Origin: Methanobrevibacter ruminantium M1
Lineage (GTDB): Archaea; Methanobacteriota; Methanobacteria; Methanobacteriales; Methanobacteriaceae
DNA length: 64,000 nucleotides
Reading direction: 5' to 3'
Assembly: GCF_000024185.1 (NCBI RefSeq)
Contig: NC_013790.1
Span: forward strand, 953,501-1,017,500
In this document: piece after piece, positions 1 through 64,000 of the stretch
Layout: each line of letters begins with the position of its first letter
Numbering within the stretch: position 1 is the first letter of the stretch
Made by a program: the position numbers and the translations under genes
The notes under the pieces: model-generated
The model's input: only the letters and a program-made list of their open reading frames with translations
What the model was told of the DNA's origin: nothing
Databases searched by the model: none

Positions 1-328
1 CTGCTTTTTTCTTTTTTTCTATTTTCCATTATTTTTTATATTTTAATCTCTTTCATCAATAGTTTTTTCTTGATTTCTCATTATTTTTTCACAGTTCAGC
101 CCCAATTTCATCACTAGTTTTATAAATGAGTAATGCCATATATAATATATGTTATAAACTTTACATTATTTGTAATATATGAAATGAATTAATTATTTCA
201 AACAGTTAACGATTTTTTATTATTTTATCAGGAAATGATTCTATTTATTTCAACGATTAACAATCATTCTTATAAAAGCCAATCGGCTAAATTATTCAAT
301 TATTTATCAATTTTATCAGGTGTTATAA
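1..328. other. AT-rich leader region of prf1
   Basis: I see no gene in bases 1-260, which are T-rich and then AT-rich. The part next to the release factor gene holds its promoter, described separately. The window may begin just outside a neighbouring gene that lies off the left edge. Confidence 0.5.
270..321 (+). promoter_or_regulatory. Promoter and ribosome binding site of prf1
   Basis: A TATA box (CTTATAAAAG, about 269-278) stands about 25-30 bases before the likely transcription start near 300. An AGGTG ribosome binding site (317-321) lies 7 bases before the ATG at 329. This fits an archaeal TBP/TFB promoter with a leader of about 30 nt. Confidence 0.55.
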
Positions 329-1573
329 ATGAGTGAGGTATCCTCAAAGGAATTATATGAGTTTAAGAAGACATTAAAAGAACTCGCAGAAAAGAAAGGA
401 AAAGGAACAGAACTTGTTTCAATGTATGTTCCTCCAGAAAAGCAATTAAGTGATATCATTAAGCAGATGAGAGACGAATTAGGACAAAGCGCTAACATCA
501 AAAGCAAATCCACACGTAAAAACGTTCAATCAGCTATTGAAGTAATCATGCAAAGAATCCGTATGATTACAAATGAAAACAAGGATCTCCCTAACGGTTT
601 TGTGCTCTTTGTGGGAATGATTCCTAAAGGCGGTCCCGGCACTGAAAAGATGGAAACTGTAGTAATCGAACCGCCGGAGCCTGTTCAAACCTATTGGTAC
701 ATCTGTGACAGCACATTCTTCCTAGAGCCTTTGGAAGACATGATTGCTTCAAAGGAAGTCTATGGTATTGCAGTTATCGACAGAAACGAAGCAACCATAG
801 CAACTTTAAAAGGTAAAAGAATTAAGATTACCGCTCACTTAACCAGTGGTGTTCCAGGTAAGCATAAGGCAGGGGGACAATCACAAAGAAGGTTCGACAG
901 GGTCATCGAACAATTGGCTCATGAGTTCTTAAAGAGAATCGGCCAGCATATGGATGACGACTTCCTTCCAATCAAGGATGAATTGAAGGGAATCGTTCTT
1001 GGAGGTCCTGGATACACTAAAGAGGATTTCTACAATGGAGACTATATGCATTATGAGCTTAAGGACAAAGTCATCACAACTGTAGACACTTCCTACACTG
1101 GAGAATTTGGTATTAGGGAAACCATTGATAAGGCTTCAGGTGCATTGGAAGAGTTAGGTGTTATAAAAGAGAAAAAACTTGTCCAAAGATTCTTTAAGGA
1201 ACTTAGAGATGACAACGGCCTTTATTCCTATGGTGAAAAGGAAGTTAGAACAAACCTCCAAATAGGTGCTGTAGATATTCTTCTTCTCTCTGAAGACCTT
1301 AAATCAAAAAGATTAACCTTAGATTGTCAGGCTTGTGGATTCCATGCTGAAGTAACCCAAAAGGAAGGTCAAAAAGTAGAGGATCTAACCTGTCCTCAGT
1401 GTAATGATAAGATGAAAATCACAAAAGAAGAGGATCTTATTGAAGACCTTTCAAATATTGCTGAAGACTTAGGCACTGAAGTGGAAATCATTTCAACTGA
1501 AACCGATGAAGGTATGCAGTTATATAGAGCATTTGGTGGTATAGCGGCGATTACTAGGTATAAGGTAAACTAA
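329..1573 (+). CDS. prf1: Peptide chain release factor aRF1
   Basis: Class-1 translation termination factor that reads all three stop codons in the ribosomal A site and triggers peptidyl-tRNA hydrolysis. The 414-residue length is normal for archaea. Visible signatures are the stop-codon recognition motif NIKS (about residues 57-60, within [11 protein letters not shown]) in the N domain, the catalytic GGQ in [12 protein letters not shown] (about 183-185) in the M domain, and a C-terminal minidomain with two CxxC pairs (CQACG and CPQC, about 332-357) that should bind zinc. The ATG is preceded by AGGTG. It appears monocistronic and is followed at once by a tandem array of hairpins. The family assignment is secure. 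Confidence 0.97.
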
Positions 1574-1575
1574 CT

Positions 1576-1751
1576 CCACCTTTTACTGGCCTTCGGCCAG
1601 CAAAAGCTGGACCAAAATTCCACCTTTTACTAGCCTTCGGCTAGCAAAAGCTGGACCAAAATTCCACCTTTTACTAGCCTTCGGCTAGCAAAAGCTGGAC
1701 CAAAATTCCACCTTTTACTAGCCTTCGGCTAGCAAAAGCTGGACCAAAATT
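1576..1751 (+). repeat. Four tandem 44-bp hairpin repeats behind prf1
   Basis: Four head-to-tail 44-bp copies start at 1576, 1620, 1664 and 1708. Each folds into a long hairpin: CCACC and TTTT on the left pair with AAAA and GCTGG on the right, around a central stem of six pairs closed by a TTC triloop. In copy 1 the central stem is CTGGCC/GGCCAG; in copies 2-4 it is CTAGCC/GGCTAG, so a G-C pair is replaced by A-T on both sides. That is a compensatory change and implies that the fold matters. The array starts 3 bases after the prf1 stop codon and is richer in GC than its surroundings. Confidence 0.85.
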
Positions 1752-1807
1752 TTTTTCTCTAGTTGGGCCAATCCAACTATTTTGTTTCTAGTTGGGTCAT
1801 TCCAACT
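1752..1807 (+). terminator. Two T-flanked hairpins, likely terminator region
   Basis: Two hairpins with the same stem AGTTGG/CCAACT lie at 1761-1778 and 1790-1807, with different 6-nt loops (GCCAAT and GTCATT). The run ATTTTTTTCTCT precedes the first and TTTTGTTTCT separates them. Position after prf1 and the T-tracts suggest transcription ends here. No gene follows on this strand until 2743. Confidence 0.55.
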
Positions 1808-1867
1808 GTTTATCTATTTTTTTTAATTTCAATCATTAATTTATTCTTAATTTTGCTTCTTTTTAAA

Positions 1868-2521
1868 TTATCTAATTCTTTTTCCCTCTTGTTCAACTAA
1901 GCCCTCTCTTTTTAACTTTTCAATAAAGAAACTGTCATCATCCTCAAATTCATCCAATTCAAGAACTTCCTTTTTAGATGACCTTTTAACACTTGCAAAT
2001 AAATAAGTAGGTCTTCCTTTTTTTACCTTATTAAGTTCGCTTAATTCATATAATACTCTTTTTGCAATTAGGTCTTCGCTGTCGTCAATGAAGCTGATTC
2101 TATTGTCAATGTCCTCAAAGCTTTCAAAGTCGCCATTCAATTCCTTTTCTTCAATGATTTTCATTGAGTTCTTTCGGCTGATGCCTTCCAATAAGTGAAG
2201 CTGAGTTCCGTCCTTGCTTTGCTTATTGAAAAATCCTACATACTTGTTTTCATTGGCAATCACAATGCTATGAATTGCTTTTTCAGCTTCGATCTGTTCT
2301 TCATTGCTTAAGTCATCATAGCTTAATTTTTGATCGGTCTTTTTAAGTTCTTCGCTGTCTTTTGTAATCAGAATCTTATCTTGGGGCTTTAATCTCACAT
2401 CTTCATTAAGCTCTATCCTTTTCAATGTAAATTTCTCGGTCCCCATGACAACTCCCATATTTACATTGTCCTTTGTTAACTTTTGAGACAATACTATGCC
2501 ATAAACCTCTTTATCACTCAT
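1868..2521 (-). CDS. DUF655-like protein with helix-hairpin-helix segment
   Basis: 217-residue cytoplasmic protein resembling the archaeal DUF655 family. What recalls the family is the middle segment, about residues 110-150: LHLLEGISRKNSMKIIEE followed by FESFEDIDNRI and a basic segment before ALKRVLYEL-like text. In family members this forms a helix-hairpin-helix, nucleic-acid-binding module. The biochemical role of DUF655 is unknown. In many archaea DUF655 sits between rpoF and ksgA, but here it stands alone and convergent with prf1. I start at MSDKE (2521) rather than the in-frame start three codons earlier, because that is the natural ATG; the ribosome binding site is weak. Confidence 0.6.
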   Translation of the reverse strand: MSDKEVYGIVLSQKLTKDNVNMGVVMGTEKFTLKRIELNEDVRLKPQDKILITKDSEELKKTDQKLSYDDLSNEEQIEAEKAIHSIVIANENKYVGFFNKQSKDGTQLHLLEGISRKNSMKIIEEKELNGDFESFEDIDNRISFIDDSEDLIAKRVLYELSELNKVKKGRPTYLFASVKRSSKKEVLELDEFEDDDSFFIEKLKREGLVEQEGKRIR

Positions 2522-2742
2522 TATAATCAACTTTAATACTTTTTAAGTGGCTTTTTACTTTTAATATGGTGGAATATTATTCTTATCTACTATAATATTT
2601 AATTTCTTTTTATAAATAGTTTAATTAAATCCCTAATCAAATCTCTCCATAGGCGATTTAATTAAGTTTATATATCAAAATCACTAATAATATATTTTAT
2701 AAAAGTTTTATAAAATTTATAAATTATTTTTTAGGTGGACAA

Positions 2743-3168
2743 ATGACTGATTTAAACACTTGCTCTAATGAAAAGTTATCCTTTAAATATAATGACAAAT
2801 GGGAATTGGAAGCAATTCCATTGGAAAACAATCCTGACTGCATTGCTACATTAAGCTATGAGGACGGCAGCCTATTGAATGTAATTGCATTCCCATCAGA
2901 GCTAGAGTCATTAGACATCTTTAAGGAAGTTGTTGAAGCAAGCTTAAGGGATGATGGGGCAGAGATAGTATCCTCTGAGATAGCAAATGTAAACAAAAGG
3001 CCTTCAATTCAGATTCATTCCAAGGTAACAACCCCTGAAATCAGCTTTCAAATGTTTTCAGTCATCTTCCTGGAGGAAGGATTCTTATACATATTTGAAC
3101 TAAGGGCGGTAAGCGAAATAGTCCACGAATTCATGGAAATTGTAAAAAGCTTTGAAATCCTAGAATAA
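2743..3168 (+). CDS. Mog1/PsbP-like (DUF1795-type) small protein, copy 1
   Basis: 141-residue protein without signal peptide or membrane segment. The opening pattern LSFKYNDKWELE and the terminal hydrophobic strand before a helix (FMEIVKSFEIL) match the alpha/beta fold of Mog1/PsbP/DUF1795 proteins, seen as F-x-Y-x(4)-W near the N-terminus and a late SFE/SLE segment. Two diverged paralogues follow at 4523 and 5121, so this is a local gene family. AGGTGG lies 6 bases before the ATG. Molecular function is unknown; a binding or scaffolding role is only an inference from the fold. Confidence 0.5.
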   Translation: MTDLNTCSNEKLSFKYNDKWELEAIPLENNPDCIATLSYEDGSLLNVIAFPSELESLDIFKEVVEASLRDDGAEIVSSEIANVNKRPSIQIHSKVTTPEISFQMFSVIFLEEGFLYIFELRAVSEIVHEFMEIVKSFEILE

Positions 3169-3285
3169 TTATAATTTTCAATCTTTTTTCCTAATTTTAA
3201 TTTTTTAAGCTCTTTTTTAAAAATTCAAAAAACTTTATCTTATTTTGCAATAATCATTTTAAATCTTTAAAGTTTTATCTTATTA

Positions 3286-3360
3286 AAGTAATAATCTTTA
3301 TAAATCTTTTAATTTTAAGACAATTTTACATTTTTTAAGTAATAATCTTTATAAATCTTT
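3286..3360 (+). promoter_or_regulatory. Duplicated TATA region of a leaderless transcript
   Basis: A near-perfect 24-bp direct repeat (3286-3310 and 3337-3360) contains CTTTATAAATC, a good archaeal TATA box. The second TATA is centred about 26 bases before the ATG at 3378 and there is no ribosome binding site, so the following gene is probably transcribed as a leaderless mRNA. Confidence 0.5.
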
Positions 3361-3377
3361 AAAATATAATATTAATT

Positions 3378-4181
3378 ATGATTATCAAGGCTGGGAAAAT
3401 CAATAAAGCTAGAGGCAATATAGTTCTCACAATTGGTAAGGAAGATGTCAACAAGCACAATCTTGAAGATGGAGACTTCATTATCCTTACAAGTGATGAA
3501 TATGAGGACCTAAAGGCTTCCTCTGAAATTGAAGTCTCTACAATGGAAGTAATTCCCGATGATGAGGCAGTCATCAAATTGGAATATGACCTAAAGGAAG
3601 CAAAGTCAAAGGAAAAGATCCTTTTCTCCAAGGTTGAAGAGCTTGAAAAGCTCAATTTAGAATTGACTACAGAATTATCCAAGATTGAAAAGGAGAATTA
3701 TATAAATAAAACAGTATTGACAGATTCAGAATCCGGTTCTCTTCTTGAAGAAATCAAAAATGTCAACGATAAAAACGAAGAGCTGAATTCTGAAATAAAG
3801 AAATTAAACAAGGACCTAAAGGAATCCGATGAGGAAAGAATCGAACTTCTACAGGACATGAACGTATTAAAGACAAAGATGAGCTTTGATGCAGGAGAGA
3901 TTTCAAGACTTAGGGAAAGGGAATCCAAATACAGAGAAGTATTGGAGATTATCCTAAAGTCAAATAAGAACATCCTTGATGAAGCGGTCAATAAGACAGT
4001 TACAGCAACCATCCATGAGATAAACAAGGAGCTGTCACAGACAGGATTAATCAGAAGAATCAGAGGACTTACAATTGTAAGAGAGCCTGAAATAAGCAAG
4101 GAGTCCATTTCCAGCAATGCATATAAACAGCTGGAAGGAGTCATTCCAGATGAATATTTCCTGGATTCTCCAGATGAATAA
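3378..4181 (+). CDS. Coiled-coil protein with AbrB-like N-terminus
   Basis: 267-residue soluble protein. The first 40 residues (KINKARGNIVLTIGKEDVNK, then EDGDFIILTSDEYEDL) resemble a swapped-hairpin AbrB/SpoVT-like DNA-binding or oligomerisation strand pair. Residues about 65-190 are a long heptad-rich, charged coiled coil (LEKLNLELTTELSKIEKEN and similar). The C-terminal 70 residues are mixed alpha. No catalytic motif is visible. It may be a dimeric DNA-binding or structural protein; neither is shown. The start is the ATG, and the message is probably leaderless (TATA 26 bases upstream). Confidence 0.5.
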   Translation: MIIKAGKINKARGNIVLTIGKEDVNKHNLEDGDFIILTSDEYEDLKASSEIEVSTMEVIPDDEAVIKLEYDLKEAKSKEKILFSKVEELEKLNLELTTELSKIEKENYINKTVLTDSESGSLLEEIKNVNDKNEELNSEIKKLNKDLKESDEERIELLQDMNVLKTKMSFDAGEISRLRERESKYREVLEIILKSNKNILDEAVNKTVTATIHEINKELSQTGLIRRIRGLTIVREPEISKESISSNAYKQLEGVIPDEYFLDSPDE

Positions 4182-4385
4182 TCAAGGGACATAGTTTAGA
4201 TTAAAGACTCTAGCCTAGTTTAAATTAGTTTTTCCAGTTTATCTAAACTTTTTTTAAATTATTATTTATAATCATAATTTTAAATTATTTTTCAAGCCAT
4301 AATTTAATTATTTTTTATAATCATAATTTTAAAAATCACTTGCTAATTTATTATTTATCATTTTATTTATCAATTTATTTCAAAA

Positions 4386-4471
4386 TTTATTTATCAATTT
4401 ATTTATCAATTTATTTATCAATTTATTTATCAATTTATTTATCAATTTACTTATCAATTTATTTATCAATT
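4386..4471 (+). repeat. 12-bp AT-rich tandem repeat
   Basis: About seven copies of TTTATTTATCAA in a row, with one T-to-C change near 4450. It lies in the 300-base gap upstream of the gene at 4523, which otherwise holds AT-rich sequence and no gene. Confidence 0.85.
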
Positions 4472-4522
4472 ATCATGTTAATTTTGTAAAATAGTTTTAT
4501 GGGTTATTTTAGAGGTGAAATA

Positions 4523-5002
4523 ATGGAAGAAATCACATTTAATGAAGAAGGAATCAAATTTAAGTATTTAAGCAATTGGAGAGAACAGGCAAAAGAGTCA
4601 GTTGGCCCAAATTGCATAAAGGCATTGGTTAAGGTTGTAGAGGGCAAGCCTTCCACAATCACAGTTTATAAAAACGATGCAGGAGATGCTAAGGCTGTTG
4701 CCCAATTGGAAGAGCCTTTCAATGAATCATTCAAAAGTCAAGGTTGGAACATTGTAAAATCAGCTATTTTAAATCTCAACGGCAATCCTGTCTTTAATAT
4801 TGTATCCGACGCTCAAGAAGGAGATACAATTTTAGAAAACAATACTTCTGCCATAATAAACAATGGAAAGATGTATGTATTTGAATTGATGCATTTTAAA
4901 GACTTCCCATATGCATATAATGATTATTTGTCAATCATGGACTCTCTTGAATTTGTAAACGAAGAGGAAATCGAAGAGACTGAAGAAGAATCAGAAGAAT
5001 AA
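4523..5002 (+). CDS. Mog1/PsbP-like (DUF1795-type) small protein, copy 2
   Basis: 159-residue paralogue of the gene at 2743. It opens FNEEGIKFKYLSNWREQ (the F-x-Y-x(3)-NW pattern) and ends with the helix-strand YNDYLSIMDSLEFV. An acidic tail of Glu residues (about the last 13) is added. I place the start at 4523 because AGGTGA lies 6 bases before it; an earlier in-frame ATG at 4499 has no binding site. Cytoplasmic; function unknown. Confidence 0.55.
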   Translation: MEEITFNEEGIKFKYLSNWREQAKESVGPNCIKALVKVVEGKPSTITVYKNDAGDAKAVAQLEEPFNESFKSQGWNIVKSAILNLNGNPVFNIVSDAQEGDTILENNTSAIINNGKMYVFELMHFKDFPYAYNDYLSIMDSLEFVNEEEIEETEEESEE

Positions 5003-5120
5003 TAATCGAAGATTTATTTTTAAAATTGAAGAGTAATTATTTTTAATTATTCTTAATTTTCTTTTTTTTTTTTAAATTGTTAGCAATTGCACTGAATTTT
5101 TTTTTATTTAAGGAGTTCTT

Positions 5121-5543
5121 ATGTCTAATCTATTCCAAAATGACCAATTAAGTTTCAAATATCCAAAGAATTGGAAACTAGTTTCAGATGATGAAATCGA
5201 AGGCTGTTTAGCTATCTTAGATTCCGATAGCAAACACAGCAGAGTGATGATATTCAAATACCCAGAGGAAGGACTGTCATTGGAATATCTTAAAAACGCA
5301 ATTGAAGACATTCCAAGAGAAGAGAGCCTAAAAGTAATATCATCCAACCTTACAATATTGGCAAACAAGGAAACCCACGAGCTTATAGCAGAAGATACAA
5401 GCCATGAGCCTCCTTTAAGAACCCATTCCCTTACAACCATCCACAATAGGGACGCTTATGGATTCAATTTCATGGGATTCGGATTGGACAATCCAGACGA
5501 AGAGGGATTCCTTTTCATGTATAGGACTCTTAAGTTTGAATAA
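5121..5543 (+). CDS. Mog1/PsbP-like (DUF1795-type) small protein, copy 3
   Basis: 140-residue third paralogue of the local family. It opens LSFKYPKNWKLVSDDE, the typical F-x-Y-P-x-NW signature of Mog1/PsbP/DUF1795 proteins, and ends FLFMYRTLKFE. AAGGAG precedes the ATG by 6 bases. The three copies are separated by 120 to 1350 bases and are well diverged, so this is an old expansion. Function unknown. Confidence 0.55.
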   Translation: MSNLFQNDQLSFKYPKNWKLVSDDEIEGCLAILDSDSKHSRVMIFKYPEEGLSLEYLKNAIEDIPREESLKVISSNLTILANKETHELIAEDTSHEPPLRTHSLTTIHNRDAYGFNFMGFGLDNPDEEGFLFMYRTLKFE

Positions 5544-5620
5544 TTTCATTTATTTTAATAATTTGGCCTTCTAAACAGATTACAATTTAATTATTACTCT
5601 TATTTTTATCCAGTGATATC

Positions 5621-6232
5621 ATGACTTTAAAAGAAGAAAAAGACAAGGTCCGAAAGTCAATCTATGACAATCTATTCAATAATGGATTTTCCAATCGACC
5701 AAATGGTGACTATGGCAAAATCCCAGACTTTAAGGGCTCAGATATTGCAGCTGAACTTTTATCTAAAACAGAAGAATGGAAATCCTCAATTACAATATTC
5801 TCTAGTCCCGACGCTGCACAAACTCCAGTTAGATATTTAGCCTTAAAGGACAATAAGAACCTTATTATGGCAAGCCCTAATCTCACACACGGCTATCTCT
5901 TCCTGGAAGGACAAAATATAAAGGAAATCGAAGAAGCTTCAACTAAGGAAGGGGCATTTAAGCACTGCAGTAAAAAGGACATATCAAACATAAATGTCGA
6001 CCTTGTTGTAGAAGGCTCTGTTGGAGTGGACAGAATGGGACATAGAATAGGAAAGGGAAAAGGATTTGCAGATATGGAAATAGAAGATTTAAAGAAAAGA
6101 AACATCATTAATAATACCACACCAATTGCAACAACCATTCATCCATTGCAATTAGTGAATCACATTCCAACTGAAAGCCATGATCAAAGAATAAACATGA
6201 TTGTCACAACAAGAGAGATTATAAGGGTCTAA
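5621..6232 (+). CDS. 5-formyltetrahydrofolate cyclo-ligase family protein
   Basis: 203 residues, the usual length for the MTHFS/COG0212 family, which converts 5-formyl-THF to 5,10-methenyl-THF with ATP. The diagnostic segment VGVDRMGHRIGKGKGFADME (about residues 134-153) matches the family pattern for the nucleotide and folate pocket (GxxRxGxGxGxYD in bacteria). The N-terminal basic helix that carries catalytic residues in bacteria is less clear. Methanogens mostly use tetrahydromethanopterin, so the true substrate is uncertain. A weak GTGAT binding site precedes the ATG. Confidence 0.75.
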   Translation: MTLKEEKDKVRKSIYDNLFNNGFSNRPNGDYGKIPDFKGSDIAAELLSKTEEWKSSITIFSSPDAAQTPVRYLALKDNKNLIMASPNLTHGYLFLEGQNIKEIEEASTKEGAFKHCSKKDISNINVDLVVEGSVGVDRMGHRIGKGKGFADMEIEDLKKRNIINNTTPIATTIHPLQLVNHIPTESHDQRINMIVTTREIIRV

Positions 6233-6353
6233 AGGCTTATTCTATTAAGTAATTCAATCAAATAATGATGTTAGACTATTTTTATTTTAGGTTTTCCTTA
6301 ATCCAAATAAATATTAGAAATATTTATTAATGTTTAAAACTAAAATATTTTTA

Positions 6354-6368
6354 AGTAGTAAAACTACT
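6354..6368 (+). promoter_or_regulatory. Palindrome in the rubrerythrin promoter region
   Basis: AGTAGT-AAA-ACTACT (6354-6368) is a perfect six-pair inverted repeat about 46 bases before the rubrerythrin start, near the expected promoter. It could be an operator for an oxidative-stress regulator; that role is inferred from position only. Confidence 0.35.
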
Positions 6369-6413
6369 AATTATTCTTAATTTTATTAAGATGTATTATT
6401 TTAGGTGATTAAT

Positions 6414-6959
6414 ATGGCAGATTTAAAAGGTACTAAAACCGAAGCAAACTTAGCAGCAGCATTTGCTGGTGAGTCCCAAGCTCATACTAAATATCAATAT
6501 TTCGCAAGCAAAGCTAAAAAAGAAGGATACGTACAAATCCACGACATCTTTATGGAAACTTCCAAAAACGAAAAAGAACACGCTAAAATCTGGTTCAAAC
6601 TTTTACACGACGGAGAAGTTCCAGACACTATAGCTAACCTTAACGCAGCAGCTGATGGTGAAAACGAAGAATGGACTGCAATGTACAAAGAATTCGCTGA
6701 AACCGCTACCGAAGAAGGTTTCCCTGAAATCGCAGGCTTATTCACCATGGTAGGAAATATTGAAAAAGAACACGAAGAAAGATACAGAGCTTTACTCGCT
6801 AATGTTGAAGGCGAAGCTGTATTCAAAAAAGAAGCAGAAATCGAATGGAAATGTATCAACTGTGGTCACATCGTAAAAGCTCCTGAAGCTCCTTTCATTT
6901 GCCCAGTTTGTAAACATCCACAAGCTTACTTCGAAGAAAGAGCTACCAACTTCAAATAA
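6414..6959 (+). CDS. rbr: Rubrerythrin
   Basis: Peroxide-reducing non-haem diiron protein that protects anaerobes from oxygen. The N-terminal ferritin-like four-helix domain contains the ligand motifs [25 protein letters not shown] and [12 protein letters not shown]. The C-terminal rubredoxin domain has CINCG and CPVC, which bind one iron. Length 181 residues is normal for the family. I start at ATG 6414 (MADLKGT), 5 bases after AGGTGA, rather than at an in-frame GTG three codons earlier. Codon use is unusually regular (AAAGAA, GCT), typical of a highly expressed gene. A strong hairpin terminator follows. Confidence 0.96.
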
Positions 6960-6988
6960 GTTTGTTCTTTTTAATTAAACTTTAACCA

Positions 6989-7030
6989 GCTATTAATGAT
7001 TCATTAATAGCACTTTTTTTTATTTTTTTC
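6989..7030 (+). terminator. Terminator of rubrerythrin
   Basis: A perfect 11-pair stem GCTATTAATGA/TCATTAATAGC (6989-7011) with a one-base loop is followed by ACTTTTTTTTATTTTTTT. This looks like an intrinsic terminator, unusually clean for an archaeon. Confidence 0.75.
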
Positions 7031-7114
7031 AATCTAACAACTATTTTTTTAAGAATTTATCTCAGATTTGCTATTTTTTATAAATATTCAGATTTTTTCA
7101 ATAAGGGTGATGAA

Positions 7115-7273
7115 GTGTCTAAAAAAGAAGATAATTGTCAAATAGATGATTGCTCTAGTGGAACTTGTGCACCTGTCAGTCCCTTTTCAAAAGAGGGAAT
7201 ATTATTTTTAATTTTCATCATTGTTTTATTCATAGTTCTGTTTTTCTTATTATGGACTAATGGATTGATTTAA
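7115..7273 (+). CDS. Small single-span membrane protein
   Basis: 52-codon ORF starting at GTG with GGGTGA 4-9 bases upstream. The first 28 residues are polar and contain three cysteines (NCQIDD, CSSGTC). Residues about 29-47 are strongly hydrophobic (ILFLIFIIVLFIVLFFLLW), one membrane helix, with a short tail. It lies between rubrerythrin and a Nudix hydrolase on the same strand. The cysteines could bind metal or form disulfides. Not recognised; the binding site, codon use and clean membrane helix support a real gene. Confidence 0.6.
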   Translation: MSKKEDNCQIDDCSSGTCAPVSPFSKEGILFLIFIIVLFIVLFFLLWTNGLI

Positions 7274-7325
7274 AGATTCAAATGATTTGGCTAAATAGAG
7301 TTAATTTATGGTTTTAGGTGAAAAA

Positions 7326-7754
7326 ATGAGTGACATGTGGGGTCTAACAGTCAGAGGAATATGCGAATATAATGATAAGATCTTGCTTCTTAAATTAAGA
7401 TCAATCTCAGCTCACGACCCATGCAAATGGGAAATTCCTGGAGGCAAGGTTAAAAAGTGCGAATACTTTGATTCTGCATTAAAAAGAGAATATAAGGAAG
7501 AAACAGGAATGGACATAAGCATTGACTCATTATACCATGTCATTCAAAAGAATTATACTGCCTGCAAGACTGGAGAAAAAATCAAATCCATACAGCTTAT
7601 CATGAAAGTTTCAACAAATTCAGATGAAGTTCTCATTAGTGATGAACATGATATGTATGGTTGGTTTACAAAGGAAGAAATTAATGATATGATTAAAAAT
7701 AATGAATTAACTCCTCCGGCAAAAGCAGCTTTTTGTAAAACACTATTGGTTTAA
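7326..7754 (+). CDS. Nudix hydrolase
   Basis: 142-residue enzyme of the Nudix superfamily, which cleaves nucleoside diphosphates linked to another group. The Nudix box is complete: G-x5-E-x7-REYKEETGM spans about residues 39-61, with the metal-binding REYKEE. The upstream strand DPCKWEIPGGK and the late YGWFTKEEIN are also typical of ADP-ribose or oxidised-nucleotide pyrophosphatases; substrate is not decidable. Start at 7326 is set by AGGTGA 6 bases before it; an in-frame ATG at 7308 lacks one. Confidence 0.9.
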   Translation: MSDMWGLTVRGICEYNDKILLLKLRSISAHDPCKWEIPGGKVKKCEYFDSALKREYKEETGMDISIDSLYHVIQKNYTACKTGEKIKSIQLIMKVSTNSDEVLISDEHDMYGWFTKEEINDMIKNNELTPPAKAAFCKTLLV

Positions 7755-7798
7755 TCAATCGACTTTTCAATTAAATTAAGTAGTTTTTGACATTAATA

Positions 7799-7826
7799 TT
7801 TTTCTAAGAATTTATCTTAGGAAAAA
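7799..7826. terminator. Bidirectional hairpin between convergent genes
   Basis: TTTTTCTAAG (7799-7808) and CTTAGGAAAAA (7816-7826) form a stem with one bulged base, T-rich on one strand and T-rich on the other by complement. It sits between the convergent Nudix and SseB-like genes and can serve both. Confidence 0.55.
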
Positions 7827-7840
7827 TGGTGTTAAATTAT

Positions 7841-8347
7841 TCAGAGTTCCTTTTTCATCATCTCAATAAACTCTTCATCATTTTCTATTTCTTTCATCAG
7901 GTCTTCAAATTCCCTATCCTCATCGAATAAATCCAAGAACTCATCTACAGAGATCTTAAAGGACTTTTCGCTTTTAGGATTAATGATTATCTGGTCAAAG
8001 CTGTCTCTTATAGGCATAATTGATTCACACAGGTCCCTCATGAACAAAGATCCTACAGTTGTATTCATCTTAAGTCTTTCAATCTCATGCTCATCGGTAA
8101 AAAGAGGGATGGTTCTTTTTTTGTCCTTGCTCTCGTATGATTTCAGTCTGAAGTTTATCTCCTGATTTATATGATTGATTTCATTTAATTGAACGTCCTT
8201 TAAGTCAAGGGAATCTAGGTCCACTTGGATTGGTATGAAAAGTTCAGACTTTCTAAATTCATTTAGAAAGAGCTCATACTCTTCATCAGTCATTTCGCTC
8301 TCTTTTTTCAGCAATTCTTTTAGTCTATAATTGGAAAGCATGCTCAT
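7841..8347 (-). CDS. SseB-like N-terminal domain protein, short form A
   Basis: 168-residue soluble protein. The segment FRKSELFIPIQVDLDSLDL, then RTIPLFTDEHEIERL and FDQIIINPKSEKSFKISVDEFLDLF, has the strand order of the SseB N-terminal domain (PF07179): a first strand ending in IP, a central FT-type strand with following helix, and a late IxINP motif. A homologue of the same architecture lies 43 bases upstream (8391) and longer relatives at 11270 and 33279. SseB function is unknown. GTGAT precedes the ATG. Confidence 0.55.
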   Translation of the reverse strand: MSMLSNYRLKELLKKESEMTDEEYELFLNEFRKSELFIPIQVDLDSLDLKDVQLNEINHINQEINFRLKSYESKDKKRTIPLFTDEHEIERLKMNTTVGSLFMRDLCESIMPIRDSFDQIIINPKSEKSFKISVDEFLDLFDEDREFEDLMKEIENDEEFIEMMKKEL

Positions 8348-8390
8348 CTTATCACTAAGGCTTTTTTTCTTTTAATCTTATTAATTGTTA

Positions 8391-8795
8391 TTATTCAGTT
8401 CTGCTTTTAAACTCATCATAATCTATCTTATAGCTGTCTGGACCATATGGATTAATTACAATATAATCAAAGTCCATATCAAACTGGGATAGAATAACAG
8501 ATAGCTCTTTCATATTTACAGCTATTGATGTTATCTTATAATCAGCCCTTTCCATCTCATTTGAATCGGTAAAGATATAGATGTTTCTATCTCCATTTTC
8601 CTCATCAAAGAATCCAATCTGCAGGTCTAGTGTGTCTCCATCGTTTAGGTTCTCATCTTCGTTTATTGCAATCACCGGAACAAAGAGAGTTGATTTTAGA
8701 AACTCCTTATAAAAGAGATTTGGATTATTTTCAATTTTAACTCTAGATTTGGACTTTAATAATTTCTTTAGCTTCTTATTGTCAGATAGGGTCAT
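8391..8795 (-). CDS. SseB-like N-terminal domain protein, short form B
   Basis: 134-residue paralogue of the gene at 7841, probably in one operon with it (43-base gap, same GTGATAA leader). It shows FLKSTLFVPVIAINEDENL, IYIFTDSNEMERA and DYIVINPYGPDSYKIDYDEF, again the SseB N-terminal strand pattern with the IxINP motif. It is shorter because the acidic C-terminal helix of its partner is missing. Function unknown. Confidence 0.55.
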   Translation of the reverse strand: MTLSDNKKLKKLLKSKSRVKIENNPNLFYKEFLKSTLFVPVIAINEDENLNDGDTLDLQIGFFDEENGDRNIYIFTDSNEMERADYKITSIAVNMKELSVILSQFDMDFDYIVINPYGPDSYKIDYDEFKSRTE

Positions 8796-9090
8796 GTTAT
8801 CACATAATCATTTTAAAAAGATATTTAATTTATCTATTGACTATTTTTTCATATTATTGAATTTATTTTTCCGTTAAGTAGTTTTTTTAATCAATAGGAT
8901 TCGTTTTTCAAATTAAAGAATTTTTTTAATCAATAGGATTCGTTTTTCAAATTAAAGAATTTTTTTAATTAATAGAAATTATGTATATTTTATCTAAAAT
9001 AGTTTTATGAAGTAATAAGATTTCAATTTGAAATATGAAAATTAGATTAATTTAGAAAAACTTTTTATATTTAAAAACAATAATTATATT
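8796..9090. other. AT-rich gap with a 39-bp duplication
   Basis: No gene is visible. Bases 8882-8966 hold about two copies of a 39-bp AT-rich unit containing TCAATAGGATTCG. The right end carries the TATA box of the element that follows. Confidence 0.55.
9064..9072 (+). promoter_or_regulatory. TATA box of inverted-repeat element 1
   Basis: TTTATATTT lies about 25 bases before the first base of the inverted-repeat element at 9091, the spacing expected from an archaeal TATA box to a transcription start. It supports the idea that the element is transcribed. Confidence 0.45.
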
Positions 9091-9183
9091 AAGGACTAAT
9101 TCTAAGCAAAAAAACCTTTTTTTTAACTTATCACCCCCTTTACATATTATAAAAATAGTTTTCAAAATTTTAGATTAGTCCTT
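9091..9183 (+). ncRNA. Inverted-repeat element 1 (candidate small RNA)
   Basis: Ends are AAGGACTAAT and ATTAGTCCTT, a perfect 10-pair inverted repeat that continues with one bulge. The AT-rich interior holds ATCACCCCCTTTACATAT (9129-9146), an 18-nt core shared exactly with element 2 at 9893. The TATA box 25 bases upstream suggests a transcribed hairpin RNA with an unpaired C-rich loop. A mobile miniature element is the alternative. No protein is encoded. Confidence 0.5.
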
Positions 9184-9239
9184 AAAGGTTACTCTAAACT
9201 TTAAAATAATTGCGCAATCTACTTTATAGAGTAACCTTT
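9184..9239 (+). other. Second perfect inverted repeat next to element 1
   Basis: AAAGGTTACTCTA (9184-9196) and TAGAGTAACCTTT (9227-9239) form a perfect 13-pair stem around a 30-base loop that itself contains the palindrome ATTGCGCAAT. It directly abuts element 1 and could be its second stem or the operator or leader of the Panacea gene 77 bases further on. Confidence 0.5.
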
Positions 9240-9315
9240 CCCTTTTTTAAACTTATTTTTATCTTGATTCTATTTTTATGGGTTTAATTGCTACTTAAAG
9301 GCCTTAGGTTATCAT

Positions 9316-9795
9316 ATGGATTTTAAAAGAGAAAAATACATCGAAGTTTTAATATACATCATTGCAAAGACTGCCAATAAGAAGAATGTTGGAAAGACAG
9401 TCCTAGCAAATATGCTTTATTTCATTGACTTTGACTATTATGAATTATATGGTGAGTCATTGACTGGAGAGACTTATTTTAAGACAATAAACGGCCTAAA
9501 GCCTAAGCATTTCGATGACACTTTAATTGATCTTATTCAAAGGGACATAATCTATTTGAAAAGGGAAGCTGATTATGACAATAAGCTGAAGAAATATTAT
9601 ATTGCAAGGATTCCAGACAATAAGCTTTCAAAAAAGGAATATTTTGTTATAACCGATGCATTAGATAGATTCAGTAATCTAAGCGCAAGCAAGTTCAATT
9701 ATATTCTATCAAAGGACATTCCTTTTAAGAGTGCAAAAATGGATGGGCAAATCAATTATGAGTGCGTATTCCATAGATTGGAAAAAACTAATTAA
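9316..9795 (+). CDS. Panacea (SocA-like, DUF4065) domain protein
   Basis: 159-residue soluble protein. KTVLANMLYFIDFDYYELYG, then SLTGETYFKTINGLKPKHF and LIDLIQRDIIYL, match the Panacea/SocA fold (LYYxDxxxYxxxGxSLTGxxYxxxxxGPxP). Panacea proteins are often antitoxins of hyperpromiscuous toxin-antitoxin pairs, or proteolytic adaptors like SocA. Here no adjacent toxin ORF is visible; instead the gene is bracketed by two inverted-repeat elements (9091 and 9893). The conserved GP of the family reads GLKP here. The ATG has no clear Shine-Dalgarno. Confidence 0.65.
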   Translation: MDFKREKYIEVLIYIIAKTANKKNVGKTVLANMLYFIDFDYYELYGESLTGETYFKTINGLKPKHFDDTLIDLIQRDIIYLKREADYDNKLKKYYIARIPDNKLSKKEYFVITDALDRFSNLSASKFNYILSKDIPFKSAKMDGQINYECVFHRLEKTN

Positions 9796-9860
9796 ATTGA
9801 TATCTTTAATCCAAGTAAAATATAATTCTCTTAAGTTTTCAGTTATTTTAGGCATAAAGT

Positions 9861-9870
9861 TTTTATATTA
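9861..9870 (+). promoter_or_regulatory. TATA box of inverted-repeat element 2
   Basis: TTTTATATTA lies about 26 bases before the first base of the element at 9893, again at archaeal TATA-to-start spacing. Confidence 0.45.
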
Positions 9871-9892
9871 AAAGAGTTAATATTAATACTGT

Positions 9893-9984
9893 AGAACTAA
9901 TCCTATCTAAAATTTTTTTAAACCTATCAATTACATATCACCCCCTTTACATATGTTTTTTTTTTTCATAATAGGATTAGTTCT
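9893..9984 (+). ncRNA. Inverted-repeat element 2 (candidate small RNA)
   Basis: AGAACTAATCCTAT (9893-9906) and ATAGGATTAGTTCT (9971-9984) are a perfect 14-pair inverted repeat. The loop contains the same 18-nt C-rich core as element 1, followed by a run of 13 T. The core ATCACCCCCTTT differs by one base from the 16S rRNA 3' tail ATCACCTCCTTT, so as RNA it could bind purine-rich ribosome binding sites. That role is inferred. Confidence 0.5.
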
Positions 9985-9998
9985 TTAAACCTTTTTTT

Positions 9999-10148
9999 AA
10001 CTGCTTTTTTTTACAAATTATTATTTTACTAGGTCATTTGCTATTTTTTTAGCTGCTTTTTTATTAATTATTATTTTACTAGGTCATTTGCTATTTTTTT
10101 GCTGTTTTTTTATTAATTATTGTTTTGCTTGGTCATTTGCTATTTTTT
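9999..10148 (+). repeat. Three 49-50 bp tandem repeats
   Basis: Three copies of a T-rich unit, recognisable by GGTCATTTGCTATTTTTT at 10032, 10082 and 10131. They fill the gap before the EF-hand/zinc-ribbon gene. No coding content. Confidence 0.8.
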
Positions 10149-10235
10149 AATTCAAAACTTATATTAATTAAAATCAATAAACCTTTAATCACACTTTTTT
10201 AATTATAAGTCTTTTTATAGCTAGGATGTGATTAA

Positions 10236-10958
10236 ATGATATGTCCAAGTTGTGGAAGTGAAAATAAGGAAGGTTCTAAATTCTGTAAAAACTGTGGTGA
10301 AAGGTTAACTGATAGTTCTAGACCTACCAGCACCAATGCTAGTGCTTCATCTCAATCAAAGAGCAATAAGAATCTTTTGATTATTTGTGCAACTATAATT
10401 ATCTGTGTTGCTGTTGTTGCAGGGGCTATCCTTTTTATGAGTGGCCAGTCCACTGATTATGAGGTGGCAAGCGGTGAGGCTACTAATGATCATTCATCAT
10501 CTGCCTTGAATTCCTATGACAGTTCCAATTCAAATGATGAAAGTCAGGATGATTCAGCATCAGCAAGTGAAGATTCAAGCGATTCGGCCGATGAATATAA
10601 TAAGAATCATAAATGGGGAAAGAGTTTCCAAGAAGCATCAGAATATTTCCCTGAAGCATCTGAAACAGTTGTTACTCATGTTTTCTATGAAGCAGACATT
10701 GACGGAAATGGCTTTTTGACTGACAACGAGTTTAAAGACTTTAAGAGCTTGGTCAGCTTCACTAGAAAGTATGCAGCAGATGTAACTAATAATGATTATG
10801 TTGACACTCCCGACCTTTGGGAGGGAGATGGAAGCGTTAGAACAAGATACTGTGCAGATCATGGTAGAATAGCAGTTGGCAGTGATGACAGGTGTCCGTA
10901 CTGTGCTAAAAAAGGTCAGGACAGTAGAACCAGAAGCGGTTCAACCAGATATGTTTAA
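10236..10958 (+). CDS. Membrane protein with two zinc ribbons and an EF-hand
   Basis: 240 residues. An N-terminal zinc ribbon (CPSCG, CKNCG; residues 3-21) faces the cytoplasm, followed by a Ser/Asn linker, a membrane helix (about 47-70, LLIICATIIICVAVVAGAIL) and a low-complexity Ser/Asp-rich stalk (about 77-125). Then comes a clear EF-hand loop, DIDGNGFLTDNEF (about 154-166), a calcium-binding motif, and a second Cys pair set (CADHG, CPYC) near the C-terminus. The combination suggests an exported, calcium-sensing anchored domain. Function is not known. The ATG follows GATGTGA. Confidence 0.75.
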   Translation: MICPSCGSENKEGSKFCKNCGERLTDSSRPTSTNASASSQSKSNKNLLIICATIIICVAVVAGAILFMSGQSTDYEVASGEATNDHSSSALNSYDSSNSNDESQDDSASASEDSSDSADEYNKNHKWGKSFQEASEYFPEASETVVTHVFYEADIDGNGFLTDNEFKDFKSLVSFTRKYAADVTNNDYVDTPDLWEGDGSVRTRYCADHGRIAVGSDDRCPYCAKKGQDSRTRSGSTRYV

Positions 10959-10998
10959 TTTGTTTAATTAGTTATTTTTAACTAATTATTCTTTTATT

Positions 10999-11182
10999 TT
11001 TTCTAGAATTAGTTTATTTTACTTTAATTACTCTCTATTTTTATAAAATTAGTTTTTTTTATTAAATCAGTTTTAATTTTTCTAGAATTAGTTTATTTTA
11101 CTTTAATTACTCTCTATTTTTCTAAAATCAGTTTATTTTACTTTAATTACTCTCTATTTTTCTAAAATCAGTTTATTTTACA
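10999..11182. repeat. Irregular ~40-bp tandem repeats
   Basis: AGTTTATTTTACTTTAATTA plus TCTCTATTTTTCTA recur four times at 11011, 11090, 11130 and 11170, the first interval longer. The region separates a plus-strand gene from the convergent SseB-like gene; no gene is visible in the 300-base gap. Confidence 0.7.
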
Positions 11183-11269
11183 CTCTATCTGGCTATTTAT
11201 AATCTATTGGATATTTTTCTATCCAATAAACATATAAATATCCTTATTATTAATAAACCAGAGTTATAG

Positions 11270-12118
11270 CTATTCATAGAATGGCTGTTTTACACATCTC
11301 CAAACGGAAGTGTCACCATCCTCATCATAATACTTTTCAAACTCAGTTCCTGGAGCTATCAAAACATCGAAATCGGTTTGTTCCTCGTTTGGATTACCTG
11401 TATATAACACTTTCTGACCTTCCATCATCATCAGCTTATGCAATATTGGAAGGTTTGCCTGGAAGTTTGGATCGGTGCTTGCCCTTAGAGGCATCTTTGC
11501 TACAAAGACTCCATCTTTTGATTCGTTTTCCATAAATTCATAGTCTGAGCGGATGAAAAACATATAATGATTGTCAAGTTCCACATAATCGTTTTTCAAT
11601 TTGTCTAGAGTCTGTTCAAGGGATCCTATAAATGGATTTTTAGGTTTTTCCATAAAGAGGCTTAAGAATGTGTTTATGCTTATCATTATTGAATGTTCGG
11701 TCTGGGGATTGATTATTATTGATGAGAAGGTATCTCCAAGGCCCATGAGAATCTTTGCAAGGTCTCTCATGTTCATTACAATATGGTCTGCCTTAAGCCC
11801 TATTTCCTTTATTATCTCCTTTCGTGTGAATGCAACAATTGATCTTTCATTTTCATTGACAGTTAGTGTCATGAAGTTGAATCCAAGTGGAGGTATAGGC
11901 TTAATGACCTCTACAACCTTTTGATTGTCTACATCAAAGACTTCTTCCTTGTTCAATTGAACTAAAATGAAAAGTTGGGCTTCTTTAAGTAATTTGAAGA
12001 ACTCTTCTTCATCTGCAATGGTCAGATTGTTTACTCCTAAGCTAATTATGTCTTCCAGTTCAAAGTTGTCTATTTCTATCTTTTCATTCACATTATAATT
12101 ATCAATGATTTCGTTCAT
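11270..12118 (-). CDS. SseB-like two-domain protein, long form A
   Basis: 282-residue soluble protein. Residues about 30-150 carry the SseB N-terminal pattern (LLKEAQLFILVQLNKEE, RSIVAFTRKEIIKEIG, FSSIIINPQTEHSIMI). A second domain of about 110 residues follows, ending VLYTGNPNEEQTDFDVLIAPG, then SVWRCVKQPFYE. That ending is conserved in the paralogue at 33279 (APGCEIE, VWKCGNQPFYDG), so it defines a shared domain I cannot name. AAGGTGA lies 6 bases before ATG 12118, which I prefer to the ATG three codons upstream that touches the binding site. Confidence 0.6.
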   Translation of the reverse strand: MNEIIDNYNVNEKIEIDNFELEDIISLGVNNLTIADEEEFFKLLKEAQLFILVQLNKEEVFDVDNQKVVEVIKPIPPLGFNFMTLTVNENERSIVAFTRKEIIKEIGLKADHIVMNMRDLAKILMGLGDTFSSIIINPQTEHSIMISINTFLSLFMEKPKNPFIGSLEQTLDKLKNDYVELDNHYMFFIRSDYEFMENESKDGVFVAKMPLRASTDPNFQANLPILHKLMMMEGQKVLYTGNPNEEQTDFDVLIAPGTEFEKYYDEDGDTSVWRCVKQPFYE

Positions 12119-12781
12119 TCCATTCACCTTCTCATAATTATAGTTTATATTTCAAATTAAAATAGTTTTTTAATTGTTTTTACTTTTTTTTCAAATGATA
12201 TCTTGAAATCGATAATGATTTGAATGACATTAAATAAACTATTGAAGAAATATCTTCAATTAAAAAATAGTTGAAATCTAAAAAATTAAAAAAAATAGTT
12301 AAAAGTTAAAAAATAGGCTTTTAATAAAGATAAAGTAAAAATTAGAAAATAATAATCATTTAATCTTTAAGATATTCTCTATTTCCTTTCAATTTCTCAC
12401 AAGTCTCCATGGGGATTGATTTTAAATATGAGTATAGTTCTTAATTAATCGAAAGGTTTTTATTATATAAAACTAAATATTAAAATGAGAACTAATTCTA
12501 AAACTTTTACCCTTAAATTAGTTTTTAAACAATATATCTTTTTATTCATTTCATTTAGGATTAGTTCTTTTTCTTTTAAAAATATGTTTTTAATTCTTTT
12601 TTTATTATATCTTTAATAAATCATTTCTTATTCTTATTTTATTCATTAGCCTTTATCGAATTCTTATTTTGATTATTGCTCTTTTTTAATTATTTTCTCA
12701 CTTTATCCACAAGTTTGATTATTAATTGAGAGTTAAAAAAGTTTAAATTAAAAAAAAGCAAAAGATTAATAAATTAACCTT
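12119..12781. other. Gap with inverted-repeat element 3
   Basis: About 660 AT-rich bases without a recognisable gene. The only clear structure is inverted-repeat element 3 (12488-12568) with its TATA box, listed separately. Confidence 0.5.
12488..12568 (+). ncRNA. Inverted-repeat element 3 (candidate small RNA)
   Basis: AGAACTAATTCTAAA (12488-12502) and TTTAGGATTAGTTCT (12554-12568) form a 15-pair stem with one G-U pair when transcribed. TTATATAAA (about 12463-12471) stands about 22-24 bases upstream as a TATA box. Ends match elements 1 and 2, but the C-rich core is absent; the interior has TTTTACCCTTAAA instead. Confidence 0.45.
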
Positions 12782-13210
12782 CTACTCTCCATCATCCTCT
12801 TTTACTCTGCTGGTATGAGGAACAAAGTCACTATCCTCCCCATCGGACTCATTGAGCTTTAAAGTCTTTTCAATATCCATACCCAATGCATCACAATCTG
12901 CCTTGATTGCATTCAAGTGCACCAGGATTCTTTCCCTTTCCTGATTAATCTGCTTAATTCTGGTATACGGATAGGTTGATTCCTTTAGCATTTCATAATC
13001 AATGGTGGTGTATGGGTATTTGTTAAGTTCCTCACAAACAGCTACGAGCACATTACTTAGGAATCTGTTCATTTCAACCTTGACCCTTTCGGTAATCATC
13101 TTGTCCTTGTCAAGGTGATCTTTCATCAATCGAATGACTTCTCCCCTTGCAAAAAGTAAGTTCTCATCATCTTTAGCTCTATTTATTTTTTTATTTGGTT
13201 CATCTTGCAT
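12782..13210 (-). CDS. Atypical histone-fold protein
   Basis: 142 residues. [15 protein letters not shown], then [21 protein letters not shown] and a following helix after [18 protein letters not shown] resemble the helix-loop-helix pattern of archaeal histones and NF-Y-like proteins, but the protein is twice as long as a histone and has an acidic C-terminal tail of about 60 residues. It may be a divergent DNA-binding or regulatory histone-fold protein. The ATG at 13210 follows AAGGGGGAATTG; an in-frame TTG two codons earlier is unlikely. Its leader is long and unusual (see the repeats at 13219-13400). Confidence 0.5.
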
Positions 13211-13218
13211 AATCAATT

Positions 13219-13400
13219 CCCCCTTAAATTAATTGGCAAGTGAATTATCCTTCCCCCTAAAAAAAGAACCGTGTTTGCGGATAATTCATTTGCTAGCGCA
13301 AAAGCCATTGAATTTCATTTCCCCCTCAACATAAAAAAAGCATTAATTTTATTATATAAATCCCCCTTTACATAAAAAAAGCAATAGTTTTTTTTCATGT
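13219..13400 (-). promoter_or_regulatory. Leader with repeated GGGGGA motifs and a hairpin
   Basis: Read on the minus strand upstream of the histone-fold gene, GGGGGA recurs four times: two copies follow GCTTTTTTTATG(T) and one follows TTCTTTTTTTA. Between them GCAAGTGAATTATCC and GGATAATTCATTTGC (13236-13250, 13278-13292) form a 14-of-15-pair hairpin whose loop holds one GGGGGA. A 10-codon ORF (MKFNGFCASK) follows another copy. This looks like a leader with decoy or tandem ribosome-binding sites. Regulation is inferred. Confidence 0.4.
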
Positions 13401-13884
13401 TTAAACCCAATTAACTTCTACACTATTATATATGTTTTTGTAATATATAAAGGTTTCGAATAAATTAATTTTCCTATCAATATTTTGATAGGTTTAGACA
13501 AAAACTACATAAAATATTTGGTAAACTTTTAATATTTTAAAAAGCATATCTGAAAAAATTCATTTTGTATTAATTGCATCTATATATACATCACTAATTT
13601 TTTTAAACTATAATATAAAAATTATTAAATTTATAGTTTCAATCAATATTTTTATAGTTGACACTAAGTTCATTTGATTAAATTCATGTTTCATTAAATT
13701 ATATGATTTAATCAAAAGAATATATTTGCCGATTTTTATGAGCTAGAAATATGTAAAAATAGAAAAAAAGAAATTAGAAAAAGGTTTTTAATTGTTTAAA
13801 AAAAGGATTAATGACGATTTTCATTGATTCTAAACTTAAATTAATATATGGGGGAGATTGGGTTCTTTAAGCCATAAAGATTAT
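13401..13884. other. AT-rich gap without a gene
   Basis: About 480 bases, roughly four-fifths A and T, with several TATA-like stretches. I see no gene or clear repeat. Confidence 0.5.
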
Positions 13885-15330
13885 TTAAAGCATAGAGAAT
13901 GTCTTAAGAGGTAAGAATATGACATTCTCTTCTATTTTAATGCTTTGAGTCTTGTTTGAAACCACAATCCCATATTCGCTTCCATGGTCCTCCATTGAAT
14001 TTATAACCTGCCTTTTGCCCTTCTTGCCATAGCCCGCTTCAATAGGTATTATCCTACCATCAATGGTATTGATTAGAAAATCAGCCCTCTCCTTTTCCTC
14101 TTCATAGAAAATTCCAAAATCCTGTTTTCTTTTGTTTTTCATCATAAATAATAATGATCCAACCAGATTCTCAGTTAGTATTCCCATATATTCTCCTTTT
14201 GTTTTAGTTGCTTGGCCGGAATTTTGATAGATTGCCGCTTTCATCTGGCTTGAAAGGAAATAATATTTCCAAGGCCTTCTGTTTCTTTTTGTAATTGCTC
14301 CATGAGGCTCTATATGGAATATCATCTGTGTGCATTCCAATGCATTCAATAAATTGCCAACGGTTTTTTTAGAGATTTCCAAGTTCTTTGCCAATTTGTT
14401 ATATGACAAGGTTCCAGGCTTCTGCAATGCTAAGATATTTATTAGAGAATAGGTGTTTAGCCGTGTCTGTGAGTTTACTGAAAGCACTATGTCGAGGTCC
14501 TTTTCAACTATCCTATTTTTCATATCAAGACCTAGTTGGATTATTGAAGCATGGTTTTTTCGAGCAAATGATAATGGAAATCCTCCATATTGTATATATT
14601 CGTCCCAAATCTTGTTAATATCTCTTTTGAATTTATTATAAACATTTAATTGAATGTAGCGTTCGTCTTTTATAAGATTCTCAAAATCATTGAAGAGGAT
14701 TGCATTGAATATGGAATCACTTATGCCTCTTGGAATTTCACAGCCATATTTTAAATATAAGTATTCCGCAAAATTTAGGGGATAGATTTCCTTTTTAAGA
14801 GACCTTCGGGCAGAGTCCATAGAGCTTTGAAGATTCAATGCGTCAGAACCGGTGAATATTATAAATACGTTCTTATAGTCATCAAAGATTATCTTTCCTA
14901 CATGATCCCAGTTTGAGGAATATTGTGATTCATCTATGAAAATAAATAATGGCCAGTTATTGAGATAGGCTTCCTCATTGATGTCCTTTATGAAAATATC
15001 AAGATATTCTAAGAGATTGAATGGTCCTTGGTCCTTCAATCGGTCTAGATCAAGGTATAATATATGATTTGAGTTAATGTTCCTTTCATTGGTCAGGTAG
15101 TCATAAAGCTGAAAGACTATTGTAGTCTTTCCCACTCCCCTAAGGCCAGGCAATATGTAGAATCTATCATCAGTGTCGTGTTCAAGAAAATTATCAATGC
15201 TTTCCTTAAGGTCATAATAATCCTTTCTAAAATTCAATCTTGTCTGATCTTTTATTATCCTGTCTGAAACTACTTTTGGAGTTGTTTTTAATATATTAAG
15301 CAGATAGTTTATTTTGAATTCATTATCCAT
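13885..15330 (-). CDS. AAA+ ATPase with DUF4143-type C-terminus
   Basis: 481 residues. An N-terminal AAA ATPase domain carries Walker A GLRGVGKTT (about 63-71) and Walker B LFIFIDESQY (about 147-156), with the sensor segment FIIFTGSDA. After a winged-helix-like part (KPGTLSYNKLAKNLEISKKT) comes a restriction-nuclease-like C-terminal domain (RADFLINTIDGRIIPIEAGY), as in the AAA_14/DUF4143 family common in archaea. These proteins are widely distributed, often mobile, and of unknown role; the C-terminal domain keeps a D-x(n)-E-x-G pattern in place of E-x-K. Seven tandem repeats lie upstream. Confidence 0.8.
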   Translation of the reverse strand: MDNEFKINYLLNILKTTPKVVSDRIIKDQTRLNFRKDYYDLKESIDNFLEHDTDDRFYILPGLRGVGKTTIVFQLYDYLTNERNINSNHILYLDLDRLKDQGPFNLLEYLDIFIKDINEEAYLNNWPLFIFIDESQYSSNWDHVGKIIFDDYKNVFIIFTGSDALNLQSSMDSARRSLKKEIYPLNFAEYLYLKYGCEIPRGISDSIFNAILFNDFENLIKDERYIQLNVYNKFKRDINKIWDEYIQYGGFPLSFARKNHASIIQLGLDMKNRIVEKDLDIVLSVNSQTRLNTYSLINILALQKPGTLSYNKLAKNLEISKKTVGNLLNALECTQMIFHIEPHGAITKRNRRPWKYYFLSSQMKAAIYQNSGQATKTKGEYMGILTENLVGSLLFMMKNKRKQDFGIFYEEEKERADFLINTIDGRIIPIEAGYGKKGKRQVINSMEDHGSEYGIVVSNKTQSIKIEENVIFLPLKTFSML

Positions 15331-15412
15331 ATTTTCACCACTTTTTATGGCTTTAGCAATGTTTAAAAAAGAATTATGAGTTATTTCTTATTTTTTTTAT
15401 ACTGTTCTATAG

Positions 15413-15640
15413 TATTGGTTATTTTTTTATCCAATCTTTTATATACTATTGGTTATTTTTTTATCCAATCTTTTATATGCTATTGGTTATTTTTTTATCC
15501 AATCTTTTATATAGTGTTGGTTATTTTTTTATCCAATCTTTTATATGCTATTGGTTATTTTTTTATCCAATCTTTTATATAGTGTTGGTTATTTTTTTAT
15601 CCAATCTTTTATATACTATTGGTTATTTTTTTATCCAATA
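15413..15640 (-). repeat. Seven 34-35 bp repeats upstream of the ATPase gene
   Basis: Seven copies start near 15413, 15448, 15482, 15517, 15550, 15585 and 15618. Each contains an inverted repeat ATTGG...CCAAT around TTATTTTTTTAT, and on the minus strand most copies are joined by TATATAAAAG, a strong TATA box. The spacer alternates among ACTATT, GCTATT and AGTGTT. Position just upstream of a minus-strand start (15330) suggests promoter or operator function. The plus-strand ORF read through the array is a translation of the repeat and not a gene. Confidence 0.8.
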
Positions 15641-15833
15641 ATTAATATATTTTTCGAAATCTCTTATATCCTAAGGAAATCTAATGGTGTGATTAAATAA
15701 TATAAATTTTTAAAACTAATAAAGTAGAAAGAATTAAAAAAAGTACTATGTGGTGGAAATAAGAAAAAGTAAGGGATAAATTAAAAAATCAACATTTATC
15801 CAATTAATATTCTAAAAAGTAATTTTTATGTCT

Positions 15834-16526
15834 TTATCCAAGTCCAAGCAGTAGCATTGCAAAGATAAATGCATCTGTACAATAATGGGTTATATAGGAA
15901 ACAATTATATTTTTTGTCTTGATGTATGCAAAAAACTCAAAAATTGATCCAAAGCCTTGTATGAACAATGCATATATGAACATGACCCAATTGTATGCAT
16001 GCAAAGATGCAAACATGGCCATAACCAATGCGACTGAAATCACCACAGACAATTTACGGTTATCTGTGTACTTGTAAAGCACCCTTAGGAAGAATATGAA
16101 TGGAAGGAACTTGATGAATTCTTCCCCCATTAATGAAAAGACGCTCTTAATAAGTACTGTCCAGTCTATGCTTCCAGGATCAATGATTCCGCTGCTCACT
16201 ATTCCAACAGATTCCAATATTGCTCCCATAATTATTGCATATATAAGATATCCGATAAAAAGTGCCACTGCAAGGGCAATGTCCTTGAGAGATGGCTTTC
16301 TAAATATTGCCTTATAGTCCCAGTCTAGGAAATATAATACTGGAACGATAAAGACTATGCAACATAATATTGAATATGAAAGCTTATCGCTCATTGATAA
16401 GATGGATCCAATTATAAAAACAAAGAATAAGACAAGCCAGCCCATTTTTGAAATATGGGGATTCTTTTTATAAAATGGAAAATCGTAATCCCTATCTTCA
16501 AATTTAAACCAATCTATTTCTGTCAT
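15834..16526 (-). CDS. CPBP family intramembrane glutamic protease
   Basis: 230-residue polytopic membrane protein with about seven hydrophobic helices. The CPBP/Rce1 motifs are present: EE in LMGEEFIKFLPF (motif 1), FASLHAY (motif 2, F-x(3)-H) and THYCTDAF (motif 3, H-x(3)-D). Such proteases process prenylated proteins or bacteriocin-like peptides, and some confer self-immunity. Motif 1 has K in place of the usual R. I start at ATG 16526 rather than an upstream TTG. The neighbouring 25-residue hydrophobic peptide at 16857 is a conceivable but unproven substrate. Confidence 0.75.
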   Translation of the reverse strand: MTEIDWFKFEDRDYDFPFYKKNPHISKMGWLVLFFVFIIGSILSMSDKLSYSILCCIVFIVPVLYFLDWDYKAIFRKPSLKDIALAVALFIGYLIYAIIMGAILESVGIVSSGIIDPGSIDWTVLIKSVFSLMGEEFIKFLPFIFFLRVLYKYTDNRKLSVVISVALVMAMFASLHAYNWVMFIYALFIQGFGSIFEFFAYIKTKNIIVSYITHYCTDAFIFAMLLLGLG

Positions 16527-16848
16527 ATTATTAAGTCTCAATAAAATCTTATTTATAATTTTTGATTTATTTTAGGGATTTAGGTTTTATTTTAAGTTTT
16601 TCTTATCTTCCTTAAGTATTTTTTGCTCTTTTCTATCCCTTAGCAATCAAAAGAATCTTATATTTGGCTTTAGTTTTATTTAGTTTTTTAAATAATTTGA
16701 GTAATAATGTTTTTTCATTTTCATTTTTAGGAATTCCTCACTTCAATTAAAAGGAAAAAATTAATAAATGAGCATACGTAGGAGGAACTAATAAAAACCT
16801 GTTCCTAATAACAAAGGGAATACATATTCTTTCATGATATTAAATTAC

Positions 16849-17016
16849 TTATTTATCTAGTTGGTGGCTAGTTCTAATATGATTAGAATTAAACCTAAGA
16901 TAATATAGGCAATTGCCTCTTTGATATCGCCCATTCTTTCTCACCTCCTTTTGAAAGAAAAGACTAGGAGACTTGTCGAAGATTCCATTAGTCCTTTCAT
17001 GGCGGAAAAAATTCAT
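16849..17016 (-). CDS. Leader ORF overlapping the 25-residue peptide
   Basis: 55-codon ORF in a different frame that starts upstream of the peptide gene at 16857-16934 and runs through it, ending 8 bases beyond its stop. AAAGGAAG lies 8 bases before its ATG. The product (MNFFRHERTNG...) is basic and has no recognisable domain, so the ORF more likely acts through its translation, as mok does for hok. The antisense-pairing segment of the leader (16973-16997) lies inside its first codons. It may also be fortuitous. Confidence 0.35.
   Translation of the reverse strand: MNFFRHERTNGIFDKSPSLFFQKEVRKNGRYQRGNCLYYLRFNSNHIRTSHQLDK
16857..16934 (-). CDS. 25-residue hydrophobic peptide, candidate type I toxin (locus C)
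   Basis: The ORF begins MGDIKEAIAY, continues with the hydrophobic helix IILGLILIILEL and ends ATN. A near-perfect Shine-Dalgarno AAGGAGGTGA (16941-16950) stands 6 bases before the ATG, the strongest binding site in this part of the window, for a peptide of exactly the same length (25) as the peptides at 37247 and 43260. Amino-acid sequence is different. The leader contains a segment complementary to a small RNA encoded 400 bases upstream on the same strand. A membrane-active toxin is inferred from the pattern of short hydrophobic peptide plus antisense RNA. Confidence 0.65.
   Translation of the reverse strand: MGDIKEAIAYIILGLILIILELATN
16973..16997 (-). promoter_or_regulatory. Antisense-pairing segment in the locus C leader
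   Basis: As RNA (minus strand) this segment of the leader is complementary to 17402-17426 of the candidate small RNA: 12 contiguous pairs (TTGTCGAAGATT on the plus strand), then a G-U-type position and a second block ATTAGTC reached through a one-base bulge. It begins 23 bases upstream of the peptide Shine-Dalgarno and lies just after the start of the overlapping leader ORF. Confidence 0.5.
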
Positions 17017-17329
17017 CTTAATGCTTCCTTTAGTATTTTTTTATTTACCAAAAAAATAAGATAAATTATTAAAAGAGGTGAAGAACTCCGAATTATACTT
17101 TATTTCTTATATAATTTATATTTTTTCCCCCATATTAAAAATAAAGCAATATTATTATAAATAGTTATATATAGTAAACCTAAATAAAAAATACTTTTTT
17201 TTAGTTATTTTATTTAAGAAATTTTTAAAATATTTATGGGCAACTATTTAAGTCTTAAAAGAAGTAAAAAGGAATTAAATTGTAAAATAAGTTTTTTTTT
17301 AAATAAAAATAGTTTTTCTAATTTATGGG

Positions 17330-17428
17330 TTGTTGTTTTTGCAGTTATAAATTAACTGCAAAATTAACAACAAAATAGTTTTAAGCAATGAATTTTTGCT
17401 CAAAGACTAATTGAAATCTTCGACAATT
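17330..17428 (-). ncRNA. Candidate antitoxin small RNA (locus C)
   Basis: On the minus strand a TATA box TTTTATATAT (17451-17460) is followed after about 25 bases by a likely start near 17428, exactly where the complement to the toxin leader begins (17402-17426). The RNA would end in a strong hairpin: an 11-pair inner stem TTTTGCAGTTA/TAACTGCAAAA (17337-17363) plus a 7-pair outer stem TTGTTGT/ACAACAA. About 100 nt, no ORF. Complementarity to the leader of the 25-residue peptide suggests an antitoxin. Confidence 0.5.
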
Positions 17429-17529
17429 AATTTATATTATCTAAAAACTAATATATAAAATTATCTTTTTATCCATATTTTTTCATTTTAATGTGTATTT
17501 TCATCTTTAAAAGCTAAATTAAGTATTTG

Positions 17530-17556
17530 GTTTACTATATATTATAAATAGTAAAC
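17530..17556. other. GTTTACTAT palindrome upstream of locus C RNA
   Basis: GTTTACTAT (17530-17538) and ATAGTAAAC (17548-17556) form an inverted repeat about 75-100 bases upstream of the small RNA promoter. A single ATAGTAAAC occurs at 17168, upstream of the toxin promoter, and a longer perfect version is at 24631. It may be an operator for a shared regulator. Confidence 0.3.
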
Positions 17557-17687
17557 TCTCCTTTTAGAAATTAAATATTTAATGTGTTAAATTAGTTGCT
17601 TTTCCTATAATAAAAATAAGTATAAGTAAAATAAGTGAAAAGAGTTAAAAAAAAGAGTAGTGGAGGAATTAAATTCCTCATTTAAAT

Positions 17688-19280
17688 TTATTTTAATACG
17701 AACTTTCTTATGCCGACAATACTTAAGATGATTGCTATTATGTAGCCTATAATTGAAATTACCGGCATGTCAAAGGCTCTTGGTCCGAATGAGACTACAG
17801 ATGAACCTACAATAAGAGCGGATACTAATGCTACTATAGATACCTTGTCTGTTATGTCCACTTCGAATCTGAACTGGAGCTCCTCGTTTTCAATCTTATG
17901 GACTGTTCTTGTAAGAAGCTGAGGCAAGGCACGGAACATATGCTCATATAGAATTATGTTGCTTTTCTTGCTCTTGAGGTATCTCTTAGGATCTAGCCTT
18001 TCTCTGGCGATTCTCTTTGCGATTGGCTTGAGGGATTCGAATATGTCAATCTCTGGGTCAAGGTTGTGTGCGATTGCCTCAACCATTGAGACTCCTCTTG
18101 CCATTGTCACAAGCTCATTTGGAAGGACTACTCCATATTCCTGCATGAGTTTAAGGAGGTCTCCAAGGATGCCGTCGAAACGGTTAAGATCCACTCCGAA
18201 GTATCTTCCGAAGAGATCGTTTAGGTCTCTCTTGAGCGGCTTTGTGTCAATGTCATAGTCTAAGATGTCCATGTACATCAATTGGTTGATTACTCCGTCA
18301 ATGTCCTGGTCCATAATGAGTAAGATTGCCTCTGCGAGGTTGCGTTTGAAGTCCTCGTCAAAGGTTCCCATCATACCAAGGTCAAGGTAGCACAATACAT
18401 TGTCTTCCAGAATCATGATGTTTCCAGGGTGTGGGTCTCCATGGAAGAATCCGTCTATGAGAAGCTGTTGGAGATAGGAGTCAATCACTGTTTTTGCAAG
18501 GAGTTTCTTGTCAAATTCGTCTCCTTCGCTTGCATATACGTCATTCAGTTTTGCTCCTGCAATGAATTCCATTGTAAGGACCTTTGTTGTACAGTATTTA
18601 GGATAGGTTGCTGGAATGTGGACATTTGGATTGTCTACAAAGTTCATCTCAATCCTTTGCATGTTCATGAATTCGTTGTAGTAGTCGATTTCCTTGTGGA
18701 TGCTGCGGTCGAACTCTTCCATCACTCCAGGGAGATTTACCTTCTTAAGCTCGCCGCTTAATCTGTCTGCACGGTTTGCAATGTATTTCATTATCCTTAT
18801 GTCCAGGTCAATCTTGTCTGTGATTCCCTCTTTCTGGATCTTGACTGCAACATGCTCCCCTGTATTTAAGGTAGCTTCGTGAACCTGTCCGATAGATGCG
18901 GTTGCAAGATGCTCATGTGAGAATTCGGCAAAGAGTTCGTCAATGTCTCCTTCAAGCTCCCTTTCAACTATTGCCTTAACCTGCTCATAGCTTATTGCAG
19001 GGTTGTCGTCCTGAAGGTTGGCAAGCTCGTTTGCAATGTCTTCCCCTACCATGTCAGGCCTTGTGCTTAAGAGCTGGCCTAGTTTGATGAAGGTTGTTCC
19101 AAGTTCCTGAAGCATAAGTCTGAACTTGACTGGAACTTCGCTATCCAATAGGAGGCTCTCTTCTTCCTCATCTTTTCCGCGTATCCTGTTTTTTGCGCTT
19201 TCGCCTAAAATCTTATCAAAGCCGTATTTCTTCATCGCAGCTCTGATTTCTCCTAGACGTTCTTTTGTTTCTTTATCCAT
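17688..19280 (-). CDS. ABC1/UbiB family atypical kinase
   Basis: 530 residues with the kinase-like UbiB/ADCK fold. Signatures are the family-specific FIKLGQLLSTRPDM (KxGQ motif), an A-rich ATP-binding loop ATASIGQVHEA, the lysine strand VAVKIQKEG, the catalytic DGFFHGDPHPGNI and the metal-binding YLDLGMMG. The last 60 residues form two membrane helices, the usual C-terminal anchor. In bacteria UbiB supports ubiquinone synthesis; methanogens lack ubiquinone, so here a role in membrane lipid or isoprenoid homeostasis is only a guess. Start at MDKETKE (19280) in place of an upstream TTG. Not in an operon. Confidence 0.92.
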   Translation of the reverse strand: MDKETKERLGEIRAAMKKYGFDKILGESAKNRIRGKDEEEESLLLDSEVPVKFRLMLQELGTTFIKLGQLLSTRPDMVGEDIANELANLQDDNPAISYEQVKAIVERELEGDIDELFAEFSHEHLATASIGQVHEATLNTGEHVAVKIQKEGITDKIDLDIRIMKYIANRADRLSGELKKVNLPGVMEEFDRSIHKEIDYYNEFMNMQRIEMNFVDNPNVHIPATYPKYCTTKVLTMEFIAGAKLNDVYASEGDEFDKKLLAKTVIDSYLQQLLIDGFFHGDPHPGNIMILEDNVLCYLDLGMMGTFDEDFKRNLAEAILLIMDQDIDGVINQLMYMDILDYDIDTKPLKRDLNDLFGRYFGVDLNRFDGILGDLLKLMQEYGVVLPNELVTMARGVSMVEAIAHNLDPEIDIFESLKPIAKRIARERLDPKRYLKSKKSNIILYEHMFRALPQLLTRTVHKIENEELQFRFEVDITDKVSIVALVSALIVGSSVVSFGPRAFDMPVISIIGYIIAIILSIVGIRKFVLK

Positions 19281-19447
19281 AATTATCACATTTGATTAAT
19301 CTCTGCAAATAGAGTTATTGGTATTAAATATCTTATCCTTAGTAGTTTAATTACCCTAATTAATAATATTTTTATTTTAGTTAATACATTTTTCTTAGAG
19401 TAGTGTTTAATTTAAGGGTAATCATTTTCGAGCACTTTTTTATGCAT

Positions 19448-19945
19448 TCATTCATCAATTATGCCACTTGCTAGGAAGGTTATTCCCTCCATTATCATAC
19501 AGATTCCAACGATAACTGCAGTGTATAATGGCTGTGAAAGTGAGAAGAAAGCACAGATAATGCATATTATACCTAAGATTAAAGTCAATATTGCTGTGGC
19601 TCTTGATATTCCATCTATTGCTATAAAAATACCTAGCAAACCGACAAATATCAGTATAAATCCAATTATATAGAATTGATATGCAATAATGAAGGATAAT
19701 GCATCCACTTTATATAGGAACATGAATCCGATTATGGCTGCTATGATTCCCAGCAATATTTTTGCTGCTGAAACTCCAGCCATCATGCTCCATATGGAGA
19801 ATCCGTCGAGGATTAAGCCAATACCAAATGCTATTAGAGCTACTCCTGCAATCCATGAGACTGCTTGGGCGCTGTAAACTGGGTAGATTGCAAAGATTAA
19901 ACCCAAAATGATTAATATTATTCCAATTACTTTTCTAATATCCAT
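19448..19945 (-). CDS. DUF308 (HdeD-like) membrane protein
   Basis: 165 residues with about six membrane helices in three repeated pairs, each starting with a glycine-rich helix (VIGIILIILGLIFAIYP, LIAFGIGLILDG, FILIFVGLLGIF, MIMEGITFLASG). This is the DUF308/HdeD pattern. HdeD is linked to acid resistance in enteric bacteria, but the archaeal role is unknown. It lies 160 bases downstream of the UbiB-like gene on the other side of the AT gap, same strand but read separately. A GGGG(A/T) binding site precedes the ATG. Confidence 0.75.
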   Translation of the reverse strand: MDIRKVIGIILIILGLIFAIYPVYSAQAVSWIAGVALIAFGIGLILDGFSIWSMMAGVSAAKILLGIIAAIIGFMFLYKVDALSFIIAYQFYIIGFILIFVGLLGIFIAIDGISRATAILTLILGIICIICAFFSLSQPLYTAVIVGICMIMEGITFLASGIIDE

Positions 19946-20316
19946 ATTTATCCCCTAAAATATATTTTTAATATGATCTTTTTTAAAATAATTATTCATA
20001 TTCTTCAAATTGTTCAGTTTTTTCAATGAATATCTAATTTTATTTTTATATGGAAAAAACATTTGAAGAAAAATATAAATAAATATTGGACAATATTATA
20101 TATTTAATAAATTTGTATATATAGATTTGTAATACAATAGGGACAAATTGGGATAAATTGGGATAAATTAGGATAATTTAGTTAAGATTTTTTAAATTAG
20201 GATAAATTTGAATAGATTGGGATAATATGGTAAAAGATTGTAAAAATGGATTTAATCTTATTGCATTTAGATGTCAACTCTAATATTAAACAAATTATGG
20301 ATTGGGAGGAAATAAA
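19946..20316. other. AT-rich gap with GGGATAAATT repeats
   Basis: No gene. Bases about 20140-20236 contain repeated short units of the type TTGGGATAAA (at least five, some degenerate). Confidence 0.55.
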
Positions 20317-21111
20317 CTAACTATCGTATCTTAATTCATTTAAAGACTTTGTAAATTCCTCCATTAAATACAATATGTCTTTAAAATACTTTGCAGTATC
20401 TTCCCGGCCTTGTTTTGTGTGAAGGGCAATCAAATATTTTAATATGCTAAACATTTCTGGATTAAAGCCCACTTGAATCTCATGCTCCTCTAAGTATTTT
20501 ATATCTTCCTTTATTGAATCCCAAAAGTCTGTTCCTGTTTCAACAGTAAGATAAAATTGCATCAAATGATTATATAATTCTTTCTCTTGCTTATCATCTA
20601 AATAGGAAAAGGCAAGTGTGAGGTATGACTCTATCAATATTTTGCTGTTATAAGAGTATTTCATGATGTCTGGAGCCAATTCCTTTATTTTTTCATTCTC
20701 ATTGATGGATTGGCAGTATTTGCATAATCTAAGCAGTATTATTGCAGAGACCGGATTGATCTTATTTGCAATCTTTAAATATTTCTCTTCTTTTTCCTTA
20801 TCTCCCTTTTTGCCATATGCTCTTGCAAGGGTAAAATAAATCAGCTCAAGACACTCTTCCAGATTCAGTGTCTTGACTGAATCGATATCTTCAATATAAA
20901 CATTAAATAGGATTTCCTCTATGGGATTTGCGAAATGGTAGTAGTCAATCGTCTTATATTGAGGATTTTGGTCCAGATAGTTCAAGATCAGTTCAATTGC
21001 CTCATCATATTTGCCATTTTTTTCTAATTTCCTAGCTTCTTCTGCAAGTTCAAAAGCATCATCATATTTGTTTTCTCTTTCTAAATCCCTAGCCTCTTTT
21101 GCAAGTCCCAT
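20317..21111 (-). CDS. TPR-like helical repeat protein
   Basis: 264-residue soluble protein. Two N-terminal near-repeats (ARDLERENKYDDAFELAEEA and ARKLEKNGKYDEAIELILNY) and a later one (LARAYGKKGDKEKEEKYLKIA) follow the tetratricopeptide pattern of paired helices, which bind partner proteins. The C-terminal half is all-alpha without a signature. Last gene of the minus-strand set 24193-20317; 56 bases after the ADP-ribosylglycohydrolase, with GGTGA before the ATG. Partner unknown. Confidence 0.6.
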   Translation of the reverse strand: MGLAKEARDLERENKYDDAFELAEEARKLEKNGKYDEAIELILNYLDQNPQYKTIDYYHFANPIEEILFNVYIEDIDSVKTLNLEECLELIYFTLARAYGKKGDKEKEEKYLKIANKINPVSAIILLRLCKYCQSINENEKIKELAPDIMKYSYNSKILIESYLTLAFSYLDDKQEKELYNHLMQFYLTVETGTDFWDSIKEDIKYLEEHEIQVGFNPEMFSILKYLIALHTKQGREDTAKYFKDILYLMEEFTKSLNELRYDS

Positions 21112-21167
21112 AGTTTCACCTGATTATTTTTTATGTCCATCATATGAACCTTGATTCTCTTTTTATC

Positions 21168-22181
21168 CTAATCAATTAAAGATTGAGAAAACTTTCCAAT
21201 CATATTTTCAATATAATCTAATTTGGCCAATTGAGTAATCCAATCAGCAGGAATATCTTCATAGCCATAGAAAATCCCTGCAAGGCCTCCAACTACACAG
21301 GCAGTTGTATCTGTGTCATATCCAAGATTAACTGCAGTCAGGAGGGTATCCTTATAATTCTCATTATTCAAAAGACACCAAATGCTTGCTTCAAGGGAAG
21401 AAATACAATATCCTCCGCTTTTTATTTCATCACGCGGAAGATTTTGAATATTCAATGAAAAGACTCTATCAAAATGATGCAATTCTTCCTCAAATGAGTC
21501 ATCATTAAAATAATATTCCTTGGATTTGTTTATTCCAGAGGATATAAGTTCCTCTAAGTCTAAACATTTCCCATTTTCAAAATTATCTATGAATTCAAGA
21601 GCAATGTTCACATAGATTCCACAGCACATCTGGCTTCTCTTGTGTCTGTGGGTGAGTGAAGACAAATTATGAACAGCAGTCATCTTGTCTTCTTCGATAA
21701 ATGAATATTTTTTGGATAAATAATAAATAAAGAATGCAATAGGTAAGATCCTCATTAAGGAGCCGTTTCCATTGTCTCTCTCGCCGATGCCTCCACATTC
21801 CAATGGCTCCCATCCGTCATCATAGTTGTAGATTCCATCCCTTGTGGCTCCCCCTATATCAAAGGAAAATCCATATGGTGTGTATTCTCCCAAATTAAGC
21901 CAATCGGAAAAGTTTCTCATAATAATTTCCCAATCGATTATATCATTTAAGCTTGTAGAATCTACATTATCTCCATTCAGACTCTTAATCAAGCCATCCA
22001 TTGTTGCAAGGATAAGGCTGCTATCATCTGACCAGCTTCCAGCTGGAAGCTCAAAAGCGCCATCCCCTATCATATCAGTCACGGGGTCTATGTCACGTTC
22101 TTCACGAGGCTGGAATTGCACAGGTAATCCAAGCGCATCTCCTACAATCTGTCCCATTATTCCGTTTTTAATGCAATCCAT
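21168..22181 (-). CDS. ADP-ribosylglycohydrolase family protein
   Basis: 337 residues of the DraG/ARH family, which removes ADP-ribose from proteins or related substrates with two magnesium ions. N-terminal GQIVGDALGLPVQF and SWSDDSSLILATMDG hold the first metal ligands (S/T-D-D), and the C-terminal GYDTDTTACVVGGLAGI holds the second (DTD). Length is typical. It follows the upstream gene by 3 bases, with AAAGGAG inside that gene, so translation is probably coupled. Its place beside a MORN-like protein and a TPR protein hints at a module that reverses ADP-ribosylation; target unknown. Confidence 0.9.
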   Translation of the reverse strand: MDCIKNGIMGQIVGDALGLPVQFQPREERDIDPVTDMIGDGAFELPAGSWSDDSSLILATMDGLIKSLNGDNVDSTSLNDIIDWEIIMRNFSDWLNLGEYTPYGFSFDIGGATRDGIYNYDDGWEPLECGGIGERDNGNGSLMRILPIAFFIYYLSKKYSFIEEDKMTAVHNLSSLTHRHKRSQMCCGIYVNIALEFIDNFENGKCLDLEELISSGINKSKEYYFNDDSFEEELHHFDRVFSLNIQNLPRDEIKSGGYCISSLEASIWCLLNNENYKDTLLTAVNLGYDTDTTACVVGGLAGIFYGYEDIPADWITQLAKLDYIENMIGKFSQSLID

Positions 22182-22184
22182 ATC

Positions 22185-22592
22185 TTATTTCTCCTTTATA
22201 CTTTTTTCTTCTGATAATTTTTTTAAATTTTCCTCAAATCTATTTCTGGTTTTCTTAATCCTTTTCAAATGGTCAAGGTATCTTTCCTTCAATTCTGGAG
22301 GATACCCATCATAAACGTCAATGCATTCATATGAATCATCATCAATGATGCAGATGTTATGGGAACCCATTCTTGAAGCCTTCTCGACATATAATAGGAC
22401 TTTTTCATCTTCAATGGCTAAAAAATATTCAATATGTCCAAAAGGCACTGTAATTATTTCCCTTTGCCTAAATAACTCTTCTCTTATCAGTTCCTCATCT
22501 TTATCAATTCCATTTCTTTCAAGAATCTCATCGTCTAATCTGCTAAATACCCTCTCATTGAAAGTTTTTTGGATCTTTGTCAAATCATACAT
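22185..22592 (-). CDS. Unknown acidic protein in the DraG operon
   Basis: 135-residue charged, soluble protein. Residues about 45-95 form alternating strands (ITVPFGHIEYFLAIEDEKVL, then SHNICIIDDDSYECIDVY) and the C-terminus is a basic-acidic helix rich in Lys and Glu. Not recognised. I start at ATG 22592, 4 bases after the stop of the upstream gene, with GGGGATGATGA as a binding site; the longer frame would overlap that gene by 32 bases. It is translationally coupled to both neighbours. Confidence 0.55.
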   Translation of the reverse strand: MYDLTKIQKTFNERVFSRLDDEILERNGIDKDEELIREELFRQREIITVPFGHIEYFLAIEDEKVLLYVEKASRMGSHNICIIDDDSYECIDVYDGYPPELKERYLDHLKRIKKTRNRFEENLKKLSEEKSIKEK

Positions 22593-22596
22593 TTCA

Positions 22597-23562
22597 TCAT
22601 CCCCTGAATCCATCTTCAAGCCCAACAATCACTCTAAGGCGATATACTGGATAATGCCTTAAACGTTCTTTTTCAAATTGTAATTTGCAAGTGTCTCCAT
22701 AGATATGTGGGCTGTCATATACCCAACAGCTATGTTTATACAGGGCTTTCATAAAATTAGGCTCTATCTTTTTATAGTCCTCCAATCTTTTCTTTAATAT
22801 TTCTATAAATTCATCGCTATGATATTCAAAGAACAATTCCAATACCTTCTCTTCAAATTCCTCAAAAGTCATAGGATACTTTTTATTTTCAATATTGGTG
22901 TTTTTCTCTATTAGCTTAGTTATATCTTCATCTTTTTTTAATATGTATCTTGGCCTGCCTTTTTCAAGTAGCTTATATTTAGGTTCTTTTATCATGGGAT
23001 AGCCGACCCCTCCAAAAGTGACCTTGAATTTCCCTGAAAAGAGCAGTTGCCCATCCTTTGAGTAATAGTTTCCAAAACTAGGATAGTGTGGTCCATAACC
23101 TCTGCATCTTCCATAAGTCCCTTCAAATTTTAATTGGCCGTTTGAATAAAATTCCTTTCCTTCAAGCAATCCTTTACGTTCAAATACTCCTTCATGACAT
23201 TTATTTCCATTTGGAAAGTAGGATGTTCCAAGACCATAGGCTATTTCCCCATAGCCTTGTTCATAGATGGTATAACCTTCATAGATTAAATTGCCATCAT
23301 TAGAATATGCCTTTTTATGAATGCTGTATTTATTATAATTGATCTTATCTAAAAAGTCCTTTTCAGAGAGTATTGGTCCTGCCAAATAATTCTTTATCTT
23401 ATAGTAAATTCTCTCTATGATATTGATTACAATCACATATTCCTCTTTTTCGCTACAGTTTTCAAGATCTTTTTCATATTTGAAATTATTAAATTTAAGA
23501 TAATTGATTAAATGATTCTCATTTTCAGAGCTTATTTCCACTGCATAATTTCCAAATTGCAT
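22597..23562 (-). CDS. MORN-like repeat protein
   Basis: 321 residues. The middle (about 75-160) has MORN/YwqK-like repeats: GLGTSYFPNGNKCHEGVF, EGKEFYSNGQLKFEGTY and GNYYSKDGQLLFSGKF, with the Y-x-N/D-G-x-L-x-F/Y-x-G pattern of short beta-hairpins. The C-terminal 100 residues are a different, helix-rich domain. Such proteins occur as antitoxin-like YwqK components and in polymorphic toxin settings. It leads, with the gene upstream, a set containing an ADP-ribosylglycohydrolase. GGGTGAT precedes the ATG. Function unknown. Confidence 0.6.
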   Translation of the reverse strand: MQFGNYAVEISSENENHLINYLKFNNFKYEKDLENCSEKEEYVIVINIIERIYYKIKNYLAGPILSEKDFLDKINYNKYSIHKKAYSNDGNLIYEGYTIYEQGYGEIAYGLGTSYFPNGNKCHEGVFERKGLLEGKEFYSNGQLKFEGTYGRCRGYGPHYPSFGNYYSKDGQLLFSGKFKVTFGGVGYPMIKEPKYKLLEKGRPRYILKKDEDITKLIEKNTNIENKKYPMTFEEFEEKVLELFFEYHSDEFIEILKKRLEDYKKIEPNFMKALYKHSCWVYDSPHIYGDTCKLQFEKERLRHYPVYRLRVIVGLEDGFRG

Positions 23563-23626
23563 AATATCACCCCATTTGCTTATGCTATTTTAGATATTTT
23601 AAAAAGTTTATTTTTATTAAATAAGT

Positions 23627-24193
23627 TCAAGCTTCCTGGAGGACTACAAGGCATTTGCAGTTTACGTAATCTTTAGAAAGCAAGACTCGGCTTGTATGGT
23701 CATTGTCTGGATGAATTCCCTTATTACGTATCTCATTAACTGAGACCATTATGTTCTCATTTGAGTCATTGAGGCTTTCCCCAAAGACTACAAATGCTCT
23801 TTCTCCTAGGAACATGTCCTTTACTCTTATAAGTCCTTGTCCATTGAATGATTTTTTGACTATTCCATCATAGATTATTTTCCATTTTGCAAATTCGAGT
23901 TTTATTAGACTTTCCCTTTTAATGATGATGCATTTGCGGCCTCTGTATTCCCTGTTAAAATCTATGTTATTTTTGCCGTCCTTGCCAAGTTCAACGGTCT
24001 TCCTAAGTATCTCATCTATTTCCAAGTTCCCATCCTTGTCTTCCTTCTTGCCGTAGGATGGAAATATTACGTATAATTGGTCTCCTATATTGGAATTATG
24101 CAGACGGATTGTTCCTCTTCCTCCGTGTCCCATCTTTACTCTGCCTTCATAGATTTTTTCCTTTCTCATTTCTTTTATATTAATAGATATCAT
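23627..24193 (-). CDS. Tandem-duplicated small-barrel protein (DUF2080-like)
   Basis: 188 residues made of two similar halves: KIYEGRVKMGHGGRGTIRL with NSNIGDQLYVIF, and KIIYDGIVKKSFNGQGLIRV with DMFLGERAFVVF. The pattern (strand, glycine turn, G-x-IR, then G-x(4)-V-x-F) resembles AbrB-like or DUF2080-type swapped-hairpin units that bind DNA or oligomerise. No membrane segment. Start at 24193 is set by AAAGGAGAG 8 bases before it; the frame is open 14 codons further without a binding site. It probably heads the operon that runs to 20317. Confidence 0.5.
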   Translation of the reverse strand: MISINIKEMRKEKIYEGRVKMGHGGRGTIRLHNSNIGDQLYVIFPSYGKKEDKDGNLEIDEILRKTVELGKDGKNNIDFNREYRGRKCIIIKRESLIKLEFAKWKIIYDGIVKKSFNGQGLIRVKDMFLGERAFVVFGESLNDSNENIMVSVNEIRNKGIHPDNDHTSRVLLSKDYVNCKCLVVLQEA

Positions 24194-24319
24194 GTTTTCG
24201 CTCTCCTTTAAAATAAAGTTTTTATCCACAACCAATAGGAAAAGAGCAAGATAATATTTAAACTCTTTTATCCTTGGCCACTACAGTTTCTTATTCTTGA
24301 CCGTGCAGGTTCTATCATT

Positions 24320-24369
24320 CTTGGCCTAGCAATCCTAAATATGGTGTATTGAAAGATTAGCTAGCCAAG
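24320..24369. ncRNA. Candidate structured RNA in a GC-richer patch
   Basis: CTTGGCCTAGCAATC (24320-24334) and GATTAGCTAGCCAAG (24355-24369) form a long imperfect stem. The surrounding 200 bases have no ORF but higher GC content than other intergenic regions here. Strand cannot be decided. A decayed gene is the alternative. Confidence 0.3.
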
Positions 24370-24630
24370 AGGGTGATGATAAGAATTTATGCTGGCAGTG
24401 ACAATGTTTGGTTTTTAGTGGGTTTGTATTAGTTTGTATAAAATCTAGTGTTTGGGGAAGTATGATCAAATTACATGGTGGTTGTTTTTAATCGGTACAA
24501 TTACTTTTAGCATTACTCCTATATAAATCTTTCGGTTTTGTTATTACAATTTTCATTTTTTCAATTTTCTTAAAAAATTTAAATAACTAATATTAATTCA
24601 TTAATCAAAAAAGCAATGCATAGAAGTTTA

Positions 24631-24659
24631 AGTTTACTATTTAGAATAAATAGTAAACT
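24631..24659. promoter_or_regulatory. Perfect 13-pair palindrome, possible operator
   Basis: AGTTTACTATTTA-GAA-TAAATAGTAAACT. It shares the GTTTACTAT/ATAGTAAAC half-site with 17530-17556. It could be an operator or a hairpin terminator; no T-tract follows, which favours an operator. Confidence 0.4.
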
Positions 24660-25205
24660 TATTTTCATTTAGTCTATAAATAATGAATATTATAATATAA
24701 TATTAACTTTAATTAAGTATTACAAGAGATATTATTACTATCTTATATTTGTTTAAACTAATTATTTAGAGTAAATAATTATTAAATAAATCTTATAATA
24801 TGAATAAACTATTATATTGGCTGTTTAAATAAAAATAATTAATATTATTCTTTTAAAAAAATTCATTAAGTCCAAATTTATGGAAAAATAATAAAATAAT
24901 AAACTTTATATGAAACAAATAGAAAAAATTATTACAATTTTATTTGATGTGTTGCAGTGTTTTAAAAGTATTTAATCCACAAAATCAAGCATCTTAAAAA
25001 TATATTACATATATTTTTAACCCTCTTAATATAATTGAATTTAGGTACAATATTTTTAATACTTATTAACACAACATATCAAATAATCAATCATAAAATC
25101 AATTAAATCGATACCTTTAAATACTACCAAAACAAATATGATTATGTAGAAACTTAATGGATCCAACCAATAGGTTTTCAATTTTATGTAAAGGAGGTTA
25201 TATCA

Positions 25206-26696
25206 ATGAGCAAAATACATTTATCAAAATCCAAATACTGCAAATGCGTCCAATGTGAAAAGATCCTTTGGCTCGGCAGATACAAGCCGGAGGTGGCAGC
25301 AGTTGAGGATAAGGAAACTATTTTTGAAAATGGCAGAAAGGTAGGTGAGCTTGCAAAAGGCCTCTTTGGAGAATATGAAGACATAGAATTCGACATAACT
25401 CTCACTCAAATGATAGAGAAAACCAAAAAACTGCTTGAAGAAAAACCAAATGTCATCACAGAGGCATCATTCAGCTATGAAAACAATTTCTGCAGCGTAG
25501 ACATCCTAAAAAACGATGAAGATGGTGTTGAACTCTATGAAGTTAAAAGCTCCACATCAATAAAAGAGATATACCTTGATGATGTTGCGTTCCAGTACTA
25601 TGTATTGTCAAGCCTTGGCCTAAACGTTAAGAAGGCTGCTCTTGTCTATGTAAACAATGAATACATAAGGGGAGAAGACTTGGACATTAGCCAATATTTT
25701 ATCATAGAGGACATAACTGAGATTGCAATGGCAAAGCAGGATGAGGTAAGGGCCAATATAGAGCATATCAACAACTTTATGGAAGCTCACGATAGGGACA
25801 ATGAGCCAAATATGGAAATAGGAATGCACTGTTGCAATCCTTATTCCTGTGATTTCTGGGCATATTGTACAAAAGAATTGCCAAAGCCAAATGTATTTGA
25901 CATAAGCGGAATGTATAAGTCCCAGAAGTTTGAAAGCTATGCCGAAGGCAAGGTCTCATTTGAGGACTTGAGGAGTGCAAACATCAATCCAAGATATCTT
26001 GAGCAGATAGACTTTGAACTAAACGACAGAGGGCCAAAGGTAGAAAAGCAAGCCATAAAAGACTTTTTAAACTCTCTTAAGTATCCGTTGTACTTTATTG
26101 ATTATGAGTCCTGCAATTATCCAATCCCCGAGCTTGAAGGAACTAAGCCATACCAGCAAATACCTTTCCAATACTCTTTGCATATAATAAAAGAAGAGGG
26201 CGCTCCATTGGAACATAAGGAGTTTCTAGGAGACATCAATGACAAAAACATCATCAGAACATTTGCAGAGCATATGATAAATGATCTCCAAGAAGACGGT
26301 AGTGTAATCGTATATAATAAGTCTTTCGAATCAGCCAGAAATAGGGAGATTGGAGAGATGTATCCAGACTTAAAGGGCCAGATGAATAGAATCAACGATA
26401 ATATGGTTGATTTGATGGTTCCATTCAGGCAAAGGAACTATTATACAAAGGAAATGGAAGGCTCCTATTCAATTAAGTATGTTTTGCCGGCTTTATATCC
26501 AGATGATCCGGAGCTTGATTACGGCAATCTGCCATCAGTTCATAATGGTGGTGAGGCGTCAGATGCATTCTTGAATCTAAAGGGCAAAAGTCCAGAAGAG
26601 CAAGAGCAAACAAGAGAAGATCTGCTTAAATATTGCTGGCTAGACACATATGCCATGGTAAAAATCTGGGAGAAATTTAAAGAAGTTGCAAAATAA
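25206..26696 (+). CDS. Cas4/RecB-like nuclease with DUF2779 domain
   Basis: 496 residues. The N-terminal part is a PD-(D/E)XK nuclease with an iron-sulfur cluster: CKCVQC-type cysteines at the start, a D in FCSVDIL, E-x-K in ELYEVKSST, and a C-terminal Cys set CCNPYSCDFWAYC, as in Cas4 and AddB. The second half starts YPLYFIDYESCNYPIPEL and includes VYNKSFE, DLMVPF and YCWLDTYAMVKIW, the DUF2779 domain with a DEDD/RNase H-like exonuclease pattern. A DNA repair or defence nuclease is likely. AAAGGAGG stands 7 bases before the ATG. There is no CRISPR array nearby. Confidence 0.8.
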   Translation: MSKIHLSKSKYCKCVQCEKILWLGRYKPEVAAVEDKETIFENGRKVGELAKGLFGEYEDIEFDITLTQMIEKTKKLLEEKPNVITEASFSYENNFCSVDILKNDEDGVELYEVKSSTSIKEIYLDDVAFQYYVLSSLGLNVKKAALVYVNNEYIRGEDLDISQYFIIEDITEIAMAKQDEVRANIEHINNFMEAHDRDNEPNMEIGMHCCNPYSCDFWAYCTKELPKPNVFDISGMYKSQKFESYAEGKVSFEDLRSANINPRYLEQIDFELNDRGPKVEKQAIKDFLNSLKYPLYFIDYESCNYPIPELEGTKPYQQIPFQYSLHIIKEEGAPLEHKEFLGDINDKNIIRTFAEHMINDLQEDGSVIVYNKSFESARNREIGEMYPDLKGQMNRINDNMVDLMVPFRQRNYYTKEMEGSYSIKYVLPALYPDDPELDYGNLPSVHNGGEASDAFLNLKGKSPEEQEQTREDLLKYCWLDTYAMVKIWEKFKEVAK

Positions 26697-26957
26697 AAAC
26701 TTTTTTAAATTCCTTTTTTCTTAGTTTTCACTATTTTTCACTTTTTTAAATTCTTTTTTTTTTGCTGTTTTTTCTACTTTTTTTATTTTTTTATTAATTT
26801 TTTTTTATTTTTTTTCAATTTCTAATTTTCCATCCATTAAATTTTTATAAGTTTCAAAAATACAAAACTTTATAAATAAGCAATCCCTTAAAACTATTGA
26901 AAAACACTCTTTTGGAGTTTTTTCAAAAAATCAATTTAAAGTAAAGGAGGAAAAGAT

Positions 26958-27305
26958 ATGAAATTAAGAAATTTGCATTTAGACTATAAAGATGAAAATG
27001 GAGATCTCCGCTATGAGCTAAGAAACGGAGCCCATTCTATGAAAGATGCAGAAGGCTTCTCTCCAGAGGAATTCTATTCATCTTTGGATAATGTAATCAG
27101 AGTATTAAGCCCAAACAATTCATTTAGACCAATTGAAGCCTACCCTAGCAATAATGGACCAAAAGCTCTATTTGGATTCTTATTTTATTTCTTAAAAGGT
27201 ATGGGCTGTAAAAAGGGCTTACAAAAAGAATTCGATTATTTAGAACAGTTCATTGACTATGAAATTGATCTCTTTATGATTGTCAATTTCTTAAGAGAAT
27301 TATAA
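26958..27305 (+). CDS. Conserved-looking small protein of unknown function
   Basis: 115-residue soluble protein, not recognised. The N-terminal 20 residues are charged (LHLDYKDENGDLRYELRNGA). The second half is amphipathic helix (LFGFLFYFLKGMGCKKGLQ and YLEQFIDYEIDLFMIVNFL). Strong AAAGGAGG before the ATG and a hairpin terminator behind it show a well-expressed single gene. Confidence 0.55.
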   Translation: MKLRNLHLDYKDENGDLRYELRNGAHSMKDAEGFSPEEFYSSLDNVIRVLSPNNSFRPIEAYPSNNGPKALFGFLFYFLKGMGCKKGLQKEFDYLEQFIDYEIDLFMIVNFLREL

Positions 27306-27332
27306 ATTCTAGATGAGTGGAATCATTCAATG

Positions 27333-27351
27333 GCCAAACAAATCGTTTGGC
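27333..27351 (+). terminator. Hairpin terminator
   Basis: GCCAAAC-AAATC-GTTTGGC (27333-27351), a seven-pair stem 28 bases after the stop of the gene at 26958, with a T10 run about 37 bases further on. Confidence 0.5.
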
Positions 27352-27646
27352 ATCATTCATTCATAAATCTTTTATAATTCCTAAATTCTTTTTTTTTTTA
27401 ATTAAAAATATAAAATAAATACTAAACACTTCTTTTATTCCAATATTTTTTTTACCTTGTAAAATTGCTTTTTAAAAAAATGTTTGAGTAATTTAATAAA
27501 AATAGACATTTCCGTTGCCAGTCCCAAAACAGGTATTGGGTAAAATTTTATAATTAATAAAAAATATAATTTATTAAGCCTAATTTTAAGGTTATATTTT
27601 TGAAAAGTTTTTTTTTCATTTAGGATTATTGATTTTGGAGGCAATC

Positions 27647-28402
27647 ATGCCATTGGATATAATTGAGGATATATGGAAGTATACAACAAATAATAAAACA
27701 TTTCTTTTAATTATTTTGGTTTTATTCTACTTGTTTTGTATGTTCATGCAAATTTTTGATGAAATGAGGATATCCTATGCACTTTATCTGTCAATGATAC
27801 CTTATATTTTCATTGCAGGCTATGGAATGGCTATAACTAAAGATGTAATTGATAATGGTAAGCGATTGCCTAAAATATTAATCAAAGATGTCATTGTTTT
27901 GGGAATAAAATCAACTGTTGTTTTTATTGTATATCTTTCTGTTCAAGGGATATTTTTTTCCCTAGTATCTTATCTATGCAATTTTCCAATAATTGATGTT
28001 GAAGACCTATTGTTAGATTTTTTTGAAACAGCACCTTTATTATTTCATCATAATCTTGTAAATACGCTTATTTTTATTGTTGTTGATTTTGCAGTATTTT
28101 ATTTCACCATGTTCTTCATGGAAATGGGATTAGCTAAATTAGCAGACACTGGCAGATTTTTGGATGCTTTTAATTTGATTAAGATTAAAAAGATTATTGA
28201 TATAATCGGATGGAGACTATATGCGAAACATTATACAGTAATTATATTTTTATTGTGGGTTTTCTCATTGCTTATAGACGTAGAGACTCCATTTTTTGTT
28301 CTTGATTATATTTTTAAAGTATTTTTAGGTTTATTATTGTTCATTACTCAATATTGGGGCATAGGTGCAGTTTATAGAATATATAAAATTAAAACAAACT
28401 AA
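27647..28402 (+). CDS. DUF4013 family membrane protein
   Basis: 251 residues with about six membrane helices. The N-terminal IIEDIWKYTTNNKTFLLIIL and the late segment on a dispersed glycine and DxGRFxDAFNL motif (LADTGRFLDAFNLIKIKKI) match DUF4013, a family abundant in Methanobrevibacter and relatives. Function unknown. GGAGG 7 bases before the ATG at 27647 fixes the start; the frame is open six codons upstream to a TTG. The 3' end has been copied into a short tandem repeat. Confidence 0.75.
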   Translation: MPLDIIEDIWKYTTNNKTFLLIILVLFYLFCMFMQIFDEMRISYALYLSMIPYIFIAGYGMAITKDVIDNGKRLPKILIKDVIVLGIKSTVVFIVYLSVQGIFFSLVSYLCNFPIIDVEDLLLDFFETAPLLFHHNLVNTLIFIVVDFAVFYFTMFFMEMGLAKLADTGRFLDAFNLIKIKKIIDIIGWRLYAKHYTVIIFLLWVFSLLIDVETPFFVLDYIFKVFLGLLLFITQYWGIGAVYRIYKIKTN

Positions 28403-28466
28403 TTATTGCCGTTTATAGAATATATAAAATTAAAACAAACTAATTATTGCCGTTTATAGAATATTA
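28370..28466 (+). repeat. 41-bp tandem repeat at the end of the DUF4013 gene
   Basis: The last 33 bases of the gene plus 8 bases beyond are repeated at 28411 and partly at 28452 (2.3 copies). This shows a recent slippage or duplication; the coding frame is intact because the stop lies in the first copy. Confidence 0.85.
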
Positions 28467-28580
28467 AAATGAAACAATCTAAGAATTTACATTAGATTGC
28501 TCTCCATACTTAATATATAGAAAAAAATAAAATCAAAATAAAGCAGTTTCTGATTCTGCTGCTTATCATCCTTTCAGTGA

Positions 28581-28709
28581 GCTGAATCAACTAATTCTGA
28601 AAGTGAGGGTGAAATTAGTTTTGAATATGATTATAAGTATGATAAAAAATACACTGTCAATGTAAGCTACAAAAAAGACACAATAAAAACAGCTGTTAAA
28701 GTCAAGTAG
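28581..28709 (+). pseudogene. 3' fragment of a surface-protein-like gene
   Basis: 42 codons open up to a stop codon: after a Ser/Glu-rich start comes FEYDYKYDKKYTVNVSYKK followed by DTIKTAVKVK, resembling the last strand pair of Ig-like adhesin repeats. There is a stop just upstream, no start codon with a binding site, and no upstream domain. It is probably the remnant of an adhesin-like gene. Confidence 0.4.
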
Positions 28710-28847
28710 ATAATTTATTATCTACTTCCTTTTTATTTTTTTCTTATTTTTTTATTTCTTTTTTCTTATTTTCTTCTTATTTCTTATTTTCTTCTTATTT
28801 CTCTTATCTTTCAGATATTTTAGACGTTTCCTAATATTAGGAAACAT

Positions 28848-29141
28848 TTATAATTCAAAATTAAAGCTTACAGTTGTAAATTTCATTCCGCTATCTCTTA
28901 TCTTTTTGGATTTTATCTCAACGTCTCCATATTTATTTAAGAAAGAATTGATCTCTCTTGAAACAGAGCAGTAGTTTCTTCTCTCATAAACCCTATAGCT
29001 TCCCATGAATTTTACTGTTTCCGCTCTATTTAAGACAGTTACCTTGTCCATCCTAAATGATTCATTATATTTTTCTAAGACTGAATTTACTTTCTCTACT
29101 ATATCAGATTTAATCTTTTCTTTTTCTTCGCTGCTAATCAT
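28848..29141 (-). CDS. 97-residue unknown protein, copy 1
   Basis: 97-residue basic, soluble alpha/beta protein (starts MISSEEKEKIKSDIVEKV). It is almost identical to the protein at 31047: three differences, S/I at 4, D/E at 13 and C/G at 58. The N-terminal half is helical; the C-terminal half has strands (GDVEIKSKKIRDSGMKFTTV). Not recognised. The two copies bracket a region with a BRO-domain gene and a tRNA-like relic. Similarity extends only about 25-30 bases beyond the gene on each side. Confidence 0.6.
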   Translation of the reverse strand: MISSEEKEKIKSDIVEKVNSVLEKYNESFRMDKVTVLNRAETVKFMGSYRVYERRNYCSVSREINSFLNKYGDVEIKSKKIRDSGMKFTTVSFNFEL

Positions 29142-29746
29142 AGTGTCCTCTTCTACTTATTCTTATAATTTGATGCTTTTCTATTAGTCGTTAATAAATT
29201 TGAGTTATTTATTTTTATTTACATTTTCATATTTTATAATTATGTCAGAAAATAGCTTATAATTATTTAAATTTGGAGTTGGTTAATTTTTCACTTTAAA
29301 ATCCGATTACTATTTTTCATAAAAGAGTTCTTATTGACAGTTTGCTCTTTTAGTTTCTATAGCCATAGTTTGCTAAGAAAATTTAAGAATTAATATTTTA
29401 AAACCATATTCAATTTTAGCATTTTTGCACAAAAACACATTTGTGTTTTTTCATTTTTTCACAGAATCACATTTTCATAAAATCATTTTATCGCATTTAA
29501 AATACCTTTATTAAGTTTGAAAATAAATATATGTTTGTTTGAATAAATGGAAACTTTCTCACTTTATTCAAAAAAATTAATGATGGATAGATTAGTGCTA
29601 TTGTAGGAGAAGGGTATAGGATTGATAAAAAGCAGAATTATCCTAATAATGACTAGAGAGTTAATTCCTTTACTCATAAGTTTTCATTATTAAATAGATA
29701 CAAAAAGTTAAAAATTGTTATTCTTTTGGATGGGGAGAGTATATAT
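29142..29746. other. Gap before the BRO gene
   Basis: About 600 bases. The only clear structure is the hairpin AAAACACA-TT-TGTGTTTT (29432-29449). A 23-codon TTG-start hydrophobic ORF near 29620 has a purine-rich leader but nothing else in its favour, and I do not call it. Confidence 0.45.
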
Positions 29747-30568
29747 ATGGCAGAAAATGAGATAAAACTATTCAATGATAAACAAATCCGTACTAAATGG
29801 GATGAAGAGATAGGAGATTATTATTTTTCAGTAATAGATGTTATAGCAGTCCTTACAGAAAGTAGCAATCCAAGTAGGTATTGGTCAGAATTAAAAAAGA
29901 AAATTTGTGAAGAACAGGGTCAACCTTTCGAAAATATCGAAAGGTTGAAACTTCCCGCTAAAGATGGTAAAATGAGATTAACCGATGTAGCTAATACTAA
30001 ACAACTATTACGTATCATACAATCAGTTCCGTCACCGAAGGCAGAACCTTTTAAGCAATGGTTGGCTCAAGTGGGAAGTGAAAGACTAGATGAGATTGTT
30101 GATCCTGAATTAGGTATGGAAAGATTAAAAAGTACTTATCGCAAAAAAGGTTACAGTGAAAAATGGATTTCTCAAAGAATGAGAAGCATTGAAATTCGAG
30201 ATGATTTGACTGCCGAATGGGATCGTGTAGGTGTTGAAGAAGGTTTGGAATATGCTATATTGACTAATGAAATCAGTAAGGCTTCATTTGGATTGACTAC
30301 TCGTCAGCATAAAAATTATAAAGGTTTGAAGAAAGAGAGCCTTCGTGATAATATGACCAATGCAGAATTGGTTATCAATATGTTGGGGGAGTTGGCTACT
30401 ACTGAGATTAGCAAGACAGAGAATCCTGGTGGATTTGAAGAGAGCAAGCATGTTGCTAAGCGTGGAGGCAATATTGCGGGCAATGCTCGTAAGGAGTTAG
30501 AAGCTAACACAGGTCGTAAGGTTCTTAGTAAGGCTAATGCGAAGGATAAGAATTTGTTAGAAAACTGA
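29747..30568 (+). CDS. BRO-family N-terminal domain protein
   Basis: 273 residues. The N-terminal 100 residues (IRTKWDEEIGDYYFSVIDVI, then SSNPSRYWSELKKK, LRIIQSVPSPKAEPFKQWLA) are a BRO-N DNA-binding domain, as in phage antirepressors and DinD-like proteins. The second half resembles the conserved bacterial extension found with BRO-N (WDRVGVEEGLEYAILTNEIS, MTNAELVINMLGELATTEIS). GGGGAGAG precedes the ATG at 29747. Codon use and a higher GC content than neighbours, with its phage association, suggest transfer; a role in DNA damage response is possible. Confidence 0.85.
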   Translation: MAENEIKLFNDKQIRTKWDEEIGDYYFSVIDVIAVLTESSNPSRYWSELKKKICEEQGQPFENIERLKLPAKDGKMRLTDVANTKQLLRIIQSVPSPKAEPFKQWLAQVGSERLDEIVDPELGMERLKSTYRKKGYSEKWISQRMRSIEIRDDLTAEWDRVGVEEGLEYAILTNEISKASFGLTTRQHKNYKGLKKESLRDNMTNAELVINMLGELATTEISKTENPGGFEESKHVAKRGGNIAGNARKELEANTGRKVLSKANAKDKNLLEN

Positions 30569-30799
30569 GTGAACAAGTTTTTTGAGGGATTTGTTAAAAT
30601 TTTTTAGAGGAAAATAGATTCTGAATAAATAATTTTAATTCCTTATTTCTATTTTTTAAGATATTTTAACTTTTTTTATCTGGAAGTATGAATTTCTATT
30701 GGTTTTTGATGCCTAATTTTTACTAAATTTTTAAAATTTAATCTATGAATAAACTTTATATTTAGTTAGACATTTTAAAATGAGTTTAAAAAAAGATAA

Positions 30800-30873
30800 G
30801 GTGTCCGACGAAGATTGGACCCTCGACAACAAGGTTAAGAACCAAGCACTCTGCCATAGTGAGCCACGCTCAG
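30800..30873 (-). pseudogene. tRNA-Lys(CUU)-like relic
   Basis: A 74-base GC-richer island. On the minus strand it shows the D-arm (GCTC...GAGT with GGC-type loop), an anticodon arm with loop TTCTTAA (anticodon CTT, lysine) and a T-arm CGAGG-GTCCAAT-CTTCG. The acceptor ends (CTGAGCG and TCGGACA) do not pair and the anticodon stem has two mismatches. It therefore looks like a decayed tRNA or the product of recombination within a tRNA gene, between the two copies of the 97-codon gene. Confidence 0.5.
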
Positions 30874-31046
30874 TTTAAAAAAAACTTTTTAAAAGAATTA
30901 TAATATTTTCCTTTACAAGATTTAACTATTTTGTTTTTTTGCTAATTTGACGAAAATTTCTATATATTATAGGGTTTGAATTGAAAATCTATTCAATCAA
31001 ATATCCCTACTTATAAATAAAATAATTATTCGCAATTAAGAAACAT

Positions 31047-31340
31047 TTATAATTCAAAATTAAAGCTTACAGTTGTAAATTTCATTCCGCTATCTCTTAT
31101 CTTTTTGGATTTTATCTCAACGTCTCCATATTTATTTAAGAAAGAATTGATCTCTCTTGAAACAGAGCCGTAGTTTCTTCTCTCATAAACCCTATAGCTT
31201 CCCATGAATTTTACTGTTTCCGCTCTATTTAAGACAGTTACCTTGTCCATCCTAAAGGATTCGTTATATTTTTCTAAGACTGAATTTACTTTCTCTACTA
31301 TCTCTGATTTAATCTTTTCTTTTTCTTCGATGCTTATCAT
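31047..31340 (-). CDS. 97-residue unknown protein, copy 2
   Basis: Near-identical partner of the gene at 28848, same strand, 2.2 kb away. Both are preceded by AGAGGA(T/C)A and share the 25-30 bases on either side. Function is unknown. Either a recent duplication produced the pair, or they are kept similar by gene conversion; the intervening BRO gene and tRNA relic suggest an insertion-linked event. Confidence 0.6.
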   Translation of the reverse strand: MISIEEKEKIKSEIVEKVNSVLEKYNESFRMDKVTVLNRAETVKFMGSYRVYERRNYGSVSREINSFLNKYGDVEIKSKKIRDSGMKFTTVSFNFEL

Positions 31341-31556
31341 GATATCCTCTTTCGTTTATTCTTATAATTGAAGTGCAAACCACAAAAGAAGTTTCGCCCA
31401 TAAGTTTTAACTTACTTAGTTTAACTATTTATATTTTCATAATTTTAAATTTATCTAAAAGGAGATTAATCATTCATATCTAAGATTAAGTTTTTAACTT
31501 ATTTTAAATATATTAATTATTATGCATTAGATAAGCAATTAGTGAAGGCGTTATTT

Positions 31557-32342
31557 ATGGATAATAGAAATATACTAATCATTATTGGAATAATAGTCCT
31601 AATCGCTGCAGCAGGGATTATTCTAGTGATGTTAACATCAGAAAATTATGAAAGAATGGAGATAGTGCCAAACGGGACAAGCATAGATGTTCCATTAAAC
31701 AAGACCACATATGATGGAGAATTCCAGAGCGCTAGAGTTTGGCATTGGGACAAGGGAATATTAGTCACATACAATAGCCATGAGGATAAAAACATTTTAA
31801 GAGTAAGTGAATTGGGCATTTACACTCTAAATAAAATAATAGAAACTGGAGAAAAGGAAAATATCGATGGATTTACCTCTTATGTAATAAATGCCGATGA
31901 GATATTGGAAATCGAGCTATTCGATGCCATTAAATTACATTATACCGGCAAATTCTATTGCATTCCATTAGCTAATGGAACTACCGGCGACGTTATCATA
32001 ATCTGTTCCAACGACAGGGACGAGGCAGTTCATATGGCCAAATCAATCCAGTACAAGAATGTTTTTCCAGTAAATAGCGATTTCAATAACACAATTGAAA
32101 CTGTGGAGAACCTGAGCGAATATCTGGAGTCAACAGTAAATGACTATGCAAACAGCACTGATTTTGACAATGCCGTTTCAACTGTGGAAAACCTAACTGG
32201 AAATCTAGAGTCATCAGCAAAGGATTATGTAAATGATGCCAATTTAAGTGATGTCAAAACAACAGTGGAAGAGAAAACTGGAATTAATATTGATGATGCT
32301 AAATCCGATTTGGAGCAATACATTGGAAAGTTGACTTCATAA
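31557..32342 (+). CDS. Membrane-anchored extracellular protein
   Basis: 261 residues. A short N-terminal anchor (NILIIIGIIVLIAAAGIILV, residues about 5-24) is followed by an outside domain of about 150 residues with Asn-rich sites, then a C-terminal acidic helical region with two related units (TIETVENLSEYLESTVNDY and AVSTVENLTGNLESSAKDY). The family is not recognised, but such anchored proteins with a PFAM-poor body are common in Methanobacteriales. The ATG at 31557 follows GAAGGCG. Confidence 0.55.
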   Translation: MDNRNILIIIGIIVLIAAAGIILVMLTSENYERMEIVPNGTSIDVPLNKTTYDGEFQSARVWHWDKGILVTYNSHEDKNILRVSELGIYTLNKIIETGEKENIDGFTSYVINADEILEIELFDAIKLHYTGKFYCIPLANGTTGDVIIICSNDRDEAVHMAKSIQYKNVFPVNSDFNNTIETVENLSEYLESTVNDYANSTDFDNAVSTVENLTGNLESSAKDYVNDANLSDVKTTVEEKTGINIDDAKSDLEQYIGKLTS

Positions 32343-32766
32343 TGTTCAAAATGATTGTTATTAGTAGGGGATAGATATGGATATAACTCTTTAAAAATAA
32401 ATTAATTATCAATACATTTATTTTAATATCAAATACACTTCATTAAATCTATACTTGTTAATTTTATTTTAATTTAATCAACCATAAATAAAGAATAATA
32501 AAAGAAAAAATTTTACATCAAAAGCAGGTGTATCTCCTCAGTTAAAATTTTCGTTTAGCCACAGTATAACGAAATTAAATAAACAAAGAGAAATTTATTA
32601 ATTAGATATTAAAAATAAAAAAAGAGAACTATTAATTAGATTTTAAAAATAAAAAAAGAGAACTATTAATTAGATTTTAAAAAAAAGAAATAATTAAATT
32701 TTAAAAATAAAAAAAGAAATTTTATTATTAAACCATTGTTTAATCAAAAATATATTTTTAATATAT
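32343..32766. other. Gap with 33-bp repeats and a hairpin
   Basis: No gene. About three 33-bp AT-rich units recur between 32588 and 32735. At 32550-32573 TTCGTT-TAGCCACAGTAT-AACGAA is a hairpin whose sequence recurs in diverged form at 33159-33182 (TTCGTTAAACCACAGCATAA and so on). Confidence 0.55.
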
Positions 32767-32997
32767 TTAAACCTGTCCCACGGGTGGTATGGTAATTATG
32801 CCAAATGCAATTAAAAGGATATTTATTGCAATCATAGCAATACCAACAATGATTATGTATTTTCCATGTGTTTGGTAGAATGCATCTTCCTTTTTCAAGA
32901 AGTATAATAATGCTCCGACAATTATTCCGACTATTGGGAATAGTATTGCAAGAATGTATCCTATCACTACAAATATTTTGTCCATGAGTTCTGCCAT
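32767..32997 (-). CDS. Small two-span membrane protein
   Basis: 76 residues with two long hydrophobic helices (VVIGYILAILFPIVGIIVGA and IIIVGIAMIAINILLIAFGI) joined by a charged loop (YFLKKEDAFYQTHGK). Likely a small inner-membrane protein with both ends on the same side. GGAGGAAAA before the ATG. Not recognised; a Tic20/DUF4870-like pattern is possible. Confidence 0.6.
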   Translation of the reverse strand: MAELMDKIFVVIGYILAILFPIVGIIVGALLYFLKKEDAFYQTHGKYIIIVGIAMIAINILLIAFGIITIPPVGQV

Positions 32998-33210
32998 TAT
33001 TTTTCCTCCATAATTTTTTAGAATAATTTAATTATTCTATATTTATATTTCTAATAAGCAGTATTTAAATTTTATATAGGGCTGTATTTTTCAATGATTT
33101 TATTCTAATTCTATAAATTTTTTCTTATTTCTTCTAAAATAAGTTTCATTGATTTCGTTTCGTTAAACCACAGCATAATGAACTATAAGTCTATTAAATG
33201 AATAAAAAAC

Positions 33211-33268
33211 TGGTTTAATAAAACCAGTCCCTTTTTTAAAATTGGGTTTAATAAAACCAGTCCCTTTT
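33211..33268 (-). terminator. Double hairpin behind the SseB-like gene
   Basis: ACTGGTTT-AAT-AAAACCAGT at 33211-33230 and a second near-copy of GTTTAATAAAACCAGTCCC at 33245-33263 stand downstream (minus strand) of the gene ending at 33279. On that strand a T6 run follows the second stem. Likely terminator, duplicated. Confidence 0.55.
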
Positions 33269-33278
33269 AAAAACTATC

Positions 33279-34139
33279 TCATTTCATGCCATCATAGAAT
33301 GGCTGATTGCCGCATTTCCACACAGTTGTAAACTCATCCACCTCTTCCACCATCTCAATTTCACATCCTGGAGCCAATAATACATTAAACGGATTCTCCT
33401 CCGTAGGCTCTCCAAAGTAGACTATCCTTTTTCCCTCATCCATCAGTATTATATTCAGGTATGGGGAAACATCCTCTTCAAACTCCTTGATTGTGCTTAC
33501 GCTGAATGGTATGTTTGGAACAAAGACCCCATCGACAGCTACCTCTTTCATAAAGTCCTGAGGGCCTCGGTTAAAGAATGCAGTCTTCTCCTCAAGGGCT
33601 ATTGAATGGTTTTCCAGCACCTCTAGCATACGATTCATGCTTTCAAGGAATCTTTTCTCTTCCTCGCTCATCTCTCTTTTCTTAAACATATTCAAAAAGG
33701 TAAGGATAGGCATGTCGATGCCTGTTTCAGTCATCGGATTGATTGTAACTAGCTGATAAGTGTTCTCTGTCCCTTGAAGGCTATCTACAAGGTCTTCCAC
33801 ATGCATTACAATTACAGAGCTTCTTAGCCCCGCCTCTTCCATTATTCTATCGCTTGTAAAGAGTGGTATGGCCTTCTCTCCTCTATTATTGGTTAGGAAG
33901 TTTATATCAAAGCCGGCAGGCTCTTTGAATTCACGAACTTCCCCAACATCTCCAGATAAGATATCTTCTATCATTGATTGGGAGTAGACAACTGGAAGAT
34001 AAAGCTGTGAGCTTTTGATTTCCTCTCCAAGTTCCTGAACATTTTGAGGACTAGGGTCATCCTTAAAGAGCTGTAGAAGTTCTTCAAGTCTGCTGTTGTC
34101 TACCTTTGTTGTTTCTTCAATGTCTTGACTTTCATTCAT
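33279..34139 (-). CDS. SseB-like two-domain protein, long form B
   Basis: 286 residues, paralogue of the gene at 11270. The N-terminal SseB domain shows EIKSSQLYLPVVYSQSM, KAIPLFTSDRIMEEAG and YQLVTINPMTETGID. The C-terminal domain includes FVPNIPFSVSTIKEF, then VYFGEPTEENPFNVLLAPG and VWKCGNQPFYDG, the same ending as the paralogue. It is acidic and soluble. AAAGGTGATTG precedes the ATG. Function is unknown; four family members in 34 kb indicate lineage-specific expansion. Confidence 0.6.
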   Translation of the reverse strand: MNESQDIEETTKVDNSRLEELLQLFKDDPSPQNVQELGEEIKSSQLYLPVVYSQSMIEDILSGDVGEVREFKEPAGFDINFLTNNRGEKAIPLFTSDRIMEEAGLRSSVIVMHVEDLVDSLQGTENTYQLVTINPMTETGIDMPILTFLNMFKKREMSEEEKRFLESMNRMLEVLENHSIALEEKTAFFNRGPQDFMKEVAVDGVFVPNIPFSVSTIKEFEEDVSPYLNIILMDEGKRIVYFGEPTEENPFNVLLAPGCEIEMVEEVDEFTTVWKCGNQPFYDGMK

Positions 34140-34353
34140 TCAATCACCTTTTACATAGTTTTATTTTAATTTAAGATTATTTCTTAATCATATTTTATAT
34201 TTTTAGTCATAATTAAACAGTACAAGTACAATATTAGTTATAAAATTATTCCATATTTATCATTTTTCAAATTATTTTTCAAATTAGATTTATAGTAATT
34301 AATTTAAGATCTTTCCAAAGAAAATTCATAATATTCTTTACCACTATCTTTAA

Positions 34354-34386
34354 TTAATATAATCATTTAAAAAGTTTTCCTATCAG
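34354..34386 (+). promoter_or_regulatory. Promoter, probably leaderless
   Basis: An AATATAAT box centred near 34360 lies 26 bases before the TTG at 34387. There is no ribosome binding site, so the following small gene may be leaderless. Confidence 0.3.
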
Positions 34387-34596
34387 TTGATAATTTTAAC
34401 ATTGCCAAATCAAATAGAAAGTTTTTTATCAAAGCAAAAAAATATTATAGTTGTGGCAAAAGCCACAAATAAATATCGAGGTGATTATATAACAAGATTA
34501 AATGAAACCAAGTATGTCGAATTTAATATTGGAAATGCACCAAAGGCTATGATATTTAGCCGATGCGATATTTCAAAAGGAGGAAGAGAGACTTAA
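34387..34596 (+). CDS. Possible antitoxin partner of RelE-like toxin
   Basis: 69-codon ORF beginning TTG ATA ATT, without a Shine-Dalgarno, 35 bases ahead of the RelE-like gene on the same strand. The product contains NIIVVAKATNKYRGDYITRL and YVEFNIGNAPKAMIFSR; it is basic and has no known antitoxin domain that I can see. Its place and size suit an antitoxin. The start is uncertain; an internal TTG at 34402 is possible. It may be a truncated gene. Confidence 0.4.
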   Translation: MIILTLPNQIESFLSKQKNIIVVAKATNKYRGDYITRLNETKYVEFNIGNAPKAMIFSRCDISKGGRET

Positions 34597-34631
34597 AAAA
34601 TAGTTTTGTTTAGGTGATGGCATAGGTAGAA

Positions 34632-34952
34632 ATGTCCTTCCCTACTCAAATCAGGAATGAGCAAGAATTCCGTCTTGCCCTTCTGCATTTTTTAGGCGAT
34701 ATCAATGTGGGTCTAGTTTATACAAAGAAATTTTTCAAGGAGTTTATGGGTCTTGACAATTCTGTACGGCAGATATTGGTAAATCAGATCAAGAACGCTT
34801 TGAAAAACCCTGGTTGCGGCAAATTCATGTCTCATAATTATAAGGGTGAAAAAGCCGTTAGGGTTGATAAACGTTATAGATTGCATTTTAAATATGATAA
34901 AAAAGAAAACTTATTTGAGCTAGTATCTTTTTATAAAAAAGACTATCAATAA
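34632..34952 (+). CDS. RelE/ParE-superfamily toxin-like protein
   Basis: 106 residues. The C-terminal 80 residues have the RelE/ParE pattern: YTKKFFKEFMGLD, a helix, YKGEKAVRVDKRYRLHFKY and LFELVSFYKKDYQ, with the basic R-V-D-K-R-Y-R strand that holds catalytic arginines in mRNA interferases. An N-terminal extension of about 30 residues (SFPTQIRNEQEFRLALLHFL) is unusual. Likely an mRNA interferase or gyrase inhibitor; antitoxin may be the ORF before it. Immediately downstream is an orphan antitoxin-type small RNA gene. A fragment of its last codons is repeated at 36859. Confidence 0.65.
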   Translation: MSFPTQIRNEQEFRLALLHFLGDINVGLVYTKKFFKEFMGLDNSVRQILVNQIKNALKNPGCGKFMSHNYKGEKAVRVDKRYRLHFKYDKKENLFELVSFYKKDYQ

Positions 34953-35005
34953 GTTCTTTTTTTATCTTTCCTTCTTTTTTAGCTTTTTTTTAACTTTTAA
35001 GAAAA

Positions 35006-35016
35006 GATTATATATT
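35006..35016 (+). promoter_or_regulatory. TATA box of orphan small RNA
   Basis: GATTATATATT, identical to the TATA box of the small RNA at 37441, about 26-30 bases before the presumed start near 35034. Confidence 0.5.
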
Positions 35017-35033
35017 ATTATTCTTATAATAGT

Positions 35034-35112
35034 TATTGTGAGTACTCAAAAAGTGCACGCAATATGTTGTAGAAATTATTAGTAAGAATTCATCAGAATT
35101 CTTACTTTTAGT
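35034..35112 (+). ncRNA. Orphan copy of locus A antitoxin small RNA
   Basis: About 80 nt. It repeats the small RNA of locus A (37441-37520) almost exactly, including the TATA region, GTGAGTACTC near the 5' end, the pairing segment CAATATGTTGTA (35060-35071), and the terminal hairpin AGTAAGAATTC/GAATTCTTACT (35081-35106, loop ATCA). No 25-codon peptide gene lies upstream; instead the RelE-like gene does. Since the pairing segment is identical, it could act in trans on the locus A peptide mRNA. Confidence 0.6.
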
Positions 35113-35379
35113 TTTAATTAATTAAAAATTTCTTAAAAACTATTTTTCATTTAATAATTTTCAATTTCCATCCAATTCTTGTTTTTCTGTAGATAAATTT
35201 TAATCTATTTAATAAGAAGATTTATTTTTATGATTTTACTTTTCTTGCCTATATTTCGCCATTAAAAGATTTATTTCTAAACTAAAATCCTTAGGCTCTT
35301 AAATCTTCTTTATTAGAAAATTTTATATTAATCTCCAACCAAACTATAATTATCTAATTTTTATATTGTGGGTGATAAT

Positions 35380-36711
35380 GTGTCTAATGAATGTCTAAGA
35401 TGCGGCTATGCAAATGAAGATAATGAAAAATTCTGCATTAACTGCGGTGCAAAGCTTATGGAAGCTGATTCATCTATTCCAGATGATATAATTTCCTGCT
35501 ATTTTTGCGGCTATAAAAACCATGAAGACAACAAGTTCTGCATCAAGTGCGGCACAAGGATTCATCATGAATTGCCCTATGAAAACGAATTGACTGAGAT
35601 TTACACTAGATACGGCGATGTTGTGGATTTCAACAAAGTTTCCTACAATATTTATTATAAATACAACTTGCCTCAAGACTGCTTTCTCCTAAATAGCGAG
35701 CTTAATAACTATGAAAAGTATCATGAGGAATATGATATGGAATGTCCCTTTTGCCATCAAAACTCCTTTTCCGTTATAGACTCTGATATCTCTATAGGAA
35801 GCGTTAAAATTACAGAGTTCCATGAAGACGAGTATCATTGCAGCAGCTGCGGTTTGGAAATTAAATTATGCAAGAAAGATGATAAAAAGATTCCCGGCCG
35901 CAGATATTTGATAGCAAATATGGACAATAAGGAACATTGGATCTGGAAGAAATACGGCAAAACTCCATTGTACAAATATGAATTGGACGAAATTTTCAAT
36001 GGAGGCCTTAGTGATGACGATAAGGCAAGGCTACTCAGCATACATGCGGATTATAATCGAAAAGCCATAAAAATAGTTAATAGATTCAGCATTTATGTTT
36101 CTGTAAGGTTTGCTGCAGAAATCCTATCAGAGGAGGAAAACTCTCTAAAGCCAATTGACACCACCTTCTTTTTGGATGATGACGAGGAAGCCTATTTCAT
36201 GTTCACAGATATTGATTACAGCAAGCCTATGGTCCGTTATTCCACTTTTGGGCAATCCCAAGGTACCTATGATGCAGTCACTTACGGCCAATCTTTCGAT
36301 AATGCATTTTCCTATTTGAATGGCAGGTCATTCTATGCCGACACAATGGGATATTTTTCCACCAGCACATACTCTTCAACCGTATCCTATGAAAAGGTCA
36401 AGGTTGTAGACAGGGGAATTCTCCTTTTAACCAATAAAAGATTGATATTCTCAGGCTCCATCCACTCACTGGATATCGACATCGACAAGATCTTGAACCT
36501 GGTTCATGACAGACAATCCCTTATGATCCATGTCAAAGGACGAAGCAACATTGTTAAATTCTCTAATCTAGATAGTAATACATTTTATTTGAATTTAGAT
36601 GGCAGACAACTTAGCCTAAACTTTACAGGCTACCTCTTAAGAACCTTGATTGTCAAGTTCATGAGTCCAAAGAAAAAGAGGAATCTTTTGAAATCAAAAG
36701 GAAGCCTTTAA
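35380..36711 (+). CDS. Multi-zinc-ribbon protein with C-terminal PH-like domain
   Basis: 443 residues. Two N-terminal zinc ribbons (CLRCG...CINCG and CYFCG...CIKCG, residues 4-60) and a third Cys pair set (CPFCHQN, then CSSCG about 35 residues on) are followed by a body with no clear domain and a C-terminal domain VVDRGILLLTNKRLIFSG, then LVHDRQSLMIHVKGRSNIVK, which resembles bacterial PH/GRAM-like domains. No membrane helix. A regulatory or lipid/protein-binding role is inferred. The start is GTG at 35380 with GGGTGA 4-9 bases upstream; the frame is open four codons upstream. Confidence 0.65.
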   Translation: MSNECLRCGYANEDNEKFCINCGAKLMEADSSIPDDIISCYFCGYKNHEDNKFCIKCGTRIHHELPYENELTEIYTRYGDVVDFNKVSYNIYYKYNLPQDCFLLNSELNNYEKYHEEYDMECPFCHQNSFSVIDSDISIGSVKITEFHEDEYHCSSCGLEIKLCKKDDKKIPGRRYLIANMDNKEHWIWKKYGKTPLYKYELDEIFNGGLSDDDKARLLSIHADYNRKAIKIVNRFSIYVSVRFAAEILSEEENSLKPIDTTFFLDDDEEAYFMFTDIDYSKPMVRYSTFGQSQGTYDAVTYGQSFDNAFSYLNGRSFYADTMGYFSTSTYSSTVSYEKVKVVDRGILLLTNKRLIFSGSIHSLDIDIDKILNLVHDRQSLMIHVKGRSNIVKFSNLDSNTFYLNLDGRQLSLNFTGYLLRTLIVKFMSPKKKRNLLKSKGSL

Positions 36712-37009
36712 GCCAAAAAGAGCATTCCTCTTATTATAAGCATATGTTTTTTTAATCCGTATTTTCCTTATTTTCCTTATTCGATATTTATTTTTCTTAA
36801 ATCCATATTTCTTTAAGCTAGTTATATGGGAAAAATACTCATATTATGATAGTCTCTATATAAAAAAGACTATCAATAAGTTATTTTTTCATATTTTATT
36901 CTTTTTTAGTTTTTTTTATAATTTAAAGAAATAATTTGCATTAATAATCCTTTTCTCTAATTTTTATTAATTAAATCACCATATGCTTGATTAAAATCAT
37001 TGTTCCAAT
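36712..37009. other. Gap with a remnant of the RelE-like gene end
   Basis: AT-rich. At 36859-36885 the sequence TATAAAAAAGACTATCAATA and the following AGTT repeats the last codons (YKKDYQ and stop) and first untranslated bases of the RelE-like gene at 34632. The copy is embedded in a hairpin GATAGTC...GACTATC. No complete gene is present. Confidence 0.55.
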
Positions 37010-37151
37010 ATTAAATCAATTTAACACTTTGAAGTCAAAATTGTTACGATATCAAAACAATTTAACACTTTGAAATCAATATTGTAGCGATATCAAATCA
37101 ATTTAACATTATCGCATCAATTTTACGAAGTAAAATCAATATTGGGGCGAT
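37010..37151 (+). repeat. Operator-like repeat array upstream of locus A
   Basis: Four imperfect units at 37010, 37051, 37092 and 37116, with a period of 41 bases for the full copies. Each begins ATNAAANCAATTTAAC, most end TCAATATTGTNGCGAT, and the last contains ATTTTAC-GAA-GTAAAAT. The array ends 14 bases before the TATA box of the 25-codon gene. The same array recurs at 43021. It probably binds a regulator as direct repeats. Confidence 0.7.
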
Positions 37152-37164
37152 AAATACCGTTTAA

Positions 37165-37174
37165 TTTATAAATA
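37165..37174 (+). promoter_or_regulatory. TATA box of locus A toxin
   Basis: TTTATAAATA, 82 bases before the ATG at 37247; a start about 26 bases downstream gives a leader of roughly 50-55 nt. The same box at the same spacing (83) occurs in locus B. Confidence 0.65.
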
Positions 37175-37221
37175 ATGAACTTTAAACTAATATTGAAGGT
37201 TTTTCTTACTTAAATAAAAAT

Positions 37222-37233
37222 TACAACATATTG
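37222..37233 (+). promoter_or_regulatory. Antisense target in the locus A leader
   Basis: TACAACATATTG is the exact complement of CAATATGTTGTA in the small RNA at 37468-37479 (and in the orphan RNA at 35060). It ends one base before the Shine-Dalgarno GGAGG (37235-37239), so pairing would hinder 30S binding. Confidence 0.65.
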
Positions 37234-37246
37234 TGGAGGGTTAATT

Positions 37247-37324
37247 ATGAAGTTCGACCGGAACGAAATCATAACTATACTTCTCGAATTGGTCAAGATC
37301 ATCATTTTGATGATTAAAGACTAA
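37247..37324 (+). CDS. 25-residue amphipathic peptide, candidate type I toxin (locus A)
   Basis: Begins MKFDRNEIIT and ends IIILMIKD, with ILLELVK between: charged ends around a mostly aliphatic amphipathic helix, typical of small membrane-damaging toxins. GGAGGG stands 7-12 bases before the ATG. The nearly identical ORF in locus B (43260, MKFERNEIIT... with LVKIIIL kept) shows amino-acid conservation across both copies, with several synonymous codon changes (AAG/AAA, GGxxCGG kept, TTG/TTA, AAG/AAA), so it is translated. Flanks, promoter and downstream RNA are also conserved. Toxicity is inferred, not shown. Confidence 0.75.
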   Translation: MKFDRNEIITILLELVKIIILMIKD

Positions 37325-37413
37325 TTCCGCACTTAGACAGTCGAATGCCAAAAAATATTAAGTTTTTTTTAATTTTTTCTTTGGTAAGCTTTTTCCTTCA
37401 TCTTTTAAGAAAA

Positions 37414-37427
37414 GATTATATATTATT
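37414..37427 (+). promoter_or_regulatory. TATA box of locus A small RNA
   Basis: GATTATATATTATT, about 25 bases before the presumed RNA start near 37441. The same box stands in the orphan and locus B copies. Confidence 0.6.
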
Positions 37428-37440
37428 ATTCTTATAATAG

Positions 37441-37520
37441 TTATTGTGAGTACTCAAAAAGTGCACGCAATATGTTGTAGAAATTATTAGTAAGAATTCT
37501 TCAGAATTCTTACTTTTAGT
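37441..37520 (+). ncRNA. Candidate antitoxin small RNA (locus A)
   Basis: About 80 nt, same strand as the toxin, starting about 117 bases after its stop. It contains GTGAGTACTC (5' region, shared with the other copies), the segment CAATATGTTGTA (37468-37479) that is exactly complementary to the toxin leader, and a terminal 11-pair hairpin AGTAAGAATTC/GAATTCTTACT (37489-37514, loop TTCA) followed by a T-rich run. No ORF. Because it is encoded downstream and not overlapping, it acts in trans by short pairing, like IstR or RatA-type antitoxins. Confidence 0.65.
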
Positions 37521-37934
37521 TTTTAAATTGAATCCTTTTTTTTAAATCCTTATTTTCTTGTTCAATTACTGATTTTTTTAATCATTATTTCTTTATATAA
37601 TAACTATTTTTTCTCAAATTCCCTATTTCTTTAACCTAATGATAAAAATATTCATTCTAATAAATGTTCAAGGTATTTTGCATATACATTTACTGAAATA
37701 TCAATCTCCTTTGGCCTCTAAAACCCCGGAGGATGAGTAAAACTATTTAAAACTAAACTATCTTATTTCTATTCAAATAATCTCCAATATAATAATCCTC
37801 CCTTTTTATTCGATTTCTTCCATAACTTTAATTTCATTCTTAAAAAATCATAAAAAATACAAAGATTTATATGTGACTATGTCCTTATACTTTTTGAAAA
37901 AGTGAAATATGTAATTTTGATTGGAGGTAAAGTT
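37521..37934. other. AT-rich gap
   Basis: About 400 bases with no recognised gene. A short GC-richer stretch near 37713-37735 (GGCCTCTAAAACCCCGGAGG) has a small inverted repeat CCTC/GAGG. The right edge is the GGAGGT binding site of the next gene. Confidence 0.4.
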
Positions 37935-38252
37935 ATGAATATAAGTGAAAAAATAAAAGAAATGCAAGGGGATTTAGGCAAATATCATGCTTTGGAGAAA
38001 AAAGAAGGAGAATGTGGATTGGAAAACCTGATTATGCTCATACTAAATGACGGAGGCCAATTCGGTCCGGGCAAAATCATTGGTGAAAGCAGTGAATTTT
38101 TAGACTTTATGTTTTATAAGAGACAAGGACCGATCTTCTCTCTCAGCATAAAGAAGGAACACCTTAGCGGATTTTCAATTTTCCATAAGGCAATTGATGA
38201 TGAGAAACAAGCAGCAGCCAATATTGGAATCCCCAAGGCATTGTATCAATAA
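37935..38252 (+). CDS. Unknown small protein, tandem paralogue 1
   Basis: 105 residues starting MNISEKIKEMQGDLGKYHAL. It shares with the next gene the pattern SEKI-x-E-x-QG, II-G-E-S-x-E-(F/Y)-(L/I)-D, a strand FSLSIKKEHLSGF/FTVSIKKERIVGF and FHK. A small beta-rich domain is likely. Not recognised. TTGGAGGT 8 bases before ATG 37935 fixes the start. Co-transcription with the 38319 gene is probable (66-base gap). Confidence 0.6.
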   Translation: MNISEKIKEMQGDLGKYHALEKKEGECGLENLIMLILNDGGQFGPGKIIGESSEFLDFMFYKRQGPIFSLSIKKEHLSGFSIFHKAIDDEKQAAANIGIPKALYQ

Positions 38253-38318
38253 TTGGATAATTTATTTAAAACTAGAGCTAATATTATTATATTTAATTAA
38301 TTGGGTGAGGTAATGATT

Positions 38319-38642
38319 ATGAATTTCAGTGAAAAAATCGAAGAAATCCAAGGAAAAGTCAAGAGTTACAATTCAGAGATTAAAGGCATGAAAAACATTC
38401 CATCAGAAAAGATGATTAGGGTCATGATGGCAGAAGGAGAAATACTTGAGCCATGCATGATCATTGGTGAAAGTGATGAATATATTGATCTTATGGTTGT
38501 GGATTTAGACAAGGGACCAGTTTTTACAGTTTCCATAAAAAAGGAAAGAATAGTTGGATTTGGCACTTTCCATAAGCCTTTAGATGAGTTGGCCTATCCT
38601 GAAGAAGAGCTAAATGCAGTCCCTGCTGCATTATATCTCTAA
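38319..38642 (+). CDS. Unknown small protein, tandem paralogue 2
   Basis: 107 residues starting MNFSEKIEEIQGKVKSY, a clear diverged copy of the preceding gene. I choose ATG 38319 because GAGGT lies 8 bases before it and because it aligns with the start of the paralogue; an ATG two codons earlier touches the binding site. Ends PAALYL like its partner (PKALYQ). Function unknown. Confidence 0.6.
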   Translation: MNFSEKIEEIQGKVKSYNSEIKGMKNIPSEKMIRVMMAEGEILEPCMIIGESDEYIDLMVVDLDKGPVFTVSIKKERIVGFGTFHKPLDELAYPEEELNAVPAALYL

Positions 38643-38791
38643 CTTTTTTTTATTTTATTTATTTTTATTTTATGCCCTAAAACAATGTTTATGAACTTAA
38701 TAAAAGGATTAGTAAAAAAAAATTATCGATAAAAGTTAATTAGAGGAATTTGCAAAGAAAATTGAAAAAATAAGCAATAAATCGTGATAAG

Positions 38792-39103
38792 ATGATGCAA
38801 ATAATTGAAAAAGTGGAAAAGGAACTGGAAAAGCTTGGCCTTACAGTGGATACGGTTGCAAACGATCATATCATTGAAGCATGTGTCACCAAGGTTTCAT
38901 TGGAGGACAACTTAAGCAAAGTAGGAATCGATTTCGACCAAATTGAAAAGAAGCTTTATCCCTATTCAACATTTGTCATTCAAATGATTCAACATCTCGA
39001 TGAAGGGGGATCCACTGAAGATATGATTAGGGCATTCCTAATCGAAGCATTAAATTATTCACTGGAATTAGGGGATGCATTTGGAATCTCTTTAGAGGAA
39101 TAG
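38792..39103 (+). CDS. Unknown acidic helical protein
   Basis: 103 residues (or 102 from the second ATG). Helix-rich and acidic: IIEKVEKELEKLGLTVD, VSLEDNLSKVGIDFDQIEKK and MIRAFLIEALNYSLELGD. Not recognised. It continues the run of small plus-strand genes after the two paralogues. The binding site is weak (GTGATAAG). Confidence 0.5.
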   Translation: MMQIIEKVEKELEKLGLTVDTVANDHIIEACVTKVSLEDNLSKVGIDFDQIEKKLYPYSTFVIQMIQHLDEGGSTEDMIRAFLIEALNYSLELGDAFGISLEE

Positions 39104-39198
39104 ATTAATATCCATTCTCTTTTGATACATCTAGTTAAATATCAATATATAAATATTAAAATCAACATACCTATGATTAATGAAAGGAGTTGTTTTTA

Positions 39199-39447
39199 AT
39201 GAATAAACAAAACGTATTTGCTTTGATATTATTAACAATCATTCTTTTATCTGTAGTTGCTGTCAGCGGATGCATTGGAAAATCCTCTGATAATTCTGCA
39301 AGCGATTCATCTGGAGATTCCGATGATTCCAGTAATTCCATATTTCACAGTGGCTCTGACAGTGACGATGATGATAATGATGACAATAATGATAAGGACG
39401 ACAAAAACGATAATGATAAAGACGATAAAGATGATGATGACGATTGA
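39199..39447 (+). CDS. Short acidic lipoprotein-like protein
   Basis: 82 residues. A signal-type helix (FALILLTIILLSVVAVSGC) ends in a lipobox-like VSGC followed by IG, and the mature part is almost entirely Ser, Asp, Asn and Lys, ending in a long Asp-rich tail. A cell-surface anchored polyanion, possibly metal-binding (Ca). GAAAGGAG precedes ATG 39199. Low-complexity content makes family assignment impossible. Confidence 0.6.
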   Translation: MNKQNVFALILLTIILLSVVAVSGCIGKSSDNSASDSSGDSDDSSNSIFHSGSDSDDDDNDDNNDKDDKNDNDKDDKDDDDD

Positions 39448-39771
39448 AAGCTTTAGTCTTCAAGAATCAACTTTATGCCAAAATTATCTTTAGAGATGTC
39501 TTAGGAATCATTTGCCTTAAGGCGCTCTAGATTGAGTTGCTTATCAAAATCAAATAAACTTTTCATAGCTTTTTTTTTTATTTTCGCTATTTTTTATTTA
39601 TTATTTATTTACTCATTTTATTTTTTCATTTTATTTATTCATTTTATTTATTTATTTTATTTATTCATTTATTCATTTTTTCATTTAGTTTTTTTTATCT
39701 ATTAATTCTTGCAAAACTTATTTTAGCTTCCAAAAGCCTATTTTAAACTAATTTAAGCTTTAAATTAATGT

Positions 39772-40410
39772 TTAATCATCATACAATGTATCATAATTAA
39801 TAAACTCTTTTATCACATTTTTATTATCAACATCCACTCTTTCACGGTATATGCACTCACCAGAATCAAATTGGGTTTTATATACTTCAAATATTGCATA
39901 GTCTGCCTTTCCATCAAAATAGATTATGTATGGCACTTCCCCAAGATAGCAAGTTCCCATATATTGGCTGTCATTATACAATACTTTCCCATTTTTCGAA
40001 TAGAAAATAACATTTGTGGCATGCTGGCCATAGCTTCTCTCTTTGTATGTAATCTGATATCCATAATCGGTAGTGATTTTTGAGTTATACTGGTTTGAAT
40101 AGATGTATCGGGTAATATTCAAATCATCCACTGTCACTGAACTGGACAATGAATTAGTAATTGCTGGAATGCCAATGTTTGCAAAAACAACTATCCCAAG
40201 AACAATTAGAATTCCTATAAGGCAGTATTTTCCAAGGCTACCGTCTTCTGAGCTTTCTGCACCAGAGGAAGATCCATAGCTGCCTCCTGATGAGTATCTT
40301 GGAACATAGTCTGAAGAGCCATCATAGCCTCTTCCATACATCTTCTCTGAGTCGCTAGCTCCATAGTGATAGTCTGCATTCTGCATAAAGAAGTCATCGT
40401 CACCTATCAT
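39772..40410 (-). CDS. Single-span membrane protein of unknown function
   Basis: 212 residues. A cytoplasmic N-terminus of about 70 residues rich in Gly, Ser, Tyr and Asp (DGSSDYVPRYSSGGSYGSSS) is followed by a membrane helix (CLIGILIVLGIVVFANIGIP) and an outside domain of about 110 residues with strands and two Cys. GGGGGAAAAAT before the ATG. Not recognised. Confidence 0.6.
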   Translation of the reverse strand: MIGDDDFFMQNADYHYGASDSEKMYGRGYDGSSDYVPRYSSGGSYGSSSGAESSEDGSLGKYCLIGILIVLGIVVFANIGIPAITNSLSSSVTVDDLNITRYIYSNQYNSKITTDYGYQITYKERSYGQHATNVIFYSKNGKVLYNDSQYMGTCYLGEVPYIIYFDGKADYAIFEVYKTQFDSGECIYRERVDVDNKNVIKEFINYDTLYDD

Positions 40411-40553
40411 GTATTTTTCCCCCTATTTTTAGTTATTTTTAGTTATTTTAGTTATTATTTAATTAATTTTATTTATTTTTTAAGCCTTTTTCCCTATATT
40501 TCTTTTTTTATAAGCCTTATTTACTATTATATTATTTCCTTTTTCCCAATATA

Positions 40554-41339
40554 TCATATCTTAGGAAGAATATTATTTGGAGAAACCATAGAATCATTAT
40601 AATAATGTTTCTTATATTCTATAAATGGGAATTTCAATCCATTAATTCCATATCTTGGATTATATCCAAAGACATTTATATATTCTCCAAGGTCATCACG
40701 TTCATCCTTCAGTGACAAACAAACTTCATACAATCCTTTTGCATCACCAATCGCCCTATGGAAATTAACATTCCTTATATCATAATGCTCAACGGCATCG
40801 CTAAACTTATGGGGATAGGCCTTTCTATCCTTAAAAACGGTCATTGGATCTAGCCATTTAACATCCTCAATGATTGCCTCTGCCTCATGAGGGTAATGTC
40901 TTTTAAGCAGACCATAGGCGAATGACAAGTCAAATTGGCAATTATATGCTATCATCAATGTTCCAGAGATTAATTTTTCCTTTAAATCCTGAGCAACGTC
41001 CCCTTCACTCACTCCTTCATCTATCAGCATATCATTAGTGATTCCGGTAATTCTTGTGATTGTGGAATCTATCCTTTCTCCAATATTGATAAGCTTATCA
41101 TACTCCTCTATTATTTTCCCGTCTTCAATGACAAGCATTCCAAGTTCGATTATTTTGCAGTAATTAGGATTCAATCCGGATGTTTCAGTATCAAAGAATA
41201 TTATTCTATTGATTCCATGCTCCACAATTCCTTCGTCAAGGGTTTTAGAGTGTGATACAGGTTCTAAAAAGGAGTTGCATTCCGGACAAAACATCAAGTC
41301 CCTTGGAAATTCCTTTCTACATATCTTGCAATATTTCAT
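40554..41339 (-). CDS. DEDDh 3'-5' exonuclease with N-terminal zinc ribbon
   Basis: 261 residues. The first 27 residues form a zinc ribbon (CKICR, CPECN). The exonuclease domain has ExoI FFDTETSG (D, E), ExoII IAYNCQFDLSF (D) and ExoIII FHRAIGDAKG (H, D), the complete DEDDh set of the DnaQ/epsilon family. It probably trims DNA or RNA ends or proofreads; in methanogens its partner is unknown. GGGGGATGGC precedes the ATG. The zinc ribbon fusion is unusual for DnaQ proteins and could target the enzyme. Confidence 0.88.
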   Translation of the reverse strand: MKYCKICRKEFPRDLMFCPECNSFLEPVSHSKTLDEGIVEHGINRIIFFDTETSGLNPNYCKIIELGMLVIEDGKIIEEYDKLINIGERIDSTITRITGITNDMLIDEGVSEGDVAQDLKEKLISGTLMIAYNCQFDLSFAYGLLKRHYPHEAEAIIEDVKWLDPMTVFKDRKAYPHKFSDAVEHYDIRNVNFHRAIGDAKGLYEVCLSLKDERDDLGEYINVFGYNPRYGINGLKFPFIEYKKHYYNDSMVSPNNILPKI

Positions 41340-41762
41340 GCCATCCCCCTTATTTTATTTTGTTTTATAAATATCGTAAACTCTGATTAAAAATAGATTA
41401 AAATTAAATAAAAACTAATTTAAATGTTTAAGCTATAGGATTTTAGATTAATATTTACCCATCGTTCTATTGTTTAATTCTATTTTCTTATAAGTATTTA
41501 TTTTTTTATATTTTTATTTTCTAAAATAGTTACAAGCCTTTCGTAAAATACTTATTTAATATTTAATGAACTGAATTAAGCGGAAATTAGGTGAATAACT
41601 GAATTAAGCAGAACTTAGGTGAAAACTGGATTAAACAGAACTTAGGTGAAAACTGGATTAAACAGAACTTAGGTGAATAAATTAAACAAAAGTTTATTTA
41701 AAATGTCTTAATCATATCAATCAGTAAAATTCAGCTTTAAATTTCATCAAAAAAAATAGAAA
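41340..41762. repeat. Gap with four 27-28 bp repeats
   Basis: Between about 41571 and 41690 four copies of a 27-28 bp unit recur: CTGAATTAAGC or CTGGATTAAAC, then AGAACTTAGGTGAA. Each includes TTAGGTGAA, identical to the usual ribosome binding site, but no ORF follows. The rest is AT-rich. Confidence 0.65.
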
Positions 41763-41844
41763 TAGAGACAAGGGGATTCGAACCCCTGAAGAACTAATCA
41801 ACAGATCTTGAGTCTGCCGCGTTTGACCGCTTCGCTATGTCTCT
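41763..41844 (-). tRNA. tRNA-Leu(CAA)
   Basis: On the minus strand: acceptor AGAGACA pairs with TGTCTCT; D-arm GCGAAGCGGTCAAACGCG; anticodon arm GCAGA-CTCAAGA-TCTGT with anticodon CAA; long variable arm (TGATTAGTTCTTC), typical of leucine tRNA; T-arm AGGGG-TTCGAAT-CCCCT. Discriminator A at 41763; CCA is not encoded. 82 nt. Confidence 0.93.
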
Positions 41845-41934
41845 AAATAATGCTTTTTAAGAAATCACTTTTTTTAGTATGGTGAATTGGTTAAGTGATT
41901 CCTATTTAATATTGTGTTGTCATAGTATATAAAT

Positions 41935-42882
41935 TTAAATTGTAAAAATCTTTGTTGTTCCAATAACCGCTTTTACAAATTCTTTCTTCTTTTCATTGTG
42001 TATGCCATGGCCACAGTCAAAGTATTCAACTTCAATATTTTCAATCAGATTCATCACCTGATTTAAGTCATCATCAGTTAAGGCGCCCTGGATAATGCCA
42101 TCTTCCCCTATTTTCGTATTTGCCTTTAAAAACAGGGTTTTGCACTTTATGTTTGAAAGTAGCTCAGCATAGTCTATATCACAGTTAAAGGAGTCATTAT
42201 AGAAGTTCTCTCCAAAATAAGGGTCATATTCCTCCATTCCATTAAAGGCCTCTAAAACATTTTTAGGCCAAAAGCGAACCTTCAAGGGCTTATCTGGATG
42301 TTTTTCTCTGTATTTTAATGCAGATGCTCCGGATTTATTTCTAATTTTTTCTCTTGAGCTTTCAGGGAAAAAGTTCCACATATACTGATTCATGAAGTAA
42401 TAATAGACAAAGTCCTTCTCCTCATCCTGATTGATGAAATTATGGCAGACTGTGGAAAGGTCATGATAGTTGTAATAGTCAAATCTTTTCTCTCCAGAGC
42501 TTGAAAAGAGAGGAGGGTCCTCCAGTATCAGATTGTCGCAAAGGTCTGATCTTGAAGAGATATAGCAGGCGATGAGCCCTCCTGAGGAATGGCCCAGTAC
42601 AGATATCTTTTCATCAGTTTTTGATTTGATAAAATCAATCAAGTCATCCCCCTGACTGACTATATTGTATTTATCCCTGTTGTGGGAGCTTTTTCCATGG
42701 CCGTAGCAATCCACAAGAATCAAATGAAATCTTTTAGACAAATCCTTTACCACATCAGAATAGCTACTTGAATTTGTGCTTTGGGCATGAATTATAAGCA
42801 GTATGGGATTGTCGTTGTCAATTTCATAATAATTTATCAAATTATTGTCATTTGTCTCGTATTTAAAGTTTTCCAGTTTCAT
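41935..42882 (-). CDS. Alpha/beta-fold hydrolase
   Basis: 315 residues. ILLIIHAQSTNSSSY is the oxyanion strand, the nucleophile elbow VLGHSSGGLIA (about 97-107) has the catalytic Ser in G-x-S-x-G, and the late EYFDCGHGIHNEKK has the catalytic His. The acid is probably Asp in the segment KTLFLKANTKIGEDG. Substrate is unknown (esterase, lactonase or haloperoxidase type). There is no signal peptide. It lies just after tRNA-Leu and back to back with locus B. Confidence 0.87.
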   Translation of the reverse strand: MKLENFKYETNDNNLINYYEIDNDNPILLIIHAQSTNSSSYSDVVKDLSKRFHLILVDCYGHGKSSHNRDKYNIVSQGDDLIDFIKSKTDEKISVLGHSSGGLIACYISSRSDLCDNLILEDPPLFSSSGEKRFDYYNYHDLSTVCHNFINQDEEKDFVYYYFMNQYMWNFFPESSREKIRNKSGASALKYREKHPDKPLKVRFWPKNVLEAFNGMEEYDPYFGENFYNDSFNCDIDYAELLSNIKCKTLFLKANTKIGEDGIIQGALTDDDLNQVMNLIENIEVEYFDCGHGIHNEKKKEFVKAVIGTTKIFTI

Positions 42883-43020
42883 TTTTTTCCCAATTTTTTC
42901 TCTTTTATCATTTTATTTTTTTATCTTTTTCTCTTTTTATCTTTTTTTAATTTAAACTAAGTTCAATAATCCTTTTTTCTAATTTAAATTTTCGATGATT
43001 GATCAAAGTCCTTGTTTTGA

Positions 43021-43162
43021 TATCAAATCAATTTTACAGTTTGAAGTCAATATTGTTTTGTTATTAAATCAATTTTACAGTTTGAAGTCAATATTGTAGC
43101 GATATCAAAACAATTTAACGATATCAAATCAATTTTACGAAGTAAAATCAATATTAAATCGA
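43021..43162 (+). repeat. Operator-like repeat array upstream of locus B
   Basis: Counterpart of the array at 37010: units start ATCAAATCAATTTTACAG or similar at about 43022, 43063 (two full copies of TTTGAAGTCAATATTGT), 43103 (short) and 43120 (with ATTTTACGAAGTAAAAT). It ends 14 bases before the TATA box. The similarity to locus A over 250 bases shows that the whole locus, not just the peptide, was duplicated. Confidence 0.7.
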
Positions 43163-43176
43163 AATAAACCGTTTAA

Positions 43177-43186
43177 TTTATAAATA
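43177..43186 (+). promoter_or_regulatory. TATA box of locus B toxin
   Basis: TTTATAAATA, 83 bases before the ATG at 43260, in the same position as in locus A. Confidence 0.65.
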
Positions 43187-43232
43187 ATGGAATTTAAACT
43201 AATATTGAAGGTTTTTGTTGCTTAAATAAAAA

Positions 43233-43249
43233 TTACAAAACAAAATATG
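43233..43249 (+). promoter_or_regulatory. Antisense target in the locus B leader
   Basis: TTACAAAACAAAATATG is the exact 17-nt complement of CATATTTTGTTTTGTAA in the small RNA at 43479-43495. Its last base is the first G of the Shine-Dalgarno GGAG (43249-43252), so pairing reaches into the binding site. Confidence 0.7.
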
Positions 43250-43259
43250 GAGATGTCTT

Positions 43260-43337
43260 ATGAAATTCGAACGGAACGAAATCATAACCATTTTTCTCGA
43301 ATTAGTCAAAATTATCATTTTGGTTTTTAAAGACTAA
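43260..43337 (+). CDS. 25-residue amphipathic peptide, candidate type I toxin (locus B)
   Basis: Begins MKFERNEIIT, continues IFLELVKIII and ends LVFKD; four conservative changes from the locus A peptide (D/E at 4, L/F at 12, M/V at 22, I/F at 23). GGAG lies 8 bases before the ATG. The gene sits between an alpha/beta hydrolase and the adhesin-like gene, in the 740-base gap between divergent and convergent neighbours. Same architecture as locus A: repeat array, TATA box, leader of about 55 nt, peptide, then a small RNA gene on the same strand. Confidence 0.75.
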   Translation: MKFERNEIITIFLELVKIIILVFKD

Positions 43338-43427
43338 TTCTGAACTCAGACTGTTGAATGCCAAAAAATATTAAGTTTTTTTTAATTTTTTCTTTGGTAA
43401 ACTTTTTCCTTCATCTTTTAAGAAAAG

Positions 43428-43440
43428 ATTATATATTATA
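43428..43440 (+). promoter_or_regulatory. TATA box of locus B small RNA
   Basis: GATTATATATTAT, the same box as for the other two RNA copies, about 25 bases before the presumed start near 43455. Confidence 0.6.
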
Positions 43441-43454
43441 ACTGTTATAATATT

Positions 43455-43535
43455 TATTGTGAGTACTCAAAGAGTTCACATATTTTGTTTTGTAAAAATT
43501 TAAAGTAAGAATTCATTTGAATTCTCACTTTAAGT
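43455..43535 (+). ncRNA. Candidate antitoxin small RNA (locus B)
   Basis: About 80 nt, about 118 bases after the peptide stop. It keeps GTGAGTACTC at the 5' side and a terminal hairpin (AAAGTAAGAATTCA/TGAATTCTCACTTT, 43502-43531, 13 of 14 pairs). Between them the pairing segment has diverged from locus A: CATATTTTGTTTTGTAA (43479-43495) replaces CAATATGTTGTA, matching the change in the locus B toxin leader. This covariation is the best evidence that the RNA and the peptide mRNA work together. Confidence 0.65.
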
Positions 43536-43622
43536 TTTTAATTAATTCTATTTATCTAAAAAACTATTTTTATTAATTAATTGTTAATTTTGCTTTTTTT
43601 TTATTTTAAACTAAGTTCAAAT

Positions 43623-46600
43623 CTATTTAATTGTTAATTTTGCTTTTGTTGTAACTGCAGCAAAGGTATCATCACCAGCATATTTTACAGTAAAACTATA
43701 TGTTCCCTTCTTATTTAGGCTTACCTTTACAGTAGCAACTCCTTTGGAATTGCTTGTCGCTGTATAAGTTTTGCCATTGACTGTAAATGTGATCTTCTTA
43801 CCGCTTACTGGATTTCCATTTCCACTCTTAAGGCTTGCATTCAATGTTTTTGTTTTTGCTGTTAATTTATATGATTTGTTTGGACTTGCAAGCTTTGGGC
43901 TTTGCTTATTAACAGTTATCTTAGCTACTTCAAATGCTCCAAGATAGTTCTCATCTCCAAGGAATCCTATGGCAAATGTGTAAGTTCCCTTATATGCGAG
44001 GTTTATTTGCAGCTTTGCGCTTCCGTTTTCATCTGTGACTCTGTCATAGACTCTTCCATTGAAACCTATTTTTATTGGCTTATTTGCTATCACTGTTCCG
44101 TTTTGGTCTTTTAATGTGACAACAAAGTACTCTCCAATTCTTCCATCTGCACTTGCTACAGCAGTGGTGGTCATGTTACTGCAATCTATCTTAGTGGATG
44201 CTCTGCTTGGACTCACTTCCTTATCCTCCTTTACGGTATATGCCTTAAGGCATACGGTCTTATTTAAAGGTGCAAGGTCACTCCAGCTTTCACCGTCAGC
44301 GCTTGCAAGGGACATTCCTTCAATATAATGCTGTCTTGAATATGCTTGGAAAGGAATGGAATTGCTTTTAAAGACGACTTTAAACACATCCCCTGCTTTT
44401 ATATGGATATATTCATCTAATTTGATTGTCCTGAAACCTGCAAATTCGCTCACTCCACTTTGTGAAAGCATCTTCTCACTATTTAGATAAACATCAAAGG
44501 AATAATCGATTCCTGATTCATTGAAGTAGGTTCCTACAGCTCCGATAAACTCATCATACTTTGAAACAAACTCATTGGAATAATAGTTGTAATTGGCATC
44601 GAATCCGACCAATCCAGTTAGGTCTGTCTGATAGTTCACATGATAGTCAATGTCATTTTCGAAGATATAGGCAACTGCAGCCCTTTGAGGGACAATTGCA
44701 TAATTGTCTATAGCATCAAATTTTGTGTAATCAGCAGTTGAAAAACCGGATAAGGAGTCCTTAGTTATCCAAGCAAATTTATGAAGCGGATCGTCATCAC
44801 CTTCCTCTAATTCAAAATAATTATCATCCCATCCTATAAGTGAAATGAAATGGGTTCCATGACTCATAATGGCAATGTCGTCACCTTCGGTTGGTAGTTC
44901 ACCATAAGGTCCGTTTATGCCTCGCTGAACAGTGACAGCGCCATATTTCAGTATGGCCCATTTTATCAATTCCACAGCGTCATCCCTTCCGGTATCTATA
45001 AACAGCACATCCTGAACATGAATTCTTTCATCCTCAAGGTCAGTGTCTGCAATCATTCCGCGGTCATCATATCCATTGTCAACAGGCAAAACCCCATACC
45101 AGCTTAATGCATAGCCTGGACCGCTATATGAAAAGCCTGTCAAGCTGTTTCTCTTGTCTCCTGAATAGAAATATTTCAATTGGAGCTTTTGAAGATAATT
45201 CTGTGAGAGGTTATATAAAACCCCTGAGGCTTTTGCAAATGAGGTTTCCAAAGAGGATATTGATGCAAATGCCCAGCAGTCAGTATTGTCTCCCTGAATT
45301 TTTGCAGAAGTTGTCCATCCCCAGTCTCTTGCGTCAAAGTGGGATGGGAGGCTGTCGACATTTATTTCATTTCCGGTCAAGTTAAGCTTTATTCCCTTGC
45401 TTTCAACTGAAACGATATAATCATGGTTGTCCATTAGGAAGATGTCATCATTTTTATCCACATTCTCAATTTTTGAATCGCTTGCAAAATCTGCATAAAC
45501 TGATACTCCTCCATTGTCAAAAGTGGAATTGGAGAAATAGGCAGCTACATCATGAGCATAGATTGCATTTGCAGTTCTCTCTCGTTCCTTAAGAGCCTTA
45601 TTATCAATGAACTTACAGTCATTGATTGTCAATTTTCCCTTGTCAAAGTATAATGCCCCTGCATTTTGACTTCCTTCATTGGCAGTAAAATTAGAGCCTT
45701 CAATCTTTGCATTGGTCCATGAGGAGTAGATCGCCCCTCCTTCAAAGCTGGCGCTATTGTTTTGGAAATTGGAATAGGAAATGTTTAAATAACCGCCTAA
45801 AATGGATATTGCTCCTCCAAACTTGGAGTGGCAGTCTGTGAAGTTGGAAGATTTTACAATTAAAGTTTCTACAATACCTTCAGAGCCTGAATCAAGGTCA
45901 AGATGGATTGCACCTCCATTGCTGGAAGATGAAAGATTATAAAATGTGCAATTCTCAATCAGCATGTCATTAGAGTGACGATAGACAAATGAATCTCCTT
46001 CTTCATAGGCAATAGGGAAATATTTTACAATGATTGCTCCTCCAGTGAAGTTTGAATTGGAATTGATGAATTTGGAGTTTTTAATAGAGAAATAGTCTCC
46101 CTTGTAGTTTATTATGCTTCCATGAACCCCTGTGAAATTCTCAAAGCTGGAATTTTCAATGACTAGTTGGCCCCTATTCTCTTTAATAGCAGAATCTAAA
46201 CAATTTGTCCCATCAAAATTTGAATTATAAATCTCTAATTTGTTAAATGGTCCGTCGAGATAATTTGCAAATGAATTTGAATAGAAATTACAGTTGTTTA
46301 TAGTCAAATTGCTAGGAAACATTATCGCAATCAATGAAAGATTTGAGGAACAATTAGTAAAGTTAACGTTATTAAAGGTCAATTGGCTGTCACTGATTAC
46401 AAATAGGGATTTATTGAAATTTGTGAAAGTCAAATCATTGATGGTAATGTTTGCTTCATTGGAAAATTTAAAGTTGAAATTTGATTTGCTGCTATCTATA
46501 ATATTATTATTTCCATTTATCACCAAATTTTCCATATAAAAAACCGCTGTATTCTCTTCATCACTTTCATCATGTTTATAGCTGTGAGTTAGATTAAATT

Positions 46601-46904
46601 CGCCGTCGCTTTTATTTAAATCTTCACAAAGCTGTTTGAAACTTGTTGATCCCCCTTCGGAAAGCTTTAAATCATCATCAGATTTCTGTAGCTCATCAGA
46701 GCAATCTGAAATAGGTTGAGCTTTTAAATTCTGATTATTATCATAGCAATTTGATGAAATAGGCTGAGCATTCAAGTCTTGATTTAATTCCACATCACTT
46801 GCATCATTAAGCATGTCAACTTGAGCATCGTTTGCTGAAACCGTTGAAATGCTGAATAAAATAAAAACGATAAATATAACTCCAAATATTGTTTTCCTCA
46901 TCAT
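43623..46904 (-). CDS. Adhesin-like protein with papain-type peptidase domain
   Basis: 1093 residues. A signal peptide (TIFGVIFIVFILFSISTVSA) is followed by a right-handed beta-helix region (about 100-450) with Pmp-like repeats (GGAIHLDLDSG, GGAISILGGYL, GGAIYSSWTNA). Then comes a C1 peptidase domain: FDARDWGWTTSAKIQGDNTDCWAFAS with the oxyanion Gln and catalytic Cys, HGTHFISLIGWDDNY with the catalytic His; the usual Asn (KNSWG) reads KDSLSG. Two Ig-like domains of about 90 residues end the protein (ITVNKQSP, then LTIK). Surface protein that may cleave pseudomurein-linked or host peptides; the altered third residue could weaken activity. Confidence 0.85.
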   Translation of the reverse strand: MMRKTIFGVIFIVFILFSISTVSANDAQVDMLNDASDVELNQDLNAQPISSNCYDNNQNLKAQPISDCSDELQKSDDDLKLSEGGSTSFKQLCEDLNKSDGEFNLTHSYKHDESDEENTAVFYMENLVINGNNNIIDSSKSNFNFKFSNEANITINDLTFTNFNKSLFVISDSQLTFNNVNFTNCSSNLSLIAIMFPSNLTINNCNFYSNSFANYLDGPFNKLEIYNSNFDGTNCLDSAIKENRGQLVIENSSFENFTGVHGSIINYKGDYFSIKNSKFINSNSNFTGGAIIVKYFPIAYEEGDSFVYRHSNDMLIENCTFYNLSSSSNGGAIHLDLDSGSEGIVETLIVKSSNFTDCHSKFGGAISILGGYLNISYSNFQNNSASFEGGAIYSSWTNAKIEGSNFTANEGSQNAGALYFDKGKLTINDCKFIDNKALKERERTANAIYAHDVAAYFSNSTFDNGGVSVYADFASDSKIENVDKNDDIFLMDNHDYIVSVESKGIKLNLTGNEINVDSLPSHFDARDWGWTTSAKIQGDNTDCWAFASISSLETSFAKASGVLYNLSQNYLQKLQLKYFYSGDKRNSLTGFSYSGPGYALSWYGVLPVDNGYDDRGMIADTDLEDERIHVQDVLFIDTGRDDAVELIKWAILKYGAVTVQRGINGPYGELPTEGDDIAIMSHGTHFISLIGWDDNYFELEEGDDDPLHKFAWITKDSLSGFSTADYTKFDAIDNYAIVPQRAAVAYIFENDIDYHVNYQTDLTGLVGFDANYNYYSNEFVSKYDEFIGAVGTYFNESGIDYSFDVYLNSEKMLSQSGVSEFAGFRTIKLDEYIHIKAGDVFKVVFKSNSIPFQAYSRQHYIEGMSLASADGESWSDLAPLNKTVCLKAYTVKEDKEVSPSRASTKIDCSNMTTTAVASADGRIGEYFVVTLKDQNGTVIANKPIKIGFNGRVYDRVTDENGSAKLQINLAYKGTYTFAIGFLGDENYLGAFEVAKITVNKQSPKLASPNKSYKLTAKTKTLNASLKSGNGNPVSGKKITFTVNGKTYTATSNSKGVATVKVSLNKKGTYSFTVKYAGDDTFAAVTTKAKLTIK

Positions 46905-47408
46905 TTCATAACCTCACATTAAATAAATATAGATATGTTCATTTTGTTATAAAAAACTTCACCAAAGTAAAGTAAATAGATAAATGAGTTAAATAATAAG
47001 TGAATTATCTATTTAATTATCATTGTTTTGTTTAGAGCTTGTATTTTTTCGCCCCTTCATGTAAACTTTAGGCATTATGTCTTTGCCTAGATATTGATGA
47101 TTTATGTTTTAAAAAAATAGTTTAAATGAGTAATATTAGAATATCAGAAATGGAAAAATAAAAAAATAGAAAAAATTAATAAAGAAAAATAAATTTTAAA
47201 GGATTATTAATAAAGAAAAATAATTAGAATATCAGAAATAGAAAAAAATAGAAAAAAAATAGTAAAGAAAAATAAATTTTAAAGGATTATTAATAAAGAA
47301 AAATAATTAGAATATCCGAAATAGAAAAAAAATAGAAAAAAATAGTAAAGAAAAATAAATTTTAAAGGATTATTAATAAAGAAAAATAAATTTTAAAGGA
47401 TTATTCAA
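46905..47408. repeat. Gap with tandem ~95-bp AT repeats
   Basis: From about 47140 to 47404 a unit of about 95 bases containing TTAAAGGATTATTAATAAAG and AGAATATC(A/C)GAAAT is repeated about 2.7 times. It lies between the adhesin-like gene start and the convergent aldo/keto reductase. No gene. Confidence 0.7.
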
Positions 47409-48554
47409 TCATTCATTCCCAAATCCATAAATTCCAGTTTCAAAGGTTTTTGCAACATCCTTTAAAACTTCAGGTATGTTGATTTTCTGCGGACATTCCT
47501 CTATGCAGATTTCACATTCGGTGCAGTCAGAGGCTATTCCAACATCTGGAAGCTTTGAATAATTCAAGTAAGCGTTTCCATGAGGGGTCCACTCATCTGT
47601 ATCAAGCAGCTTATGCTTATTATAGATGTCAAAGAGCTTTGCTATATCAATATTGCTTGAACAATTGTCAACACAGTATCTGCATTTGGTACAGTCTACA
47701 GTGATGTTCTTATTAATGATTTGAGAAACCTCCTTTAGAATCTCAATCTCATCATCATTCAACGGATCAGCATTTTTAAATTCCTCAATATTCTCTTCAA
47801 GCTGTTTGCTGTTGCTTGCACCAGTGAAAACAAGGCATACGCCATCAAGATTGGCTACAAATCTCATTGCCCATGAAATGACAGATTTGTCCGGATTATA
47901 ATCTTTCATAATTTTTTCTGCCTCTTGCGGAACATCTGCTAAAAATCCTCCTTTAAATGGTTCCATAATCATAACTTTCACATTATGTTTCTTTGCAACT
48001 TCCAAGCATTTTCGGGACTCGATTGCCTCATCTTCCCAGTCAAGATAGCTTATCTGAAGTAATACAAATTCCAATTCAGGATGCTTGCTTAAAATCCCAT
48101 CTAAGAATTCTGAATTTCCATGTGTTGATAAGCCAATATGCTTGATAAACCCATCTTCCTTTTTCTTTTGGATAAATGAATACAAGTCAACATTCTTCCA
48201 GGCGTTTTCTGTAAATCCGCTTACATTATGCAATAGATAATAGTCAAAGTAATCCAGACCGCAATTATCCAATTGCTGCTTGAAGAGACCTTCCAATTGT
48301 GACTCCTCAGTGATTACAAATAGAGGCAATTTAGTTGAAACGGTGAAAGAGTCCCTAGGATACCTTTCGACAACTGACTTTCTTAAGCTTTCTTCCCCAA
48401 TTCCTTCATGATAGACGAATGCAGTGTCAAAATGGTTGAATCCGCTTTCCATATACAAATCGACCATCTTGTTTACTTCATCATAATCGATGCTTTTAAA
48501 ATCGTTTTCATCAAGAAGGGGAAGTCTCATCATTCCCATACCTAATTTTGTCAT
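47409..48554 (-). CDS. Aldo/keto reductase with C-terminal ferredoxin domain
   Basis: 381 residues of the COG1453 type. The aldo/keto reductase barrel starts KLGMGMMRLP and includes FDTAFVYHEGIGE (catalytic Asp, Tyr), TVSTKLPL (Lys) and LLHNVSG (His). The C-terminal 90 residues carry two 4Fe-4S motifs, CTKCRYCVDNC and CTECEICIEECPQ. In anaerobes this class links the barrel to ferredoxin-like electron transfer; the substrate is unknown. Single gene. An ATG at 48554 is the only suitable start. Confidence 0.92.
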   Translation of the reverse strand: MTKLGMGMMRLPLLDENDFKSIDYDEVNKMVDLYMESGFNHFDTAFVYHEGIGEESLRKSVVERYPRDSFTVSTKLPLFVITEESQLEGLFKQQLDNCGLDYFDYYLLHNVSGFTENAWKNVDLYSFIQKKKEDGFIKHIGLSTHGNSEFLDGILSKHPELEFVLLQISYLDWEDEAIESRKCLEVAKKHNVKVMIMEPFKGGFLADVPQEAEKIMKDYNPDKSVISWAMRFVANLDGVCLVFTGASNSKQLEENIEEFKNADPLNDDEIEILKEVSQIINKNITVDCTKCRYCVDNCSSNIDIAKLFDIYNKHKLLDTDEWTPHGNAYLNYSKLPDVGIASDCTECEICIEECPQKINIPEVLKDVAKTFETGIYGFGNE

Positions 48555-48817
48555 AATAACACATCTGTTTATTTGAATCTAGTTAAAACTTTTAAATCTT
48601 AGTTAAAACTTTATTGTTCTTATTATATAATGATGATTATCCGTTTTTAAGAACAGACTAAATATTTCGTAAAACTTTGGTTTTTCAAATTTCAATTTTC
48701 AAAAAATCTTGGAAATCAACTTTCCTTTCTCAATAAGTAATATAGCACTATTATGCGATACTTTTATATATTACAAATTAAAAATATTATATCAATCATG
48801 AGTATGGAGGTGAAAAT

Positions 48818-49018
48818 GTGAGTGAAATACCAGTTGCACCAGTTGTACGTATCTTAAAAGAAGCAGGTGCAGAAAGAATTACTGATGACGCTAAAAAAGC
48901 ATTTGCTGACGCAGTGGAAGCTTCCGCTGAAGAATTAGCTAAAAAAGTCATCAAAGCAGCAGCACACGCTGGCAGAAAGACCGTAACTGTAGATGACATC
49001 AAATTCGTCTGCGAATAG
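48818..49018 (+). CDS. Archaeal histone
   Basis: 66 residues of the HMf/HMt type: IPVAPVVRILKEAGAERIT, DDAKKAFADAVEASAEEL and GRKTVTVDDIKFVCE give the three helices of the histone fold. Intergenic DNA wrapping as dimers and higher oligomers is well known for this family. The start is GTG at 48818, 6 bases after GGAGGTG. Codon use is biased (GCA, GCT, AAA) as in a highly expressed gene. A separate, twice-longer histone-fold protein is encoded at 12782. Confidence 0.97.
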   Translation: MSEIPVAPVVRILKEAGAERITDDAKKAFADAVEASAEELAKKVIKAAAHAGRKTVTVDDIKFVCE

Positions 49019-49119
49019 ACTTTTTGCTTTAATCTAAAATTATTTTTAAAATTTTTTTCTATTTTTTCTATTTTTTCTATTTTTTTATCATTTATGGATT
49101 CATGGCTATGCATGGACTA
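49019..49119. other. T-rich gap after the histone gene
   Basis: T-rich runs including CTATTTTTTCTATTTTTT just after the stop suggest the end of transcription. Nothing else. Confidence 0.3.
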
Positions 49120-49278
49120 ACATTCTTGAATTAACTGCAGAACCTTCCGCAAATCTTTTATTGGTTCAGCTATTTCTGGTGAAGGTTTGGTAAACGTTTA
49201 AGTGGAACCAGTAAGATACTTATGGCACCTTTAACCGGCAAACTTCTATTAAGGGATTTGCCTAAATCCGACAAATAA
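49120..49278 (+). pseudogene. C-terminal remnant of an AIM24/TIGR00266-like gene
   Basis: The translation runs FRKSFIGSAISGEGLVNV in one frame and, after a one-base shift, SGTSKILMAPLTGKLLLRDL followed by PKSDK and stop. SGEGLVN and SGTxKILMAP are typical of the C-terminal half of AIM24-family proteins. There is no start codon with a binding site and no N-terminal half, so this is a decayed fragment with a frameshift. Confidence 0.5.
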
Positions 49279-49512
49279 TTGGGGAAAGTTTTTAAAAATT
49301 CTTTAACAGGCTACTTTGGATATCTTTTTAATTTTTCGTATCCTGTTAGTTAAATTATTTCTTTTAAAAAAAATTTAGGGTCCATTTGAAGTTTTATCAA
49401 AGAAAAATCAAATGATATATATCTTAATAAATCAAATCTAATTCTATAATATAGTTAAAAGAGGTGCACTTAGTAAGATATCTAAGTTAATTAAGCATTA
49501 TCTTTATATTAT

Positions 49513-49588
49513 GGGAAATAGTCTTAAAAAAAAAAATTAAACCTTTACAAATAAACTTTATCTTTTTTTTTATTAATGATTAGTTCCC
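49513..49588 (+). ncRNA. Inverted-repeat element 4
   Basis: 76 bases with ends GGGAAATAGTC and GATTAGTTCCC (9 of 11 pairs). It shares about 80 percent or more of its length with element 5 at 58595, including the interior ATTAAACCTTT(A/T)CAAATAAA. TTTATATTA stands directly before the left arm, too near to be the promoter of a full hairpin. Likely a mobile or structural element; transcription is uncertain. Confidence 0.45.
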
Positions 49589-49695
49589 ATTTTTACTAAT
49601 TTTCTATTTTTGAGTGCTTTAATAATATGGATTTAAATAGTCTAAAAAGAGCAGCACTCCTTAAATGCAAAATTTCTATTTTGATTAATTCTAAT

Positions 49696-51903
49696 TCAAG
49701 TATTTTTATTATTGGAGTCATTATTAATGTCACAATCAGTAATATTCATCTTGCCTTCGTTGTATATTGCTCCATCAGATTCTTCTGCTGTGTTATTGTA
49801 GAGTGTTGATTCTGTTATTATTAACTCACCCTCATAACACATTGCTTCACTGCCCCTCTGTTTTGTAATGATAGGTTCGTATCTTTCATTATGCTTCCAG
49901 TTGTATATTGCTCCACCACTAATTTGTGCTGTGTTTTTGGATAATGAGGAATTAGAAATAGTCAACTTGCCCTTGTTATATATTGCTCCACCTTTACCAT
50001 AAGATGTTTTAAAAATATGAACTTTTGCTATGTTATTTGTGAGTGTAGAATCAAATAAACTTATTTCTCCTTTATTACATATTGCCCCGCCGTACCGTTC
50101 TGCAGAGTTGTTTGTGAATGTAGATTCTCTAATGCTTAAATTCCCATCATTATTTATTGCTCCACCACCGCCAAACATTTTTACTGTGTTGCTAGTGAAG
50201 ATTGATTTTATAATGTCTACATTTCCCTTGCTGTGTATTGCTCCCCCGCCATCTTGTGAGAAGTTATTTAGGAATTTACAATTTTCCACTGTCAAACTAC
50301 AATTCGAGTTGGTTTTTAGGGCTCCTCCTTGGTTATTCATGAGATTGTCATAATCTTTGTATAAAAATCCATTTTTAAATATTATATTTTTTAGTTTAAT
50401 ATTCTTTCCAGTAATTAAGAAAATTCTTGATTTCTTAGCCCCCTCAATTGTGTGTCCCTTGCCATCAATGACTAAATTGTCCATATCTAATTCAATTCCG
50501 CCCTCATAATAATCCATTTCATAATTTTCAAATCGTATGTCTTCCTCTAGGATTATTTCCCCAGTTTTGTTATCATGGATCTTTTTATCTAAATACCCAA
50601 AATCAAATTTTTCTTCTTGTGGCTTTATATCTTTGATATTTTCAGCTAGACCTTCTCCAATTATTTTACTTTCAATTTGTGGCGATAGATTTCTTATAAA
50701 TATATAATCATCATTTAGTATGTTTTTTCCATTATCTTTTATTTTAAGATTATTTAATGTTAGGTTACTTTTATTTGTAATAATATTGGAATTTTTGTGT
50801 GAGGCATTGTTTTCAAAAAGGGCATTATCTATTGAACACAAGTTTCCATCATTATAAACTATGGATGCCTTTGCATTATTTTCTATAAATTTACAATTAA
50901 AAATACCTAAACTAGATAATCCATTATCCTCATAATTATCATTATATATGATATATTGTGACTCATTAGCCTTAAAAATAGTATTATATATTCTTGAGAA
51001 CTCTATGTTTAAAATTATATACTTTGATTCATTACTTAAAATTTCAGAATCACTTATCCTTAAATAACCCCCATTTGATATAACTGCATCACGTCGTGCT
51101 TTAATGGCTTTATTAACAAATACTGTCCTGGCTTTATTAACAAAATTTGTCTTTGTGTCTATCTGGTTATTAATGATTCTAGATTTATTTATAGTTAATT
51201 CCCCTCCGTTATTAGATATTGCTTTATTGCCAATTCCAATGTTCTCTTTGAGGGTGGATTTTGTTATGCTTAGCTTACCAAAGAAATTAAGTATTCCTCC
51301 AGTATGTTCTGCCTTATTTTTAGCAATTACAGATTCATCTAGGGTTAATTCACCAAGATTTAATATTCCTCCGGCTAATTTTCCTTCATTATTATTAATT
51401 GAAGATTTTATTATTGTTAACTCTCCCTGATTATTTATTGCCCCAGCCTGATGAGAAAACCCATTCTTTAATGTAATGTTTTTTATCACAATATTCCTAG
51501 CATCACAAATAAATATTTCGCTTGCTCTAAGAGCATCTATTGTGTATCCATTACCATCAATAACTAGGTTATCAAGATTTAATTTAATGCCATGTCTGGA
51601 TTCCTCATCCTCATTACCATAAACAATATCCGAATCCAAAATAATCTCTTTAACTCCACTATGGATTAAATTATTTAGATATGTGAAATTTCTAGTTTCA
51701 TTGGATGTTGATTCATCAAGTATTTCATCATTAATGAGGTCCTCTGAATTTTGTTGTTGTTCATCTTTTTCATTAAAATTAACATAATTACTTTTACTTT
51801 CAACAGATTCAACTTTATCTATTTTTCCAGTACCATTTCGAGGTTTAACCTCTTTATTTTCACCAGAATCAAAAATTTTTTTAACATTATCAAGGAAACC
51901 CAT
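49696..51903 (-). CDS. Beta-helix repeat protein without signal peptide
   Basis: 735 residues. No signal peptide or membrane segment: the N-terminus (MGFLDNVKKIFDSGENKEV) is charged. Two large similar halves each start with a block (LDNLVIDGNGYTIDAL with IFICDARNIVIKNITLKNGF; MDNLVIDGKGHTIEGA with IFLITGKNIKLKNIIFKNGF) followed by Pmp-like beta-helix repeats (GGAINNDGNLSIRESTFTNN, GGAIYNKGKLTISNSSLSKN). It resembles surface adhesins of Methanobrevibacter but seems to lack export information, so it is either intracellular, exported otherwise, or truncated at the 5' end. Confidence 0.65.
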   Translation of the reverse strand: MGFLDNVKKIFDSGENKEVKPRNGTGKIDKVESVESKSNYVNFNEKDEQQQNSEDLINDEILDESTSNETRNFTYLNNLIHSGVKEIILDSDIVYGNEDEESRHGIKLNLDNLVIDGNGYTIDALRASEIFICDARNIVIKNITLKNGFSHQAGAINNQGELTIIKSSINNNEGKLAGGILNLGELTLDESVIAKNKAEHTGGILNFFGKLSITKSTLKENIGIGNKAISNNGGELTINKSRIINNQIDTKTNFVNKARTVFVNKAIKARRDAVISNGGYLRISDSEILSNESKYIILNIEFSRIYNTIFKANESQYIIYNDNYEDNGLSSLGIFNCKFIENNAKASIVYNDGNLCSIDNALFENNASHKNSNIITNKSNLTLNNLKIKDNGKNILNDDYIFIRNLSPQIESKIIGEGLAENIKDIKPQEEKFDFGYLDKKIHDNKTGEIILEEDIRFENYEMDYYEGGIELDMDNLVIDGKGHTIEGAKKSRIFLITGKNIKLKNIIFKNGFLYKDYDNLMNNQGGALKTNSNCSLTVENCKFLNNFSQDGGGAIHSKGNVDIIKSIFTSNTVKMFGGGGAINNDGNLSIRESTFTNNSAERYGGAICNKGEISLFDSTLTNNIAKVHIFKTSYGKGGAIYNKGKLTISNSSLSKNTAQISGGAIYNWKHNERYEPIITKQRGSEAMCYEGELIITESTLYNNTAEESDGAIYNEGKMNITDCDINNDSNNKNT

Positions 51904-52230
51904 CTAAACACGTCCCATATATATGATAAAGTATTTAATTAAACTTATTTAATATTAACCATAAAATTTCAAATCATATAATCTTATTCAAAATTTAGTT
52001 TTAGATTCCAAGTACAAAAAAGATCAAATCCGGAGAGTTTGCATGGTCTAAGCTTTGTTTAACTAGAGTTAAGTATAAACAATTTTTATAAAAAGGAATT
52101 CGGTATGTGGGATTATTATTTCCTCGGGATAGGAAGTAACAAGAAAAGAAGTGGTTCTTTAAGTTAATCTGATTAATTTATTATAGAATAATTATAATTA
52201 AAATGGGAAAATAGTTAATTAAGGAATAAT
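51904..52230. other. AT-rich gap
   Basis: About 330 bases with no recognised gene. TTAATTAAGGAATAATCTAT at the right edge recurs behind the paralogue at 62512, so it is part of the duplicated unit. Confidence 0.4.
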
Positions 52231-53637
52231 CTATTCCCTAATGCAACTATTAAGATAGTCATCTATGTCCTCTTCAGACATATCAGGCCAGTTTTCCCTA
52301 ATTCCTCTTTCTAAGGTCTCCAGATATTCATCAGAAGGCCTATTATATTCCCTAAGATCCTTATTGGTGACTGTAAGCATCTCAAAGCCATCCATCTCCC
52401 CTAGATTAATGATATTTTCATACCAATAGCCATTTCCATTTGGGGGGCGTCCGCCGTTCTCTTCAGCTGCAACATGCTCAAATTGCTCTCTTGTTATAAG
52501 ATATGCAGTTCCCAATGCATGGCCTTCTTTCTCGGTATCCAAAAAGGACACTCCTCCTCCATGCCATGACCCAGAATAATTTCCAAAGTACATGTCGTAT
52601 GGGATGTCTATGGCTCTTTTTTCAAGAGGTCTTGTAGGATCTTCGCAAGGGTATCTATAGGAGGCACTGCCTTCAAAGCATCCTCCTTCGATGTAGTAAA
52701 GGAATCTTTCTTCTAGCATGTTGCTTCCATAGGATACATACCAGACGTAATCCTTCCATGAATCTATTTTTTCAAGTCCTTCAGTGTCTTGAGCGTATTC
52801 ATAGATGTAAGCCAATTCATTGCCAGTTGTAATTTCGCATTTTCTAATGTAAAGGCTTCCTTCTCCTTCAAGCATGTCTATTGAAGCCATGTCATTTTCA
52901 GGAACTTCGTAAAGTTCCCCAATGATTCTTGAATTTCCAGGTATAATTGCAGGATACCATCCTCCTACATTATACATGTCATATCCTTCAATGGCAGCTT
53001 TTCCAAGGCATATGCTGTTTTCAAGGAAGTGATGGTTGCTTTCTCCATTCATGAGTGTTCCATAAACAAACACTTTTCTAGTGCTGAAGTATTCGTTTAT
53101 TTTGAGTATGTCTTCCTTGTAGTCTTCGCCCCATGTGCCTTTAAAAATTCCTTGCTCTTCGCGAGCATCAAATTCAACCATGATATTCAATATCATTTCT
53201 GTGAATTTTGAATTTAAATCAGGATGAAGATCAATGAATTCTCTAAGCCCTCCTTTCATAAAGATGTTTAAGGCGTCGATTTGTCCTTGAAGTGAATCGT
53301 ATCCATGGCCAGTTAAGTTTCTGCAGCAGCATCTTTCTAATCCGTGGATTAGTGGAGTTTCTATCTTTTGTCTTAATTCAGAATCTCCTGTTAAGTATGC
53401 TTTCATAAGAATGGATGAGCAGATGTAAGTTGGCTCATGGCAGAAGTCAACCCTTGCATCTGAAGGGATTCTGTATGTGGAGAATAGCTTGAAGCTACCG
53501 TCCTTGTCCTGGAAATCTAATATGGTGTTTAGATTTTTGAAATCTCCTTCTTCAAGGATGTTTCTGAGGGCTGATTTCATTTCGTAAAGTTTTTCAATGT
53601 TAGGTTCGTTTAATCTTGTTAATTTTAAAGTGGTCAT
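52231..53637 (-). CDS. Three-domain gamma-glutamylcyclotransferase-like protein, copy 1
   Basis: 468 residues. The N-terminal 170 residues (LDFQDKDGSFKLFSTYRIP, then DARVDFCHEPTYICSSILMK) have an alpha-alpha toroid pattern like prenyltransferase or squalene-cyclase repeats. Next is an AIG2/GGCT domain (VFVYGTLMNGESNHHFLENS, IIGELYEVPE, EGEGSLYIRKCEI) and then a second GGCT-type domain starting WYVSYGSNMLEERF. YGTL and YGSN are the family glycine motifs, and LDTEKEGHALGTAYLI is conserved. A cyclotransferase or amide-processing role is inferred. Paralogue at 62512 (474 residues). GGAGATG before the ATG. Confidence 0.65.
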   Translation of the reverse strand: MTTLKLTRLNEPNIEKLYEMKSALRNILEEGDFKNLNTILDFQDKDGSFKLFSTYRIPSDARVDFCHEPTYICSSILMKAYLTGDSELRQKIETPLIHGLERCCCRNLTGHGYDSLQGQIDALNIFMKGGLREFIDLHPDLNSKFTEMILNIMVEFDAREEQGIFKGTWGEDYKEDILKINEYFSTRKVFVYGTLMNGESNHHFLENSICLGKAAIEGYDMYNVGGWYPAIIPGNSRIIGELYEVPENDMASIDMLEGEGSLYIRKCEITTGNELAYIYEYAQDTEGLEKIDSWKDYVWYVSYGSNMLEERFLYYIEGGCFEGSASYRYPCEDPTRPLEKRAIDIPYDMYFGNYSGSWHGGGVSFLDTEKEGHALGTAYLITREQFEHVAAEENGGRPPNGNGYWYENIINLGEMDGFEMLTVTNKDLREYNRPSDEYLETLERGIRENWPDMSEEDIDDYLNSCIRE

Positions 53638-53799
53638 GTTATCATCTCCGTGTATTTTTTATAAAAAAAGCTTTGGTGTAATTGTTAAAGCTTGTTACAA
53701 GATATGGTGTTACTCTTGTAACATAATATATATCTTTTTCATAGTATATATACTTTTCGGTTTTTCATATAAAAAAACTATTTAAATTAAGAAAATTAT

Positions 53800-55053
53800 A
53801 GGGGCCTGACGATTTTAGTTTTCAGATAATTGTTGTATGGTCGTTTTTGAGTAAAATCCTTGTGATATAATCAGTGCTCCCAAAAATACATTTAGATAAA
53901 CGGTTTTTTCTACTGATTTTAGAGTATATTTGTGGATTTCTCTCATATTCAAGCCTTGTTTTAATAATTTGAAAAAATCTTCTATTTTGCCCCTTATTGG
54001 TTTAAATTTTTCCCATGAATCTATTTTTTTCATTAATTCCATTTTTAAACTGTTGTATAATCTTTTTTCTTTCATTATTCTCTTTGTTTTGTTAAATACG
54101 GCTAGTGGATAAGTTAAAATGTCATCCAATCGGGTTCTGCTGAATTTTTCTTTTGGAAAAATGAAAGGAATGATTTTGTATTTGCTGATTCCGATTTGGT
54201 AGTTTTTATACCTGTAATATCCTTTATCAAAGATTAATGTGTCTCCTTTTCTGATTATTCGTCTTTTTTGAAGGTTTTCTAAAATCTCTTCAAAAAGTCC
54301 TGCATCATTTGGAGCTCCAGAATGGATTAAAATGCAAACAGGATTCATAGAATCGTAATCCATCACAACAGTCGCTTTAAATCCAATATAATAACCTTTA
54401 GAGGAAGAATAACTCCATTTGAGATTAATTTTTTCCAGATGTTCTTTAGTCTTTTTATTTCTGTGGAAATTAATATCTAAGTCCACTGGGGTCGCATCAA
54501 CAATAAAAGTCTTTTTTCCTCTCCTTTTAACCATATTCCTTGAGTTTAAGATTCTGTTTAATGATTTTATAAGTTTTTCAGAGTTTATTTCTGAAAAGAT
54601 TTTATAAACTTGATCTGCAGTCAGAACTTCAGAAATATTAAGGAATTTGCAGAGTCTTCTATTGGATTTGAGTTCATTTAGGATGAATGGAATGTCAATT
54701 TCAAAGAACATGCTTATAAAAATGATTTTAAAAGCAAATATTGTTCTGTTTAGGTTTTTAAATCCATAGGATACCAATATTCTTTTGGATTCTCTTGAAT
54801 CCATAATTTTAAATATTTCTTTCAACAAAATATAATTTGGGTCTTTATTATCTAAATTTAATCTATGCTTCATTATTATCGCCAATAATATATTTGTAAA
54901 GCATATTATTTAAATTTAACGATATTAAAGACCTATTTTTTTATATAACTAATAATACATTTGTATTTTTAGAAATTAAACTTATTTTTTAGGAGAATGA
55001 ATTAAAATAAGGAAAATTCGAGGGAATTTTCACATCAAAAAATTCAGGCCCCT
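53800..55053. mobile_element. Complete insertion sequence
   Basis: 1,254 bases ended by the 10-bp inverted repeat AGGGGCCTGA (53800-53809) and TCAGGCCCCT (55044-55053), with one transposase gene on the minus strand. A further inverted repeat GAAAATTC...GGAATTTTC lies inside the right end. I do not see a clear target duplication, which may be lost or short. The element stands 160 bases upstream of the gene at 52231, and may separate it from its native promoter region. Confidence 0.8.
53815..54873 (-). CDS. DDE transposase (IS4/IS5-like)
   Basis: 352 residues. The RNase-H-type catalytic triad is visible: D in TFIVDATPVDLD, D in TLIFDKGYYRYKNYQIG, and E in RGKIEDFFKLLKQGLNM, with the helical N-terminus usual for DDE_Tnp_1. 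The frame is intact. Start at MKHRLNL (54873). The gene fills the element from 15 bases inside the left end. Active or recently active. Confidence 0.88.
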   Translation of the reverse strand: MKHRLNLDNKDPNYILLKEIFKIMDSRESKRILVSYGFKNLNRTIFAFKIIFISMFFEIDIPFILNELKSNRRLCKFLNISEVLTADQVYKIFSEINSEKLIKSLNRILNSRNMVKRRGKKTFIVDATPVDLDINFHRNKKTKEHLEKINLKWSYSSSKGYYIGFKATVVMDYDSMNPVCILIHSGAPNDAGLFEEILENLQKRRIIRKGDTLIFDKGYYRYKNYQIGISKYKIIPFIFPKEKFSRTRLDDILTYPLAVFNKTKRIMKEKRLYNSLKMELMKKIDSWEKFKPIRGKIEDFFKLLKQGLNMREIHKYTLKSVEKTVYLNVFLGALIISQGFYSKTTIQQLSEN

Positions 55054-55361
55054 AAAAATATATTATAAGCATTTCTATAGGATATTCATAAAATCATGCT
55101 AAAAACTGAACATATTTCAAATGATAATTGAGTTTCTAAGTTTAGCTGTGTTGGTTGAAGACTATTAAGTCTCTTTCTCCCGAATTAAGATTAGAGAGTG
55201 TTCTAATTTATGGGACTTATTACAAAATCAAGAGATTCAAACATTTTTTAAATGAATGTCCCTATTTCCATACACAACTCCTAATCATTTTAAAATCAAT
55301 AATCAATTTATAAATACTTAAAATTATAAATCATTAATTATAATTTCATTAAGAGGATACC
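55054..55361. other. Gap between IS element and helicase
   Basis: About 300 AT-rich bases, no gene. An AGAGGATACC leader precedes the helicase ATG. Confidence 0.45.
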
Positions 55362-57788
55362 ATGAACAATGAGACAAACGCTTTCACTGGAAACAATCCA
55401 GAATTATACAATAGGCTCAAATCAAGCATAAACAATGCAGAGAGCATTGATATCATAGTTTCTTTTCTCATGGAATCTGGAGTGAAATTGATTATCAACG
55501 ACTTAAAGGAAGCCATTTCCAAAGGAGTGGAAATACGCATCCTAACTGGAAACTATCTAAACATCACACAACCTCAGGCACTTTATTTATTGCGCAAGGA
55601 ATTGGGATATAATTTAGACTTGCGCTTTTACAATGTTGCAAATAAAAGCTTTCACCCTAAAGCATATATATTTCACAATGAATCAGACAGTGAAATCTAT
55701 ATAGGCTCATCCAATCTATCCAAGGGGGCATTGACCGACTCAATCGAATGGAACTATCATTTTAAAAGGTCAAAAAACCTAGAAGACTTCGATTCCTTTT
55801 ACCAAAACTTCGAAGATCTTTTTTATAATCAATCAACCATTGTTGATGACGAGGCTTTAAGGGATTATTCCAAGAAATGGACCAAGCCTAGATTCCCAGT
55901 CAAAGAGGCTGAAAGCATAGAAGAATATACACAAACCCCTAGCGAAACCCTATTTGAACCTAGAGGCCCTCAAATAGAGGCATTATATGCTCTGGAGAGA
56001 AGCCGTGAAGAGGGCTTTGACAAGGCTTTGGTAGTGGCTGCAACAGGTATTGGAAAGACATACCTTGCTGCATTCGATTCAATAAAATATAAAAAAGTCT
56101 TATTCATAGCACACAGAGAGGAAATAATAAAACAAGCAGCAAAAAGCTTTAAAAATGTTTTTCCAACCAAAACAATTGGATTCTTTTATAACCAGCATAA
56201 GCAAACAGACAAAGACATGATATTCTCCCTGGTCCAGACATTGGGAAAGAGCAGCTATCTGAACGACAGCTATTTCAAGAGAGATGAATTCGACTACATC
56301 GTCGTTGACGAGTTCCATCATGCAGTTGCAAACAATTATAAAAAGATATTGGACTATTTCAAGCCTAAATTCCTATTGGGACTTACTGCAACCCCTGAAA
56401 GATTGGACAACAGGGATGTATTTGCATTATGCGACTATAACAACGTCTATGAAATAAGACTTAAGGAAGCGATAAACAAGGGATGGCTTGTTCCATTCAG
56501 ATATTATGGAATCTATGACGATACAATCGACTATTCCACAGTCAACATGAGAAACGGCAGGTATGATGAAAAAGATTTAGAGGAAAAGCTGATGATAAAC
56601 CGCCGTGCCAATCTTGTCTATCACCATTTCCTGAAGTACACCTCTAAATCAGCAATAGGATTCTGCGCCTCAAGAAACCATGCAGAATATATGGCAAGCT
56701 ATTTCAACGAGCATGGAATAGCTGCAGCATCTGTCTATAGCGGCGAGCAGGGAGAGCACTCCCAAAACCGCCAAAAGGCCATAGATGATTTAAGAGATGG
56801 CAAACTCAGAATCATATTCACTGTAGACATATTCAATGAAGGTCTTGATCTCCCCTCCATAGATGAGGTTCTCTTCCTAAGGCCTACACAGTCACCTACA
56901 ATATTCCTTCAGCAATTGGGAAGGGGACTTAGAAAGGACAAGGGCAAAAAGTACCTCACTGTCCTTGACTTTATAGGAAACTATAAAAAGGCGAATATGG
57001 CTCCATTCCTATTGAGCGGAAAAGACTATGATTCAAGAACCCTTCTAAGGGAAGCTGTCCTTGACTTTGAATATCCTGAGGACTGTTTCATAGACTTTGA
57101 TTTCCAATTGGTGGATCTCTTTAAGTATCAAGCAAAGAGTGAACTTAAGGCCAAGGATAGGGTAGTCATTGAATTCAATTCTGTAAAGACAGAATTGGAC
57201 CATCGTCCAAGCAGAGTGGAACTCTTTTTGCATATGGATGATGCAATAATAGGAGCAATGAAAAGAACTCCAAAGATTAATCTCTTCAAGGATTACATGA
57301 GCTTTCTAAATGACAACAAAGAACTAATGGACGAAGAGGAAGAGTTTCTAAACAGCCCTGCACATGAGTTCTTAAAGGCCATTGAAAACACAAATATGAC
57401 CAAGTCATATAAGATGCCAATATTAAGGGCATTCTATAACAATGGAAGCATAAAGATGGCCATTTCAGATGATGATGTCTATCTTGCCATGAAGGAGTTT
57501 TATGACTACGGTTCAAATGGAGTGGACATGCTTAAGGATAAAAGCTCAAGAGACTATAAGTCATGGTCAAAGAAAGACTATGTAAATCTTGCAAAGAGAA
57601 ACCCAATTAAGTTCCTCAAGAAAACCCATGGAGACTTCTTCATAGACAAGGAAGGATTCGCTTTGGCATTGGCAGACAATCTAGAACAATTCATAAATCT
57701 CGACAGCTTTAAAAGACACTTTGAAGACATTATTGAATACAGAACCCTTAGCTATTATAAGGATAGATTTGAGAAAAAACAAGTATAA
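55362..57788 (+). CDS. PLD-nuclease/DEAD-box helicase fusion (DUF3427 type)
   Basis: 808 residues. The N-terminal 150 residues are a phospholipase-D-like nuclease domain (FHPKAYIFHNESDSEIYIGS, SSNLSKGAL; the H-K-D type motif). The middle is a superfamily-2 helicase with motif I AATGIGKTYLAA, motif II DEFHH and TATP, motifs V and VI in FNEGLDLPSIDEV and QLGRGLRK. The last 250 residues match the DUF3427 tail. Such fusions are typical of defence-like modules and mobile islands, where the PLD domain cleaves DNA and the helicase translocates. The gene is followed 88 bases later by a methyltransferase. Confidence 0.9.
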   Translation: MNNETNAFTGNNPELYNRLKSSINNAESIDIIVSFLMESGVKLIINDLKEAISKGVEIRILTGNYLNITQPQALYLLRKELGYNLDLRFYNVANKSFHPKAYIFHNESDSEIYIGSSNLSKGALTDSIEWNYHFKRSKNLEDFDSFYQNFEDLFYNQSTIVDDEALRDYSKKWTKPRFPVKEAESIEEYTQTPSETLFEPRGPQIEALYALERSREEGFDKALVVAATGIGKTYLAAFDSIKYKKVLFIAHREEIIKQAAKSFKNVFPTKTIGFFYNQHKQTDKDMIFSLVQTLGKSSYLNDSYFKRDEFDYIVVDEFHHAVANNYKKILDYFKPKFLLGLTATPERLDNRDVFALCDYNNVYEIRLKEAINKGWLVPFRYYGIYDDTIDYSTVNMRNGRYDEKDLEEKLMINRRANLVYHHFLKYTSKSAIGFCASRNHAEYMASYFNEHGIAAASVYSGEQGEHSQNRQKAIDDLRDGKLRIIFTVDIFNEGLDLPSIDEVLFLRPTQSPTIFLQQLGRGLRKDKGKKYLTVLDFIGNYKKANMAPFLLSGKDYDSRTLLREAVLDFEYPEDCFIDFDFQLVDLFKYQAKSELKAKDRVVIEFNSVKTELDHRPSRVELFLHMDDAIIGAMKRTPKINLFKDYMSFLNDNKELMDEEEEFLNSPAHEFLKAIENTNMTKSYKMPILRAFYNNGSIKMAISDDDVYLAMKEFYDYGSNGVDMLKDKSSRDYKSWSKKDYVNLAKRNPIKFLKKTHGDFFIDKEGFALALADNLEQFINLDSFKRHFEDIIEYRTLSYYKDRFEKKQV

Positions 57789-57875
57789 TAAGTAAAATTT
57801 ATAGAATAATTATTATAATGATATAATAAGATTAATAGGTAAATTTTAAGAACTATTAATAAATCAGTTGATATT

Positions 57876-58454
57876 ATGAGTGAAAATTATTATGATTCCA
57901 ATGCAGATGACTTTTTCAATGGAACTGTAAATGTGGACATGAGCCCCCAATATGAGGACTTTCTAAATGAAATACCTAAAAACGGCCATATCTTAGATGC
58001 AGGATGCGGTTCAGGAAGGGACACCTTGGCTTTCAAGTCATTAGGATACAAGGTAACCTCATTTGACGGCTCAATTGAAATGTGCAGGCTTGCAAGCAAT
58101 CATACCGGCCAAGAGGTCCTCCATCTTCAGTTTCAAGAAATAGATTTCAAAGAGACCTTTGATGGAATCTGGGCATCAGCATCCCTTCTTCATATACCAA
58201 CAAGTGAAATAGATGATGTTTTAAAAAGATTAAAAAAGAGCCTAAAGAAAGGAGGAGCTTTCTATGCCTCCTTCAAGTATGGAAGCTTTGAAGGAGAGCG
58301 CAATGGAAGGTATTTTTATGACTTAACAGACATAACTGCAAAGGAACTCTTCACAAAAAACGGATTTAATATAAAGAAGATCTGGTTTACCCAAGATGCA
58401 AGAAAAGAAAGAGAAGATGAAAAGTGGGTAAACATATTGGCAATCAAGGATTAA
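57876..58454 (+). CDS. Class I SAM-dependent methyltransferase
   Basis: 192 residues. Motif I HILDAGCGSGRDTLAFKSLG binds S-adenosylmethionine; TSFDGSIEMC is the acidic loop and FDGIWASASLLHI, VLKRLKKSLKKGGAFYASFK are the later motifs. Size and lack of a target-recognition domain point to a small-molecule or protein methyltransferase, not a DNA modification enzyme. Probably co-transcribed with the helicase (88-base gap). Confidence 0.87.
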   Translation: MSENYYDSNADDFFNGTVNVDMSPQYEDFLNEIPKNGHILDAGCGSGRDTLAFKSLGYKVTSFDGSIEMCRLASNHTGQEVLHLQFQEIDFKETFDGIWASASLLHIPTSEIDDVLKRLKKSLKKGGAFYASFKYGSFEGERNGRYFYDLTDITAKELFTKNGFNIKKIWFTQDARKEREDEKWVNILAIKD

Positions 58455-58594
58455 GAATCAGGAATAATATTCTTAATTATGCTTTTAAAAATCATATCAA
58501 TTGCAAGTATTCTTAGCAAAAAATCAAAAGATTATATTCCAATATCATCAAATCTAATATTATAGTTTTATTTACTTAATTAATTTTATATTAT

Positions 58595-58670
58595 GGGAAC
58601 TAGTCTTAAAAAAAAATTAAACCTTTTCAAATAAACTTTATCTTTCTTTTTTTATTAATGATTAGTTCCC
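58595..58670 (+). ncRNA. Inverted-repeat element 5
   Basis: 76 bases with ends GGGAACTAGTC and GATTAGTTCCC (10 of 11 pairs), a close relative of element 4. The interior is AT-rich with AAACCTTTTCAAATAAACTT. TTTTATATT precedes the left arm. Two near-identical copies 9 kb apart, in gaps between genes, suggest a mobile or recombining element. Confidence 0.5.
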
Positions 58671-58829
58671 ATTTTTATAATTCTTCTATTTTTGTATATT
58701 TTTTTAAGTATTGGGATTTTAATACATTTTAAAAAAGATTATAACTAATTTTCTAGCAATATAATAACGGAAGGGGTTCTAAGTTATTTTGAAAAGTTTG
58801 AAGTGATGATATTTGATAATCTACAATTC

Positions 58830-59050
58830 CGTGCAGATAATGTTCAACTAAGCAAGAAAGTAGGGCTTCTGACATGAAATGTCTTGCAGAAGACAGAATA
58901 ATAAAGGTGAGTAATGTACATTGGAATAATAAGTTAATTGATTAGTTGGTGGATTATATAGGTGAGATGGTTGGGAAGATGGAATAGTAGACACCATAAC
59001 TGGTTCTTGCAGGTTCTGACAAGACCTAGAAGAAGAGTTAAGGCATAATT
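58830..59050. ncRNA. Possible structured RNA or gene relic
   Basis: A GC-richer stretch without a long ORF between the methyltransferase and a minus-strand gene. CTTCTG...CAGAAG with an inner ACAT/ATGT pairs at about 58868-58894, and AGGT...AGACCT at about 59012-59030. An RNA gene or the remnant of a coding gene; strand undecided. Confidence 0.3.
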
Positions 59051-59059
59051 TCAAGATTC

Positions 59060-59689
59060 TCAATATTCTCGATAGTAATTGTATTCTCCTAATGTATTTT
59101 CTTCTATTTCACGATATTCATTTCCTCCGTAAAAAACGTCAGGTTTATCATCATATGTATGATATTGAGTATTTGTTTCGGAGTTTCTATAATATTCGTT
59201 TTCTAACATTCTTTCTTTTTCTTCTTTTTCTTTTCTTATTTTGTCTTGCTCTTTTTTTTCTTTTTGAGCTTGTCTTACTCTTATAGTTATTTCAGTTTTG
59301 GTAGTGATTTTTTCATTGTTTATATCATTTATAATTTCTTTTTTAATATTTTCTTCTATTTGGAATTTATTCACATAATCTAAAAGTATTCTTTTGGGTT
59401 GTTCTATTTTTGTTTCAAATCTTCTGTTTTCTTCTCTTGGGAAATCAGTTCCACATCTTTCACAATATTTCCGGTTAATTGCATTCTCATGTCCACAGTT
59501 TGAACAGGTTTTGGTTGGTTTTTTAATAGCAGATTTTTTAAGTTCAGCGCCACACTTAGGGCAAAATTTAAATTCATTAGATTTAAATCCACATTTAGGA
59601 CAAGTTAAAGGTTCTGGTTTTTCTGCACCGCAATGTGGGCAGAAAGCAAAATTATCATTATAAAATTTGTTACAATTTGGGCATATCAT
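59060..59689 (-). CDS. Multi-zinc-ribbon protein with coiled coil
   Basis: 209 residues. Three N-terminal zinc ribbons: CPNCN/CPHCG, CPKCG/CPKCG, CSNCG/CERCG (residues 3-82), each with CxxC pairs. A charged coiled coil (IRVRQAQKEKKEQDKIRKEK) and a Tyr/Asn/Glu-rich tail follow. Soluble; a scaffold or nucleic-acid binding role is inferred. The ATG follows AGAGAGTGAT. Confidence 0.7.
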   Translation of the reverse strand: MICPNCNKFYNDNFAFCPHCGAEKPEPLTCPKCGFKSNEFKFCPKCGAELKKSAIKKPTKTCSNCGHENAINRKYCERCGTDFPREENRRFETKIEQPKRILLDYVNKFQIEENIKKEIINDINNEKITTKTEITIRVRQAQKEKKEQDKIRKEKEEKERMLENEYYRNSETNTQYHTYDDKPDVFYGGNEYREIEENTLGEYNYYREY

Positions 59690-60115
59690 ACTATCACTCT
59701 CTCTACTAACTAATTTTTAATCTATTTTTATTTATCTATAAATTTTATTATTTTCTCTTTAATTTTCCATCATGATTATTGAAAATGACTGTTTTTTAGG
59801 AGAAATTATTATTGGGTAGAAATGCCAAGCGGACGCCTTTGTTGAAACCGCTGAGGATGGTGCCTATGACATTGCGGGGCAGATGTCTTAAAGTATATTA
59901 AAAAGTAGGTTTTAAAAATTTAAAACAGTAAAAAAAGATAACAAGTTTATTCAAATTCAAAAACAAGAGGCAAATGATTACTTAATTTAATCTATTCTCT
60001 TCCATCTAAAATAGGATTTTCAGCTTTACAAATAGCCTTAAAGTCTTCTCTAAATTTTCCGTTACAGTTCCAACTAACAATTTTAATTTTTTCACCTACA
60101 AAACATTTAAAATAG
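59690..60115. other. Gap with a GC-rich gene relic
   Basis: About 425 bases. At 59825-59890 a GC-rich stretch translates as QADAFVETAEDGAYDIAGQM followed by S and stop, without a start. It looks like the C-terminal end of a lost gene. The rest is AT-rich. Confidence 0.4.
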
Positions 60116-60655
60116 TTATATAAAATCACTTTTCGGTCTTGCCTCTATTCCAAACCTTGCATACATTTCTCTTGTATCCTTGTTGGATTCGAGTGCAAGA
60201 TATTTGCTTGAATCATCTCCATGACTTGGCAAAACTGCTTTCTTAAGCCAGTATTCCTTTAGCTCAGGAGGACGTTTGCCAAAATTCCAATAGGATTCAG
60301 AGATTTTCAAGTCAGTATTCTCTTCAATATGCTTCAATGAATCAAAAGAGGTCTTATAAGGACTTGCTGTGATTAAAATAACATAATTGTCCTTAATTTT
60401 TTCCACCAATTCATCTTCATATTGGCGTTTAAGAATCTTTTGAGGCAATTCCTCATGTCTTATTTTCCAGGAATTAGAAATGAGAGTATAGTTCAAATCC
60501 AAAAGGATGATCTTATCCTTTGGAATTTCGAGTTTATCATCTCTGATTATTTCATTTTCCTTTTCTTCTATTAGTTTCTGTCCACAGTCTAAACAATATT
60601 TTTCTTTTATGCTGTTTTTTCTTTTGCATGCAGGACATATGGTGTATTCAGTCAT
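60116..60655 (-). CDS. Zinc ribbon fused to a HAD-like hydrolase domain
   Basis: 179 residues. A zinc ribbon (CPACK, CLDCG) opens the protein. The rest is haloacid-dehalogenase-like: IILLDLNYTLI is motif I (D-x-N-x-T), VILITASPYKT is motif II and W-x(n)-K near residues 130-137 may be motif III; motif I has the second Asp as Asn, so phosphatase activity is uncertain. Overlaps the gene upstream by 4 bases (ATGA), a coupled pair. Function unknown. Confidence 0.65.
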   Translation of the reverse strand: MTEYTICPACKRKNSIKEKYCLDCGQKLIEEKENEIIRDDKLEIPKDKIILLDLNYTLISNSWKIRHEELPQKILKRQYEDELVEKIKDNYVILITASPYKTSFDSLKHIEENTDLKISESYWNFGKRPPELKEYWLKKAVLPSHGDDSSKYLALESNKDTREMYARFGIEARPKSDFI

Positions 60656-61488
60656 TTTTTATTTCTCCTTTTTTGATTATAAATTGTATTAATATTATCA
60701 ATCACATCACATATATTTTCATGATTTAATGTTTCATCTTCAAGTTCATCAGTATAAAAATGTATCTTAATTGACTTTTTATTAACCCGTAAAAGACATA
60801 TAGAAGATTTTTCTGCTGTAATGGAAACTCCATCAACAATATACCTTATATCTAAAATGAAATCATCATCAAATCGTTCAAATAATATATTTTCAAAATC
60901 CTTATATAATTTCTTCACTTTATCTGATTTATTCTCTAACAGTGAACATCTAGTTATTTTCAAATCCTCTGAGCTGAAATATAATTCTCTTTTAAAATTT
61001 GAATCAACCTTTTTGTATAAAGCTCGATAAATCTTATTATTGTATTTGCATAAAGATACTGTGTAAAGTTCAAAATCAAAATCAGGATCTTTTCTGTTTT
61101 TTTGTTGCTCTGAAAATTCAGGGCCAATTATTATTGCTCTTGTCTTATCAAAGTCAAATTCAACTTCTTTATCTTTACCAAATTTTTCATAATATTTTTC
61201 GATATATGCTTCTTTTTTGTCTAGTAGATTTTTATAATAACATTTAGCTTGATCTATAACACATTTATCATACTGATTTTTATATTCTATAATAACAAAT
61301 GAGTTTGTTTTATTATCAAATCCTAAACCATCAATCCTTAAGGATTCTGATTTTTTACCACATTCCTCTAGTTTTTTGCAGTCAATATCATCAGCCAATC
61401 CTGGAAGTTCGAATTCTGATGTAACAAATTTTAATTCAAATAAGTATTCCAAGTGATTGTTTGTTAACTGCTGGAGATAATATTCCAT
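60652..61488 (-). CDS. PD-(D/E)XK nuclease-like protein
   Basis: 278 residues. SLRIDGLGFDNKTNSFVIIEY followed by KN gives the D-x(n)-E-x-K core of restriction-type nucleases; a preceding helix and the later Tyr-rich part agree. The C-terminal 60 residues include ICLLRVNKKSIKIHFYTDEL, similar to the DUF5655 strand pattern. Often these proteins act in DNA defence or repair. It is the second gene of a small operon between a broken TPR gene and the HAD fusion, linked to the next gene by a 4-base overlap. Confidence 0.6.
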   Translation of the reverse strand: MEYYLQQLTNNHLEYLFELKFVTSEFELPGLADDIDCKKLEECGKKSESLRIDGLGFDNKTNSFVIIEYKNQYDKCVIDQAKCYYKNLLDKKEAYIEKYYEKFGKDKEVEFDFDKTRAIIIGPEFSEQQKNRKDPDFDFELYTVSLCKYNNKIYRALYKKVDSNFKRELYFSSEDLKITRCSLLENKSDKVKKLYKDFENILFERFDDDFILDIRYIVDGVSITAEKSSICLLRVNKKSIKIHFYTDELEDETLNHENICDVIDNINTIYNQKRRNKK

Positions 61489-61555
61489 TTTAAATCTTTT
61501 TTTTCACACATTAAAATCACTTCACATATGATAATTAATTCAAAATTTTAAATCA

Positions 61556-62307
61556 TCAAAGCTCTCTGCAAAGCCTCTTATATTTTATGTAATGCCTAAA
61601 CCAATGGTTTTCCACATCATCCACAAGTTTCACATACCCTTCTTCATCTTCATAGATGTAATCAACTTCCTTCAGCTTACTGATGAATGCATTGAACTCC
61701 TCATCATCAAAGTAATCCATCTTTGACTTCAATTCATCACTATATTCATTATGCCTAATATATTTTGTAATTTCATCAAGTTTATAATATAGATAAGCAC
61801 ATTCTATCGGATGATTTTCGCAGTCTATATTCAAAACATCGATATAGAGTTCATAATCGCAATTCCTGCAGTAATAATTATGATTCTCCAGATCAAAGCC
61901 CATTTCATCCAGTTCCATCATTTCTTCGCTAGGACATAATGTAAGCGGCATCAGTTTGCTTCCGCAGTCTGGACATACAGTATCGTTTTTGGACTTTATA
62001 AGGCTTATCCATGAGATATATAATCCATCATCATAGTATTCTGATGTATCAATGTCATATGACTTTGAGATTCTCTTGATTCCGTCAATGGCAGTAATAT
62101 CTACAGGATTTTCCATTAGCATCTTCTTATAAATTTCCAATGCTTCATCATAATTTCCTAATTTAAAAAGAGACAATGCTTTAGAGTTTAAGCATCTTTA
62201 TTGTTTTCATCAAATTCTAAAATCTGATTGCACAGCTCTAAGGATTTTTCATAATCCTCAGATTCGATTAATTCGTATATTTCTAAAAGTAATTTATCAA
62301 TTGACAT
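61556..62307 (-). pseudogene. TPR/zinc-binding protein gene with a frameshift
   Basis: The first 39 codons from ATG 62307 (MSIDKLLLEIYELIESEDYE..., ending NNKDA) stop at TAA 62188-62190. Shifting back one base continues the same TPR without a break: DALNSKALSLFKLGNYDEAL. The remaining 200 codons contain a zinc-binding Cys set (CPDCG, CRNCD) and acidic helices. One base has been lost at 62190. Unless this is a sequencing error, only a short product and an internally started one could form. ATG 62307 follows GGGGGCATC. Confidence 0.7.
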
Positions 62308-62511
62308 ATGATGCCCCCATAATATTAGATATTCTTTGGTTATAAATAAAGGTTTCGAAACCATCTTTTGTCAATTAATCAAAACTAAAGTATCCTTTAT
62401 CTTGCATTATATCTTCTTATTATATTGGGGTTAAAGGATAATCCCAATCCATCTATTCTCATTGAATAGTATACTTATTTTAAAAGAAGTAATAGTTAAT
62501 TAAGGAATAAT

Positions 62512-63936
62512 CTATTCCCTAATGCAACTATTAAGATACCTACCTATGTCCTCTTCAGACATATCAGGCCAGTTTTCCCTAATTCCTCTTTTTAAGGTCT
62601 CCAGATATTCCTCAGAAGGCTCATTTTGTTCCCTAGGCTTCTTATTGGTGACTGTAAGCATCTCAAAGCCATCCATATCTCCAAGGCTTATGATATCCTC
62701 ATACCAATTGCCTGTTCCATCTGGGTAGCGTCCGCCATTCTCTTCAGCTGCAACATGCTCAAATTGCTCTCTTGTTATAAGATAGGCAGTTCCCAACGCA
62801 TGGCCATCTTTCTCGGTATCCAAAAAGGACACTCCTCCTCCATGCCATGACCCAGAATAATTTCCAAAGTACATGTCATGTGGAATCTCTACTGCTCTCA
62901 CTTCAACAGGGGCTGAAGTGTCTTCGCAAGGCATTCTATAAGAGGAACTTCCTTCATAGGATCCTCCTTCTATATAGCAAATGAATCTGTCATAAAGCAT
63001 ATTGCTTCCATAGGACACATACCAGATGTAATCCTTCCAGGAACTTATTCTATCAAGCCCTTCAGTATCCTCCAGAAATTCATAGATATAAGCCAAGGAT
63101 TTAGAAGAAGTCATTTCGCATTTGCGAATGTAAAGGCTTCCTTCCCCTTCAAGCATGTCTATTCTAGCCATGTCCTCTTGAGGAACTTCGTATAGCTCTC
63201 CAATGATCATCCCATCTCCAGGTACAATTGCAGGATACCATCCCACATTATACATCTGGTAGCCTTCTACAGTGCTTGCCCCAAGGCAATTGCTGTTTTC
63301 AAGGAAATGATGGTTTGATTCTCCATTCATGAGGGTTCCGTATACAAATACTCTTCTTGTATTGAAGTATTTGTTTATCTTAAGGATGTCTTCCTTATAG
63401 TCCTCTCCCCATGGGCCAAGTAAAGCGTTCCTCAAGCTTTCAAGCATTTCAAAATTGGATCCGCAAATATTGCTAATCATTTTGGAGAATTTTCTACTCA
63501 TGTCAGGATAAAGATCAATGAATTCACGAAGCCCCGCTTTCATAAAGATATTCAATGCTTCAATCTGGCCTTCAAGTGCTTCATATCCATGCCCCATAAG
63601 ATTTCTCATGCAGCAGGCCTTCAATCCTCTTCTGAGAGGCCTATCTATTTTTTTAGATAATTTAGAATCTCCAATCAGATATGATTTCATTAGAATGGCT
63701 GTGCATATGTATGTTGGCATATGGCAGAAGTCCACTCTTGCATCAGATGGTATTTCGTAGCTTGTAAATAGCTTGAAGCTGCCATCGGTGTCCTGGAAAT
63801 CAAGAATAGTCTCTAGATTCTTCATCCAGTTTCGAGAGCCCATATCCTCTTTTAGGAAGTCTTTAAGTTCTCCAATCATTCTGTAAAGTTCGTCAAAATC
63901 AGGTTCGTCTTGTCTAGTAAGTTTTATTTTATTCAT
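62512..63936 (-). CDS. Three-domain gamma-glutamylcyclotransferase-like protein, copy 2
   Basis: 474 residues, close paralogue of the gene at 52231 (the segment SWHGGGVSFLDTEK is identical). Same architecture: N-terminal alpha-alpha domain (TILDFQDTDGSFKLFTSYEI), AIG2/GGCT domain (VFVYGTLMNGESNHHFLENS) and GGCT-type domain (WYVSYGSNMLYDRF). Start at ATG 63936 with CGGAGGCATC before it; the frame is open 15 codons upstream. The 3' flank (TTAATTAAGGAATAATCTAT) is also shared with copy 1, so gene and flank were duplicated together. Confidence 0.65.
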   Translation of the reverse strand: MNKIKLTRQDEPDFDELYRMIGELKDFLKEDMGSRNWMKNLETILDFQDTDGSFKLFTSYEIPSDARVDFCHMPTYICTAILMKSYLIGDSKLSKKIDRPLRRGLKACCMRNLMGHGYEALEGQIEALNIFMKAGLREFIDLYPDMSRKFSKMISNICGSNFEMLESLRNALLGPWGEDYKEDILKINKYFNTRRVFVYGTLMNGESNHHFLENSNCLGASTVEGYQMYNVGWYPAIVPGDGMIIGELYEVPQEDMARIDMLEGEGSLYIRKCEMTSSKSLAYIYEFLEDTEGLDRISSWKDYIWYVSYGSNMLYDRFICYIEGGSYEGSSSYRMPCEDTSAPVEVRAVEIPHDMYFGNYSGSWHGGGVSFLDTEKDGHALGTAYLITREQFEHVAAEENGGRYPDGTGNWYEDIISLGDMDGFEMLTVTNKKPREQNEPSEEYLETLKRGIRENWPDMSEEDIGRYLNSCIRE

Positions 63937-64000
63937 GGTGATGCCTCCGTATGTATTTTTTTTAAAAAAAGCTTTTTTCAAGCTGCTATGAGAACTTGGT

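What the first reader, a model, noticed from the sequence alone, without database searches (positions are those of the whole stretch)
28848..31340. BRO gene and tRNA-Lys-like relic between two near-identical genes
Two 97-codon genes differ at three residues and bracket 1.9 kb with a phage-type BRO gene and a decayed tRNA. tRNA genes are common integration sites. The layout may record insertion and partial loss of a mobile element, or the pair may be kept alike by gene conversion.
Basis: partly seen in the sequence, partly recalled or inferred. Interest (0 to 1): 0.5.

Follow-up and report, generated by a model that had tools for sequence, protein, structure and literature searches.

The report
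Repair-linked gene pair, dead tRNA between
In a rumen methane-making archaeon, two near-identical copies of a small protein gene, whose relatives sit inside DNA-repair operons, bracket a solitary Bro-type gene and a decayed spare tRNA-Lys gene; the layout looks like ordinary gene turnover, not the scar of an integrated virus.

Summary
In Methanobrevibacter ruminantium M1, two 97-codon genes (287 of 294 nt identical) bracket 1,905 bp with a Bro-N gene and a tRNA-Lys(CUU) relic. The relic is full length, 58 of 74 bases like the intact tRNA-Lys(CUU) 1.17 Mb away, far below the tRNA cut-off. No integrase lies in the window; one IS transposase lies 22 kb off, with a relative in the tRNA-Lys region. 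The Bro gene is a solitary chromosomal gene (PADLOC candidate PDC-S13) matched in 63 of 138 family genomes, often as fragments. The relic looks like a redundant tRNA-CNN copy, a class known to be lost in Methanobacteriales. Related tRNA-Lys neighbourhoods hold several genes now in this window, so the segment was probably shuffled from there. The 97-aa family has no Pfam, NCBIfam or PHROG model and was found only in Methanobacteriaceae. Its Cys-Cys-bearing paralogue sits beside mrfA, mrfB, uvrB or uvrA in 19 of 20 loci fetched, suggesting an excision-repair accessory protein. The window copies belong to a stand-alone branch without that cysteine pair. Differences crowded at the 5' end favour gene conversion, moderately. 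The juxtaposition is ordinary; the repair-linked protein family is the interesting part.

The parts
28848..29141 (-). 97-codon gene, copy A (stand-alone branch of a Methanobacteriaceae family; no cysteine pair)
31047..31340 (-). 97-codon gene, copy B, 287 of 294 nt identical to copy A
28836..29135 (-). 300-nt direct repeat at 98% with 31035-31334; 11 of the 12 nt behind the stop codon match, then nothing clear
29142..29173 (-). upstream stretch of copy A, 23 of 32 nt like that of copy B (31341-31372); promoter/ribosome-site like
31341..31372 (-). upstream stretch of copy B, counterpart of 29142-29173
28826..28845 (.). 20-bp perfect palindrome just behind copy A; its 18-bp core occurs once exactly in the genome; terminator-like
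29726..30568 (+). solitary Bro-N protein, 273-280 aa (ATG at 29747 the likelier start); PADLOC candidate PDC-S13, phrog_15286
30800..30873 (-). full-length tRNA-Lys(CUU) relic: 58 of 74 identical to the intact gene; acceptor stem 4 of 7 pairs
37902..38252 (+). gene whose relative lies beside tRNA-Lys in G019 (67%)
38301..38642 (+). gene whose relative lies beside tRNA-Lys in G019 (71%)
39772..40410 (-). 212-aa gene; relatives lie in the tRNA-Lys region in 7 of the 10 other genus genomes that have it
41762..41845 (-). intact tRNA-Leu(CAA); in G027 a tRNA-Leu(CAA) lies between the 39772-type gene and the 97-aa gene
17688..19289 (-). ABC1-kinase gene; 81% relative lies beside tRNA-Lys in G021 (39-40% relatives in that region in G022, G023)
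53815..54885 (-). DDE transposase (IS element); an 83% relative lies at about 2162445 in the M1 tRNA-Lys region

Best explanation
This is a gene-turnover segment, seen so far only in M. ruminantium M1, not an element scar. (1) The pair are two stand-alone copies of a small protein from a Methanobacteriaceae family. The family's other branch carries an invariant Cys-Cys pair and is built into excision-repair operons (mrfA-x-mrfB, prs-x-uvrB-uvrA, x-uvrB). The inferred role is an accessory protein of damage excision with a ferredoxin-like plait fold; the window copies are a Cys-less branch. (2) In the M1 lineage the gene was duplicated, and the 3' two-thirds were probably homogenised by gene conversion while the 5' end and upstream regions drifted. 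(3) A solitary Bro-N gene (candidate defence gene PDC-S13) sits between them by chance. (4) The tRNA-Lys(CUU) relic is a redundant copy that died while the one in the ancestral place at 2.15 Mb stayed intact. It probably arrived with neighbours shuffled out of the variable tRNA-Lys region, perhaps through recombination between IS copies present in both regions. Shown: homologies, identities, positions in relatives, operon contexts. Inferred: repair role, conversion, origin of the segment, part of the IS.
For: Family: 39 of 138 family genomes carry the stand-alone branch at 71% identity or more over at least 78 aa (my count of the rows). Of 20 loci of the other branch fetched, 19 have mrfA, mrfB, uvrB or uvrA beside it. 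Identities checked: MrfA (MZB), MrfB (RNase_H_2), HerA, Mre11-type and Rad50 by Pfam in M1; UvrB, UvrA and Prs of G035 by PDB relatives. Cys-Cys is present in 23 of 23 sequences of that branch and in none of 35 of the stand-alone branch. A profile search matched 108 of 151 phylum genomes, all 108 in the window's own family. Pair: the M1 copies are each other's nearest (97.6%, next 81-82%), whereas the adjacent pair in G069 is not; 6 of 7 differences lie in the first 84 nt. Relic. The intact tRNA-Lys of M1 is flanked on both sides by genes collinear with G032 and G023. Relatives of window genes lie in that region. A transposase of the window has an 83% relative in that region. Loss of tRNA-CNN in Methanobacteriales is published (PMC6000648, passages read). 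Bro gene: matched in 63 of 138 genomes, many fragments, no fixed neighbours.
Against: The mosaic pattern rests on seven differences; a permutation test that allows any breakpoint gives 53 of 2,000. A recent plain duplication is not excluded. Operon neighbourhood is guilt by association: no experiment, the 20 loci are not independent, and one (L276) has none of these neighbours. Foldseek's only match at E 0.001 or better is a phage neck protein (9m6x_M, E 8e-4, TM 0.51, rmsd 6.2, 10% identity), so the fold does not point to repair. The shuffling from the tRNA-Lys region is inferred from a few genes: the 267-aa neighbour of tRNA-Lys in relatives was not found in M1, orientations are mixed, and in G022 and G027 that region holds the 39772-type gene while tRNA-Lys is on another contig. 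Most relatives are fragmented drafts, and no second M. ruminantium strain was available.
Confidence: 0.68

Rival explanations
1. Scar of a mobile element that integrated at tRNA-Lys and was partly lost, leaving Bro cargo and a tRNA fragment.
For: Bro-N proteins occur in phages; 10 viral contigs carry relatives at 48-55% and 4 phage records do so at 48-58%. tRNA genes are common att sites (established knowledge). A DDE transposase lies 22 kb away. The best Foldseek rows for the 97-aa protein are phage neck proteins.
Against: Relic is full length; no integrase among the 53 window ORFs of 90 aa or more; no att-like repeat beyond AT-rich ones. No relative of the 97-aa gene in viral contigs by a single-sequence scan, which sees close relatives only. 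Bro neighbours vary among chromosomes. The tRNA-Lys in the ancestral place is intact.
Confidence: 0.07
2. Recent tandem duplication of the 97-aa gene, nothing more: 2.4% divergence is simply age, and the upstream regions differ because the duplicated unit ended there.
For: Copies are each other's nearest among 35 sequences; similarity stops about 12 nt behind the stop codon.
Against: All four synonymous differences lie in the first 28 codons, none in the remaining 69. 23 of 32 upstream nt match, with a weak resemblance further up (5 of 300 shuffles reach it), as if old shared flanks had decayed.
Confidence: 0.35
3. The interval is a functional damage-response/defence cassette: excision-repair-type proteins beside a Bro/DinD-like gene.
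For: Family context in repair operons; the Bro gene is PADLOC candidate PDC-S13 and weakly resembles DinD (20.7 bits).
Against: In 18 of 18 relatives with both genes they are on different contigs. The Bro gene runs opposite to the pair with spacers of about 0.5 kb. DinD's curated cut-off of 242 bits is not met.
Confidence: 0.1
4. The tRNA relic is a working RNA, either a divergent tRNA or a regulatory tRNA mimic.
For: D arm 4 of 4 pairs; anticodon stem the same as in the intact gene.
Against: Acceptor stem 4 of 7 pairs, T loop and last base changed; 15.3 bits against 29. The alignments that I made to 12 other tRNA-Lys sequences show no copy with the same set of changes.
Confidence: 0.03

Closest known systems
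mrfAB (yprAB) mitomycin C repair operon, Bacillus subtilis (PMC11194089 and preprint PMC12458937, passages read)
   Same: The paralogue of the window genes lies between MrfA-like (MZB domain) and MrfB-like (RNase_H_2) genes in M1 and relatives.
   Different: The passages read describe a two-gene pair and name no such small protein. The window copies stand outside any operon and lack the Cys pair.
Bro-N / DinD-like proteins; PADLOC candidate PDC-S13
   Same: Bro-N domain above Pfam's cut-off; PDC-S13 at 425 bits over residues 1-270.
   Different: Below the DinD equivalog cut-off. Defence function is a database candidate only; a library search for the name found no paper.
Loss of tRNA-CNN genes in Methanobacteriales (PMC6000648, passages read)
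   Same: The dead gene is tRNA-Lys(CUU), a CNN type; an intact copy and a tRNA-Lys with anticodon TTT remain.
   Different: Here one extra copy is decaying while the functional one persists.
tRNA-integrated archaeal elements (established knowledge; no paper read)
   Same: tRNA sequence beside a gene with phage relatives.
   Different: Full-length relic, no recombinase found, no att repeat.

Membership tests
tRNA-Lys(CUU) (RF00005) | Score at or above Rfam's gathering score | tested here: not met
   15.3 bits against 29; hence a relic, not a tRNA gene
tRNA-Lys(CUU) (RF00005) | Descent from tRNA-Lys(CUU) rather than the other tRNA-Lys | tested here: met
   7 of 7 diagnostic positions; 58 of 74 identity
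Bro-N domain family (PF02498) | Score above Pfam's cut-off | tested here: met
   45.2 against 25.6 bits
DinD (NF008573) | Score above NCBIfam's equivalog cut-off | tested here: not met
   20.7 against 242 bits
PDC-S13 defence candidate | Full-length profile match | tested here: met
   425 bits, residues 1-270
PDC-S13 defence candidate | Protects against phage or virus | not testable with these tools
   no experiment
tRNA-targeted integrative element | Integrase or site-specific recombinase gene nearby | tested here: not met
   none among all 53 window ORFs of 90 aa or more; one DDE transposase 22 kb away
tRNA-targeted integrative element | att repeat made of the tRNA 3' end | tested here: not met
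   relic is full length; only AT-rich repeats of 16 nt or more besides the gene pair in 26500-34000
Repair-operon small-protein family (defined here) | Sequence homology to the Cys-pair branch | tested here: met
   single-sequence search reaches the M1 paralogue at E 8e-11 and others to 9e-18
Repair-operon small-protein family (defined here) | Invariant Cys-Cys | tested here: not met
   absent in both window copies and in all 35 stand-alone sequences
Repair-operon small-protein family (defined here) | Location beside mrfA/mrfB/uvrB/uvrA | tested here: not met
   no such gene among the neighbours of the window copies by Pfam; neighbours of the stand-alone relatives vary from genome to genome (neighbours grouped but not named)

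The most novel reading that the evidence does not exclude
The 97-aa family is an unrecognised excision-repair accessory protein of Methanobacteriaceae that serves both the MrfAB and the UvrAB pathway through a Cys-Cys-bearing plait domain. Ruminant-associated Methanobrevibacter evolved a very conserved, Cys-less, free-standing branch of it (perhaps a decoy or regulator of the repair protein), which M1 doubled and keeps uniform by gene conversion.
Probability: 0.35. Interest if true: 0.62.

Novelty: new variant of a known kind. Interest (0 to 1): 0.4.

Why it matters
It removes a false lead (no element scar) and replaces it with testable ones. One is an undescribed small protein that keeps company with two different excision-repair systems in methanogens. 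Another is an odd Cys-less branch of it, conserved at 71-85% identity across 39 Methanobacteriaceae genomes, many from ruminants. The third is a live example of tRNA-CNN copy decay in an order known for losing these tRNAs.

Tried and rejected
Rejected: integrated-element scar (no integrase, no att, full-length relic). Rejected: viral origin of the 97-aa gene (26 pattern matches, none a relative, a single-sequence scan). Rejected: an early idea that the relic sits at the ancestral tRNA-Lys site and the intact gene had moved; flank mapping showed the reverse.

Led nowhere: PDB sequence search. Foldseek and VIA-align gave common plait arrangements (PilO Z 8.9, permuted S6 Z 8.8) and phage neck or tail-terminator proteins (Foldseek E 8e-4 to 1e-3, VIA Z up to 7.8), no function that I could use. 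NCBIfam and PHROG searches of the 97-aa protein gave nothing of weight, nor did Pfam and NCBIfam for the Cys-pair branch. Library searches: PDC-S13, 0 papers; UvrB plus Methanobrevibacter plus excision repair, 0 papers. The palindrome behind copy A gave no lead (one exact place, one more at 2 mismatches). Upstream similarity beyond 45 nt is weak.

Corrections made on re-reading: my notebook says 42 genomes, but one search lists 42 rows from 39 genomes plus one broken remnant (G062). An earlier statement that no transposase was found rested on half of the ORFs; the rest were scanned and one DDE transposase appeared. UvrB, UvrA and Prs of G035 had first been named by eye; searches confirm them. 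None of these changed my odds.

Rows dropped: L022 (97-aa gene cut by contig end) was left out. L028 and L070 are one locus counted twice among the 35. L185, L195, L197, L198 and L200 were left out of alignment A2. L265, L267, L275 and L276 were left out of A3.

Full report
Where it is. The window is 953501-1017500 of a 2,937,203-bp single-contig genome, the exact size published for Methanobrevibacter ruminantium M1 (PMC2812497, passages read). The 58 tRNA matches above cut-off equal the published tRNA count, so the relic is not among them.

The observation. Two 97-codon genes on the minus strand, 28848-29141 and 31047-31340, share 287 of 294 nt. Between them are 1,905 bp with a Bro-N gene on the plus strand and a tRNA-like sequence on the minus strand. 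All of it is really there.

The tRNA relic. It covers all 74 positions of tRNA-Lys(CUU) without a gap, 58 identical. It follows CUU, not the TTT-anticodon tRNA-Lys, at all seven positions that separate the two intact M1 genes compared. The acceptor stem keeps 4 of 7 pairs and the score is 15.3 bits against 29. The intact tRNA-Lys(CUU) lies at 2151672-2151745, between genes that are collinear on both sides with G032 contig 9 and G023 contig 42; that is taken as the ancestral place. Among 13 genomes of the genus in which I placed a tRNA-Lys(CUU), 7 (M1 included) share that place by at least two neighbour genes, G029 and G034 share another, and four stand alone (draft contigs, so partly a limit of the data). 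G092 shows a parallel case: a decayed tRNA-Lys behind tRNA-Gln(CUG) and an intact one on another contig. Loss of tRNA-CNN genes in Methanobacteriales is published (PMC6000648). So a spare copy that died is the simplest reading.

Origin of the segment. In relatives the variable region around tRNA-Lys contains genes that M1 has in this window. The 39772-type gene is in 11 of 19 genus genomes, once in M1. In 5 of the 10 others (G018, G021, G023, G031, G032) it lies on the tRNA-Lys contig within about 6 kb; in two more (G022, G027) it lies between the same anchor genes while tRNA-Lys is elsewhere; G020, G034 and G028 are unresolved. The 37902 and 38301 types lie beside tRNA-Lys in G019 and the 17688 type in G021; the 97-aa gene lies in that region in G018 and G027. 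Among the two M1 stretches compared (about 104 kb around the window, 60 kb around tRNA-Lys), these genes match best in the window stretch. This suggests that pieces of the region, a tRNA-Lys copy included, were moved to 0.98 Mb in M1. A DDE transposase of the window (53815-54885) has an 83% relative at about 2162445, 11 kb from the intact tRNA-Lys, and a 92% relative in the G027 region, so recombination between IS copies is a possible means (inferred). Against it: orientations are mixed, and the 267-aa gene that adjoins tRNA-Lys in relatives was not found in M1.

The pair. The M1 copies are nearest to each other; the next best is 81-82%. Six of seven differences, including all four synonymous ones, fall in the first 84 nt (Fisher p 0.0026; any-breakpoint permutation 53 of 2,000). 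11 of 12 nt behind the stop codon match, then nothing clear; upstream, 23 of 32 nt match and then little. This fits conversion of the 3' two-thirds in an older pair, but a young duplication is not excluded. G069 also has two copies 1.2 kb apart; they are not each other's nearest.

What the 97-aa protein is. No Pfam, NCBIfam, PHROG, PADLOC or PDB sequence match of weight. The stand-alone branch (71% or more) occurs in 39 of 138 family genomes. The named scan found 32 loci, 31 from Methanobrevibacter records, 13 of which name a ruminant (goat, deer, buffalo), and one labelled Clostridia whose 27% G+C stretch is probably misbinned. A distant branch is more widespread: 102 of 138 genomes have one branch or the other by single-sequence search, and 108 of 151 phylum genomes by profile, all in the same family. 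In M1 that paralogue lies between a MrfA helicase and a MrfB nuclease, beside HerA, an Mre11-type nuclease and Rad50. I fetched 20 further loci from nine genera: 19 have mrfA, mrfB, uvrB or uvrA beside it, in at least three arrangements (mrfA-x-mrfB; prs-x-uvrB-uvrA; x-uvrB, with L271 settled); L276 has none. With M1, G032 and G035 that is 22 of 23. The G035 reference genes are UvrB, UvrA and Prs by PDB relatives. A Cys-Cys pair is present in 23 of 23 of these and absent in all 35 stand-alone sequences. The predicted structure of the window protein (29 sequences, mean pLDDT 94) has the order helix-strand-strand-helix-strand-strand. Foldseek's first rows are phage neck proteins (E 8e-4, TM 0.51, 10% identity); by VIA-align the best are PilO (Z 8.9) and permuted ribosomal protein S6 (Z 8.8). 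These are common plait arrangements and name no function. A role in excision of DNA damage is therefore inferred from context alone. MrfA and MrfB act in mitomycin C repair in B. subtilis, by one paper independently of UvrABC (PMC11194089, passages read); a preprint places them in nucleotide excision repair (PMC12458937, passages read).

The Bro gene. Bro-N passes Pfam's cut-off; DinD does not pass NCBIfam's. It matches PADLOC candidate PDC-S13 over residues 1-270. 63 of 138 family genomes have a match, many of them fragments or with stops; M1 itself has a second match in two pieces at 120865-121538. Neighbours differ from genome to genome. Viral relatives are more distant, 48-55%, than the nearest chromosomal ones, up to 81%.

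Verdict. The bracket is most likely a chance stack of three separate turnover stories. The part worth following is the repair-linked protein family.

Noticed in passing
L223-L252 (30 tRNA-Lys(CUU) genes); M1 2151672-2151745: All 30 intact tRNA-Lys(CUU) genes examined have two adjacent U-U mismatches in the anticodon stem (CTTGG/CCTTG), while the TTT-anticodon tRNA-Lys of M1 has a perfect stem; the relic keeps the mismatches.
   Followed up: partly
L130 about 9892-9973 (G092 contig 7): Independent decayed tRNA-Lys(CUU) behind an intact tRNA-Gln(CUG), with an intact tRNA-Lys on another contig.
   Followed up: partly
window 28520-28709: Frameshifted remains of a small exported-protein gene: a signal-peptide-like stretch, then an open reading end in another frame.
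   Followed up: no
window 28366-28469: Two to three 41-bp tandem units directly behind the DUF4013 gene.
   Followed up: no
window 28826-28845: 20-bp perfect palindrome directly behind copy A; some relatives show a GTTTC...GAAAC arrangement there.
   Followed up: partly
L200: Contig labelled Clostridia carries the 97-aa gene at its very end; 27% G+C, probably a misbinned Methanobrevibacter contig.
   Followed up: partly
window 7841-8347, 8391-8795, 11270-12127, 33279-34139: Four SseB-domain genes in one window.
   Followed up: no
window 9316-9795, 13885-15330, 21168-22181: A Panacea-domain (SocA antitoxin-like) gene, an AAA_14/DUF4143 ATPase (PADLOC candidate PDC-S01) and an ADP-ribosylglycohydrolase.
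   Followed up: no
window 53815-54885 and M1 about 2162445-2163513: DDE transposase and an 83% relative of it in the M1 tRNA-Lys region, on opposite strands.
   Followed up: partly
L069 8704-10520 (G069 contig 44): A second genome with two adjacent 97-aa genes bracketing another gene; the two are not each other's nearest relatives.
   Followed up: partly

Follow-up and report, generated by a model that had tools for sequence, protein, structure and literature searches.

A toxin-less antitoxin-type RNA gene in Methanobrevibacter ruminantium, predicted to target a small-peptide module 2 kb away

Introduction

Among described systems, the closest to the locus reported here is the solitary orz of Escherichia coli: in about 30% of the genomes of this species orz is present and zor is not, and a solitary orz of this kind is expressed, as seen on a northern blot (PMC11264685). 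The hok and aapA toxin mRNAs are marked by long-distance closure between their 5' and 3' ends (PMC6733600). A paper of 2025 states that type I toxin-antitoxin (TA) systems were until then known from Proteobacteria, Firmicutes and Tenericutes alone, and adds the Cyanobacteria (PMC12390103). Our search of the literature, whose coverage was incomplete and leaves absence unproven, found no archaeal type I TA system.

We analysed a window of 64,000 nt, i.e., positions 953,501-1,017,500 of the single 2,937,203-bp chromosome of Methanobrevibacter ruminantium M1 (coordinates below are those of the window unless a contig or the chromosome is named). The stretch 34995-35115 is probably an intact gene for an antitoxin-type small RNA (sRNA) that lost its toxin and would still target in trans a nearby module of peptide and RNA, hereafter locus A.

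Results

A whole RNA gene without a peptide gene

Two repeats of 132 nt, at 34984-35115 and 37392-37523, share 96% identity. Within the first of them, the block 34995-35115 differs from the RNA block of locus A at one position in 121 (35092, A/T, in the terminator loop), and this identity ends abruptly at both edges. The 23-nt core of the repeat, GTGAGTACTCAAAAAGTGCACGC, occurs twice in the window and never in dinucleotide shuffles. We scored these RNAs with R1, a covariance model built from 11 related RNAs: the first copy (the orphan) reached 78.8 bits (E = 8.1e-11), that of locus A 82.1 and that of a second module, locus B, 77.2, the next forward-strand match in the window being at 18.4. The RNA block of locus B (43421-43543) is a third, diverged copy, and more copies exist elsewhere in the genome. 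The orphan block corresponds exactly to one complete predicted sRNA transcription unit, from promoter through U-tail. The features of this region are as follows.

34632-34952, + strand: putative RelE/ParE-superfamily gene, 106 aa (33-40% identity to homologues in the genus)
34953-34994, + strand: T-rich tract after the RelE-like gene, likely an oligo-T terminator; left junction of the orphan block
35000-35015, + strand: BRE/TATA of the orphan RNA, AGAAAAGA TTATATAT, identical to locus A (TATA at 35008-35015)
35038-35115, + strand: orphan antitoxin-like sRNA, ~75-80 nt (R1 score, near-identity to RNA A)
35038-35060, + strand: 5' hairpin of the orphan RNA, folding at -7.0 kcal/mol
35058-35072, + strand: orphan pairing segment, CGCAATATGTTGTAG, complementary to the locus A leader that carries the ribosome-binding site (12-nt core at 35060-35071)
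35081-35115, + strand: orphan terminator hairpin (17-pair helix) and U-rich tail

The orphan TATA box lies ~26 nt 5' of the predicted transcription start (~35038), a spacing found equally at the other loci inspected, and a 5' hairpin is predicted in most RNAs of the family. The promoter begins ~48 nt after the RelE-like gene and the predicted start lies 86 nt after it. Between the RelE-like stop (34952) and the orphan RNA there is no peptide ORF of the locus A type: the antitoxin RNA gene is whole and the toxin ORF is missing. The description given in an earlier note on this DNA thus holds: it spoke of a near-identical copy of the locus A RNA, about 50 bases past the RelE-like gene and without a 25-codon gene, having the TATA box, pairing segment and hairpin in common with locus A. 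The TATA box (35008-35015), pairing segment (35060-35071) and hairpins are indeed those of locus A. No leader or ORF remnant of a toxin mRNA was found at 34953-34994, a tract that resembles the far-left flank of locus A; we also considered it as a remnant of the locus A 3' UTR and rejected this, the alignment being no better than those of shuffles. Searches with Rfam returned only a tRNA over the whole window at the gathering threshold, and no credible family for the orphan RNA at E values up to 1.

The adjacent RelE-like gene is not a plausible target

Adjacency alone would suggest that the orphan RNA regulates the RelE-like gene, in a mixed type I/II arrangement. We regard this as highly improbable: the best pairing of the orphan with the RelE start region (-10.4 kcal/mol) is near background (mean -9.1, sd 3.0), and the RelE homologues of the genus have no such RNA in their vicinity. 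We therefore rejected the gene as a target of the orphan. Pfam ParE_toxin matches seven of the eight aligned members of its family and TIGR02385/TIGR00053 match six (best profile E-values of the homologues between 4e-5 and 7e-4), the window copy alone matching none of these profiles. A PDB search with the RelE alignment gave no match. Relatives have a 33-aa ORF with an ATG directly 5' of the RelE-like gene (ending in ILGGRKT*), and the corresponding frame in the window (34470-34596, ending in ISKGGRET*) has ATA at the position expected for the ATG. The putative RelB-like partner may thus have lost its start codon in the window.

The orphan is antisense to the leader of locus A

The two modules of the window, both on the same strand as the orphan, consist of the following elements.

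37194-37399, + strand: predicted peptide A mRNA, 5' GAAGG (37194) pairing with 3' CCTTC (37395-37399)
37222-37233, + strand: target site in the peptide A mRNA, followed by its Shine-Dalgarno sequence (SD) at 37235-37239
37247-37324, + strand: 25-aa peptide of locus A, MKFDRNEIITILLELVKIIILMIKD, which is presumed to be the toxin and the orphan's target (ORF, peptide family)
37446-37523, + strand: locus A sRNA (repeat, pairing, R1)
43260-43337, + strand: locus B 25-aa peptide
43459-43538, + strand: locus B sRNA, its pairing segment altered to fit leader B (17 bp)

The orphan segment 35058-35072 forms 15 contiguous pairs with 37221-37235. The predicted duplex of the orphan RNA with leader A has an energy of -20.6 kcal/mol, compared with -6.4 to -7.2 for leaders B, C, D and E. 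For the 12-mer TACAACATATTG the genome has a single sense-side site, which lies in leader A; beyond this the 12-mer is present only in complementary form, in the orphan RNA and RNA A. Leader A also ranks first for orphan pairing among 500 SD-preceded start windows of the analysed stretch, a rank that is not decisive by itself because the runners-up, at -18.3, are within reach. The predicted inter-hairpin segment of the orphan is thus perfectly antisense to leader A just 5' of the SD, which the pairing touches; of the modules in this genome, A alone is matched in this way. The proposal that this is an antitoxin-type RNA aimed at locus A gains from the finding that the genome offers it no perfect 12-nt sense target other than leader A. 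If transcribed, the orphan would add, in trans, to the cis antitoxin of locus A.

Arrays of AT-rich repeats of ~41 nt (containing ATCAATTTAACA) are present at 36999-37152 and 43020-43160, and also at three other loci (L113, L125, L127). In the M. ruminantium genome they sit directly 5' of the module peptide promoters, and there is none before the orphan RNA. They are possible operator or regulator sites.

Pairing and mRNA closure covary across modules

In each module, the inter-hairpin RNA segment is antisense to the module's own peptide leader around the Shine-Dalgarno sequence, which the pairing overlaps or abuts. The two paired sides change together between modules: TACAACATATTG / CAATATGTTGTA at locus A, TTACAAAACAAAATATG / CATATTTTGTTTTGTAA at locus B, TCCCTAAAAAAAT / ATTTTTTTAGGGA in G006 and TTCATTACTTGGAG / CTCCAAGTAATGAA in G016. 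When the RNAs of the distinct modules were paired with all leaders (a 14 x 14 matrix), the own leader was the best for 13 of the 14 RNAs, and the summed cognate energy (-298.9) was reached by none of 20,000 permutations (mean -160.6, sd 14.7). Hence all modules have what type I TA systems have, a non-coding RNA complementary to the presumed toxin mRNA, the pairing being cognate and covarying. We infer that the module RNA would repress its peptide mRNA.

The predicted peptide mRNAs have the closure of the hok and aapA kind. At locus A, the long-distance pairing between the 5' GAAGG and the 3' CCTTC is predicted at -17.4 kcal/mol, and across 14 loci the cognate 5'-3' pairing exceeds all 20,000 permutations. 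It includes a double change to GGAGG/CCUCC (L025, G009). Since the RNA-leader pairing covaries and the mRNAs show covarying 5'-3' closure, the modules look like archaeal type I TA pairs, meaning that they would work like such pairs rather than that they are such pairs.

The module family was found in the genus alone

Strong copies (R1 matches with E < 1e-4) number 21 in 11 of the 19 genomes of the genus, and none was found in the 120 family genomes outside it (139 genomes in total). The M. ruminantium genome has seven RNA copies: those of loci A and B, those of three further loci with a peptide each, the orphan, and a tandem second copy at chromosome position 1,355,275. Complete modules of peptide and RNA number 15 in nine genomes of the genus, five of them in M. 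ruminantium M1. Correspondingly, 15 R1 copies lie 107-123 nt 3' of a gene for a peptide of 25 or 39-40 residues, lengths that fall within those of small hydrophobic type I toxins (<60 aa). The 15 peptides have a charged N-terminus, a conserved hydrophobic core (approximately E-x-x-K-I-x-I-x-x-x-K) and a lysine end, and no Pfam family matched them. There are two length classes: 25 aa (37247-37324 and 43260-43337) and 39-40 aa (L113, L125, L127). The longer peptides look like the product of an internal duplication of an ILKYS-like helix.

Each RNA has a predicted promoter and terminator of its own in the sequence, with a TATA box at fixed spacing and a conserved helix. Over 21 distinct RNAs, the terminator helix has 17 pairs with 96.9% of cells paired; five pairs show double-sided changes and 13 cells are changed on both sides. 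None of 500 shuffles equals the helix in its share of paired cells or in its number of cells changed on both sides. Two RNA matches were discarded as due to chance (L109, in a tRNA region, and L110), and an alignment of the sequence 5' of the L101 promoter with L024 was rejected as spurious. An isolated terminator-like remnant of the RNA family (L120, G006:C45:23468-23512), matching on both strands, resembles a bare terminator and was left out of the counts.

Two further loci are of note. One (L047, G016:C1:276718-279742) encodes a small hydrophobic peptide of another kind, MDVLLKLSILFILLGFIQVVIYILI. Its leader contains ATACGAACT and CTAGCAGG, and an RNA-like element lying downstream (AGTTCGTAT, CCTGCTAG), equipped with a TATA box and a terminator, matches this leader in part. 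It is possibly a second, unrelated type I-like module. At the other (L157, G009:C235), the peptide MKFDSHDFVYIFIELLKIILSFFI is more divergent, the leader is GTTGTCAT, and ATGACAAC and a hairpin follow downstream; it is likely a distant family member missed by the RNA model.

RNA-only loci recur, peptide-only loci do not

Including the orphan, six loci have the RNA without the peptide (five if L103 and L107 represent one event), and none has the peptide without the RNA: all 15 peptide matches below 1e-7 have an adjoining RNA. We rejected L157 as a peptide-only locus, because its own divergent RNA-like element rules this out. A clean deletion is seen in G002 (L103), where ~265 nt are missing in one stretch relative to G004 (L038), with breakpoints in T-runs, such that the promoter and first leader bases of the peptide mRNA now adjoin the module's 3' end. 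An RNA-only copy lies beside the same gene in G017 (L107). In G015 (L101), a near-copy of the module RNA of G004 stands without a peptide, and in G014 (L106) the last codons alone are left of a truncated peptide. A remnant of the toxin mRNA is kept at L103 and L106. Recurrence of toxin-deleted RNA loci in four other species speaks for the loss of a toxin, which the earlier note had raised for the orphan. In M. ruminantium, a 39-aa peptide gene is followed by two tandem antitoxin-type RNAs (G000:C1:1355275-1355612; L123, L125), the second of which has a mismatch to the leader within the pairing segment and is counted among the six.

This asymmetry between RNA-only and peptide-only loci is expected if the peptide is toxic, and the bias, in small numbers, is consistent with a peptide that does harm when its RNA is absent. 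It also bears on a reading in which the modules are ordinary sRNA-regulated genes for small membrane proteins and the orphan an additional regulator. In its favour, the peptides match no Pfam family and are toxins by presumption. We nevertheless consider it distinctly unlikely, given the make-up of the peptides (charged N-terminus, hydrophobic core, lysine end), the occurrence of RNA-only and never peptide-only loci, the mRNA closure of the hok/aapA kind, and the many diverging copies per genome.

The orphan might instead be an inert relic, left over from toxin loss or produced by gene conversion, and either silent or without effect beyond that of the cis antitoxin. Some copies do persist without an obvious job: the RNA-only loci L101 and L103 have weaker or no resident targets (best in the same host -14.3 and -13.0 kcal/mol). 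Moreover, RNAs in decay are also to be expected after toxin loss, and an RNA may thus be retained and yet have no function. This explanation seems rather unlikely for the orphan, which has kept an intact promoter, pairing segment and hairpins, with one change in 121 positions, while the adjoining sequence has diverged by 17%.

RNA-only copies could also confer immunity against addiction, neutralising incoming or resident modules and allowing the host to lose a module or to tolerate its horizontal arrival. The presence of RNA-only loci in at least four other species, and the near-identity of the G015 RNA (L101) to the module RNA of another species (G004), would suit this explanation. We think it unlikely here, for the M. 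ruminantium genome already harbours the target module together with the cis antitoxin of that module, we saw no mobile carrier, and viral contigs searched for the leader pattern gave no match. We retain, as the most likely, the reading of the orphan as an intact antitoxin-type gene that would still act on locus A.

Shared flanks and a proposed duplication of a RelE-module unit

The sequences around the orphan and locus A share more than the RNA. Directly 5' of locus A lies a partial copy of the RelE-like gene:

36853-36922, + strand: truncated RelE 3' end and T-rich tract

The tail of the RelE-like gene recurs there at 36853-36880 (..SLYKKDYQ*), preceded by in-frame stops, and the alignment extends across the T-rich terminator as well (local score 91, against at most 39 in shuffles). 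The tract 34953-34994 aligns with 36880-36919, in the left flank of locus A (47, shuffle maximum 42). The segment 5' of the RelE tail, named X, matches the right flank of locus A (47, shuffle maximum 37), and the match between the right flanks of the orphan and locus B is marginal (51, shuffle maximum 47). The earlier note had seen the last RelE-like codons next to locus A and proposed recombination between the two sites; the first point is borne out by the recurring tail, and the second is strengthened by the scores of the tail with its T-tract and of X.

From these flanks, which agree with a tandem duplication of a RelE-module unit followed by reciprocal loss, we infer the following course. 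A unit comprising the RelE-like gene, the peptide/RNA module and X would have been duplicated in tandem; a deletion between T-runs would then have removed the peptide from copy 1 together with the repeats and promoter, and most of the RelE-like gene would have gone from copy 2. A single duplication event is insufficient to explain both the flanks (83% identity) and the RNA (99%), so that later gene conversion, or strong constraint through purifying selection on the RNA, would have to be added. The neighbouring zinc-ribbon gene, taken as an anchor, has a syntenic counterpart in none of the other 18 genomes of the genus, and since no relative keeps the site, synteny does not confirm the order of events.

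Discussion

The earlier note had offered two meanings for the orphan: an extra dose of antitoxin acting on locus A, or a remnant of toxin loss. The RNA fits both, and only their opposition falls, as they are not alternatives to each other. On the wider scale, it is quite possible, and we put it forward tentatively, that these archaea have a family of bacterial-style type I TA systems with hok-like closure and fast-diverging specificity between RNA and leader, in which toxin-free RNAs accumulate and act in trans as dose insurance or immunity.

If true, a module family in rumen methanogens, with its covarying pairing, would carry the type I mechanism into another domain of life, the second to have it. 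The orphan provides a natural test, with one RNA and an identical pairing segment that would act on a presumed toxin gene unlinked to it, and the recurrence of RNA-only loci with no peptide-only ones would argue, on evolutionary grounds, for the peptide as the harmful partner. Rumen methanogens are a source of agricultural methane, and self-toxic peptides in them would therefore be of practical interest.

The orphan resembles orz-only loci of the zor/orz system of E. coli in being a solitary antitoxin sRNA that bears a promoter and would follow the deletion of a toxin gene (zor encodes 29 aa). Leader fragments may remain at orz-only loci, to which L103 is comparable. It differs from them in its archaeal host, its promoter, its sequences and the same-strand tandem arrangement, and in that its target toxin would still be resident 2 kb away. 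The genes for IsoA and Sok lie on the strand opposite their toxin genes, whereas the module RNA follows its peptide gene on one strand, has a predicted promoter of its own and pairs through a short segment that covaries. CreTA has a crRNA-like antitoxin and depends in addition on Cascade; it is RNA-based like the modules and occurs in archaea, and has otherwise no resemblance to the family. The Methanosarcina sRNA162 (PMC3510493) is an archaeal trans-acting sRNA, is not a TA element and does not resemble the family either. With aapA/IsoA of Helicobacter and hok/sok of plasmid R1, the modules share the predicted 5'-3' closure of the peptide mRNA and an antisense RNA to its 5' region (PMC6733600). 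The msoT1/msoA1 pair of Microcystis (PMC12390103) is a type I system outside the classical phyla, as the modules here would be, but a bacterial one. Relative to the orz-only precedent, what sets the candidate described here apart is the domain of life.
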